Shown here piece by piece: positions 1 to 64,000 of a stretch of 64,000 bases of DNA. Source of the stretch: Apostichopus japonicus (Eukaryota > Echinodermata > Holothuroidea > Aspidochirotida > Stichopodidae); assembly GCF_037975245.1 (NCBI RefSeq), contig NC_092564.1, positions 9,707,984-9,771,983 on the forward strand. The letters are read 5' to 3'. Numbering within the stretch: the first letter of the stretch is position 1; each line of letters starts with the position of its first letter. A program made the translations under genes and the position numbers. The notes below the pieces were generated by a model. That model searched no databases. It was given only the letters and a program-made list of their open reading frames with translations, and was not told the origin of the DNA.

Positions 1-2
1 CG

Positions 3-3000
3 CTGCAAGTGGATTCAGATACCAAACTCTCCCAAGCATTAATTAATGGACACAGGGAATTCAAATTAGAATCAGACATATTTGTGGGTGAGTTTACAAG
101 TCTGGTGCTGTCGTCGATGGTAATCTTGTTTCCTGTCCAAAAAAAAAGAATGGAATAAAACTATGGTATGATCCCTGGGTAAATGGCACATAATTCATTA
201 GATGTTTGACTTTTTCTCCCCCCACCCCTCTCTTCATCTTCCGCCCCCCTCCCATTTGCATTGATTTTTAAAGCAACAATCAAAAACATAAAAATTAACG
301 GTCAGAGGGATTTTAAGATTATATCAGACTTTGTGAAAGAGTTGGCGGGATTTAGCTTAGCGTTCATGTATGATATGGAAAGTGGGTTTTTCTACCATGA
401 ATAGAAAGAGACAGGGTTTGTTGATGAGTAAATACATTTGTTCATTCTGTCAGAGCCCCCAAAGTTTTCACATCACTTGTGAATGTTACTAGTTTTTGTT
501 TACCTATCTTGTAAGCATTTTATTAATATAACATTTCCCAAACCGTGCTTTACAGTGTGTAGTTTGGTAAAGCAGTTTCCACAGTACCTGGTTTTGGAAA
601 TTCATGCTGCTGTAACGTCCTAAGCCGTCATATTTGGATTTAATCTGTTCAATTTTACAGGAGAGAAATTGATATTAGATGGTCTGATAATGCCTTAATT
701 TATATTTTTGCAAGTTTTTTTTACTAATCGATTTTACAGGACGAGAAATTGGTATTTAGATGGTCTGATAATGCCTTAATTTATATTTTAGCAAATTTTT
801 TTTTGTTTTTTTTTTGCTTTGGCGATCATTCAATAAGCATCATGAATACGTCTCAAACTAAATACAGACTTTCATAGATTGATGGTTATGATTTTAAGCT
901 TTTGTTCAGAGATTTCTTTCCAGAGAACACAGCTTTGACAGTACACACCCCTCTTCGTTTCTTACTCTCTCTCTCTCTCTCTCTCCCCCATCTTTTTTTT
1001 CTCTAGGTACCACCCCTCATCAAACCGAGGGATTTGTAGGATGTATTCGCAAGTTACAGATAAACGGAGAGACCTTTAACCTGGGCCACGCATCCCTGTT
1101 GGCTCAGGAGGTTGTGGAAGGCTGTAGTGGACATTGCTCAGTCGATCCTTGTCTGTTTGGTGGAAGATGTATAGAGGGCTACAGCCGCTTCTCTTGCAAC
1201 TGTTCTAACACCCACGCGGAAGGAGAACGTTGCTCTAAAGGTAGGACTTTGAATAGTTATAAAGTATGAGGACAATATTGAGATGTGACAGATTTACAAA
1301 CAAACATTAAAGTGTCAATATTGGTTCTGTCGCAGGGTGAATAGGAAGTGCTCAAATTTGAATTGTTATTTGAAGTATACCAATGTGCATATATATGTGT
1401 TGGTGACAGAAAGGAAGAAGAAGAAGAAGAAAAAGAGAAGATTTTGCTGAATTTTGCTGAAGATTTCAACTGGGCTTTATATTCATGTCTTATAGTAACT
1501 GGGCTTATCCATGTCTTAGAGTCAGGGTATCAAGCGAACACAGTTACACTATGTAATTGGACATATGTTACCATGTGTCTTGACAAAACCAAAGAAAATG
1601 TTTGCTTTCTTACGAGAGAGGGAGGGGATGGGGTGGGGTGGGGGTGGGGAAGACTGTGCTACAACTCTGGGCCAATGACAGGAGTGAGAGATATGTGTGA
1701 TAAAGAAGTTATCTTCATCTCAATGACAACTGAAGATTTCAAACTGGGTACTTGGGCCCAGTCCGGCTTTCAACACCCCTGTTCCTGTAATACATATATT
1801 ACGATAGAGGAATCAACCAGCTGGTAACACTGAAGGTGTGTGTGTATCCAGGCAACTTTACTTGTCAGTCTTACCTACATGGTTTCTGCATATACATGTG
1901 TAATCTTACCATATATCATTGTGTCTTAAATCAAAGCTTATCCCTTCATCTTAGTATATTAAAGCAAAGCTAATGTCTTCATCTTAGTATCTTAAAACAA
2001 AGCTTATTTCTTTATCTTATTTGGAGAAACACTGTAGATTTGGTCAGGAAGTCATTAACCAACTGCATAACAATCTTTAATGGATTGCTTTGAAGGCCTG
2101 TTGCACCCTCCTCAAATATATCTGGCCCATTTTACCTATAAAAACTATCTTGATTTGGTTTGTTTCCCTCAGAGGTTGGTGCTGAGATGGGTAGCTCATC
2201 CTCAGTAGAATACACCCTCCCTGTATCCCTGAGGCAGGCCTCGGACGTGGACAACATCACCGTGGGATTCACCACCTCGGGGAGTTCCGGTGTCTTGATG
2301 AGAATTGAGAACGATGATGCACGGTATCAGCAGATATCCATTGAATCAGGTAACTCCCCTCCTATGCTACCCCTTGTGGTATTCCCTTCTGTCCACCGCC
2401 CCCACCCCCCAGTTATAACCATTGGATTGAAGACGCATTTTGCATCAGGTTGAAACTTTGCAGTATTCTGACCAAGCTTTGTAATACTCATATTTAATTG
2501 GATAGTCACCCCTCAATCCAACAGAGAGGTCAATATGGGTACAAACCGTTTTGTCTGTGCGTTATAACTATTGTTAACAGATGAATCCAGTACCAAACAA
2601 AAGATATTCTGTTCCACATATTTTCAATGCAATATTTTATCGTTTCATTTGTAAATATATGAAGTTTGTGCCTTAACCTTTTCGGCACAGGTGCACTTTA
2701 GCTTGACTAATGTAACATATTAGCCCTCTAGGGACCTAGGCTGTTGCATATTCTACAACATCAGAAAATTATCTTTACGGGCTGGATTAATATTGAGCCT
2801 GTGACCTGTGATGTTCATAATCTCAGCCTGCCTCTGTAACAAATTTACTGTATCATTAACTGAAGAAAAGTGTGTGTTTATTACCACATAATTGGTCTGT
2901 TAACTAACAGACAACACTGTTCCTCTTACTTTATCAGGTGCCCTTTCATACAAGTATAAACTTACAGAGGGCTTGGAGAAATCGTTGAGGGTTAGTCAAC

Positions 3001-6000
3001 ACAACTTTGGTGACGACAGGCACCACTTTGTATATGTGGTACGATCAACAACAGAGGTCACCCTTAAGGTGAGAACTTCTTTCTTTGATGGCTTGAATTT
3101 GAATGAATATAGGTTCATTACAGGAAAAGGTTACAAACTTAAATTAAAATATCAATTACAGATGCATTGTAGGAGAGTGATATTGATTATGAAAATTATT
3201 GTTAAGTTTGGGGAAAAACTTGTGTGTGGTTTGGATCAATTTCTTTTAGGAATTAAAAATACAAATCATAATTGAAAGAGCAACCATAAAATGTAAGTGG
3301 AAATGAATGATTAGACTAAGTGAATGATGCAAACCATCAAATATATATCCTTATGAAATGTTTTTTTTTTTTTGTGGTCATTTTGCAATGATAGAAATAA
3401 GTAAAAATCTGATACTGGAGAGATTTTATGTCCCTTTTTTCATTTTGCTGAAATTTCCATTCATCATACTCCTTTACTTGTATTTCCCTTTTCAATGGTT
3501 GTGTCAATATACCATCAGATATCATTGATAGTTATTCAACCATTCATTGGGTGGATGCGAAATTATGAGGGTTTTACTGCAAATATTGGGCTAATTTTTG
3601 ACACCAAAATGTGACATCATGAAAATGGCTGTAATTGAGATGCACTTTTCTTAGTTTTTCCCATGTTATTATGCCTTGACTTTGCATTTTCTATTCAAGT
3701 GAAAGCAGAGCTTCAATTACACTTGCAAATTTCAGTCACCCATGCATGTGGCAACTTTTCATGATTATAACCTAATCACACACTGCACAGTAGTGTACTA
3801 GGGATTGCAAATCCCAGAAACTCACTACTCATGCTGAGAATAGGTCTAATGGCATCTCAGAGGACAAATTCATTCAAAAATACATGTGAAAAAAAACTTG
3901 TTATTGGTTGTTAAACTGTACAAATTTTTTGGTGTCCTCAACATAACGTAAGTTAAATGGGCATTATTTCACTATCAACTGATAGTTTTGAATATCAAAA
4001 CATTTGTAACTGATCAAAACCCCACATACACTGATAGTAAACAGTTCTTTCACTGCTAGCAGTTCAATTCCTCTGTATCAGTCACAATTTGTGTGTGGTG
4101 TCCTCATTTCTAGCCTGCATAACATACATTAACTGTGAAAATCTATTTAAGGCTCATGGCAGGAATTCTCACAGAATATTCAACTCACTTAATATTTCAC
4201 CATGTTTGAAATAGAATTAAACAATTTCCATCATCCAATGAGTCTAAAACATGGTTTTAGAACATCTGTTAACGTATGTGATGGTGTCTCATTTTTTGGT
4301 GTCTTCATAACATACGTTAACAATATGCACTTTGAACATAAATTATTGAGAAGACTGAGAACTTCCATGCTAGGAAACACTTCATTTCCATGTAGTTCTA
4401 AGGTACTCTATCTAACTAGTTGATGAAATTTGTCATTGAGCCAGTGGCTAAGTTCTATAACTCCAAATTCCTGTTGTGTTGTTAATGTATGTTATGGTGT
4501 CCTAAATGATCAGCCTCATTAACTTACAATGGAATGTGATAAGAACTTCAATTTTTTTTGTGTCATAAGATATCATTTGACATTGCTCATATATATTCCC
4601 CTTCACTTTAATAAAGAAGGGGCTATGTTTATAGACAACTGTAGGACACCGAGTAACATACGTTAACATCATCACTTGTCCTTTTTATTTGCCTCAAATC
4701 CACCTTTCTTAATACTGTATTATCTTTTAACATTACTAATTGTGTTCGACATTCACCGGAGAACCAGAATCAGCACTCAAATAGATACCTTTGTGTAATT
4801 CATTTTTGAACATGCATGTCACACTTTAGTAACCCAGTATCAAATAATGACATAAATAAGAAATAAAACGAAATACCATAACATCATGTAACTATTCCTT
4901 GGAGTGAGTTTATTTACATGTTCAGTACCAAGCAAGTTTATTTATCCAGATCATTTTGGTTTTGTAAACCTTATCTTTGACTATTTCACAAATTGCTTTG
5001 TAAGCTGGAAATGAAGTATCAACTGCCTTTAATACATTATTATTATTATTATTATTATTATGATTATTATTATGATTATTATTATGATTATTATTATGAT
5101 TATTATTATGATTACTATTATGATTATTATTATTGTTATCATTCTAATAATGATTATTTTAATTTTATTTTTATTATGATTATTATTATTATTTTTGCAG
5201 GTTGATGAATATCCTATACAGAGAGCTACTATAGATTCAGCCGTATCGTTTACTCCTGGTAGACTGATTGTTGGGGCAGCCAGTAAGTGGAATATTTCAA
5301 GATGCCTTTGGCTATCCAAATAGAATACAAAGAGATGTCATCGTTTTAATTCTTTTGTTGTTATGCATTGTTTCTTTTATTTGTTTTTTTTATTGCCCCA
5401 TTTTTCAAAATTCATCATAGTGTATACATAATAATAAGAAGACTGATGTCAGAATAGCTGATATATTAACAACTACTTAAGCAGCAAATGTGACCTTTCA
5501 TTAGGGCCCCTCCCTGTAAAGGTCCGACATGTCAAATATTTATTCTCCTTTGATATGGTCTGGTCTGTAAATTTTAATTTACAAACCCAAGTGTTTCCCT
5601 GCTTGGACAAGTACCTGTGACTTAGTCCCCTAGTTTCGTGTTTAGACAAGTTTGTCTTTCCTACTTGAACAATTAGATGTTCTCTCAAATTTTTTGCTTG
5701 AAAGCCAAGTATTTCTGCTTAACAATTTTCAAGTATTTCTTGTATAGATAAGTTTTGCTTAGTTCTTTATAAAGGCAAGTATGTTGTACTAATGATATGG
5801 AGGACAAAACCTTTTGGTAAATCAACCATTTTATGGTTGTTTTTTCTTTTCTTTTCTTTTCTTTCAGTCAATGGAGGCCAGAATTTCCAGGGCTGTATAT
5901 CCAGGGTACATTTCAACAGCAGCTCTGTTAATATATCTCCCATAAAGCTCTATTTTGATGCAAATAAACCAAGTGAAATGAGAGGTCAAGGTATCATCAC

Positions 6001-9000
6001 ACAGTCACAGTGCCGTGTTCACAACATACCCCCGCCGTTATTGTCTAAAGAACCCCCTGTGTACTCCCCTACTGACCCCCCTCCTACAGAAACAGTGCCA
6101 GATGCAGGCTCAGTGCTGGCCCCTGGAGACAAGGCTACAATTGCAGGTAAGTCTGTTAAACAATCTTTTTCTTGGTTTCTTTTGCAACTGGTACTATACC
6201 CAATTAAATGGCTTACAAATACATTTTGAATTTGTTGTGTTTATATGTTATAGGTTAAAAACATATGGCTTAAAATGCCTTGTGATCTTAACCTGATTAA
6301 TTAGTTTTAAAAGAAATGAGAATGTGTCAAGCCTTTTTAAAATCTATTAATTGTTGTAAAATCAATGATGAAACTGGAAGGAAAGAGTGTATATGAAAAA
6401 GTAATCAGTGTTGATGGTAACATGAATAGATTGCAATTGTTTTAAGGTTGAGAACGACTCTCAAATTGCCATTTGAGTACATTCTTTCAGTAAGCACCCG
6501 TGCCCTCATTCTGCTCGAGCCCCCCTCCCCCCCCCCCACATACTCCACGACCAAAGCTTTGGCTAAGCTTATTTTGCTTTGCCATCCACTTCAAGAATTC
6601 TGATATATATGTTTCGAAAAAAAAAGTGAGATGCTTTTGAATTTTAACCGAGGATGCAAGGTTCATGGTTGCACCCTCTGTATTCATCTGGAATCTTACT
6701 GATAGCAGAGGCGGACCAGACATAAATTGCTGCTGGCTCACTGATTTTAGTAGTCGGCACAGAGTCCTTGTAACAAGCAACACAATCGTCGTAGCGGCCG
6801 AAGCTAGCACCTTTGATTTGTGGCCAACAGGAAATTGACACGGTGAGGCATCTAAATGTTAAGTCACCTTGGACCTATCGGGACTGCCATTTCGGAGCCA
6901 GTAATTCAGTGGTCAACTCCGCCCAGAGTGACAGTAAAGTATTATGAGGCTGGAAAAAACCCAAGAACTCTGAATGGTAACACGTTGTTGGTCTGTGATA
7001 CTTCTTCAAAGTCTATGATTTCTAAGGAATACTTATTTCATTCATTTATTCGTGTATCTATTTAATTTTTTTTCTTTTCTGTTTCTTTCTACAGTTGTCA
7101 TCATTTTACTTCTATTGGCTTTCATTGTATTAGTATTCCTCATCACAACGTACATGCACAGACACAAAGGTAAGAGTATTTATTTTACAGGGGTTTTTTT
7201 TGGGGGGGGGGGGTTGCACCGTGATGAAATTTTGACACATCAATTTCATTTCGAACTGAATCACACAGAGTTAAACTTGACTTGTTTTGATCGTAATGTC
7301 CATTTCAAAATCTATCTATCAAATATAAACAAGCATGCTACTTTGTGGTACTGTCTAACTGTTTTCCTGTGTTTGTGTAAATTTCATATCTGAACACGTA
7401 CTTCTTAAAAGTAACCCCCACTTTTTCCAAAAGATTATTATGAAAGGATTGGCATGAACACAAAGTTGTTAGGTGTAAAACAGTGTATAATTAGATCAAC
7501 GTTATCTCTCTTTTGAAATAGATTAGAAAAACACTCCATATTTCATGATAGACTAGTGTGCAACCTTCTTTCACAAAACTTGTTTCTAGTTTGACGTGTG
7601 AATTTCTTTCTTTCAAATTTTTGATTACAAAACTTTTAATACCTACTACACACCCAACTCACCTAGTTCTTCCTCCATGCTATTAATTGAAATTTGAAAA
7701 TTCCCTATCTGCCTCTAGCCTTCCCCTCCCCCTCCCCCTCCCCCTCCCCTTCCTTTCTCCACCACATGTATGATTTCCTTTTTCACTTTTGAAGTGTATC
7801 TATATTGTAGCATGTAAAGGGTGTGTCCAATAGCATGATCTTTTAGTTGTACGTGTTTGTAATGGATTTGTCGTTTGTTTGTTTTTGGCTTCGCTTCAAA
7901 ATCTCCTCATATGGTTTCCCTACCCTCGCATCATCCCTCTTGATAAAAGAGAAAGGTGGCTTAACTATAGAATGGGCTACATTCCTGCTTGCTTTGAGGA
8001 AAAAAAGAGTCATGGCTTTATCACAGTTTTCATTATTTGGCTGTTTAGGAAACAGACCCCTCACAAAAGTAATGAAAATTAATTAAGAAAATGGAAAAAG
8101 TGCTGGCCAAACTTGAACTCTCCTAAAGGTTTGACCTAATTTATTGTCTATTTTTATTTTTTTATTTTTTACCTATTTACTCATCTGTGACTGTTTCTTG
8201 TGGTTTTTCACTCAATGCATTTGTATGTTCTATTTTTCCTCCCTCCGTAAAATTATCTCTACTCACAGGTGAACAGATGCCACCTCCTCCAAAGATAAGG
8301 TTTGTGATTTTAATTAGTAGTTGGTTAATTCAGAGATGGATTCAATTATAATCTGAAAAAAAAGCATTCTGCCTACAACTATAAAAAGCTTCACCTCTAC
8401 CAGAGAATGAAACAGAAAAACAAAAGAAAAATTATATCAATGAAAGAAAGATAGTACTAAACTTTAGAAAGCAAAATCATAATCTAATCATTAAACAAAA
8501 AAAGCAAAGAGGTGTTCAGCTGGAAATCCTTTTCCTTTTTGTTTATTTGACGACTTTAATGTTTTATCAAGAGAGAAGGTTTTCTGCCCTGACATGGTGA
8601 AGAATAACAAACAACCATGACAATCAGGCTGGTCGTTAATGGACCTTATCACTAAGCCATTCCAATTGTACAGTTTGGTGTTCCATATCTCTTCAGGAAA
8701 ACATCAAAATGACCATTGTTTCGTAAAGGTGTAAAGCCATCGAAATGGCATACATTATCCACTCCTAAACTGAACTTTCTAATCAATTATTACATATATA
8801 TAAATATATATATATATACATATACATTAAAATTGTAAACTGCCATTACCCAGTATCCTAGCTTTACAAAGTCGACCTTCACTTCACTCCTGCGCTTTCC
8901 ATTTTTCCATGGGTTGTATCTTCAAAGAAAGATCGTTCAGTTACACGCACCTTCAACCATAAAGACATTTCGCTTTCTGCTTTATTGTATCACAAACATA

Positions 9001-11443
9001 CTCAATGGTTCTCTTCCATGCATCGTCATCGGATAAATCAGCGAGTGCTCTGCTTTTTACCCTTCCTCTTCCAAAGGAGGTGTCAGAGAGTGTTCTAAAA
9101 AGTACAAGCAAGTTATAAGTAGGCAGGATAATCAAAAAGGGTTGAATCCATCTCGACCTCAGAAGTTTCTGGTTGGTGATGGTATCTATTCTATATTACA
9201 TTTCTCAAGTGATACACATTGCATTTGAATAAAGCAAAGTGTTTACAAGATTAATCGTCACCTTTCATTTCCCAATCTTTTTCTTCTTCTTCTTCTCACT
9301 TCTTCATTCTTTGGTGTTTTCTTTTCGGATGTTTCTCCATCATCATCACCCACAAAGAAATGTTTTACAAAATGTTACTTGCTGTTTACAAAGTTTTGTG
9401 TGCTATCTAAAATTATTGCCAATATATGAAACCATTCTTGTTTTCTTTGTCAACTAATATGTGACATTGTTTGAATTTTGCCGATGTAGGGTCACTGAAA
9501 ACCTGGCTAAGGACATTTTTTATTTCCCCCAAGAAGGACTTGACGTTCAAACTTTATATGAATATGTCATTGACCAATCAAACCAAATGTACATTTCTGT
9601 AACCCTTTTGGAAACAGAAACAAAGCATGAAATTAGTACAAAATTAATTGAAGATAAAGGTCTGGATATAAAGTCAAGATATTTTCTAAACATCTCCAAA
9701 ATATTTCAAACAAATTTAAGCTTATTGAGCTCACCGCTAGATCTTAAAGATCAAATAGTGTTGACTTTATATAGCCAAGAGTATTGCATGGTATTAATTT
9801 GACAGAACACTGATTTTCCAATTTCCAGCAGATTTTTTGTTGTTGCATCGATTCTGTTTTATATTTCTAATTTGGTTACTATTTATTAATATTGTTCGTA
9901 TACTAAAGTTCCCTAACGATGCAGTTCATGCTTGCATGTAACTATCATATCAAAATGATGTAAAAGTTAATAATTTTTAAACATTTCTGATTACAGCTTA
10001 TTAACTTGAGGAATCAAGTTTCCATTTTCAAAATGTTACTAAAATTCCAAAGATTTGACAATTCTTGAATTTCAGCTTAGTTGTGACTAACCATAATAAT
10101 CTAACAATGTGTCTTGGTGACAGTCTTTTATTATCATTTTTCTTCTGGGGGAAAGGTGGTGTGTGGGGGGGGGTTGTGTTTTGGGCATTATTGAATAAAA
10201 CTATTCCATGAGATGTTGATATTTAAGTTTTTGTGGTAAACCAGCCAGGAAGGTAGAGGGTTTCATATTGGTAGACAATATTTAGATGTGATGGAGCGTT
10301 CGGAAATGCTACTTGTGTTAGTGACCGCTGCTGTGGAAATTGGTCATAGATCTGTGAGTGATGGATGTGGTTCAACTTCTGCTGAAAATTAACAGCAAAG
10401 TTGTGAACTTGTGATGCATATAATATCTGTAAACCAGAAGAGTGTCCAATGATGTGACCCTCAATTCTGAATTCACCCTTGTGGTGCATGGTGGAAACAG
10501 CATGTTGGTAACGGGCACTCGGGCAGGTATGAAAGTAAATGTTTAACCCAGGTATGGTTTCCAGTGATAAAAATGGAAATTATTTTATCCTTTCTCAAAG
10601 AAGTATTAATTTTAGCCTTGTTACCCTTCTTCAAGAGTACATTTCACTAAAAGTAAATAACTTATTTAATTATTTTTTATCTTTTTTAATATTTTTGCTA
10701 CACTTTATGTTTATTTTGAAGCAGCTTCTTTTTTTATATTAATAAGTTGATAATTTTTGTCAGTTTTGCAAAGCCTACCTTGTGTTACTGGATAGCTTTT
10801 AATATCAAAGCCTGTTTAAATATCAACGAAAAGTCAATTGAAAACGGCAGCAAAAATCTGAAAGAGAAGGTTTAGTATGTAAAATTGGATTTTAAATATT
10901 GATCCCTTGGTTACAGATGGAGTTGAGGGGGTACATCATTAATGTAAAATAAAGAGCTATTGTGGTTCCATTTTTGCTACCTTTGTCTCTTTGAGTCAGT
11001 GCTTTGACTTTGAATAGACACCGTTTACAAAACTGTGAAAGTAACTTATACCAACCCTGGGAATAATCTTGTGTTCAGAATTTGTCTCTTATAAATTTTC
11101 TATGATTCATGTGTGCACAAACCTGCCGTACATACACCTTCATATTTATACAGCAATTTGACCATATTGCATAGCAGTTTACAATGCAAAACCGGAAAAA
11201 TGATTCCTGCAACTTCAGTCAATACTCTGGTGAGGCGGGGGGGGGGGGGGGTGCAGCATATAATGAAAATGGAAGCATTTGTTGGTAATGTTTTTACTTT
11301 TCATTCTCCTTTTATTTATTTTGTTTGCAGGGGACTACATTACTAACGAAGCCAGAGGCTGCGAATTTGCTCAAGATCCCGACATGGCCCTGATGCTCTC
11401 CGACCCAAGACACTGTTCCAAGAAGAAGGAGTATTACTTTTAA
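3..11443 (+). CDS. CNTNAP-like (Nrx-IV): Contactin-associated protein / neurexin IV (Caspr) homolog, 3' part, 8 exons
   Basis: Exons (all consensus splice sites, phases join): 3-87 (already running at the window edge), 1007-1240, 2173-2349, 2938-3068, 5201-5282, 5868-6146, 7095-7169, 11331-11443 (stop TAA 11441-11443). About 390 residues are visible. Domain order is the end of a laminin-G domain (IFVGTTPHQTEGFVGCIRKL), an EGF domain with six Cys (CSVDPCLFGGRC...CNC), the last laminin-G domain, a proline/threonine-rich juxtamembrane stretch, one membrane span (VVIILLLLAFIVLVFLITTY) and a tail of about 40 residues (HRHKGDYITNEARG...KKKEYYF). This order and the HKG-x-Y-x-TNEA-(R/K)-G tail match the C-terminus of Caspr/CNTNAP proteins. 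These are cell-adhesion receptors of septate and paranodal junctions whose juxtamembrane tail binds protein 4.1. The discoidin, first laminin-G and fibrinogen-like regions must lie upstream. The tail ends in EYYF, a hydrophobic C-terminus that could bind a PDZ domain (inference). A plain neurexin is less likely because of the TNEA tail. Confidence 0.9.
88..1006 (+). other. Caspr intron with a tandem duplication
   Basis: Donor G|gtgagt at 88 and acceptor ctctag at 1005-1006. A segment of about 65 bp is duplicated in tandem near 654-720 and 731-796; both copies begin tttacagga and share the core GGTCTGATAATGCCTTAATT. A (CT)n tract at 966-985 forms the polypyrimidine tract of the next exon. Confidence 0.75.
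1007..1240 (+). CDS. Caspr exon: end of laminin-G domain plus EGF domain
   Basis: The acceptor follows a long CT tract ending ctctag, and the donor is AAAG|gtagga. The phase-1 joint with the preceding exon (ends at 87) makes the Gly of FVGTTPHQ. The first part closes a laminin-G domain (GFVGCIRKLQINGE). The second part holds a complete EGF domain whose cysteines fall in CSGHC, CLFGGRC and CNC...C. In Caspr proteins this is the EGF between the third and fourth laminin-G domains. Confidence 0.9.
1241..2172 (+). other. Caspr intron, no further feature
   Basis: Intron between the EGF exon and the next laminin-G exon. It holds a GAA-rich run (about 1410-1440) and a GT/GGGGT-rich run near 1625-1650. 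An open frame of 159 codons lies here, but it runs through these simple repeats and matches no family. Confidence 0.6.
2173..6146 (+). CDS. Caspr exons: last laminin-G domain and proline-rich stalk
   Basis: Four exons (2173-2349, 2938-3068, 5201-5282, 5868-6146) join in phase. They encode the last laminin-G domain, with typical blocks VGFTTSGSSGVLMRI, YQQISIESGALSYKY and LIVGAAINGGQNFQGCISRV. The single conserved disulphide is GCISRV...QCRVHN. After it comes a stalk rich in Pro, Ser and Thr (PPPLLSKEPPVYSPTDPPPT) leading to the membrane span. The acceptor of the 5201 exon lies right after a trinucleotide repeat. Confidence 0.88.
3069..5200 (+). other. Caspr intron containing a degenerate hairpin repeat and an ATT-type microsatellite
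   Basis: 2.1-kb intron. Between about 3925 and 4670 a two-part motif (GGTGTCCT, then CATAACATACGTTAAC) recurs five times at spacings of roughly 170-190 bp. The 3' end is an ATT/GATTATTATTAT repeat (5036-5190) directly before the acceptor tttttgcag. Confidence 0.6.
5036..5190 (+). repeat. ATT microsatellite with 12-bp higher-order unit
   Basis: Begins as (ATT)n and continues as repeats of a 12-bp unit GATTATTATTAT, then degrades. It ends about 10 bp before the acceptor of the 5201 exon, so length changes could affect that splice site. Confidence 0.9.
6147..7094 (+). other. Caspr intron, minus-strand Cys-rich open frame
   Basis: Holds a poly-C run near 6526. On the minus strand, 6659-6843 has an open frame with several cysteines (start codon would be GTG) that I do not recognise. 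Nothing else can be supported. Confidence 0.4.
7095..7169 (+). CDS. Caspr transmembrane exon
   Basis: A 75-bp exon between a pyrimidine-rich acceptor (tttctacag) and the donor CAAAG|gtaaga. It encodes about 20 strongly hydrophobic residues followed by TTYMHRHK, a stop-transfer run. Phase 1 on both sides allows in-frame joining either to 11331 (standard tail) or to 8269 (candidate alternative tail). Confidence 0.88.
7170..11330 (+). other. Long last Caspr intron
   Basis: 4.2-kb intron in the standard transcript. It contains poly-G runs (7201, 10157, 11238), a (CCCCTC)n stretch near 7724-7750, a TATA-type run at 8797-8822 and the candidate alternative tail exons (8269-8299, 9490-9802). An 88-codon minus-strand frame (10223-10489) matches nothing I know. 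Confidence 0.6.
8269..9802 (+). CDS. Candidate alternative cytoplasmic tail of Caspr (31-nt microexon + terminal exon)
   Basis: A 31-nt segment, 8269-8299, sits between ctcacag and AAG|gtttgt and would read GEQMPPPPKI(R) after the membrane exon. Its phase-2 end does not fit the standard last exon at 11331: that joint stops after RGLHY. It does fit 9490-9802, preceded by cgatgtag, which opens a frame of about 103 residues beginning RVTENLAKDIFYFPQEG and ending in TGA at 9800-9802. The frame is long for such AT-rich intronic DNA. I recognise no domain in it, and the acceptor tract is weak. It may be an alternative tail, or chance. Transcript evidence would decide. Confidence 0.3.
11331..11443 (+). 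CDS. Caspr last exon, cytoplasmic tail
   Basis: The acceptor is ttgtttgcag and the exon reads (G)DYITNEARGCEFAQDPDMA...KKKEYYF followed by TAA. The first residues match the protein 4.1-binding juxtamembrane segment of Caspr proteins (HKG-x-Y-x-TNEAKG). The final EYYF replaces the EWLI/EYFI-like ends I recall from vertebrate members. Confidence 0.9.
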
Positions 11444-14400
11444 CATGGTAGGCTCACACAGACGGGGGAATCTACCAACCAAATGTGCCGCTGAGAGAAG
11501 AGAGGTGAACTGAACGTAGCCGAGAGGAGACTATGCCCACGCCAACCGGACATGGTGTAGTTAAACCGGACACGGTGTAGTTAAACCGGACACGGTGTAG
11601 TTAAACCGCACACGGTGTAGTTAAACTGCACACGGCGAAGTTTATAGTTCAAGGAACCTGCAGCTTTTTGAGGCCATGGAAGAATATGGTTAGGACACAG
11701 AAGAACAGAATTGTTTGAAGTTACAGCAGCTCATTGTAGAAGATGGGTATTAGTGAAAGATTGATGCAGGGAGAAACGGTTAGAGGATTAAAGATACACA
11801 CCGGTTAGAGGATAATTAGATAGAAAGGTTAGAGGATAAGGTACACAATACCTGGACTGGAGGCTGAAGGATTTATTGGATGATCCAAGGATTAATCGGA
11901 TGATCCAAGGATTAATCGGATACTAAGTGGACCAAGAACAGAATCATTCTCCAGTTAGATCTTTGATGCTCTTAGATAATCTACAACAGATAATTGAGAA
12001 GTATTTCATGTTAATATTTTGATATACTGATTCATATATATGCAGCATTTGGAAGGTAAACTATGTTTGGTCTTTGGGTGGGGTAGGAAATGGACCTTGC
12101 AAAAAGGATAAAGGGTATGATATATATATTAGCTAGTTGAGTTTATTTTGTGGTAGAAACTGGATTGAATCCAATGCATGTTAACTTTAATATGGACTAG
12201 AATTGCTGCAAGGAAATAAAACTTTGTTTGGTGCTTAAGTATTAAAGTGATGTGATGATGGGTACATTTTAATCTACAGTTTCAGCTATTTAATACTCAT
12301 TTTTCAATTCACTCCTAAGAATATTGCTGCCTTTATATTTAATGATCAAGTCTTGATTCTTGCAGATATTTTGAGAAACATTTAAGACCCCCCCCCAGCC
12401 CCAAGGTCCACTTTTCATACTTCTCTTGGATTGCAGTTACTACCTATTTCTCCTCTTCATTTTTAGATCATTTAGAATGTTTTTGCATATTTGTAATACA
12501 TTTATCCATACTCAGCTACATACACAGTGGTATCATTCATAATGCCATCTCTGAAATGCAAAAGAAATTTTGCTGTTCCATTCTACAATTTATTGAAATT
12601 TTACCTTAATTATATCTTTGTGTTAAACAAATAATACTTTTCTCCTACAATGTGACCAATAAGTTGATAAATTACCTTTATGGTGTAACTGGTTGGTGTT
12701 CCGGTGTAACTGGTGTTCAGGTGTAAACTGCTCTGTGACTTCAAAGCAGCATATGCTCACCCGTTTTGCCTCCGTCTACACTAACCTATCCCCACAAAGT
12801 GTTCTTCTTTGAACATATGGAAAACCGAAACAAAAGCAAGTCCGTTTGACTTTTTGCTTTCAGTCAATGTTTTATTAAAGAAACTTGAAAAGTAATTCTT
12901 TTTCTAATGACAAACCTTTTTAAACTGTGCACAAGTTTGTGAGGGCAAAGGGTGTTTGAAGAGCTTTAAAGAAATAACAATGTTGAACGAATATATTTTT
13001 ACCTATATTATTTTTTACTAAGGTTCCTAGTTACGCAAGTGATATATTGAATTCAAGACTCAGTCCCGTAGGGTTGAAGAAGAACGCTGCCCTGAAGTTG
13101 GATAGATAGTTGAATGATTTTAAGAGTAATTCTTCTGTACATAACTCTTATATAGAACGTTTTATGCCAATTTCAACAATAGTGACACTGCTAGCTACTT
13201 CTAAATACTTTAAGCTCTGTAACATTTAATCTTTGCTCTGTACCTGTTCATCTAACAGTACCTTCAGTTTGTAAATATTCAATTTGTATTTGGATATAGT
13301 AGTAACTATAAAGTGTATTCAGAACTGTTTTTATCAAATTTCAGGACATGTAAAAACTATTTTTTATTTACTTATATATATATTTGCCAAATAAGACTGG
13401 TGTTTTTGTCATTCCAAAGGAAAGTATAGCTTTTTTTTGGTGTACAAAGTAGTTGTTATTTGATAAATTTTACTTCTGTCCAATATCCCCCCTCCCCCTT
13501 CTACCTTCCCCCAGGTGTATATTCATGTGGATTTGTATGAATAAAAAACAACAGTTACATTGTTGTGCATTCACATTCTGCTTGTGGGTAGATGTCGCAA
13601 TGTAGTTCACTGATATTTTATTTTATTAGAAGTGGTTGTGAGTATGTTATCATTTAATGTATGCCATCTTTTGTCCGTACGTCGCCATATTTTGTCCAGA
13701 ATTTGCCTGCCACATCTTTTTCCCCCCTTAAATTAACTGGACAAAGAATATCTACCATTGCTGTGAGTCCACAGCTAGTGTAACATAACAATTTTTCCGT
13801 AGAAAATCCATCCCTCAACACGTATCATGTTTTTCATCATCTACCGTCTGCTTGGTTGCGTACCACCTATTGTTAAATACTGCCATCTATTTTGTGCATG
13901 CTTTTTGTCTGTGTAACTGCCAGTCTGTTTGTGTAAATGCAGCTCAGTACTGCTGAATTTTATACTTAAGACATTTGTAAAGACAGACAAAATGGTGAAA
14001 TGCAGTGAGTGATAATTTAGGCCAACTTGATTCTATCATCACATTAATGAAAAATGGACATGAAAGATCATCAATATAGCCAGCCCTCCCCCCTCCCCTC
14101 CAAAGAAGATTCCAGAAAGTGAGATAACAATCACCCATACTAAAACATCGACCAGCATTTATACTGCCACTCTAATAATAGTCTAACAAAATCCTCAAGA
14201 CAGTAATATGGAGAACCAGAAACCTTTAAAAAACTTAAGCAAATTTCAGTGTGTTTAAATTTGGCACCAAAAACTGATGACCATTAAGGGATAAAATTCA
14301 AATCAGTACAATATGTCATCCATTATATGATGTTCTTACCACAGTTTTCATTACAAGGTTTTTTTACTACTGTATGGGTTAACATGGTGATAGATATATA

Positions 14401-16100
14401 TGATATACCTACAAAGATATACAGGGACTCTGACACAAGCACCAGAGTGGATTGGGGGAGGGGGGAGGGCAAGGAATTGGACCAATGTATAGTGGAGGTG
14501 ATATTGACCACAAGACCACATGAAAATTTCTATGAGCATTATCAGGGACCATGTTCCCCTCCTCCCTCCCTCCCCTGGTGTTGGGGGGGCAGGGCCCTGC
14601 ATAGATACATCTATAGTTTAGACTTCTTGTTTTGCAATACCCGCTGAATCTTTCAATTGCTTATCTTTCAACGTGAGTGCTTACTATATAGATAACACTG
14701 TGCAATTTATGCTAAATAAAAGTAATTTTAACTGTTTGCCGTGACAGTAACATACATGCAATACCAGGTACCTGTACCTGCTCTTTTAGCCTTTTTCTTC
14801 CCCTTCTCATTTACTGAAAGGTTTTCACAACTTGCTTTGGAAATCTGAATCAAATCATGAGTGAGGAGGTGTATAAATTGAAATAAGATCAGGTTACGAT
14901 ATAGATTCTTACTTTACAGATATTTCCTCTACTTTTAATACTTAAAGAGGCTCTTTATTGATTTTAGACCAAGACACACAGCTAGAAGTTTATGTTTGTC
15001 TCTTTGTTGTTTGTTTGTGTTTTTTTTTTCTTGTCAGTTTTATATCAATCAGAAACATATAACAAACAGTGATCAGTCTTTGGATTTGGGGATATGGATT
15101 TTGGCAAGAATGTTTGTGGTAATATCTAGTTGATATGGAACGCAGTACTGCATGTCTGTTTCTGTCATGTTTGCTAGAATACCGAAATCCTCGGTGAGCT
15201 GAAAGCGGAAGGAATCTCTTTCCCGGTAGACCGATGAATTAACTTAGGCACTTCTGTTTCTAGAATGTTTTCTTTTTCTTTGTTTTCAAATGTATTCTTT
15301 CTTTTTTCTGAATTTTATAGCTTTCAAGTTTGATAGTCCATGTTTCTTAATTATGCAAGACTCAATATATAAAACAGCTTGACAGTTTGTACAAAAAGAA
15401 TAAGTAAAATGAAAACTAATAATCAGAATCACCTTATTTTTTTCCTCCATAGAATATACTTTGATGTATTTAACTTATTAAGTTACCAGAAAACATCTAG
15501 TTTGTATCATTCTGGTGGAAGATTTTTTTTGAGGGGTTTTATTTAGTTTCTAAGAAAGTGGGATGGACAGGAAGTTTTGCATCAGTTTAATGATGTCTTC
15601 ATAACCATATATGTATTTTTTTTTTTATCATATGTAATGTCTATGCAGGAAAGAATGAATATACACAGCTGTCATACTTCAATGGTCATTATAAAATGAG
15701 GGCGCTCTGCTGGAACGTGAACTTTGATGATATCTGGAATTAGATGTTATTTTGCTAAGTACAATATATCTGATTTGGCTTTCAAAGAACATTACTGGTA
15801 GAAGTGCAACATGTTTCCCCAACATTTATCTTCAGTTCATTAAATACAATTTTGATTTCATATCATATAGCAACAGGTTTTAATATAATTTGTAAACAGA
15901 GGAAAACTCGCCACAGAATTTTATCCAGAAGGTTAATCAACATTTGTTTATTTAGGGTATAGGCTATGGATGTTTACACCATCTTATTTTAATGTTACTT
16001 AGCGTCTCAATATTTTGTTTTCCTCTTCTAGGTTTGGTGGTAGGATTTTATTGTTATTCGTGTTAACATTTGTTTGAATATATAAAAATGCAGCACAAAT
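11444..16100 (+). other. Caspr 3' untranslated region and downstream DNA
   Basis: No exon-like signals. Candidate polyadenylation hexamers include AATAAA near 12216, 13540 and 14714; I cannot tell which is used. Two small tandem repeats lie in the first 500 bases (11545-11644 and about 11776-11920). The rest is AT-rich unique-looking sequence. Confidence 0.5.
11545..11644 (+). repeat. 20-bp minisatellite, five units, in the Caspr 3' UTR
   Basis: Unit ACCGGACACGGTGTAGTTAA repeated five times with few changes; the last units carry ACCGCA and ACTGCA and a CGAAG variant. It starts about 100 bp after the stop codon. A second short repeat of GGTTAGAGGATA-like units follows at about 11776-11840, and a duplicated GATCCAAGGATTAATCGGAT at about 11880-11920. 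Confidence 0.9.
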
Positions 16101-18622
16101 TATGTAAACTCAGTTTTCCTTTCTTTCCTCTTCATTCTTATTCTTATTACGTCGGCTGTTTATTTCATCTTGATTCAAGACGTTTTCAGATTTGTTAGTA
16201 GATACCATCGCTAGGAGTATACAGGTTCAAATGCAATTTGTGTGATGACACAGTTAGGCTACCGTAGATTATTACAATCGTCAATGAACAGCTGTGTATA
16301 TGATATTCTGCCTGTCTGTGTATAGTGATAGTGTCAGTATGTTATCTCATTCACAACTGACCCACATGGAGACCATTTAAGGTATTGACTCCGTAGTACG
16401 CCGTCTGTTTAATTAAACACGTGATCTAATTCACTGACTGTACCACGGTTAATCTAGAACGTGCCACATGTATGGTAATTGAATATGAACTAACATGTAT
16501 AGTTCCCGTTGTAGCACGTTAGCATACAGGATATCAAAATCTAGGTTACATACTGTACCGCTGTGCTAAGACAGGGTGGTGAAGGGAGGGGCAGCTAGGG
16601 TAACGTTAGCAGTAAATACATTATACACAGTGGCGATTTCAAATTGGAGGGGGGACAGGGGATCCAAATTTCTCCCTATATGGACTGACTGTAGGCCAAT
16701 AAAACAAAATTACGAATGAATGATATGGCGGTGGGTTCGCTGAATTCCATTTCCATGGAGGGGGTGCGGTCTTCCACCAGACAAAAATTAGAAGTCAAAC
16801 GGTCTATTCGGAGGCATATTTAGACTATAAATTAGGTAGTCAATACAGTTTTAAGGCGCAAAGTTGTGCCAATAAATACTTTAAAGTTTTGTAACAAACA
16901 AATCAGCGACTGGCCGTAACCCTACCCCCCCCCCCCCCCATCTGCATCAGTAAGCCTACTCTAAAATATTCTTCTCAATTTGAAGCAGACGGCATGCAGG
17001 TGTACGTTGGACGTGATGTATAAATAAAGGCAATTGTAAATTTAAGTTCAGGCTCGGTACAGTTTACAGTACGCAAGGGTTGAGTTAATGATCTAGTACC
17101 AAGTCCCAACGAGAGCATCCATAAACCACCTAAAATATCAGTAGTCTGACAGAACGAACTCGGGATGCCGGACAAGGTATCACAAGTGTTGAAACCGCTG
17201 GGATGTTAATGGATTGAATTGCTACAGACTACATTCTACACTATACAGACCACGGAATTAAATATATACTAACGTCTGTATCATCAAGGAGGTAATCATT
17301 GAGGATCTTCCAATTTGCCAGATGCTTAATTAGAACAGCTGGAATAGTTGAAATTTCAAATTTTCACACGTTTTAATGTAATTATTTAAATATTTAATAA
17401 AGTAGATGACTTAGTCGAATGTAGAGAATAAAGTGTAAGTGTAAAAACTTCATAGTTCAAAAGTAGACTTTCAGCAAAATCCGTTTGCCATCGTCAATAC
17501 TTTTTAAGAATTAAACCAGATCAATTCAATGCTTTGGACATGCTTCCATAGATGCGAATTCCATGCCAGGTCGGATCACGAATGATTTCATCACTGCGGA
17601 ACGCAAACTTATTTTTGTGATGTGTGCACCTATACGACAAGTAGAGCCGAGAAACCGGTATATGATCAATTTGCAATAGGTCAATGGGATAGGGAGGGGG
17701 TGGGGGTGTTTCCAAGGATTAAAACCTAAAGGTGTATATATAATATGCTACAAAGTTAAAAAATGGTCAACCATGTTCAGGTTTCAACAATCGCCTTACT
17801 GACATTGTAACAGTATACTTACCACACTGTGATATATGTGAATTGTCTATTTCAACTTCAATCTTTAATGCATCAATTTGGAGAGCCGTATGAAACTTTT
17901 GAAAACTTATAAGCGTTAGCGTATAAATTTGATGCCAACACTAACAAACTGTAAGGGAGAGACGAAGGGGTGGGGGGGGGCTTGGGCGGTAAAAGGTACT
18001 GACCCATGGATTTACGTCAGTCATATTATTCCTGAAGTTTAGCATACTACGGTGGTGACAGGAAAGATGAAAATATTTAGACACAAATGTCTTTGGTATT
18101 TTGTAGACAATGTTTTCTTCCTTTTTTCTGTTTTTTCTTGTTTTGTTTTTGACAATGAGAATTTTGTAAAGCGTGAACATTTCTGTAGACGGCGGTAAAA
18201 CTGCTTGTTTAAACTTTTATGTGGGTGACCATTATTTTACATTCTAGCATATTTGGGGCACTGTACTGAGAAACTGCTCGGATGTGAGGCAAAACACAAA
18301 AGAATAGAACGACTACTGGCAAACGAACGGAGTATTGGTTCCTGTCTGCAAGGCTGTAGCATTCTGTAGCATTCTACGAAGCTAGGTAGAATAAAGCAAT
18401 GACACGGCTTACGATAAGAGACTAGCCTAACAGGGAGTGGACTTTCATTGGATCGATTGGTCGTAGTTCATGCTATGAACTAAGTATTAACTGTCGATAA
18501 TGTAATAACCTCAAGGAAAAGTAGTTGACATTGATTAGCTCCCCTTCCCCTTTACCCCCCACTCTCCCCCTCATCGATCCTCTTCTCTTCTTCTCTCCTC
18601 TATGTCCGAGAGAGAATTAAGA
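16101..18622. other. Intergenic region, no gene seen
   Basis: AT-rich with a poly-C tract at 16924-16940. A fragment at about 16630 (CAGTGGCGATTT next to a G run) resembles the end of a hAT-like element but has no visible partner. Open frames here are short and overlap on both strands. Confidence 0.5.
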
Positions 18623-18630
18623 GCTTTATC

Positions 18631-19030
18631 CAGTGGCGTAGGAAGGTACTTTTGAGTGGAGGGGGGGCTGAAGACTGATGGCCGGCCTGGGGGAGGGGTC
18701 TAAGGGGAGGGGGTGTCCCCCTCCCCTTTGGAATTTTTTTGCATTTCCAGGTGGCCTTAGATGCAATTTGGTGCAATATAGCTAACTTCAACACCCACTC
18801 CATTTTGCAAATAATTTGCATTTTCACCTGGCCTTAGATGCAATTTGGTGCTCCAAATGAGATTTTTTTTCTGCCAAAATGTTCTGAGTAAAATGACGAA
18901 TGTTGTTATCATTTATTGAGAAATGAAAAAGGGGTTTTCTGACTTGCGAAGCGGGGGGGGGGCGGAATGATACTTCCGCCCCCCATATTTTTCACTGGGG
19001 GGCTGGCGCCCCCCGGTTCCTACGCCCTTG
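18631..19030. mobile_element. hAT-type MITE, 400 bp, with 8-bp target-site duplication
   Basis: Left end CAGTGGCGTAGGAA (18631-18644). Right end TTCCTACGCCCTTG (19017-19030), whose reverse complement CAAGGGCGTAGGAA matches the left at 12 of 14 positions. GCTTTATC flanks both sides exactly (18623-18630 and 19031-19038). An 8-bp duplication and ends starting CA(G/A)xGGCG are typical of the hAT superfamily. There is no coding capacity. The inside is rich in G and C runs and contains two copies of CCTTAGATGCAATTTGGTGC at about 18755 and 18832. Confidence 0.85.
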
Positions 19031-19038
19031 GCTTTATC

Positions 19039-20271
19039 TCTCTACCGTACCATCTTTCCTGAATTTACTTCTACATCTATAAGAGAAGATGGATGAGGAT
19101 AATTAGATAAGCGTTTAGTCGCATAGATCGAGGGTTCGGAAGAAGAGTTAAGTGGGGGGGGGGGGTGTGTGAATATAGATCTATTCTTGTTTTCGAACCA
19201 GACTATTTGACTACTTAGTGGAACGTGCAGTCATTCCCATCCCAGTCCCATCCTTCCCCCTCACAATGGTGTCTACTCATCTCACTTATGGTTGATGTTA
19301 CACTCATATAAAGCGAACCTTCTTCTGTAACAATTTTGCTTAGAGTGTAATTGTATAACAACTCCATTATAAAATTTAAGGCATAAATAAGGCTTTGCTT
19401 TTTAGTTTTATTTCTTATTCAAATTTAAACGATTACCAAGCTCAATTAAGTATCTTATCCTTTACATAAACAGCAAAACCAAGTAGCCCTAGATTCCTTT
19501 ATCACCCCTGCACCAGCCCCCCCCCCCCCCCCCTCCCACACCCCAACCCCCTCCGCCCAACTTGTCACGAGACATCATCTATATGCATTGACGTGTATTT
19601 AGTTTCTATCATACTTGAAGATACTATGGTGCATACCAGTAGAGCTAATATTTCTATATGTGTCATCGAATGATCGCGTATACAGCTAGCGACAAACTTG
19701 AAGATATCAAAATTACATTTTAATGTCTTGCTACAATTATGAACACTCTTCAAAATCACCCAGTTGAGTGACATTAACATTAGGAAAATTGTTCCAACTG
19801 TCTGTCCAATATTGAAACACATGTAAATAAAAAAGCTCTCTATGACGGAATCTATACTTTGGATGACGTCAATGTTCCTACGGAGAATTTACAAAAGAGT
19901 TTGTATTAGTATATAACTGCACTCGGAAAATATATCCAACAGTTCGCCTCTCCCTCGACAAAACCTCATTAGCATAAATAGTTTGCTTGTCATCTGAGCT
20001 GCGCAGTGCTATCTCCTTCCACCGTACCATTCCCATATGAAGTACGCCTGCACTGCGCACATTCCGCGCATGCTTCGCATACCTTCGATATACGTACGTC
20101 GCTCTCACCGCGCTTTCCTCTCCTTCTTTTGGAAGTAGCTTTGGTAGCGTTCAGTGGGCATACCCTTCAGCTTGTGAGTGGACCTTCGTTGCTTCACTGT
20201 CTCCTACAGAAATTATTACCTCACTTTTAAACTTTGTCGGACAAAAGGACTTAAATAAAAACCCATTCAAG
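19039..20271. other. Upstream region and putative promoter of the myosin light chain gene
   Basis: Contains a G run (19156), a poly-C run (19519) and AT-rich DNA. From about 20000 to 20110 it becomes CpG-richer, with GCGCA and CGCGCATGC words like NRF1 sites. TATATAA occurs at about 19912. A ctcctacag just before 20211 could be the acceptor of a spliced 5' UTR. The start site cannot be fixed from sequence. Confidence 0.35.
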
Positions 20272-23200
20272 ATGAGTAAACAAAAGAAGGTGAGCCATTT
20301 TATGATTTCCTTTTCTTTGGTTTCTTTTTCTATTAATCCCAGTAGCATAAGATATTTCTGTCCTTAATTTATTAAAATTTATAATTTGTTTGATCTTTAC
20401 GTATAAAGCCTGTCAATGCTGCTATCCAGCTGTTTAACTTTGAAACACATTATAAATACATCACGTGACCATTTTACATAATTTACCGTTGACGATCATA
20501 ATTTCTCTTCAACAAACTGATTCTCTATTTCTATTCCTCTCTTTGAAATATTACCCAAAATTGTTTTCAACAATTCATATTTCTTGTACAATTCATATCA
20601 CTAAAGCGATATTGTTGACTTTGTTATTTGTTTGCCTTTTTCAATATTTGGTGAAGTTTACAAATGATGTTTTATGTGTTACTGAATAAATGGTGTTTTT
20701 ATGGCCTTTCAAAGCAAAAACAGGTAAAGAGTTACGGTGTAAGTAATAAGTCTTATATTAACTTGTTTATTAACAATACCTTCTATTGCCGATTAATGAT
20801 ATCATTGCAACCATTCTGGTTCTAGCTTTAAGTATAACACAATTTAAATGGAACTAATCAAATTTATTTCGAGAAGGCTTTCCTTTGATCACGTGATCTT
20901 TTGTATTGTTAGATCATTCTGTTAACAATTTAGACTTTTTTTTTCTGCTGCTGAATTGGAGTTTGATCTCAAAGAAATGACGTCATATCCTCCTAGGTTA
21001 AGACTACCGTCCATATAAGGGGACAAAAGCTTTCACTTTCAAAGGTCAACATTTTCAAATTTCAAAACGACTGAACTATTAAGACTAATTCTTACTGCAT
21101 TTAATTCAGCAAAGTGATTTCCTATTAAAGTGTCGCCATGAATATGGATTGGATTTTAGTTTTAATCATTCCCCCTTTTCTCCAACTTCACCTTAAGTCT
21201 GTGTTAAATTTCTTAAACTAAACTTTTGTATTTACATGTTCAGTTATTTGGCTGCAATTACCGTCACAAATCGTCACGACGAACCTCGGGAATGTAAATT
21301 TTTATGTTGCTTTAAGTTGTTTCTTCGAACATCAATACTTGACCGAGGACTATATATCAGTCTACTACAATACCTAGCTGCATAGGACGATAGCCTAAGT
21401 TGCATTTAAGATAACAGGCAACAGTTGGCTTTGCCATCGAGTGATTTTGGTCAATTACTTGGCGCCTGATTCCCCTCCCTCTCCCTTTTGCGCGAAGAAA
21501 TATCTTATGGTAACATATTACTATACTATACTATACTACTGTACTATAAGTTGAATAATATAACGGTTTGATATATCTAGTGAACTATACGTACGAATGC
21601 ATACTGCTTGAAAGTCGGAAATTATCATAGTGTGTGGGTGTACATCCACCCCCCCCCCCGCCCCTTCCCCTTCCCTCTTTTTCAACCCCACAAAAACAAA
21701 GACAAAAGTAGTCATTTAGAACCGACCGTGCTTGTAGACTTAATGACCTAATTTATGTATGTATGCCTCAGAATACACCATGTCATGCCTTCTTTACAGC
21801 AAGGGGCGCATCTAGACCCCCCCCCATACACGGGAATCGGTTTCGAGGCTGCCACTCCCCTTTTCCATGATCACCAGTATTTGACGCAGTGCATTACATT
21901 ATGTCAATGACTCATGTAAATGTTTCTGTATTTACCCCTAAGATTAAATATGCTATAATGCCGATAGTTTCTGAAGGTATACAGTAAAAGACACTCCAAC
22001 TGCCCAAATTGTTCTCGCCCATGTATCGAAGGGGGTGGGGGGGGGGCGATTAATTTATACACTTAAATATCCCAGTTACTAAAGTGCCTTGAGACTGGCA
22101 GTCAAAAGTGGCTAATTTGTTTTTATTATTATTAGTGGTCGATCATAATTTTGGGAGATTACTGATATTATCTTTATGATTTCATTTAACGGATGCTGTA
22201 CTCTCTGTTGCATCCCCTCTTTTATATCCATTGGTTTACTTATACCAAATCCTTCCAAAATTCTGCTAGAAACTTCTTTCACAAAGAGACTTCTCAGACT
22301 CAGGAGTGGTAACTGGCGGTTGTACTATTTGTGTTGCTGTTTTTTTTCTTTACCCTTCTTGTACAATTCGAATTTTTGGTTTACAGTTTTCTAACAGATT
22401 ATTTTTATAGGCAATATCATCGATATTACTCTGATTTCGATGGATAATATAAAGGTAGCTTTAACAACATTCGTAAATTAAAACTCTTAAAGAAATTTCT
22501 GAAATATTTCATTTCCAGCTCATAACTTGCACAACTCTCAAGACTTGTTAGTCATTCGCTTGGTGATGTTATTGATCCCACTGTTGCCAGATACCTCATT
22601 ATCAACATTTTGAAATTCTATTTTACAACAGAACATTTTATTGACTCTCAGCTATGGATGAAGAAAATCTACAACAAAATTCAAGTTTTTCAATCTGTTA
22701 GCTTATTCCTCGGAATAATTATATTGACTGATGGTTTCTTGTTTTTTTTTCCCTTTCTCAACTAACAGTCAGGAGCACCCCGTGAATTAGCTCCCGAGGA
22801 GATAGAAGGTATGTAGTAATTAAATAAAATAATATCTCATACTTGGCTTGATCTCGCAGATATTCTGGAAGGGAAAGAAATACTCTACAAGTGTGAATAT
22901 TGCATGTTGTTGCTAGGCAACGCAATTGTAATCAATTTTACATATATATATGGCAGAATCACTAATATGCACACGCAATATTTTCAACTAGTTATTTCCA
23001 GTTAGTGCAGGGTATACTTGCAATAAATTATTACATACTTCCGCTGTTCTATTATTAGCCATAAATCACCCCTCACTCTTGAATTCTTTTGTGGGGCACC
23101 AATCATGTAGCTTTCCGTTCCGTCCCATGTTCGCTTCAATCAATTTCCTGGTGGCCAACTTGTCGCTCACCCGACGACGGATAAACTAACTTAATAATAG

Positions 23201-26200
23201 CCTATATTTACATCTAATTTACCTCCGAATAGCTGTTTAACGACACTTAAGGGATATTTGTTCGACAACAATTTTGGCACATAATGTAAGTGTGATATTT
23301 GTGGTATCCCTAGTTCTTATAAACCTACTGGTAGTTGTCAATCAGATAGAAGCAGTCTGAACTATAGTACCCTATAACAGGCATTACAATCTGTTACTTT
23401 AAATCATCATTTTGCTTCAATCGTTTTGAACACATTTACGGCAATTCTACAATAGATCCAAGGTCATTACAGGGAAGTCTAAGCTAAAACTCAAATCTCC
23501 TCGGGACTTCATCACTGCAATGTGATTATGACAAAGGCAAAAATCAGCATCTTTAAGGAATAGTTCAAAGGTTAACTTATGTTTCGCATTTAAACAGATA
23601 CTTTATTTTTGCCGATAGAAGGAACCATATCGGTTCAGCTAGCAATATGACTTGTCAATCCATGAAAACAAAACAAGAAGCTATTGAACAATTGTACATT
23701 TATCTTGTAAACTATTTAACCCTCAAGTTTCGGTACTAAATATAAACGTTACCTTGAAGATACTTCTAGGTCAGCGAAACCTTATGACGTCATCAGAATT
23801 AGATTTTGTAATTAGCTGTATAGGCCTATACATGAAATGACACAGATACATGAAACATGAAACATGGCACAAAATGAAAGCTAATTAAATAGCTTTAATT
23901 CATCATCTACAGAATACGCGATACGCGTTCTGTCTTCTTTAATTATCATATAGGGTAATGTGATTGCATATTTCACCTTTAACCTTTCAATTAGTAACGT
24001 ATGAAAACCAGCAATCGTTAACCGCAGCAAAACCAAAGTATGCCTGACACGTTCGGTTAGCTTGGCCGCGGATGATCCCACGGATACGCCATAGCCAAAT
24101 TAGTAGAAGGGAGACAGTTATGCGACGGCTGACCTGTAAAATGTTATGACTTTGATAAACGGATTAGAGGTATAGGGTGATTTCTAGATTGGTTACTTCC
24201 TACGTAACATGTAACAGAAGGGACGGGAGCAGGAGAAATTCCATCTTCATAATAAAATATAGTTATCGGAACTTATCGTTAACTTAGTGTTAAACAAATA
24301 GAAAGCGGTTTATAACAATGGCATGAATACGTTAATTAGTTATATGACTAATATTTTTTTTAAATAGGAGGAGAGGTATTGGTCAGTAACTTTACAGAAA
24401 TGCAGCATATGTCCCTGAAGGGGTGGGTGAGGTAGGGTGTGCTAGGGTTGGGAGGGTGGGTGGGTGTGCCGGTGGGTGTTGGGGTGGGTAGGGTGGGTGT
24501 TGGGGTGGGTGGGGTAGGGTGGGGTAGGGTGGGTGGTTTAGGAAGAGAAGGGGGAATGGAGAGTGGAGGAATTCATGCATAATTCGTGATACTGGAAATC
24601 AGTTACAGGAATCTTAAAAAGTACACATACCATTATTTCCTTTCTTGAATCTATGTGAACAGTTGTTAAAGTCGATGTTCAGTTAAAGTTCGTTTTTATT
24701 TGTAGCCCTACAGAGAATTAGTAATTTTTTCCCAAATAGTTGAAAGAAATCGAATATGGTCGGCGTATAAGCTGCCGTTTTCTTAATTTTTTTTTAATTT
24801 AAAATTCGATAAATACAAATTTACATTTAATTGATCATTCTCCATGTCTGTAAATCACAAGCGTTACTTCCTATGTGAAGGTATATTTATTTTAAGAAAT
24901 CGTTGGAATTTGATGATGCTGGAATGTGGGCCCCAATATAGTTGTTTTAGAAGCTGATATTATCCGAAAGATTTCATAACTATACTTATAGGCCTTTATG
25001 TAACCTTTCTATACACTGTGAAGTTTTATGTTTAATGGAACACGCATACCGCACCCCCCCCCTCCCCCTCCCCACCACGGGCTGCAGTACATGCTCTGTA
25101 TAGAGGTAATAAGTGCAGCAACTTTGTTGCGTACACATTTTCGAATCTCGCATCAAGTGTGACTTAGAACATGTCAATGCGCATGAAATATATTACCCTG
25201 AATGATATTGTGTAACAAACCCATTTTATATCAATCGAATCAGACAAGGTTCCGTGTAAACGGACGACATTTAAAGTACCGTGCGTTTATACAAGACCAC
25301 AGTGGTCTCGAATGACATGGACAATCCTCTAGGCTATACAGGTATTGACACTGTTCATATTCTTGTGTGTTTTTTTTCCATCCAGAATACAGAGAGAATT
25401 TCCTTCTCTTTGACACCAAGGGTGACAACAAGGTCCAGGGAAATATCATTGGTAACATTATCAGGGCCCTGGGATTCAACCCAACAGAGGCTCTGGTAAA
25501 GAGTGTAGCAGGAGAGAAACTAGATGAGTGTAAGTACATATATCGGGACGTCATCGGGATGAACACAAGGCATTCGATGACGTCACTGAGATCTCCCGCC
25601 CTCACCCTCGCCCACCCCCTCCCCCGTCCCCAATCGGGTCATTGGCAGAAGGTTAGGCCAATCATGGCAGTAATTTAACCCGTTTGAGGTCTTGATTTTC
25701 CTTCAATACAATATTAAAATGAGAATACATCTTAATGTGTTCCATAATTCCCCGGCACCTAATTGATCGCAGTACCCAGGACTATAGCCCATTCCCTGAT
25801 TACTGACCCCACCCTTCCCCCACCCCTCCCCTTCTACGTCAGAGCTGCCCATTTTTCGAATAATTTATGACGGCTTACATTGTTATTGTGCATTGCTTCC
25901 TATATTGTGAGAAATGCTGCGCGTCATATATGTGTTTGCGAAATTAACTCCCTACACGATCTATTGTAAGTATATTCATGGTTTGTTCCATGCTGAACTA
26001 TATGGAATTTACTGTATCGTAGTGAAATCATATATAGCATTATTAATATTATTATGAATTTAAGTTAAACTTTTCTTACTTTCCCGTTTGTCAATTCTAT
26101 ACGGCCTTTTAGCTCATTCATGTTATCTGTCTTGAATCTCCTCAGTTGTCAGGGTCTCGTGGGAGGAGTTCTTCCCGATGCTTGAAACCTGTAGGATAGC

Positions 26201-26392
26201 CAAGAGAGAAGGCAAGGAAGGAACAGAGGATGATTTCTTTGAATGTTTCAAAGTTTTCGATAAAGAGGATAACGGTCAAGTAAATGCTGGTGAAATGACC
26301 CACGTACTCTGTACGCTAGGTAAGAACAAAACAATACGGAGAAATGCATTGTTAGGACATATATACTGCATAGTAAGTAAGCATAATATATA

Positions 26393-26485
<93 letters not shown>

Positions 26486-29400
26486 ATAGAATGGTGGTCA
26501 ATATTCACAAAGAGTGCTCTATGCCAAGGCAGAGCTAAAGATATACTAATTCTACTAAAGAAACCATTAATTGATTGGCGGGAGGAGCCTAAAGTTCAAG
26601 CAGCAGTGAGATATGTGACTTTTTTTTTTTAGTGTAAAGGCAAATAACACAGCTAACTCAGCAATTTCCTTATCTTCTGCAGGTGCAAACCATATCATAA
26701 ATTCTAGTATTTTAATGTTTTTCAAGAAAATGGCACTTGCTAACTACATTTTTACAACGAAAGGGTACTCTTTTTTTTTAATTACGTATGTTTTTTAATT
26801 TTCCAACAACGAGGAACTTATTATATTTACGGGAGACCTAAAACTGTAAGGCCAAATCACTTACTATCGAAACGAATTCGAGCATTTTCTGTATATATCT
26901 TTTTTCGACATTACAGCTAAATTATTACTTATATTTTTGACGTCATTGCCAATACTATTTCTGTGTAAATTTGACATCATAACAGCCCATCCCTTCACGG
27001 TGAGAGGCGATTCGAAAATTGCAGTACCCTGGACAGGCGCGTAGCGAGGAATTTGCCAAGGGAGGGGCGAACCTGTAGGCAATTTATCAGAGCCGTAGAT
27101 TCGGCATTGGAAACTATCTAAACGTAGCGCCATCATAAGTTGGCGGGAAGCGTACATGAAAATTTTGGCCGTAAATGCTACCCAGATCGCTGTAAATGGC
27201 ACTTCCCAGGCCTTGCAGGTTGCATCTAAGCATTTTCAATTTGAAATTACTAGCGATATCATAGAAAAGTACCAAAAAAGTATGCTCAAGGAAGGGGGCA
27301 GTTGCACCCTTCGCCCCCTGGCTACGCGCCTGGCCCTGGAATACATCTAAGCTAAAGGGATATATATATTAATTAAAATAGTTTACTTGCACAGGTTTAT
27401 GGGGCAAAAAAAAATGAATATGACGAAATCTTGTTTTTGTATTTTACAGCTGAAAGACTGCGAGAGGATGAGCTTGAACCCCTCATATCTAAACACATAG
27501 ATCCCCATGGAAACCTGAAGTATGAAGGTAAGATCAAAACTAATATTTCACTATTTTTTCAAAATTTAAAAAATATATTACATTTTTGTAACAATACAAA
27601 GGGTTATCAAACCATATATTCTTGTTCATTTTGGGTACTATTTATTAAACGGTAAACAAACTAAATTTTCACAGAGATGGATATCCTTAAAACCTTAACA
27701 TTATTGCAAGGATTTTAATTTTGTCGATTAATGAAGTGTGGATCTAAGAAAAAGGTAATGTGTTTTAAATGAAAGGTAAACATACATTACACCACGTATT
27801 ATTAAAGCATAGGACCATGAGAGTTAATTTTATCGAAAGCTAGATTTAATGATTTTAAATCAACAAAACAGGTTACAAGAAACATTAATAATATCGTCAA
27901 TAGTTGAATAAAGTTTTTCCTCAGATTACGAACTATTTGAACAACGCTGTCTGTTATAATGATATATATATGACCAAAAGGTAAAACAAAAAGTCATTGA
28001 CCTCAAACGATGACGAAAACTCAATCCCTTCTTTATTTTCACCCCAAGTTTTTGTCTATAATTTCCTTACCTTTCTTAAGCTTTTCTTTTCCCGGCTTCA
28101 TAACCTGCACACACCCTTTAATTCTTGAAAGGCTATAAGATGCAAATGTAATGGTTTTCGAAAATATTGGCTTTTATGATTTATCGGTAAATTGAATAAC
28201 AATAGTCCAAATTATCTAGATTTCGTGAAGATATGCGAAAGTGAAGTGTTTTGTTAAATTTCGATGTTGCTTTATCGATCGAAAATGACTTTTGATTTGT
28301 TAATGGAACTGATCAATAGTAGGAATAAAAGCTTTAAATTTATTATCTAATAGAAACGTGTATTACAATTGCAATATTTGAATCCTTCCAAATACCAATG
28401 CTTTTAACCTTCTCCACACCTACCTCCTAATACCTCTTTCCTTTAAAAAATGGAAGAAATTGTTGTGTACCTACCCTTGCATGCTGGGCATCGGGGTATA
28501 AAAAACTCCCAGCATGAATTTGAAGAGAGACAATTTGTTGTGATAAAATCAAATTTAAGGTTGGAGACTGGGGAGAGGGATGGGTGAGGACGGGACGGGA
28601 CGGGGAATAGGTGGGGGGGGGGGTGCGATGCGGGTAACTCATGTAAGATGATTATTGAACTGACAGTATCAGATTCAGTGTTTTGAACATTGAAATTTTG
28701 TGAAGTGATAGAAACAATTTTGAATATTGGCGTTTCGAACTTTATAATATACGTAGTTGCTTTCTGAGGACTAATTTGTATTCGAGATAATGACAAGGTC
28801 TAAACTGTTTTACACAATATGACTGAGACTTTGGAAAATTTGCTTTTGACTCTATTCTGGTAATCGGGGGCAAAGGGGGGAAAAGGGGTGGAAAAATGGT
28901 TTAAAAAAAATTGTCAATCTAGATAGTCAGGTTGTTTTCTCTGTTGTTTGTCGAAGAAAGATAAAACTTACCTTGCAAATAGTTTGAACTATAAGCGTAA
29001 ATTTTCCTATTACTAATTTATCTTTTTACAACTTATTGTTTTCACATATTGTAAGTACCTCTCTACTATGTCAGTTCCTTACTAATTTACTCCTTACCAA
29101 TTTATTTTGTTATCTATTTGATTTAATATGGTGTCACTTATTACATACAGTAGACCGCCCATATGACTTAATTTTTATTTATTGATTTCAATTAACATCA
29201 GTGGCCTAGTTGTGAGGTGAGGAAGCACAATGACATCTTGGGGTCATAGGTCGATGATAAAAATTTAGCGGAATATTCCGGTATTTGAAATCGCTTATCT
29301 AAATAACTGGTATTTTATTGCTGAATCTATAGTTCAAAACATTTTATTCGCAATAACATTTCTACCAAAAATATAAAAAATAAAATAAAACTTTTGAAAG

Positions 29401-32400
29401 AAGTGTTCTTAAGTGATGAGTTTCACCAATGAAAACAGGATAGATTCCATCATTTTAAGGACAAGGTATTCAGAAGGGGTTTCAACTAAGTCCTAGTATT
29501 ATCAGACACCGCAAAATACCTTTTACTACTGTGACCAAATTGTAGCTGAATTATATCAGAACTGGTGAATAAAATGGATGTTTTCAATTGAATCCCGTCA
29601 GGCTCACGTGTCTATAGGTCACTGATAGATTCTTTACCATAATTTTAATATTTCTGATCCTATGTGAAGTGATATTAATGCAAACCTTGCATGACATATT
29701 TTGTTTAGTTTTTATCCTTAAGCTTTTTTCCTTGCTTTTCTCTGGCATGGCATAAATGATTTCTTCCAACCTACCTCTTTCCTTCGTGTTTTCTCCCTCT
29801 TTGGTTAGACTTTATCAAACATATCACAACAGATCCATTGGACATGGAATAGATGGCGGCAGGCAGGTTTAGCGGCGACACTCTCCAGGATACTATCTTG
29901 CAGTGCCCACTCCAGACTGCGTCTCCGAGTACTGTCATGTATTGTTCGTCTACTGTGGACAAACGTCTGAGTAGTACAGTTTTATACAATCTTAGGGATA
30001 CAACATTAACACGGGTCTCCCGTATCATATTAAGATCATATTGGTATCGTAAACACATTGCCGAATCAAATAACTATTGTGGAAGGATTTCTTTTAGAAA
30101 CTTTTGAATTATGAAAAAATCTGAGAAGTACATTACACTTCACACCTGTAATAAGATCTGTCTTTTTCTATTATTGATGACGTCATCTTTTTAAACTGCT
30201 TTTATTTTTTATGAATATTTAGATATTCACGTAGCTGTGGCGAAGAATTAATTTATACTTTTGCATGAGCTCATGATATGACATGTACCCGAAAGGCAAT
30301 CTATAGTATTCTTCAAACAAAAAATACGAATAATCAGTGCAGCAAAACCATCAATCAGCTGTTGAATGTAACTTTGGTGTAAGGAGGACCAATTTTGGTG
30401 ATCCTAGGGGCTCTTGAACCTGATACACTTATAAGCATACATATGTATGGACATTAATTCGAGATTTCATTTTGAATATGTACCTTCCGTTGAATATTCA
30501 TATTTTGCTCTGAAAACTACGCATCCGATTGGACATATCATGCGTGAACATTTACATGAACTGTGGTGCAAATCCTTATCGTCATACATGTTATCTCTTT
30601 ATTTTGAGTGACTGTTGGATACTGTTTACAACAAAATTAAGGAAAAGGAGAAAACTGAAAAACGTTTCATTTAGCTTTCAGTTGCATTATTTTACTAAAA
30701 CGTTATGGAAAGCAATACTACGTTATGTTATTCTTCATACAACAAATACTTGTTTAAAGTGTATTATAGTAAACTGAGAGAAAAAGTTTACCTTTTGATG
30801 TGAGCGTGTTTGTGTGATTGTGTGTGTGAGTGTGTGAAAATAGAAGAAGAATATTGAAACAAATATCATCGTCACTATGGCAACCGAAAACAAAGTCGAG
30901 ACCGCAATAATACAGTTGGTTGACTTGGAAAATTGGTTACTTCTTAGATATGTCCTACGTATTGTTACAGTGAAGTAAAATTTACACGAAACTTTCTGAT
31001 GAAATTATCTTTAGTTTTTTCCTTTGTCTTGAACCTGAGTTTTCTCATGGATGTCCTTTCATCCGCTTTTCTAAATAATACATTTTGGTTAGGTTTGTGA
31101 ACTAAAACATTCACATAACATTGTAAGGAGGGGAGGGGGGGGGGGAGTGCGTAGGGTTAATTACGCAATACTGTGGTTGTGTAGTCATGGTTACATGGTT
31201 ATCATAAGCAAACGCAATGCTATCGTTATATGATAATTACATGTGCGTACAGGTAAAAACCTTGATTACCTGGAACTTCTTTTTTTTTTTGGATTCCGGA
31301 TTAATGGTTATCTGACTATTCATTCTTTTACAAATAGTAATTTATTTAGATTTAATTAACATAAATTTGATTAAAACTCGTGTACAACGATCTAGCTAAA
31401 CATAATATGTCAAACAACAGAATAATTACTAAAGCAGTTAACAGGTCTGTATTAACTTTATGAAACACGTTGTGTAATGGTGCAATCATATTAAAGCTAG
31501 ATGCAACGTCGCATAATAAACTAGATTATTTGATTACTATTAATTTTTTAAGGGGGGTGGGGGGGGGTTGTATCCAGATAACTTTCGCCCCCTATGTGAC
31601 GGTCTTATATGTGAAGGTGTATCACATAGTGTATGCGGTTACATAGCTGGACATGGCTTGTAAAACAAAGGCCTAGATAAAATCAATTCGTAGCACAGAC
31701 AAGAACATATCCTACAATCTTTTCAACCTGGAACTAAGAGAAATTCAATAAATTATGTCTTATACATGATTTGTATACAATAAAAAAAATGGAGGGATTG
31801 CTCCTCCTTACCATGCCAATCTCGAATCCTTCAAAATTCCTTTAGAAGTATGCTTTGCTATAAGGTCCTTATTTAGAATAAACTTTGGGACACAAATTAG
31901 TCCATCCGTGAACGTTTTGAATACCGGTATACACGTTTAAGTGAGATTACAAAAATAAAAATATGCCAATTGAATATCCATCATCCCCCTTGCAGCGTAT
32001 ACGGATGATAATTCTAGCAATGACGTAATCGGAATTTCCCTATGTGAAAAGTAAAATGGTTTGGCATTGGCCATAATTGAAGGACGGGACACACCAAACC
32101 ATCATCATCGCACTATATAATATATGTGACAGATCAACATACCTGCAAAAAATGCTTCCAAAAACATCCATGTTTCAAGGTTTCAGGATTGTATATATAA
32201 GTAATATCAGAGGCATACTGTCACGTAACTGGCTAATCCTTTGTCTATATATTAATTACATACACACATATCATTATCACATATATAGGTTAACCATGTA
32301 GGTCAAGTGTGCTTCTCTTTCAATTCCAAAAATAAATACAGAATGTTAATTAAATACGTAAGTAACGCTTCTATATTTTATTCCCAAAAAATAATAAATA

Positions 32401-34081
32401 AAATAGGAAACTCTTTCTTACGAAGAACCATGTTAAGTTACTATCTTTCAAAATACCCTCTGGCAACAAAACATAATCCAGTAGTTGTTCTTAATTGACT
32501 GTAGCACAATAGGCAAGAAGTTTTTAAGCAAGCCTTTATCTAAAATACAACTTTTTAAGACGGTATTTTAATTTCGCTAAATACCTACACATGCAACACT
32601 TAATGAAAGATTCGGAAACTGACCCATGCACTTTAAAGGTACTGCTACCTTTATAATTGAATGTGGTGAGCAGTTTGGCTGATATGGATATCTGGTTTAT
32701 ATTTGCTAAGTTTGACTGATAACATGACAGAGGGAAGGCGGGGAGGGGAAGGAGGGAGGGGCTAGAGGACAAAATAACTGTTTCATAGGGGCTCACAACC
32801 TCCCGTCATCATGCAATTTCTGGTTACGGCAATGTAAGACGTTGGACGTAAATTTTCAAGTGTTAAATCAATTGTGACGACATCGCCACGATTTCACCAA
32901 CCACGAAGGAGAGAGCAAAGGGGACTCCAGACTGAGAGGAATATCGGAGGCAGAGTTGGCTTTGGAATTGAGTTTTAGTTTGGTCCATGACCATTTTTTG
33001 AATAAGCTGTTTATGGTACGGTTTGTAATCCTCATTATTTGTGTAAGATTTGTTTCACTTTTTGGTTCGTTAGATGTAAAACTTATAGAAAAGGTAGGTT
33101 TATGATATATCATTACTTATGAATAATTCATGAAACATTATTGCACTAATTAATTTCATTTTAAAAATTTGAAAAGAACAAAGAAATTTGACGTCAGGAC
33201 CTCATTGTCTCGAATCTCGTTATACTTCTTTGCTATTTTTAATGTTTTTAAATGATTATTCCCCTAGTCAGTTTTCCATTGTTCTTCTACGTGTTTATAT
33301 TTGTTGATTATGTAGTGTCAACGATGTGACTCTGCAAACAATTCTAAAACGAAAATGAAAAGAAGAATAAAAATGAAATGTTCGCGTATCTATAGCACTA
33401 TAACGAACGAAATTATTTTACGATGGTTCAAAGTATTTTAGATCCTTCCATGCGCTTTTTATTTACTACGTAATTCAGTGGACACGAGGCTTTGAAAATA
33501 ATCCAAATGTTTTTTATTTTTTATAGTTACAAAATTCCAATGTTTCGTTCGTCAGTTTGCCCCACCCTCACCCCCACCCCAAAGGTCTTCATCGTGGTGA
33601 AGCTGCATTTTGCGTTGAGTTGTAACTTAATTGTAAGTTTCACTAAGCCACGTTTTACATTTCAGTTGATACCATTCAATTAAACTAACAGAGCGTTGCG
33701 GATGTTATCACGTGATTACTTCTAACCAACGAGTTATAACACATTTAGTCGAATGCAGATACTTTTGTGTCCCACAAATTGACTCTAATATTTTTCTTTT
33801 TTTCGTGTTGGAATATTTTTGACATTTTATGCCTAATTTGATCATTCCTGTCTTGATTTTGTGGTAGAAAATACATTAAATTGATTGTGTCTTCATGTAT
33901 CATTATCTTACATTCGAGGGCAAAGAATGGTATGACACGCTTGCGGCAAACTAGTCAATGCAAAATGTAGCTTTACGAAACATTTTTGAAAAATTGTAAC
34001 GTTTTTTTCTTTCTGTTTCTCTCTCTTTTTTTAACAGAATTCATTGAGCACATGATGTCCGACCCTCTCGAAAACATCTAA
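20272..34081 (+). CDS. MYL (essential light chain; Mlc1-like): Myosin essential light chain (alkali light chain), complete, alternative last exons
   Basis: Exons: 20272-20289 (MSKQKK), 22769-22808, 25386-25529, 26146-26319, 27450-27527, then 34038-34081 (stop TAA) or alternatively 29809-29852 (stop TAG). Either form gives 498 nt, 165 residues. The product is a calmodulin-superfamily light chain that stabilises the myosin lever arm. Family hallmarks are FLLFDTKGDNKV (EF-hand 1, residues about 25-36), IIRALGFNPTEALV, EEFFPML, FKVFDKEDNGQVNAGEM (EF-hand 3, loop residues 106-117, the best preserved) and HVLCTLG. EF-hands 1, 2 and 4 lack key calcium ligands, as usual in essential light chains. The N-terminus is short and without the Ala-Pro repeat of long vertebrate forms. 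The ATG at 20272 is the only start giving a phase-0 exon that joins SGAPREL. Calmodulin and troponin C are excluded by the degenerate loops and by LRALGxNPT. Confidence 0.92.
20290..22768 (+). other. Myosin light chain intron 1
   Basis: 2.5-kb first intron. The part from 20462 to 21020 contains a CArG box, a CRE and two CACGTG E-boxes (see separate entry). Further on are a (TACTA)n-like run near 21520-21545 and poly-C/poly-G tracts near 21648, 21816 and 22035. A CAAGGGGCGCATCTAGAC end near 21800 looks like a decayed hAT terminus. Confidence 0.6.
20462..21020. promoter_or_regulatory. Candidate muscle enhancer: E-boxes, CRE, perfect CArG box
   Basis: CCATATAAGG at 21011-21020 is a perfect CC(A/T)6GG serum-response-factor site. 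TGACGTCA (CRE/ATF palindrome) is at 20978-20985. CACGTG E-boxes are at 20462-20467 and 20890-20895, the latter inside the 12-bp palindrome GATCACGTGATC (20887-20898). SRF sites drive many contractile-protein genes, and this cluster sits 0.2-0.75 kb into intron 1 of a myosin light chain gene. Function is inferred from motif and position only. Confidence 0.5.
22809..25385 (+). other. Myosin light chain intron 2
   Basis: 2.6-kb intron, AT-rich. The main landmark is the G-rich minisatellite at 24419-24535. A CT/C run lies at about 25053-25075. No other gene is supported. Confidence 0.6.
24419..24535 (+). repeat. G-rich minisatellite, G-quadruplex prone
   Basis: Dense GGGTGGGT, GGGGTAGGGT and GGGTGTTGGGGTGGGTA units, more than fifteen runs of three or more G on the transcribed (non-template) strand within about 120 bp. 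Confidence 0.9.
26393..26482. repeat. (AT)n dinucleotide microsatellite
   Basis: Pure alternating AT for about 90 bp, self-complementary, within an intron of the myosin light chain gene. Confidence 0.97.
27034..27332. mobile_element. hAT-like MITE, 299 bp, with 8-bp target-site duplication
   Basis: Perfect 12-bp ends CAGGCGCGTAGC (27034-27045) and GCTACGCGCCTG (27321-27332). The similarity continues inward through G-rich sequence ending GGGGCGAA. Flanks ACCCTGGA (27026-27033) and GCCCTGGA (27333-27340) agree at 7 of 8 positions, an 8-bp duplication as in hAT elements. No coding capacity. Confidence 0.82.
27528..34037 (+). other. Myosin light chain last intron(s), 6.5 kb
   Basis: Contains alternative exon A (29809-29852). 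Otherwise AT-rich, with poly-G runs near 28613, 31136 and 31555, a (TG)n stretch near 30810-30835 and no other supported exon. Open frames in it are short and without family resemblance. Confidence 0.55.
29809..29852 (+). CDS. Myosin essential light chain, alternative terminal exon A
   Basis: The acceptor is ctttggttag. Joined in phase 1 after KYE it reads DFIKHITTDPLDME then TAG. It is exactly as long (44 nt to the stop) as exon B at 34038 and aligns with it without gaps (F, I, H and DPL shared). Downstream GCAG|gtttag at about 29866 could be a donor if the exon is included before exon B. Otherwise it is an alternative last exon with its own polyadenylation. Confidence 0.85.
34038..34081 (+). 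CDS. Myosin essential light chain, alternative terminal exon B
   Basis: Strong acceptor (long T/C tract then ttaacag). Joined after KYE it reads EFIEHMMSDPLENI then TAA. The ending EF-(I/V)-xHMMS is the usual C-terminus of essential light chains, so this is probably the default form. Confidence 0.9.
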
Positions 34082-36710
34082 ATCACCTTTTCTCCTATTA
34101 AGAAGAACACTGAAAAAACACTATTTAGGCAGCAACATCTCTAAGAAAGACAAAAACGTGGACCGTTTATCCAACTTAAGACAACTACGGATGTTTCCAA
34201 AAACCCTTTGTCTTATTGAATGCTATTACGTACATTCTTCTGTGGCGAAGTTTTAACTTTTAACGTTATCAAACGTCGTGCAAGAACGGAGGGATAAATT
34301 TCTTGGATATCAGGACAGACATTTTGGAGAAATATATTTTGTACGTTTTCATCATGATGTCAATTTTGTGTGTGTTTGATTATTATTAGGTAGAAAAGAA
34401 AATACGGTAGACTTGAAGTGCCACAAACAACCACTTTGGGCGAAAGTCCAATTTGGTAGTCGGATGGAAAAACTCAACATGTGATTTGATGAATTCCTTG
34501 TTACTCTTTTGTTTATTAATGTAATTATATGGGGTATGTTTACCAGACATTGCCACAACTCCCTGTCATTCAAAATATGTATTATTTGAAAAGAATTCAG
34601 AATACTTTGATCTGGAAGCTTATCCAATGTGATCAATCTCTTCCCATCTTGTAATGAATTTGCTAAATATGTTAGGCAGTCTTGTCATGTATGTTGAGTT
34701 CCATAGCTGAAATACATGTTTGATTTCGTTGCATTTAAACTGAATTACATAATACAATCTCTGTTTGATCACAGTCACTGCATTATTAGCATATTACAGT
34801 TGTATACCGCCACCACTACTCTCTCCGTGTAAATGGTAGACTTGTCCACAAGCTCATATTCCCTTCAGTGTGTATAACTGCTCTTTTCCCTTAAGTTTAT
34901 ATTACTCTAAAATACCAGTTGCTCTTATCTTCCCCCTTACTGTGTGATGTGGTGATAACACTGGAAGCTAGGCTTTCAGTTTATGTATTTATAATCAGAA
35001 ATGAAAGAAAATGAAAGAAAAAAACCAAAACAAATGTGGACATTTTGATATTTCTTTGATTTCTTGTTTTTATTTTACCTTCTGTCAATGGATACGTAGA
35101 AAAGATAATCTAATCAAAGATGCTTTGAACATTAAACAAAAGTGTAACCACTTTCTATCGTTCCTATCTACAAACCATAAGAAAGAAGACTGTTTCGATA
35201 TTTACATAAAATCAAGATTAGATAATCACAAACAAACAGAAGATATGTTATTTGGGACACATAACTTGACTCGCTTGTATAACCCTCACAGTAACTTCAT
35301 GTTATACAGCTTTTATCATAATAGTCCCAAGTGGTATCAGACAAGATAAGATCATAAACAACATTTACAGTAATATAGTTTATGTTTCCATTTAACCTAA
35401 TAAGTATACACAACCTCACAGTGTAAATGTAACAGTAGTTACAAACGACCAGACTTTAATCGTCTTTCAGCCTTTGCGGTCGAATCTACTAAAATGAAAA
35501 CGTCAGTCTCTTTAGATTTTACAAATCTTCATCAGCCATGTTTTGGTGCAGATCTTTTATTCAATAACCAGATAATTTTTTTCTTCAAGTTTTATAACTT
35601 GACAATATTTTTAGATGAAATAAACCAGTGCACTATGAGGAGCCTAATATGTAATCAACACTTATTTTAACAATTTCAAATACAATTTGAAGTTTACCAG
35701 TTTACCACAGTTACAGATAACTGTATTCAAAACGTACAATTTATGAATTAAATTTTTCCCATGCACTTGGAAAAGTTTTAATTAAAAATTTTTTTTCTTT
35801 TCAGATAATCACAAAATATACATATTTATTCAAAATAACTGCAACTTCATAATAATAAAAAATAACAATAATCATAATAAATTGCTATATACAGAGAAGG
35901 TAAGTTTGAAAGACAGATTTTCCTGTGTTAATATTTTCTATTTTGGTCTACATAGTATCAGCTTTGTTTATAGAGTTATAACGTTATAAATATAAAGATT
36001 TATCAATTTTAAAGCCTCACAAAATTGTTCAAGGTGTTGAAAGTTTAAATATTCAATATTTATCTCTAAAGTTTTACTGAATATAGAACCACAAATATCC
36101 TAATGTACATGTATGGAAATGAAGCAATGTTGTATCAAGGTGAGAGGTAAATAAGAGTGTAGATTAAAATACTGGTAAGATTATAAAGGAAGACAGAGAA
36201 AAGATGTTTATACTGGAATGATGAAGTAGAAGCACCTGTAAAGAAGATACTGGGAATAAAGAGATCTTGTCCATCAGTGAGAACAGTATCAAGGAAGGTT
36301 TATTATTAAATATGACATAATATACAGACAGAGATATCTATATGTAATATATATATATATAGTTATTCAATTTGGTAACAACCTTACTATTCACGGTTAC
36401 GTTACTTACTGAAAAGAAATTCTTAATGGTCATCGGTATATTGGACACAATGATGCTAACCAGACAGAAAATTATCAGTCATGCTCAAACTGAACTTGCC
36501 TCTGTTCTGAGAGTATTTTCTTTACAGACACAGTAAACTGTGTACTGTAACACTCTTGAATGTCTGGTAATGCTAAGGAAGGTCTCAAACTAACAGGAGC
36601 TACTTTTGACAAATTCTATGAATTGCTAGCCAAATAATAACCGGAGAGGGGCGGGGCGAGGGAAATTTTATGACCTTTGACACAAGAAAGATGAATAAAG
36701 GCAGCTCACT
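34082..36710. other. Convergent 3' regions of the myosin light chain and KIF28 genes
   Basis: Holds the 3' untranslated regions of both genes. AATAAA on the plus strand at 35619-35624 and on the minus strand (TTTATT) at 35556-35561 are candidate polyadenylation signals; others exist (36299, minus). A 112-codon plus frame (35011-35349) is AT-rich and unlike any family. Confidence 0.5.
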
Positions 36711-39700
36711 TTACATCAGAACACAAACGGATGATGACTGTGAGGGTTGGTGATCTGAAAGATAAAAACAAAATGTTATGAGATAATAAATGATAGAGCA
36801 GTCCGACACTACAAAAGCATGAATGTGATCATACATAGTCATGACAGAAGGGTACAGGGGGGGGGGGCATAGAGACAAATGAGGGATGAGATGGGGCAGG
36901 GGGAGGTAGTAACATTAGCTTGAACTGACTCAAGCTGCAAAACAAATATCACATTTGTTTATCACATATTAACTCAGCTATAACTAAGATATTGATGGAG
37001 AAGATCAGAAATATTCCGACTTTTTCGTGATCCTTAACTGGAGAAAAGATTCCTGAGATTCTTAGCTTAGTTTCAGACAAGGATAGGAATCGATCCTACC
37101 TTTAACTGGGAAAAAGTTTTGATTAATGTGTTTACAGGGTTCAAACATACATTTTCTTTCCTTACAAAATTATTACTACCACATAAGTAGTTGATTACCT
37201 GCATTGGGGATTTAATATAGTACTACTAACTAACTTATTTATGATCATGTTAAGCTAGTATAAGCATGACAGTTATGCCTAAAACTTTGTAAACTCGACT
37301 CAATTCAAACACATAATTGCCCTCCCTTCTTATTCTTTAACTTTCATCATTTTTTATAGGTACAGTAGGAAGTATACATCAGAAAGTTAATGCAAAATCA
37401 AATTGAAAGATGACATTACGGCTGCTTCCATACATCAATATATTTGTAATAACGCAACATTAATATGTTGAGAAGCTCAGTATTGTACACCTTGAGCAGT
37501 TGTACTCACCACAGGTGTGTTGGTTCTCTTCATCTAAGGGAACCTTAGCTATGGCCATCTCAGATAGTTTCACTGTCGGAGCATTGAGGACTTGCTTCAA
37601 GACAGATGTCTGAACCCTGCTCTTGTTATGTCTCTCGGCTACCTCCACTATCCTCTTGACTTGACCCTGAACATTAGCAAGAAAAACATATATTGACATA
37701 GTAGTAGGAGTGTTAGCTCAGTGGTAAACGCCGGTGCCTTTCAATCATAAGGTCCCCGGTTCGAGTCACTCCAAGATTAATGTATGTTGTCCAGTTACAG
37801 AGTTGTTGACAATTGACAATCATGGACGTTAAATATGAATGTAAGAGACTGACTTCGGTCAGCTTGCGGCTTTGAAACGCCAATGAGGCTTCTTCGCGAG
37901 TTCCTGCTTGCAGGAGGATCTAAAATACATACATACATACATATATGAAAAAAACAGCATTGATGAATGACTTAACTGTCAGGTACAAGCAGTTTAAAGA
38001 TATGTTTAAACTTTAAACTTAAGCTGAAATGCCAGCAGGTTTGGTATCAGATACTGATAGAGGAGAGGGGAGGATCACAGGTCACCAATGCCTCTGTAAT
38101 TCTCTGCAACAATATATTCTTAAAGTGACACAAATACACAAAACATGCAAACTTACAATTTTTTCCTCTAAACGTTGATTTTGTTTCTTCAGAGCAGCCA
38201 CCTGTAGTATGTACGCTGTCTTTTCTAATGAACTCGACTGTGAACAGAAAGCATGTATATATTTTATTTTAGTTGCAACAATGCTTACAAATATAATTCA
38301 CTAATTGACCCATCCTGTTTATATTTCAAATCCAGTTAATGTTTCCAATTCCCATTTAAACCTTGTAAGGACCACACTGCATTTTTTTTTACTACATGCA
38401 CTGTGCTATCAGGTCCACTCTCTCTCTACACTTATCTCTGTATAGTAGGTAAAGTGGAACAAATGTTGTTCTGTGTCTAGTCTAACCACAAAGGGTGCAA
38501 TCAGCCAATAAACAGCACCATTTTCCCTTGAGAACATTTCGCCAAGTATTAGGCATATCTGCTACTAAAGTTTTATAGTTCTAAACTTGTGATTTCATAC
38601 CTACCTTCAACAGGTTATAGCTTTTCTAAAAAGTAATAAACTCTAAGTTTTAAAAAATTTAGATAATTAACTTTATAGTCTGATGCTTTGAAACAAATCA
38701 ACAGCTAAAGATTGTACAAAAGTCCTCATCTGGTGTGAAAACTTATGTTGCCAACACAGCAAGGGTTCATAAATGCCACTTAAGATTATGAAATGACTCA
38801 TGGGAAAATCAAAAACAGAAAGCCGGTTGGGATGTTGTAAACAAAATTTGAACAGAGCAGAGAAAGTTAGCATATTGCAACAAACTGAGGGCAGCATAGG
38901 AGAGTTGGTAGAGTAACGAGACTGCCATTCTTGAGGTCAATGGTTCATTTTCGGTCCTAGCCAATCATAGCTTTCCACTTTCATAATTTATGGATAGAAT
39001 GAGACAATAATCACCTGAGCACTGTCTCCACTTGTTTTCAGAGCATCAACCATCATCTTAGTATTCATCGGTTTCGCGTTCGGAGACTGCTTTGATTGCT
39101 GGACTCCCCAAACTTGAATACTTAGCATGCCATTGGAGAGGTAATCTACCAACTGTAAGAAAAATAAACCCTGTCAGCTAACAACTCATCTACATCATAG
39201 CTTGCAAACAACAGTGCTCATGAGTTTGTTATTAATACTGTATGTTCAGAGTTAATCCTCAGTTTAAATCACATGAAAAATACAAGATTATTTCAGGATC
39301 AGGGAAGGAGGACCTACTATTACTCCAAATGGACTTTCCAAGACCTATAGTCATAGAATAGCATCTATACCAATATATATAGATATCATTACCATGTTCA
39401 ATATTCCAATTTCACATTAAGTTTGCAAAGAAGTTTGTAATATAGAAATTCAGCTTTTAGCTTTTAACCTACGAGGCAATCTGTTATACAAGTTTCTTAT
39501 TTAACATTTGCGCAATAAATTTTAAATCCCTCAAAAGCTAAAAGCCAAGCAATTGAGGGTATGTAAGAATTAAAATGTCTGTTACAACATGATACATACA
39601 CATTCAAATAGTTTGCACAAAGAATTGAAAAGTCAGACAATATTATCTGTCAATGCTGGAGACTGGTCAGTGTATTAAATGAAATTCACTTAGTAAAAGT

Positions 39701-42258
39701 GAGATAAGTAGAGATGTTTACCTGTGACGTTGCAACTTTGTAATTGAAATATTTCCTGTGTCTAAACTCCAGTGATACACTTCCTCCCATCTTGTCTGTT
39801 TCATTATCAACTGTGTCAAGAAATACTTTGTATCGGCAGTGGACATCCTGAGAATCAACCAAGAAAAGGAGACGCTTCACTCAGCAATTTGAGAACCTAA
39901 TCCAAACCCTTTGCAAAGAAAAGTGTCAGTGAGACATTCTCTCCTCCAAGCTCATGACACATTACTTCTAAATATATCACTCAACATCACCGTAAATTAA
40001 AACTAAACCACACATAACTACTACATGCATCACTCAAAATGACATTGAATGCATCACCACACATAACTACTAAATGCATTACTCAACAACATCACATTAA
40101 ATGCATCACCACACACTACTTCCACATATATCACTATACATCACCCCCAATGAGTCACCTTACATTACTACTGAATGCATCACTCAACATCACTGTAAAT
40201 GCATCACCACACATAACTACTACATGTATCACTCAACAACATCACATTAAATGCATCACTCAACATCACCATAAATGCGTCGCCTTACATTACTACTGAA
40301 TACATCACTCAACATCACGGTATATACATCACCACACATAACTACTACATGCATCACTCAACAACATGACATTAAATGCATCACCACACATTATCTGAAA
40401 TGTGTCACCATATTTCACTATACTTAACACTTAACCTCCTCATCCGTATCATCTCTGCAAATCACCACCCATCATTCACACATCCTTAACATCAGATCAG
40501 ATTTGATTAGAAAATATATATCACATCCCTCCATTCCCTTCCACCCCCTTCCCTTACACCTAAATCATCACTGCAAGCTTGTCTCATTGTTCCTAATGAC
40601 TTCCCACTCACCTTGTATTTGTTCGGTATTCCTGTCGCACCAGGTATCTTTAATACAAAGTTCAGAGAACGACCAATCAAATCCTTCGGATCTTCTACAA
40701 AGATGTCGTCAGCCTCGCTGAGCTCCTTGCCTTTGTCATCACAAGGGACTAATTCAATATCAAGTAACCCCTGCTCCTGACCTTGGTAGTTATTTACCAA
40801 TGCAGACTCTTTGGTCTCAATCTAGATGGATGAAAGAGAAAAATCACTGTGACACATCATGAACGAGTAACAGCATTGGCAACCTCTTACAACTAAGTAA
40901 AGGAAACAACGTCAAAACCTAGTATCAGCTGTTGGCACGTTCAATGGCTCTGACACCCTTTAGTAGGACTTACGTTTGACAATACTATGCAAAATACCAA
41001 CACTGGCCTTCAATAACAAGTAAAGAAAAGGAAGGGTAAGAAATTCTAGGAAAAAACATTTCCATACTTGCATATTTTGATTAGATATTGCTTACCAGGT
41101 ATGCTAGACTTTGTAGGTAAACGTGAGCTGATCCAATCTGAACCTGGGTGTCGGGAGATTCTGTAAAGGGATCTTTCTCCTGATAGAGAAAAAGAAGGGA
41201 ATAAAACACAAGTTAGCATGACCATAATCTCTGTCTCATTACGCAGAGAGACTTTCTGTTGGTTATATTGCTGTAGTATTACTTAAAGTATGGTGTGAGC
41301 TAGAACATGTACAACACTGAGAATAAGTGTTTGCGATCTTTGAATAAGATCATGCTAGGATCGAAAGTCTTTCATGTGTTCACTTACATCAGGAAGTTGC
41401 CAGTCTTCACCTTCTTGGAAGTTCTGGTACATCTCCTGCATGAGGTACTTGCGTCTGGTGAACTTATCTTTGTCCCAGACGTACTCCAGCTCACATTCCA
41501 AGTTACGCACTCTCACACACACCTGTGGGGGAGAGAATTATTAACACTTCCATCTTGTCTCACTCGTAGAGATAAAGTTAAGGGCATGTAAAAAATGTAA
41601 TCCATGCACAACATTACGTTAGACTTTGCCTGTGAAGGGCTTGTTTGTGGTCAACATCATTCCTACAAAGAATGAGAGCAATTTTTACATTTTATATGAT
41701 TATTATTTTAAATAATCGTAACAGATTTTGAACAAAAAAGTAATATACCTTGTACAGATCAGGACTGGTAAATGACTGTCAGTATTTACAATATTTTTTT
41801 TAATTATATTTTTATTTTATCTTTTTATTATTATTATTATTTTGTTGTTGTTGATGGTTTGCCATTCAGTGCTCACACTGGATTACCTAGATGGTCAAAT
41901 CAAACATTGTGGAAGTAATTCAACTGTAATTATTGCAACTTTGTTGGTACTCCCTCAAAATCCTGACATCTTTGTCCATCCATCCAGAATTATACTTAAA
42001 GTAGATGAACAAAGAGGACATGTCTGGGGGCAATCCGAATGTATGCGGTAACCCTATCTGGAGTTTCATAGATTAAACAAACAAGTTGACACATTGAGAA
42101 TGGCCTTACCTCTGTACGTCCATGCTGAAGACCTCTGGCTCTAGCTGAGAGCATCACTATCTCAAACTTAACTTTCTTGTCTAGTTCCTCACTCATAGCA
42201 TTGGCTTCCTCCACGGATGGGATCATATCGATTAAGTCCTGCTGTACAAGTTTGTCAT
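36711..42258 (-). CDS. KIF28-like: exons 13-21, C-terminal region
   Basis: Residues 604-977. Includes [38 protein letters not shown] and [15 protein letters not shown], which resemble the KIF1-like linker after the FHA domain in kinesin-3 proteins, then a mixed region and a short heptad stretch [11 protein letters not shown]. Exon 21 (36711-36754) encodes [14 protein letters not shown] and TAA; this last exon rests on splice signal and frame only. No PH or PX domain is visible. Confidence 0.82.
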
Positions 42259-45034
42259 CTTAGATTGATGATGGGGGAAGAAAGAGAGGACATTTCAATT
42301 TTTAATAAGAGATATAAATTTTTTAATTCATGGAATACCGATTTTCAGAAACGTTGCGTCTCTCACCAATAATACACTTGAGAGAGAAAATGTATTGTTA
42401 GTTTAATACACTGATATCATACCAAAGCTTAGTAACTCAATTAACGTGTTCATTAATAAGCCAGAAAATCATGGATTATTTCTTCACAAGTAACAAAGGT
42501 GCCAATAGCCGGTAGTTATTAGCATTTCAAGTTCATGGCAATAGCAACTATTCCTCATCGACTCCTATATGCATATTAAACTGCAGTGAACATGGTCTAG
42601 GTATGTACATATAGGTAATGTTTTTTTTAAAGACATTAACAGTTTCTCCAGGTGATAAGGTTTTGGTGATGATATCCGTTCATTAAACTAAGAATACATT
42701 ATTTTAGTCAAGTATACTTGTGGTGAGGGATGTTATGGGGCAAGAAAAATAGAAAAGCAAAAAGTGCCTGCCTCTTAATTGCACCTTTCTTTTCAGACAA
42801 CAAGATTAATTCCATTTTCATAACTTAAGCAATTGGATGATTTATCCGAGTGTCATTCGTGACACAGTTTCTGCTGAAGCTGGCTTAATGGTGAGCAAAG
42901 ATATTTGCAGATATTTCCCCCAATTTTGCCCCAAACGTACAAGGTATTAATCAAATAAGATATCAGCTGACCAAACTAAGGCACCCCCCATCTTAGGTGT
43001 TGTCATCAGATGAATATTAATTAGCGAGTAATTTAAGTATTTGATTCATCCACATCATTCTGTCCCCTGATGATGTTTTCATATTATATAGACCACATAA
43101 TGATGATGACGATGACGATAGAACTCGGAAATTGTCAAACATTTTGACTTTAACTTCCAATATTTGATATGAAGTTTAACTAATCAAGCTAATGAAGTGC
43201 ATTATTACTGGATTTTAGTGTAGAAAGATTGACCAAAATCAACATAAAAGAAATGCTTTATTGTTAATGCAACCAGTTGTATCAACTTAATGCCATCTTG
43301 TCAGCCAGCAGACGCTTTATTTATCAGAGACTTGGAGAAGAACCAGCAAGAGAGGACATACCTGTATTTTGTTTATCGGACATATCAAAACCATTCTTCT
43401 GCGCTATTTCTTCCTGAGCCATTTCATAGGTCACTACATGATACTTATTAGGGTTGGCTTTCTGGAGATCAGGATGCTGAAACACATACAAGTGGTTGGA
43501 CCCAAACATGATCCTGGGAAAACAAAAATGAAAATCAAGCAATTTTGAAATTGTACATCATGTTGAAACTTTAAGGCTTTATAACATACCACTGAATAAC
43601 ATACCACTTCTAACATACCACCACTAACATACCACCACTAATAACATACCATATAACATACCACTTCTCTAACTAATCGGAGAGTCTGAAGTTTGACATA
43701 ATGAAGAAAAAGTGCAATAATTTGATATATTCTGCTAAATCAAATAAGTTTCTTTGGGCTGAAATGATCAATGTACACAATGTTGTTTACTTGCCAAACT
43801 GACAGCCACAAAGTTTCAGGTGTGAAATGCAATAATATGTTGTCACTGCTTAACATTAATCTGGATAAAGAAAGAATTGGTGATTTTCAAAGGATTTGAT
43901 AAATCTACTAGCAATATTTTGAAAAACTCTGTGGGTGCTGTTAACATTTTGGCAAAATACGGGATTACCTTATTTTTACAGCAAATTATTTAAGGAAAAG
44001 GAAAAACAATATTACAATATGTATATAACTTGTTGCATATTGATTGGTAAAACGAAGCATTTGTGAGACAGGTTTTATCAAAAGTTAACTGAATCATGTT
44101 TATTCATACCACAATCCAGTAATACAAAACAGTCACAAAAGAACAAATTAACACAACATGAGAGGTAGAGTTTGTGGTTTTAGGATCGAGGTCTCTGTTC
44201 TTCATGCAGATAATTGACAACACTCTTCAAAGTATGTGACATGTTATGCACTCTCTCTCTCTCTCTCTCTCTGGGAAGAAAATTTAACATTTTGTGTACT
44301 TTACCTGTCGTTGTGATCCAGTTCAACTTTAGAGATGACTGGTTCACCATTAACCAAGAGTTTGGCCTCTGGACTTGACTTTTCAACAAATACTTTACCA
44401 TCTTCATTACAAAATGCTGCATGTTCTTTTTGGATACTGCAAAGAAGGAGAGTGAATTCAAACTTGAATTCTTAAAGTAAGAAACATTAACCACAACAAC
44501 AAAAACAACAACCAATAACTACTAGCATTAACATTTTAAAGACTTAGTTAAAAACATAATCGTAGCTTCATTTGTTATTCCTTTCTTCTAAATATTGAAA
44601 GGAGATTGCGGTGACTCAATTTGATCGCTTAGCAAAAATATTGCTGAAAATTTACTGAATCTGTTGGCTAAAACTTGATTGACAAGATAGCACTGATCTA
44701 CAGAGACGAATTACAAGGTTTCTTAGTTTTGTTCGTTTCCATGGTATTGCTTACCTAAGGCCGTTCAACACAATATCTGGAGGACTGTCAGCCTTGTTAT
44801 TGCCAACTTTGTAAGAGGTTTGATCCAACAGATGAAATATCATTCCAGATAACTGATTATCCATATTCAAGTTGTACATGTGTGGTTTGGTCTTACGTGC
44901 CTCCTTCTTCTCCCTCTCGCCACCATTGCCTGCTGATGACTGAAGATGAGATGAGAATATCAAGATTGTAATCATTCATTTGTCTTATAACAAAAGGTCA
45001 ACAAGAACATATGATAAGTACAATAAAACATTGA

Positions 45035-45080
<46 letters not shown>

Positions 45081-48000
45081 GCCTCGCCAAATACGGTCGC
45101 CAACTTGCCAATGGTGACTAGAATTTGCAACTGGCAAGCAAAAAATGCATAACGCTCGACGTTTTGGCGAGTGGCTCATTCGCTCACTGCCTTTGTACGA
45201 TAGGCTTACTATTAACTTGTGAGCCAATCAACAAAGGCCTATTGCCTAATTTTACACATCACAGTAGAATTATCAAGTGCACTGTTACAAAAAGGTCCTA
45301 AGGAACAGCTCTGTTCACCAGCTCGAAAATAATTTGATACTAATCGACTAATAGGTGTAACCATGGAGGTGGTGTAACCAAACTGGAAAACTACAAACTT
45401 AAATAAATGCGTAACGACAACTCAAACAGGGGTAACGCATGAATTATCACGTTTTAAACACTTTTGACGAAGCACAATTTAAAAAGATCGTTTTTGCTGT
45501 AAACAACTAACAGTAACACTAAACCGCGATATCCTAAGTTAGGCCATACTACCTAGGCTTATATCACACAAACACTTTGCGAGAAAAAATGGCGAGTAAA
45601 TTTAACGTTTTGGCGTAGAATTTTAGACACAGTCTCAGAAAAAAAAAGTTTGTTCGCCAAATCTTTGACAATAGAATGTCACACATCAATGACTGACATA
45701 TTAACAATATGAACATATTTAACTATTTACACAAATTGCTTGTGACTAACCTGGGACTTGTTTGACACGGCAACATTTTACTGGGAACTATGCTGAATGC
45801 ACATATCAATATGACAAACAAGATATTAATAAATAACAATTGTCTGCTGCAACATCAACAAAATTCTAGGTTTAATGAGAGCAAATTAATATTCTGTTAA
45901 CTTGAATTCTTCTATTTGACTGACATCTTGTTAAAAAAAAGTGGAAACCATGTTTAATTTATTCTTTACTAAGCTGTGACTGTTTCGACAGAAAGACTTA
46001 TAGTTTATGATTTAAGGTTTTCACACACCTAATAGACTATACACCTAATAGACACACACCTATAGACACACACCTAATCACACACCTAATAGACACCTAA
46101 CAGACACCTAACTATATGTTAATGATTAGAAAACATCTTCAACCTGATAATCACGTCAGGTTTACTTTAAAAAAAATAAAAATATCAAACCCGAGTTAAA
46201 TAAGTCATGAACAGAAAACCGACTGGGATATTATCAACTAATATCAAATGAGCAGAGTAAAGGATTGGCTAGAACAGGATTTAAACTAATGACATCGGGA
46301 TTACAAGTGGAACAGTAAAAGACTTGTGACTTGAACTCACCTTTATAGGAATCCCATTCCAGCCAATAATTACTCTACTCTTTCAAATATTTGTGAAACT
46401 CAGGTCAATTGTCTTCACTGAACATTCTTCAAACAGACATGAAAATTGTTTTGTTTTTTATTTTCTTTGTTTTGAATGACTGACCTGAGCCTGTTTCAGT
46501 TTCTCCTCCCATGTTTTCTTCATCTCCTCCATTTCTGCCTCTGTATCTCTCAAACGGCCTTGCATCTCCTCCTCAAGCTCCTTACGGAGAGCTTCTTTCT
46601 CTGAATAAGCAAAGACGACCAAATTAACATGGTTTCTGTCCTGACTACTACTAAATATGACACTTTCCCATTTACATAGCCTAATAACTGGTAACTTTTA
46701 AGCATGGTGCCCACCCCCCCCCCCCATTAACCCTCTTCCAGGTCAATGCCCATCAGCTCTTCCTCACAAATCATGGGGGTTCAGTGCTAGAAAGTAAACC
46801 AGGTAATCAGAAATGTAGATGGGAAAGTGCAAAAGCTGAGGCAAGACAGGTAAGCGTGGAGCACATTAAAGTATATAAAACCCCTCTAAAGATGGCACAG
46901 TTTTAATGCATTTCAACTCCCCGATCTGCGATCAAACCACAATAAATGATAAACTAGTTGTAAAGTTTACATCCATGATTGCTCCTACCTTCTTCTGTCA
47001 TATGTTGTTTTTCCTCCTCGTCATCATCTTTGAGCTCTCCTAATCCTCCCTTCTTCAAAGCATCCATCAGACGTTGATTTTCCTCCTTCAATTCCCGAAT
47101 CAACTTCTCTGTAGGATCTTCATTTACCACAGCAACATTCTTAATCTGTTTAGCTCTGTCAGCTGGGAAAAATTAGGAAAGAAAATCAATGTCAATGTGT
47201 CGTGAGAAATGTACGTGTAATCTGTTCTGAAGATTGTCTGTATTACCTCAAATACTGAAGCAGACTGAAAGGAGGAGAAAATATTAAAATGAATCATGAA
47301 TTGTTGCTGGTGTTTATCTTCAAATATAGGCCTATGAGGAGAAATCACAAATTATACCATTAATTTTCTGGAAGAACAACAAAAACGGATAAACATGGAT
47401 ATTAAACAATTTATCAAACTTGGATCAAATGTGACCAAATTTGGGAGATGTTCGGTTTTAATTTCCGTTTGAAAAGTAAGCATCTTCACTTTTGTTGAAC
47501 CTATGTTTGAAACAGAAACGTGATATTCGGTCTTAACCAATTTCAACAGGGTTCTTTTACTCCATCTATTGGAATTGAATAATAAATATGAATATCAACT
47601 AAGCTGCACATTTTGAGATGACTTGTTTACAAGTGGCATCACATCCACACAGACACACACACACACATCATCATGTTATCTACATCTGAGTAATACTTAC
47701 CATATCTAAGGGTAGACAAGGTCTCTTCGTAGTTTATATCAGCTGGACTCAAAGCTGCTATCATGATGGTTTTACTGTTACCACCAAGGGCATTCTTTAA
47801 CAATTTGGTTAGAACTGAGTCTCGGTAGGGAACTACAAAAAAAAACATAATAAAAATGAGAGGACAGTTTTGATTATATCTTCGATTTCACATGTACTAG
47901 GGAAAACAAGAAGTGGAACTTATTTGAAGGATTATATTAGAGGGCGTATCAATTTTTTTTTAATGACACTACAATAATTTGATATCACTGCAGTCTATTT

Positions 48001-51000
48001 CTATGGTATTCCTAGTTTCAGAGATCAAAATGTTTATTACACTAAAAAACATTTGTCATATATTCATATATTAATGACAAGATTAAACTGGTGCAGATTC
48101 TTGTGGTGTTAGATTTTAGTATTGTATAACATGCTAAATGAAAATGAAATAAAAACATTTTAACTCTTTTTAATTTTTTAATATGACACTTTTTCTACTC
48201 AACTGTATCATTACCGATGTTTACCATTTATCAGGATCAAACACAAGAAGTTAATTAAAGACCTGAAGGTAATACGATATTTTCACCAACCTTTCACGTT
48301 CTTGCCTTTGGATTTGTCGGCCAGTGCTGCGATACAGTTACCAAGAGATGAGAGGGACTGGTTGATAGCAGCGCCCTCCTTCAGTCTGTCGCCTGTAGCA
48401 CCCGTTGATTCAGCCCTCTCGCTAAATGAAAATGCAAACACGTATTTCCCACTATTTTTTATCACAAAACCGAGAGAAACAAGCCTAGCAAATAACTTAA
48501 AATCTCATATGCAAAGGTGAACAAGCACTGAGGACCAGCACAGGCTAATTAACTAAGATGTCATACAACTGAATTGACAGAAATCATTCACGCAATAATC
48601 TTACCAGAAGCGATATAATTGACTGTTGTTCTGTTGTATATGACTGTTGTTTGAAACAAGCGAACTGTTGTGACTGACTGTTGTTTGAAACAAGCGAATG
48701 CTTTAGCACAGATTTTTCATCATGATATTGTTGATACAAATCTCTGGCTCTATAGAGCACAAAAATCTGTAATCTGCATTCATTGCCAACAGAGGTGAGT
48801 TAATCTTTTTGGGCGACATCTGTGATCCATGAAACCCATACCTGGTCTAGAGAAAAGGAAAGTATGATACGGTGAACTGCGAGACAGAAGTTCAACGGCA
48901 AGAAGAAGATGGGTAAGCCAAAGGGGTGCATTTTGAATTACCTTCCGGCCAAATCCACAAGGTTACAGATAGCAGTTTTGGCCATCTCTTGTCCAGCATC
49001 ATTTATAGATTTCTGAGTAAATTTGATACCGACAATCGTGTGGGCTCTACTACTAGTTGCATTCATCTGCGTGGCCGCGACGGTTCGGTTACGGGTCCCC
49101 TCGTCCATGCGGTCTTGAATCTCGGCATAGCTCTGTACTGGAGTTTGCTTGAGGCCCATGGCTAGAAAACAAATGGTATAAATCATGGTATATCAAGATC
49201 AGAAGAATACCTCCGTATGCTAGCCGGTTAAAGAATAGCTTGAGCTTTAAAGGTACTGTATCTGAACTTCTGACTGTCTGAGTTGCTCTCGGTCATTGAG
49301 GAGTGTTCAATCAGACAGTATGACGTCTAAAAAAAAGTGCAGGAAAAAAAATGCTGAATGGCTGGTGAGAAAACTGATGACTGAGGCTTGAACATCATAG
49401 CGACCATTATTTGACTCTCTAGTATTTTAGAGTTTCATACTGATGACATGTTATGCTTGAGACAATGGAAATGATTAGCAAGTATATAACAACACATCAA
49501 ATGATCCGTTGTCAACTCAATAGTTGTAATGAGATTGACAATATAGTAAGAACAGCAATCTCATCTTCCATATCATCTTTTGCAAAAGTACGGCCTATTT
49601 ATGACCACTTCGGTTCACTTCAGGAATGACCACTTAAACCTGAAGGTTATATTATTCTTGGACCGTGACGAGGCATTTTGAGTATCAACTTTAATCAAGG
49701 TAGACAGGTAAGTTTACATTAATTTTACCAATGTTTCCTCATCTTCACTGCATTGTTACTTTCTTTCTCATTTTGACAGTAGTCAAACCAAGAATCACAG
49801 GAACCACCAAATACGACAAATTTGGCGATGATGATTGCTTTTTTTTTTTAAGCCGAGTGGAAAGATGCGATCACAGTTTTAATAACATTGACTGATTACT
49901 CGCAGGAGGCATCCAGACATGTTACTTGAATGTCAATGCAGAATGCAATCCACTTAAAGTCTGTGACTTATCCCGTAATAGAATCTTTAGGTGTCGATAC
50001 GTCACGGTCTCAGAATAATGTAACCTTGGGTTTAAGAATCACCTTTATAAACTGCAAAGTTGATTGGTTGAGTCAATGTTTTAGTAATTCTAATACCTTC
50101 AACAAAGTGTGTGTGCATTTGTTTCGTATATATCATTTGAACAACATAGTACCCAACTTAAACACTATTTGTTACTGAGAAACGTTTAAACCATAAGAGA
50201 CTAAACATGCGACTAGTACAAAATGACAAGTCAATGCAAAATAGCTTTCAATTCCACTGGCTTACCATAAAAACCAATCTTGGGACTTTCTCTCACTTTC
50301 AGACCTCCTTTCTTGTTAGAGGATGGGTTCAGGAGGTCTCTGACCTGCTCGTTGTAAATTTCCAGCATGCTGAAAGAGACTTCATACTCAGCTTTGGAGC
50401 CCCCTTCCTTCTTTTGATTGATACCAATGAAAAGTTGGTCGCAAAAAATTGGAACAATACCTGGGTGCGAAATTATAATTGTTTGACATAAGATAGGATA
50501 CTTTCTTGCATTTACTTAACCATTAAAATTAATATATAAATTCAGCAAAATCCAATACTGATGTGAATGGGTTGCAAGGCGTAGAGTTCATTTATCTGGA
50601 AAGAATTAGAAAATGGCAATCATCCATGGATCTTTAACAAACTTAATCACAACTTCTGTTCAGATAGTAGATTTGACTGTTCATACAAAAGTTAGAGGAC
50701 TTTAGATGTTTCATCCTGGCATTATCTTCTCCAAGGTAAACTGAAGAAGATAGTGCCTCTTTAATAAGCTGTGGCATAGAGACAATGTTATGGTTTACCT
50801 TTGTTGACGCCATATCCAACCATAGAGAATGATTTCCCTGACCCTGTTTGACCGTACGCAAACAGGCAGGAATTGTAACCCTCCCAGGCGTTGGTCAGAA
50901 CACCTTTCCCCAATTCTTCAAATACACGTGCCTGTTGGAGGAATATATGATAAATGATTATGAGCTTCATTCTATGCCTAGGACAGAATATGTTATAAAT

Positions 51001-54000
51001 GCAATGTGTAATCAATAGTTGTTATACTTAACTAGTTACTGGGTCTAATATAACTTGTACATGATGTTATACTACTAAAAGCCTACTTATGATGATAACA
51101 GATTAACCAACTGTCTCATTTTTTCATTGTCTTACAATTACTGCATCCAATTTTCAAATTATCTCACCTCCTGAAGGACCTGTGCATAGCACAGCTCAAA
51201 CAGGCTTTTGCACCCTTTACTTTGAGCAACCTACGAGTAGGTGGGATACTTGACATCATCCATGTCCGACTTCCATCATAGAAAGGAGTATACATACTCT
51301 GGCTAAGCATTTAAAACAATTTCCAGTAAACACAACACTGACTTTGTTTTAATATTTGTCGGGCAAAGTTAATTTTTATAAGCTGCACATGTTTACTGTA
51401 ACATACAATAAAATGTACATGTATCGTTTGTCTTGAATATTTTTTGTTAATTTCTCAGACAAAATGAAAAGTTAATATTAGAAAAGACTTAAACAACAAT
51501 GTTCAACTTTATAAGTGATTATGGGATAGCAAGTGAATGGACTTGGTCAATTTTTTTTTATGAAAGTCTATTTCTGGGTGTTGCTTAAATGAAGTTAAAG
51601 GTTCACAAATTTCAGAATGTGCATTTCACAATCTGTACAACACTGCAAATTTTATGCAATAAAAAAAATATAAAAAATAACATACAATTTATGACCATTT
51701 GGAAAGTTGAAGACCATTTGTACAAGTAATTCCTCACCTGGGAAAGTTTTTATGTATATAGTATCTATAACTATCTGAAAGTATTTTTTACCTGATCTGC
51801 ATATTTTGGTCCATCTGGAACTAAAAGACCATCTTCTTGTTCTGAGAAACTGTCATGTGACCAGTAACTGTAATCAAATGCAAACTTCTTTGGCTCTTCA
51901 TTTGGTTCAGCTGGGTTTGCTATTGTAGTTGTGCCACCATTCATCTGAATGATAACCTTGGCATTCCTTGTTTTTTCACGCGAGTTGTGTGAACAGTTAA
52001 GGTATCATGAATTTTAGATCACAAGTCTGAAACTTGCAGGAATAATCACAATATTGTGTTTACAAAAAGAATTGTATAATAAGCTCCAAACAAAGGAATT
52101 TCTTGAAAGGCCCAGAATAAATTTGAACATAACATATTTTTGTCTTCCTGAATAAAAAACAGCTTAAATGTAAATTGTGATTGTTTACATACCTACAGAA
52201 ATAATTTTTTCACTGTAAAATATTCCAGTCGTGGTAATTCATATTTCAACCATGTATAGTTTTGCTAAGTAATTCAGAAACTGTAATAATATTACAAAAA
52301 CTGTTACCTTTATAAGAAATAGAATGTAGTATAAGATTATCAAGCCTATGGGATATGCTGTGACAAGAAGCATATGTGATATACAGTATGTTCACATTTT
52401 CCTTATGTCATTTCAGCCATCTATGATGGATTTAAAATCCAAAGCAAATGCAGGCACATAGGCTTGTGTGATTTCTTCTTCATTATGCTAAAGATTAAGT
52501 CCACTGGGGGGGGGGGGGAGGGTGATAAAAGCTTTAAAAAAACACAATTGGCTCAGCATAAACCTGAAATGGATTAAAACTCATCAAATATGTAACTCTG
52601 CTTGATTGCAAAAATTTTAGGTTGCCTGCTGTATCGTTGATAGTATTACTATTATTTGAAGGTGCGTCAATTACGAAGGTGCGTCAATTATGAAGCCTTT
52701 ACTAGATACCATATATAGTCAAGGCTTCATAATTGACGCACCCCCGTAATTGACGCACCTTCAATTATTACTAGCAACGATACAGCAGACCACCTAAACT
52801 TTAAGCAGTCAAGCAGAATTACATATTTCATGAGTTTGAATCCATTTCAGCTATGTGCTCACCAAATTGAGGTATTTTTTAAGCTTATAACACCCTCCCC
52901 CCAGTTTTGCAATTTTTTTGGTCATTTGGAAATCTTACATCCTAAAAATAACCAACATTACCTCAATATGATAACACTACTCTCTGGGACCTGACCTGTC
53001 CTAGCTTAGAGGCTCAGAGCATAGCAAACAGCATCTAAAGTCAATGGATGTACACTAAGGCCTACACTACAGTTAGCTTATCGACAAGGTCGTGTCTATT
53101 GGCACGTGCACGTGCCAATAACAACCGTTATTGTTACGTTGACGTACCAATAAGCATCGATATTCGCACGAACATGCTCGTGCTTATAGACAGTGACTTT
53201 ACACACGAAGGCATGCCAATAAGGATTGTTATTCACACGAACGTGTATGTGGGTATAAGTAGGCATGTTAACATGTAGTGATTAGAAAAGCACTGAGTAG
53301 GCGGGGAAGGTAAACCATGGCCCCAACCACAGTGTTGGGTGTGCCTGGTCGATTTGCCCCCCCCTCGCCCCCCCCTCAAGATTTTGGTCGATGAAAATTT
53401 GCTGATTCTCAAAAACTGGTTATCTTTTTCAAAATCAATAGCCAAATCTGTAAAATATGAGAGAAATCAGAGATGTGATCAATTCTGGGAAAATTCAGAG
53501 AAATAATGACAGATTTTGTTGGAATATTTCAGAAGAGATTTGTTGCAAACTTTCTTAAAATGCATAAGGAATATGATGAATTTATTCATCTAGTCGCTTG
53601 TTTGCTGCTTCAACGGTTTTGGAATCCTTTATTACAAAAATAGAAAAAGTATCCGCAGATATCCTTTGAACATAACCCTGGAAATCCCCATAGTTATCAA
53701 ATTCCTGTTCCATTTTCATGCACTGCTGTGTTATTGTCCATCGATGTCCTGTTCATCCCTCCCGGTCAGCACATATCAGGACAGTTCATCAACCACGAGC
53801 GCTGATTGGTCAAGTTACATGTGTGCTAATAGTCAATGTTATTCGCACGATTATGTTCGTGCGAATAGCCAGAACGTATCGACAAATGTGTCAATTTAGG
53901 GGTATGAAAGAACTTGACACGGCAGACATTTTGTGGTCAAATTCTGCTCAAGTGTACGTGCATAAGCACAGAACCTTAAATATTTTGAGATCATAACATT

Positions 54001-54589
54001 TCTGAGGAACTACACATATGAAAAACACATACAGTTGAGTGATTTGGATTTTTCCTTGATAGACATCGTTGATCAAATCCTTAAGTGCGTCAATTATGAG
54101 CCCACCATGCTACAAGTTAAGCCTACAGTGTAGTGTAATGTAAAGAAAAAGTGATGTCGTTACGCAGTCACTCATAGTCAAAGGGACCCAGTGGACTGTG
54201 AAGCCCTAGAAATGCAACATTTACTTCGTCTCATATTACATTGTACTTTATAGGAAAATGGTTAACATTAGTCGTAGCCTAAAACGTAATGTAACTTAGG
54301 GTTAAACGTATGTAAGTTAGACCAAGGCTAGGCCTAACGTTAGATATACAATGCTGTTTGTTACAATGTTATTTCGTAACAGTACAAGCTATTTTATAAT
54401 GTTCGTATCTCCGCCTTCGTTTGTGATTTCAGTAAACAATGGTGATGTAGCAATCATAATCATGAACATTTTCGTCTGGGCTAGCTAGCCTAAGTTAGTA
54501 TGCCTAACTTAACATGAGCTCATGAAGGATCAAGAAAAGGATATAAATGGCCGGACTCGAACCGCTACTTTCACGTTGTCGCCCGGCAT
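36711..54589 (-). CDS. KIF28 (klp-6-like): Kinesin-3 family motor, KIF28/KLP-6 type, complete, 21 exons, 977 aa
   Basis: Coding exons in transcript order: 54545-54589, 51792-51986, 50799-50931, 50266-50460, 48942-49161, 48291-48421, 47701-47832, 46989-47162, 46485-46600, 44755-44939, 44305-44436, 43362-43513, 42110-42258, 41388-41522, 41096-41179, 40612-40821, 39722-39847, 39015-39152, 38157-38237, 37510-37666, 36711-36754. The sum is 2934 nt, 978 codons with the stop. The product is a plus-end microtubule motor. It has an N-terminal motor domain (P-loop GQTGSGKS 107-114, switch I NATSSRAH 223-230, switch II DLAGSER 259-265, neck [12 protein letters not shown] from 348), a coiled coil (about 365-447), an FHA domain (about 468-575), a KIF1-like middle region, a short coiled coil (885-911) and a short tail ending [15 protein letters not shown] and the short tail without a PH domain point to KIF28/KLP-6 instead of KIF1, KIF13 or KIF16. 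The start ATG at 54587-54589 precedes [10 protein letters not shown] directly. All introns are GT-AG except intron 1, which is AT-AC. Confidence 0.9.
37704..37946 (+). mobile_element. tRNA-derived SINE with structured 3' module and (ATAC)n tail
   Basis: The head at 37707-37773 looks like a tRNA. GGAGTG pairs with CACTCC, an A-box TAGCTCAGTGG sits at 37714-37724 and a B-box GGTTCGAGTCA at 37758-37768. The T stem is broken, so it is not a working tRNA. A conserved-looking body follows with a CTGAC-TTCG-GTCAG hairpin (UUCG tetraloop) and a CCTGC-TT-GCAGG hairpin. The 3' end is a repeated ACAT/ATAC tail. It lies in a KIF28 intron, opposite in orientation to the gene. Confidence 0.75.
38796..38960 (+). 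mobile_element. Degenerate tRNA-like SINE fragment
   Basis: GAGTTGGTAGAGTAACG resembles a tRNA A-box region and GGTTCATTTTCGG a degraded B-box, 38903-38955. The upstream part (ACAGAAAGCCGGTTGGGAT...GAGCAGAG) is shared with 46200-46320, which carries the same family. Confidence 0.5.
39970..40420. repeat. Minisatellite of ATGCATCAC-type units in a KIF28 intron
   Basis: Imperfect repetition of ATGCATCACCACACATAAC, TACTACATGCATCACTC and AACAACATCACATTAA for about 450 bp between the 39722-39847 and 40612-40821 exons. Confidence 0.88.
43362..46600 (-). CDS. KIF28-like: exons 9-12, coiled coil and FHA domain
   Basis: Exon 9 (46485-46600) is a Glu/Lys-rich heptad region ending in KLKQAQ. Exons 10-12 encode a forkhead-associated domain with [17 protein letters not shown], then [21 protein letters not shown] and [13 protein letters not shown], the standard blocks of kinesin-3 FHA domains. 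In kinesin-3 motors the FHA region follows the neck coil and takes part in autoinhibition or partner binding. Confidence 0.88.
43560..43665. repeat. AACATACCAC short tandem repeat in a KIF28 intron
   Basis: About nine imperfect copies of TAACATACCAC with spacers ACT or TTCT, just upstream (transcript sense) of the 43362-43513 exon. Confidence 0.85.
44940..46484 (-). other. KIF28 intron with (TA)n, a degenerate repeat and an ACACCTAATAG repeat
   Basis: (TA)n at 45040-45077 is followed by 45078-45660, where GCCAA, TTGGCGAGT and ACGTTTTGGCG words recur near both ends, possibly a decayed element. 46026-46110 is a CACACCTAATAGA tandem repeat. Confidence 0.5.
46200..46320 (-). mobile_element. Degenerate tRNA-like SINE fragment
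   Basis: Shares ACAGAAAACCGACTGGGATATT and GAGCAGAGTAAAG-type words with 38815-38880. GGCTAGAACAGGATTTAAACT is the reverse complement of a degraded B-box; a related GGCTAGAACACGATTCAAACC is at about 60759-60780. Confidence 0.45.
46989..54589 (-). CDS. KIF28-like: exons 1-8, motor domain and neck
   Basis: Residues 1-408. The first exon gives [15 protein letters not shown] and the second begins [10 protein letters not shown], restoring the kinesin VRPFNSRE motif across the AT-AC intron. Exon 3 holds the Walker A loop and exon 4 [15 protein letters not shown]. Exon 5 has switch I with Ala in place of the usual second Ser (SSRAH for SSRSH). Exons 5 and 6 join at DLAG|SER. Exon 7 reads [18 protein letters not shown] and exon 8 starts ADRAKQIKN and runs into an acidic coiled coil ([10 protein letters not shown]). 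Confidence 0.92.
48606..48690. repeat. Tandem duplication of TGACTGTTGTTTGAAACAAG in a KIF28 intron
   Basis: Two close copies of TGACTGTTGTTTGAAACAAG followed by CGAA, with a partial third TGACTGTTGTTCTGTTG upstream. Confidence 0.85.
52503..52906. repeat. Long imperfect inverted repeat (foldback), arms about 200 bp, loop 11 nt
   Basis: Left arm 52503-52704 and right arm 52716-52906. The inner arms pair almost perfectly (TGAAGCCTT with AAGGCTTCA at 52721-52729). They carry two 17-bp copies of GGTGCGTCAATTA(C/T)GAA at 52661-52694, mirrored on the right. Outward the match continues through CTGCTGTATCGTTG, ATATGTAA, TCTGCTTGA, CTGAAATGGATT and the G-run/AGGGTG end. A further GTGCGTCAATTATGA lies at 54085-54099. 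Confidence 0.92.
53085..53890. repeat. Palindrome- and hairpin-rich segment, possible transposon with hairpin ends
   Basis: A perfect 24-bp palindrome spans 53097-53120 (half TATTGGCACGTG). GCACGA/TCGTGC pair at 53166-53183. TATTCGCACGA and TCGTGCGAATA form a hairpin at 53840-53867. The outer hairpins are similar to each other in inverted orientation (CTATTxGCACG...CGTGCxAATAACA), and TATCGACAA occurs outside both. This looks like a non-autonomous element, superfamily unknown. Confidence 0.55.
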
Positions 54590-57500
54590 GTCTGAAACTC
54601 GAAATTATTATATTTGATGAAAATAATCCTGTAGTATGTTTTAAAAAAATGATGTTAAGCTTTGTTCCCGTAATAGATGGTTTCTTAAACGGAACCTTGG
54701 TGTCCCTTCATGTAAAATCGATAATTTCTCCGCAGGATGACAGTGCAGACGTAAATGCCCATTTCAATAGTAGCTATGACAACAACTAACGCTATGCAAT
54801 ATTATGGCTTGGATCACCATCACAAGTTCTGTAATTACCACACAGACGAATACTGTTGACAAGACAGAAGAGTAAACTTTACTAAACACTTATACCATGG
54901 GACGCCGTTTCCACAAACATCTGCTCTCCGGTCCCTGTAATTATCTGTCTCGCTTGCGGTTTTTTTGTTGTTCGTGGTACAGCCAGGGAGGAATTACGAA
55001 TTAGTCATATCATGTGCTCTTTTAACTATTAATATTAATATTTCCTTGCTTCACTTTAGGCACGACCAGTGACAGTACGTAATCATGGATAATTTTACTA
55101 AGGCTACAATGTTTCTCTCCGATAGGGTCCTTGATGGGGACTTGTTTGTCCCTCCTGATCATATTTTTCTACTAAACTAAATTAAACATGTTACAGTGGC
55201 AGTCGTAGTGAGATATTTACTGTCACGTAATGCGTTTAGTTGAGTGTCACTGTTTCGATGCAGAGAGTTGTTATGCAACAACTCCCTAGTCGATGTATAT
55301 ATATGTATGTAGTTTACTCAATAATGGGAAATTTGGATGAGATTTTTCCAGCCTTAATCTCTCCCTCAGTACAGTTGCATCTACGAAGGTTATCAGTCGA
55401 AGTCAATCTGAAGTTACTGCCATTAAGCACTGCCTTGCCGGTTTGAATTAAGCTGGGAAAGGGAAGGATGGGGAAGGAAGGACAAGGGAAAGGAGAAGGG
55501 GGCATAACAAGGAAATCGAAAAGGATCAGGGAGTGGGTGCAAAATTCGAGATGGCTTCGTTTAAATGTAAGATTTCGGCAACACCAATAGTTAAGATTTC
55601 GCAAAGAGATGTATTTCTCGTGTAGGAATCGAGATTGGGGACAGTACAAAAAGTTCTGAAGCTAGTATTGAAAGTGAGTAGAGGCCGGTGGCCAGCTGAG
55701 TTTATCGATCCACAGGCAGTGAGGAAATTTTCTCACCACATTAACATTAGATCATCTCAAGGAACAACAGAATTTGAAACACTTTATGAAACTCCCATGC
55801 CAATTGGTGTCAATTGTCTGTAACAGGGAGTTCTATACCACCCTCATTTATTGTGAAACACATTACTTTAGACAGGGAGATATACCATATGGACTATAAT
55901 AACACATATAAATTTGAGTCAATGCTCTCATGTCTTCCTTGGCCAGAACGTTTTACATATACATTGATGTCAGTATTTACATACTAATGTATGCCAATCA
56001 TATTAACCAGAGTATGCCCATAGTCACTGGGGCATCCCGGTTCTGCGAATGAACGCCCTCGAGCACGCGCAGTTTAAAACGTCAGTTATTCATAACCTTG
56101 TTCGTGCATGTAAATGAATAATTCATATTCTTCCCTAGCTGTACGACGAAAAAAAAAGTTCGCGTCCCGCTACACTGTGTAGCTGAAGTGTGAGGTAAAA
56201 AGAACATCGACACAGTTCCGACTGTTCTTAACCGTCCCCGTGTCGCATTGTACCACACTTCGGTGAATCAAGGAGTTGCTAAAATCTTCCGGGGGGGGGG
56301 GGGGGTTGTCTGCGAACATGCAGTAAAAGTCAGCACATTTTGGTTATAGGCACATTTACACCTTTTTGTAAATTACTCTAATGGTGCCATTGTAATGGTA
56401 TGCTACATCTTTTGTTAACGAAGTAGTTTCCTCTAAAAACAATTATAACCCCCACTAATAACATAAGTTGTGGTAGGCCTATTTCTTTTTATTTTCAGGC
56501 AAGGTTAAGAAAGATGTTTCTGCAAGTATCAATTCATCATAATATTTAATTATAAGTAAGACTCAGCGGTGCAGTAGTTGTTATCAATAAATGTTGTAAC
56601 ACAACACTGCAAAATTGCACATTCTTATTTTACATAGAAATATAATGTTAACATACTATAATTATATTCTTCGTAACTTTTTAACAGACAGTGCATATTT
56701 CTATATAAATCATATAGGAGTTTCAATAGAGGCTCTGACCGTAGTCCAAATAATTCACAGCACACCGTATTGGAGAGTGGTAATATGCTTGCAACTAGCC
56801 AATGGGTTAGAATTCTTTAGACAAAAATAATTTTTGCATTTGCAAACATAAGGTTTATGCCTCAGTTTTCTGTTTTCTTTGTTTGTTTGTTTAACTTTGT
56901 TGTTATTGTTGTTTTTATTTTGTTTAAAACTTAAATGGCCTTTTTGACGTTTTGATCTTCTACTACAATGAAAACAAACTGAAAACTGGTGAAACAGTAT
57001 GCAAAATCTTTGGAAGATTTAATGAATAGAATGAGGCAGCACAATGGAAAGTGAGATGAATGGGTTGGGCTCGATGTGAAATGGCTCCAATAGATTAACT
57101 GATGTGCACTGAGACGAGTTTGATACAGAAAGAGTGATCAATGGAGTCTGAGATAATGAGGAGTAAAGAGACAGGGGAAGGTATTAGGGAGAGAAAACAA
57201 GTTGTGAGTCTAGATGGACATGGTGGGTAGTGAACAGAACTCTGGCTTGGAGTAGGTTAAGGGCATGTGCCAGTGGTGGTCGAAATTATTTGTCATTCCC
57301 AGTATTTTGGATGATGAGACGATCTCAGCTGTGGCTAGGGTCTCGATCATGCTGTGATGAAAGCCTTCTGGTCTGGTATTCTCTTTCATATATAAGACGC
57401 AACATATACAAGATCTGCGAAAGAGTTCGATCTTCTCTATGACCATACATTTGGTCCCGCCTTTGTTCGAAAAGTGGCACCGTGTAGCCTATACATATAG

Positions 57501-58569
57501 CGAACCAGCTAAACACGGTATAGGTACATGTTTATATCGATAAAGGAAACAGTTTTATATAATACGCCAAAATATTACAATCTTGCCCCTTTTCAAGGAA
57601 CAAACCATCCAATTCCACCTTGCTGCCACTGATTGTGATCATTTTAATACCGGTCAACACGTAAAAGCAAACTTGAAAGTGCGTCGAACTTTGTTACGAT
57701 GCTTATATGGAAAAGTGGGAGTGGCATTCCTTTAAACACAGCCCATTCAACTTCCGGGTAAGTTGTAGGTAGAAAAAAATAAGCAAAGAAAAGCGAAATA
57801 TTTACCCCTGTGATATTTCTGAGATGCATATACGTGCATTGCAAACAATAAAAAAATAAAAAAAATAGCCTGAAAATGTTACCTGATGAGAAAAGTCAGG
57901 CACACTCTCAGCCATTTCGTTTCTCGGAATAAAGTGCAAACATGAGGCTGAATTTGAAAATACTTTGGTCTTTCATTGAAAGTCACTTACGTATTTGTAA
58001 AAGATTGTTCGATAAACCCATTGCTTAAAAATTTATTGCAAATCGTATGCCTATTTAGTTCCTAAAGAAGTTCGTTGTTCAAACTGTGATACAATGATAT
58101 GTTTTTAAAAGTAATCCAAGATAAATTATCATTATAAATATTTAGTTATCTCTACGTGACAAAGAAACCATGAAACCCTTTTATCGATTACCTTACAACC
58201 TATAATTCTAAAGAAACCTTTGACCCTCAGTCGTTCGATACGAACTTTATCACATGCTCTCATATTGTACACAGCGGTGATACGGTTACTCCGAATAGCG
58301 TGTGTTACTCACCATATTACTGACACAGCCTACACAATCACCGCATAGTAATGCACATGTATTTGTAAAACATAGAACGCAGTACAGCAAAAGGGCGAAT
58401 CTGGTACCGTAGTGAAAATCACTCGTGAGGCTGGCGACAGAAGTGAATATCTGGCAAGCAGAAAAAATCGCTGTAACTGTAGAGTACCATAATATTGGTC
58501 AAACAATACCAAATATACTCAGTTTTCTTCGCCAAAAAGTCGTTCATTCGAACGAGAAATTTCTCCAAA
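54590..58569. other. Divergent intergenic region between KIF28 and CERS1
   Basis: Both promoters should lie here. No TATA-type element clearly precedes either start. It contains a poly-G run (56289-56305), a GGAAGG/GGAAAG-rich run (55450-55500) and AT-rich DNA. Short open frames on both strands at 57210-57516 overlap each other and match nothing I know. Confidence 0.5.
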
Positions 58570-58800
58570 ATGGTTAACACAACGAAATTATGGGCTTTCT
58601 TCCCATACCCAGACTATGTAACTCTTGTTAATATGGCACTTTTTGACTTGCCAGACTATTACAGAAACGAACCAACGTTAGGTTGGTGGGATGAACTCAC
58701 AACATATTGTGATCTTAACCTAAATGAAGTCGGTATTGTTGTTTTCATGGCCTTTTTATGGACTCTTCTTAGATGGTTTCTCACGAAGACTGTATTTTTG
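58570..58800 (+). CDS. CERS1-like: Ceramide synthase 1-like, first coding exon (partial gene)
   Basis: ATG at 58570 in a good context (CCAAAATGG), 77 codons, then donor TTTTTG|gtgagt in phase 0. The peptide has PYPDYVTLVNMALFDLP, then WWDELTTYCDLNLNEVG, then a membrane span IVVFMAFLWTLLRWFLTKTVF. This parallels the N-terminus of mammalian CERS1 (MPSYAQLV..., LAPPELLLLALGALGWTALR...LF). CERS1 makes C18 ceramide by N-acylating sphinganine in the endoplasmic reticulum. The TLC catalytic domain would be in later exons, which I do not find before 64000. The assignment rests on one exon, so it is moderate. Confidence 0.62.
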
Positions 58801-59031
58801 GTGAGTATCAACCATGTAACTGTTACTAGGGCTTAGCATTGGCTATGTATTGTATTATAACCTAGGCTACATTGTAAATTTGTAGCATAGGCGTAGGCCT
58901 ACCTCAGTCAGAACTGAGTCAATTTGGTTTGTCAATGTCAGTACGGTTTTTCGTTAGGCTGGTTTTGCTAGACCTAGTAATATCGGCCTAGTCTACGCCT
59001 AATTTAGAATCCGTACCAATCGACCCAACTT

Positions 59032-59157
59032 CCTAACCTCCTAACCCTATTCCCTACTTCCTTACCCTAACCCCTAACCATATTCCCTACTTCCTTACCC
59101 TTATCCCTAACCCTAGGCCTACTCCTTAACCCTACTTTCTAACCCCTAACCCTATTC
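59032..59157 (+). repeat. Degenerate CCCTAA telomere-like repeat
   Basis: About ten imperfect units of CCCTAAC, CCCCTAACC, TTCCCTACTTCCTTACC and CTAACCCTATTC in 125 bp, on the plus strand. A degenerate interstitial telomere-like array. Confidence 0.75.
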
Positions 59158-60754
59158 TGCCGATTCGAAGTAAGCTTTCCCATTCATATGGTACGGATTG
59201 TAAAGTTAGGCCGCAATTTGTATAAACGCAATTTCATAGTCGTAAGGTATTACTGTTATACAGTGCATAGGGGATTTACAAGTTGTGGCTTAAGTACAGC
59301 AGAACTAGAAAGGTAATAGCCTACACAGTAGTACTACCTACTCGGCTTGTGCTAGGCCTACATCAAGTTAAATCAGTTCAGCTAATGTTAAGCTTAGACT
59401 ATGCACATTTAATTGTAATTATATATATGGACTTGCCCTAGCCTACCGGCTTATACCAACCCTTGCTAATAATAGCAAGTTGGTATTCGGATGGAGGTTC
59501 CACCGTGGCAAGGGACTGCTAATTAGCTGAGGTGCAAGTGGAATGAATAATAGTCATAGGTTACCCATATGAGAGATAGACCCATAAACAAAATTGAATC
59601 TTCTTTTCTCAAGAATGTTTTGCCTTCCATTATAAACCAGTGAATAAAAACTAGGCCTTCTGAAATAGAATAATTTTACACAGTTCTATTCTTGTCATTT
59701 TACTTTGATTAAATCAGAAGCTCTTTGATAGTTTGTGACCACAGAATATTTTCCCAGAGACCAGCCAAAGATATGCTCTGATACGCAACTGGTAGATTCA
59801 GGCATAAACTGGGTGGTCTATGTTTTATTGTTATGAGTAGAATGGGAGTGTATTTATAGGCTAGTATTACAGCAGTTTTCTCTGGGCTTTCTGAATCCTT
59901 TAGGTTGCACAGTAAAAAATCTGTTTCCTTTTCGCTCAGGATATCTTGGCATCAGTCTTAATTTGAATCTGGGGATAGCCTCTGGTTGGCAGGACTCATC
60001 ATATCCCATGTACCGGGGGCTCAGGGCTCCTTATTACTGTTTTAGCGTTACCAAATTTCATGGACAAAAAGCCAGTCAGGTTACCAACATTCAAAATTTG
60101 CAGACTTCCTTTATACCAGCAATGATCAATAAAGAGATTGTATTTTGAGCATCACTTTTGCAATTTGTTGCCAATTTAAGTAAACACAAGGGGTAGTAAA
60201 AATTCTAAGCTTGGTTTAAACATATTGAAAAATCATACTACATAAGTATTGGGAAGGGTAGCCTAATGTTTTTCCAAAAAAAATTAATAATAATGCTACA
60301 GCACACAGTTTCATGCACCTCAATTTGGTGGGCAATAAAATGATTCATCTAAAAATTTAAGAATCCTTCTGCAAAGTAATGCAATTTATTCTTTCCACAA
60401 TGCTTAATGCAAATGTTTAAAAATAATTTACGCACTCATAATATTATCGGGCCACCGGAATCTCAGGATGAAAAGCCAGACTGGCTACTACTTTTGAAAA
60501 TCAATTTCGAGCACTGGTTGATTCACAGGGTAGTTCGTTCTTTCGGGCATTACACCAGTAATGTTACTAGAGCAAAAAATTCCCCGGTACACAAGCCCCC
60601 CCCCCCCCAAAAAAAAGTTTGTGTCCTGTGAAGAAAAGTCGCAAAATCATGCGTTCGTAACAATTCTGATTACGCTGATATGCTGCCTACTGTAAGTCCT
60701 TAGAGCTGCATTCTTGTAGTTTGCATAACACTTTTAGACAATAAAAAAGACCAA

Positions 60755-60840
60755 AGGAAGTTACGGCTAGAACACGATTCAAACCAGTGTCCTCTGGGTT
60801 TCAATTCCATTGTTTTAAATAACACTAACTACAGGACTGT
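60755..60840 (-). mobile_element. tRNA-like SINE fragment in the CERS1 intron
   Basis: GGCTAGAACACGATTCAAACC reads on the minus strand as GGTTTGAATCGTG, a B-box-like word, and matches the fragment at 46268. The A-box side is not clear. Confidence 0.4.
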
Positions 60841-63800
60841 GGTAATGTAGGACAGACAAATGAATAACTTAAAAAATAGGAAACGACTTGCAGTATAACC
60901 CAAAAGTACAACCCTGGCATATGCATCCAGGTGCGTAGATCTCATAATTGTTGGTGTGTGTGCAAAGGATTTGTAGGTATTGTCTTTAAAAATGAAATGT
61001 CCACACCGAAGCTCAATATTATACTAGATGCTACACTTAATATCTGCTTAGTGTAAATTAGCAACCTACTGTAAATTGTTTTCTTGAAATCTAGTGCAGT
61101 TAACTTTTGAAAGGAATCTTTTTCATTATTATGTCATGATCTTGTATCACTAGATGACTTTTAAGGCAATATACAGAATTCAGGAACTGCTAATTTATAT
61201 GTAGTTGCATGAGTGTGCATCAGCTATATGCTTGCAGTATAAATTTTAATGTACCACAGAAACGATGGGGTACTAATTCTGGTCAAGGAGAATGCTGTTC
61301 CTTCAGCCATCCATGGTTTATAAATAAAACCATGATGGTTCTATGTTAGGGTTCAAGGACAAGGATTTTCATGTCAGAGTTGCTTTGTAAACCTCTTGGT
61401 TGTGGTGCTAATCTAACAACCTACTGTTCTAGTAAATTCACATGTGATCACTTTTAAACAATAAGATAGAGAACACCAAGTCCCTAAAACAGCTTAGAAT
61501 TTAGTTCCCAACATTGTGAAAATGCATAATGTATTGTAGGTGTTCCTTCAAGTACCGGACTCCTAATACTTAACAATGATGCTGCAGAACCACTTCGTTT
61601 ATATGTTAAATTTCATTATTCATCAGTGTGGTTAAGTTTCTTTGGTAGAAAGGGGTATAATTTCTTAAATTTATGTTGAGCATTGCCGTAGTCATTACTT
61701 CGTCTCTCACATTGGCTCGAAACAAATTAGCTTTATAAATTATTCCATAATGAAACATGAGCAAAGGCAACAGAAAGTGAAAGTGATTTCATCTCTCATT
61801 GTCACATCACACATTGACAAATTGGTAGTCCTTTTAAATAACTTTAAAAACCAGAATATCTTCCACATGGTACAAGAGCTTTGTTAGTACTGTAGCTGTT
61901 GTAAAGTAGGAATTTTACCTATTAACCATAGGTCTTCTTTTTTTGGTTCTGCATGATTGAAACCCACAAATATTACTTCAAGCATAACCTGCTTGCAAAG
62001 TTGTTGCTAATGCTGCACTTCCTTCCTGTGTTTGTGATATCTTCTTGTTTCAAGTTGCAACATGATGATTTACCAAACTAAAAACATACACTTAAACTAT
62101 CAAACTAATACTATGTATCAAACGGGAATAGTAGTCTGTTAACACTGTCCTTAAAATGGAATGTGGCAGTATGAAGGGCTTATAAAACTACAGACCGAGC
62201 AGATAGAAACACATTGAGTTTCAAAATTGGACTGAAAGCATTTTCCACATCGCTGAAGAATAAAAGTTTGATATTGATCACATTCAAAACATTGTGATGT
62301 CATGTACGGAATGGAAAAATTGAACTTGACGTTCATGTATGCAATTCGAACCCCTACAGTAACAAGTGAAATTGCTGTTTAATTTTGTCTCGGTCACTTT
62401 ATAATCCCTTACTGACTGACCCCTTTTCTCATTCCTTCCCCTCTCCCCACCCTTCCATTCTCTCCACATCCCTTCTTGGTATTGATTAGGCACACCACAA
62501 GACAACAGAAACTTGTCTTCTCTGCCAGTATCATGTACAGTATGTGTACTTTTCATCGTCTGGTTAGTCAAAGTATCCGTACAGTAGTATAAATGTGCAT
62601 GTAATATTTTGGAGATCTGTTGAACTTTGAGAGTAAATTTATGGCGGTCCTTTGTTTCATTGGATACAACGATAAGAGAATTTGACAATCTGTCGGTCAA
62701 GGATCAAAGTGGAAGTGATTTTGAAATCATATTGCAGTGCAGTTGTTGTTCACTGTCCCTTCTCTGTGTTAGACCAAGAATACAGTTTGGCCTGGTACCT
62801 ATTGTTTACTGTTCGATACACTACCTCTGCTTATCTCAATGTGACCTTGTTGGAAGACTTGGCAATAGTTGTGCAATAGTTAGACAATCTGTACTTTATA
62901 TTTCCAAAGGGATTAGTATTCAATACAGTCTAGCTACAGTTTCAGACATCAATGAGAAAAGAACAGGCCATTTCCACAATTTCCTTTCATGCTGAAAATG
63001 ATATATTCTATTGTGTTTTTCATTCATTCCTTTGTTTCCAGCAAGTAAAAACTTTTACAGTGAATTATCATAGAACAGAGAATAGTGTGTACATACTACA
63101 CATTCAAATGATTATTTACATGCTAATGTACTGTTATCTTATTGTACCTTTATTGCCTGTTAAATGATACATACATTAGTACTCTTTTGTTTTAGACCTT
63201 GGTGACGAGAAATTGCAGACTTTCTTAATGACAAGCTTTTGGTGTAAGTGTCTACAGTAGATTCATTCTCTTCAAGGCTACAGATACCTAGCAGACAAAT
63301 TTATGTGCAGAAGTTTGAAAAGTGTCATGTTGTAAGACAGTACAGTACCTTACCTGTGAGTACTGTGACTCTTGTACAGCACTACAGAGCTTAATGGTTG
63401 TTCCATGTGTATTGCTTCAGCATTCTCACATGGTCTTAGATCATACTGCCTGGTGAACATTATTATAATTCTTTTTACAAATTTGCCTATAGTATACGTA
63501 TCAATCCACAAGAGGCTTTTTCTTTGTCTTTGCCTCAGATGTGCAGTCTGCCAGGCATAGCCCTTTGATTACCCTTTTGTTATATGGTATGTCTTTAGGA
63601 CAAAGGATTAGTTAATTTAACTGACAAATCTACACTGAACCTTTGTTACCATCCTGTGACTTATTGATGAAGTTTGATTGAGCAGATGCTACAGTCCATA
63701 TACGTCAGTGTCATTCATAATCAACAGTATGAATGCTCAGGGGTGTACTCTATAACATGGGAAGAACAGTCTTTAGGAAATCACATGACTTCTTTGTATA

Positions 63801-64000
63801 CCTTTTCATTCATTGCGATCAGTCGATATCTTTGAAGTTTGCACACAAGAAACTCAGTTGCATCATTTCAAGTTTATGTGGATAAATATATTATAAGCAA
63901 CTTGTTAACATTTTGGTCTCCCTTTGAAACACACTGTATATTGTTTATTTTCAAATTGTAATATGAGGCACTACCGAAAAGAAAACAATCGGTCAGACCG

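Follow-up and report, generated by a model that had tools for sequence, protein, structure and literature searches.

Two coding exons of equal length, lying more than 4 kb apart and both in frame with the same upstream exon, could end one and the same gene in a 64,000 nt stretch of Apostichopus japonicus DNA (contig NC_092564.1, positions 9,707,984 to 9,771,983; hereafter the window, with positions counted from its first letter). Are these exons a duplicated pair that is kept for two alternative C-termini of a myosin essential light chain (ELC), how would the choice between them be made, and does the arrangement share its origin with the variable ELC tails of flies and vertebrates?

Gene model and identity of the product

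On the + strand, five shared coding exons join in frame to either of two terminal exons, denoted A and B. The coding parts are listed below, with splice-site scores in bits that, here and throughout, derive from approximate weights.

20272..20289, + strand: exon 1, coding part MSKQKK; open frame; donor GTGAGC of 11.5 bits, phase 0
22769..22808, + strand: exon 2, SGAPRELAPEEIE; acceptor of 6.8 bits, donor of 9.2 bits; phase 1 exit
25386..25529, + strand: exon 3, EF-hand 1 region; ELC match in the PDB search
26146..26319, + strand: exon 4, central and EF-hand 3 region; Pfam EF-hand pair
27450..27527, + strand: exon 5, the common upstream exon, ending ..NLKYE(g); donor GTAAGA (27528) of 10.5 bits, phase 1
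29809..29852, + strand: exon A, coding part, 14-residue tail DFIKHITTDPLDME and TAG stop; acceptor TAG of 10.3 bits
34038..34081, + strand: exon B, coding part, 14-residue tail EFIEHMMSDPLENI and TAA stop; acceptor of 12.5 bits

Both spliced frames are open from the ATG at 20272 to the stop. The two predicted products, of 165 aa each, have 151 residues in common and differ solely in the last 14. The first intron is in phase 0, and all the others are in phase 1. The coordinates of exons A and B, their entry in phase 1, their equal length and their translations, as given in an earlier note on this DNA, were all reproduced on this gene model.

The gene product is supported as a myosin II ELC, the identity that the same note had assigned to it. 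In a phmmer search of the PDB, among the 60 of 336 matches listed, the first 21 are all vertebrate ELC chains (1.1e-33 to 1.9e-29, the best of them at 1e-33 to 1e-32), and the best calmodulin (7.6e-26) comes behind these chains. The sole invertebrate ELC among these 60 matches, that of tarantula (3jbh, 1.2e-24), ranks below several calmodulins. The proximity of the product to vertebrate ELCs would be in keeping with a deuterostome. A Pfam EF-hand pair was detected above the cut-off and ends at residue 157. The query for both the PDB and the Pfam searches was approximate in that it was one residue off (L for F at position 68).

A tblastn search with the ELC exons revealed no significant further copy within the window. 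In this search, a stretch of intron 2 (24051-24113) matched part of exon 4 with an E-value of 0.82, and exon A itself was found only at an E-value of 1.9. Because exon A was outscored by this stretch, tblastn could overlook a copy as diverged as exon A. No Rfam family was matched at the gathering thresholds. Intron 2 also contains a G-rich tract of repeated GGTGGG/GGGTAGGG units (24420-24540), a possible G-quadruplex former, and intron 4 contains a long TA dinucleotide repeat (26390-26480), about 70 bases past exon 4.

Elsewhere in the window, two stretches of the + strand (898-1266 and 5723-7160) comprise an EGF-like and laminin-G-like part, with Pfam E-values of 4e-4 and 7e-3, both below the cut-off, then a part without a Pfam match and a hydrophobic helix. 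Together, they appear to represent the end of a neurexin-type gene. The − strand carries a kinesin-like exon at 40510-40821 (PDB 7wrg, E-value 1.2e-7; no Pfam match). An open frame on the + strand without a Pfam match (58483-58833) resembles, judged by eye, the start of a ceramide synthase.

Similarity, age and constraint of exons A and B

The acceptors of the two exons are among the strongest in the region. When the 332 AGs between positions 27560 and 34999 were ranked, exon B came first (12.5 bits) and exon A third (10.3 bits). The AG at 31996, which came second (10.9 bits), beats the acceptor of exon A in score, yet has no matching tail behind it.

At the nucleotide level, 22 of the 44 bases are identical between exons A and B, and these identities are distributed very unevenly over the codon positions, since first and second positions agree in 11 and 12 of the 15 codons, respectively, and third positions in none (23/30 for positions 1 and 2 combined versus 0/15; Fisher p = 5e-7). 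Six residues are identical in the two tails, and each of them is encoded by a different synonymous codon. Saturation of the silent sites combined with retention of the protein points to an old duplication with both copies under selection. To judge from the sequences, exons A and B go back to a terminal coding exon that was duplicated long ago, and each copy is constrained as protein. The in-phase frames, the similarity of the exons and the pattern of constraint lend support to the view put forward in the earlier note, that is, a duplicated alternative C-terminal exon.

The lack of any identity at third positions, together with the conservation of the protein, speaks against duplication in the assembly, against a copy of recent date and against a long-abandoned exon. 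It appears very unlikely that exon A is a disused relic, given that its frame is intact, its length exact and its acceptor strong, and that the constraint at the protein level is evident despite the saturated silent sites. The last possibility, that the likeness of A and B is due to chance or to duplication in the assembly, can hardly be entertained. Unlike a true assembly duplicate, the exons share a mere half of their bases, and chance was evaluated as follows. In intron 5, 10 AGs, including that of exon A, precede a phase 1 frame of exactly 14 codons plus stop. When scored against tail B with BLOSUM62, exon A reaches 36 and the runner-up among these 10 candidates −5. Under the splice and stop constraints, none of 10,000 dinucleotide shuffles of intron 5 (after removal of exon A with 20 acceptor bases and of the 20 bases at the intron's end) reached 36, with a maximum of 29, and 1 of 10,000 did so when the stop requirement was lifted. 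What speaks for chance is an unconstrained scan of both strands, comprising 57,656 open 14-mers, in which a reverse-strand match at 9103 had scores of 37 with tail B and 40 with tail A. In view of this match, it is the combination of place, phase, length and acceptor that makes the case for exon A.

A duplication of the flanking DNA was considered and rejected. The 3'UTRs that exons A and B are presumed to have match best at 19 of 23 bases (30235-30257 versus 34240-34262), a level not above chance (46 of 200 shuffles). The best match of the tracts upstream of the two exons was reached in 14 of 200 shuffles.

Predicted splicing and polyadenylation of exon A

The vicinity of exon A contains several predicted features that bear on how it might be used:

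29688..29693, + strand: TGCATG (RBFOX-type), 115 bases 5' of exon A; a second one lies downstream at 30262-30267
29709..29808, + strand: pyrimidine-rich tract, 75 percent C+T, PTB-like, with the TAG acceptor; by composition
29853..30790, + strand: predicted 3'UTR of exon A (end approximate), with a GC-rich start and no donor above 2.4 bits to 30299
30768..30838, + strand: predicted poly(A) site, AGTAAA at 30768 and GT-rich element at about 30798-30838; consensus match

Within the first 447 bases past stop A (to 30299), there is no donor of more than 2.4 bits. The donor nearest to the stop is CAG/GTTTAG at 29866, 14 bases past it; of the 3615 GTs that were scored across the window, 33 percent attain its 1.1 bits or more. 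Later donors score 4.0 bits (30367), 6.0 bits (30378) and 7.3 bits (30799). Being located 515 to 947 bases past stop A, these donors, if used, would leave the mRNA open to nonsense-mediated decay. The GC content of the 120 bases after stop A is 0.53, compared with 0.32-0.34 in the intron, a value that is matched by 0.8 percent of the intron windows.

A poly(A)-type signal with a GT-rich element, predicted by consensus, was found between stop A and exon B. Among the 205 hexamers of the top four kinds on the + strand, the AGTAAA at 30768 is the only one with such a GT-rich stretch behind it; it is likewise unique among all 474 hexamers of eleven kinds, and none of the 580 hexamers on the other strand has such a stretch. 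The element score is 26.3 after exon A versus 11.3 for the best site (34331) after exon B, which is presumed to be a real last exon. Because exon B lacks a comparable element, the GT-rich element is not a required mark of a true poly(A) site. Furthermore, AGTAAA is a variant signal, and the GT-rich stretch may be a simple repeat, with four such clusters on the + strand. The first AATAAA past stop A lies 1.66 kb away, at 31515, and is followed by an ordinary stretch.

The weakness of the donors that closely follow stop A, together with the AGTAAA and its GT-rich element, suggests that exon A is probably an alternative last exon. This would differ from the exon skipping of Mlc1 and MYL6, and it is this architecture that would be new. 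We prefer this reading, and its main rival is that exon A is a cassette (about 29809-29866) as in MYL6 and Mlc1, so that inclusion would yield tail A and turn exon B into 3'UTR, whereas skipping would yield tail B. The CAG/GT just 14 bases past stop A is near enough for such a transcript to escape nonsense-mediated decay. In addition, regulated exons often carry weak donors. Precedents are described for Mlc1, in which an exon is skipped or included (PMC4778870), and for MYL6, in which the mode is exon skipping (PMC8563012). However, the donor at 29866 is far below the range of 6.4-11.5 bits covered by the gene's own five donors, the GC-rich stretch extends beyond this donor, and the poly(A)-like site lies downstream of exon A. 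On balance, we regard a cassette as rather unlikely.

The explanation that we propose, with moderate confidence, is that the gene encodes two ELC isoforms, with exon A as an alternative last exon that has its own poly(A) site and that goes back to an old, constrained duplication. Splicing from the donor at 27528 to the acceptor at 29809 would give tail A, in transcripts for which a separate poly(A) site near 30790 would probably set the 3' end, and splicing from the same donor to 34038 would give tail B and the distal 3'UTR. The pair of tails would have arisen long ago, when the terminal coding exon was duplicated, after which both copies would have come under constraint as protein. The tail spans the terminal part of the last EF-hand together with its exit helix (the Pfam EF-hand pair extends to residue 157), and it is expected to provide the final helix of the C-terminal lobe. 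By homology, this helix of the ELC sits on the lever of the heavy chain near the converter. From this position, a switch between A and B would adjust myosin to the tissue or stage; we infer such an effect on myosin, like the tissue specificity of the tails and the use of exon A with its own poly(A) site.

The regulation of this choice might involve PTB and RBFOX proteins, to which the C+T tract and the pair of TGCATG motifs, both spotted post hoc, provide weak leads. A C+T content as high over 100 bases occurs at 0.5 percent of the window positions. TGCATG is found 18 times on the + strand, three of these in intron 5, and two or more occur in 0.7 percent of the windows of such a span. In other animals, skipping of the Mlc1 exon is described as altered in a fly PTB mutant (PMC4778870), and RBFOX2 is tabulated with inclusion of MYL6 exon 6 (PMC11380049).

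Relation to the ELC tails of flies and vertebrates

The parallel to Drosophila Mlc1 and vertebrate MYL6 that the earlier note had drawn holds with respect to the place, and the splicing mode likely differs. Like the gene analyzed here, MYL6 encodes ELC isoforms of equal length (LC17a/LC17b) that differ at the C-terminus only, starting at the corresponding aligned residue, and 5 of the 9 last residues are reported to differ (PMC5742693); the two tails were taken from PDB chains. In contrast to the 14-residue tails and probable alternative last exons of A. japonicus, MYL6 has 9-residue tails and a skipped exon 6. Mlc1 is likewise an ELC with two 14-residue tails, and its skipped exon is the tail-bearing one. 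One of the fly tails was taken from PDB 5w1a, and a provisional sequence was used for the other one, the Q tail. The two in-phase tail exons that follow the common exon 5 diverge at the point where the tails of MYL6 and Mlc1 do, the column of divergence being identical, with D/E in A. japonicus, A/E in MYL6 and Q/P in Mlc1 (with the provisional Q tail). Each of these residue pairs could share the first codon base, as required by phase 1, a compatibility that was judged from the residues in the case of fly and vertebrate.

The identical column and the phase 1 boundary here, with which the fly and vertebrate pairs are compatible, are what would be expected if the two-tail arrangement stemmed from the bilaterian ancestor and were shared with Mlc1 and MYL6 by descent. 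The saturated silent sites, and hence the old age of the pair, as well as the scallop ELC, which also has 14 residues past KYE, fit this scenario, and so does a comparison restricted to the first 9 columns, in which tail B is closer to the provisional fly Q tail (score of 30) than to tail A (28). However, over all 14 residues, tail A scores 36 with B, compared with 25 for the provisional fly Q tail, 23 for the scallop tail and 9 for the alternative fly tail. This alternative fly tail resembles neither A nor B (scores of 9 and 7, respectively, and 10 with the provisional Q tail), and the smooth-muscle tail of MYL6 has 0 of 9 residues in common with A. No A-type signature common to the fly or vertebrate tails was found in the 9-14 residues compared, and the splicing mode seems to be different. 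We therefore consider shared descent of the arrangement to be unlikely.

Whether ancestry or invention accounts for the similar place had been left open in the earlier note. The missing A-type signature leans weakly towards separate duplications at one intron position, a lean that 9-14 residues cannot turn into a decision. Tentatively, and with less than even confidence, we suggest that the duplication occurred independently at the intron position used in flies and vertebrates, and that the tail is chosen by the use of last exons and polyadenylation, which would be a third, mechanistically distinct solution at a single site of the myosin motor. Duplicated exons that diversify a muscle myosin gene are likewise kept in insect Mhc (PMC2257972). 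These differ in being internal, mutually exclusive clusters of the heavy chain gene, not terminal exons of a light chain gene. Protein scans of genome and viral contig collections for relatives yielded 65 + 10 pattern matches, none of which was confirmed by tblastn. In the literature covered, at the level of titles and openings of abstracts, no such exon pair is described; we do not claim that it is unpublished.

The functional difference between the vertebrate tails is disputed. The a and b tails are described as going with faster phasic or slower tonic muscle, respectively, and in vitro work cited in the same source found the tail to be without effect on speed (PMC5742693). Tails A and B, if used, would represent a natural pair for probing this LC17a/b difference. 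The split of the ELC paralogs has been placed in the vertebrate stem (PMC5167519), which, if true, would leave splice choice to replace gene copies elsewhere. The idea that ELC paralogs are exclusive to vertebrates was dropped, since at least 3 ELCs, only 51-62 percent identical, are reported for tarantula muscle (PMC2674065), and flies have Mlc-c in addition to Mlc1 (PMC4778870).

If exon A is used, convergence and deep ancestry could be distinguished with the genomes of echinoderms, hemichordates and amphioxus, and a different splicing mode would favor convergence. The terminal helix of the ELC would then vary at a single intron position in three distant lineages, and this C-terminal helix would be a favored tuning point of the motor.
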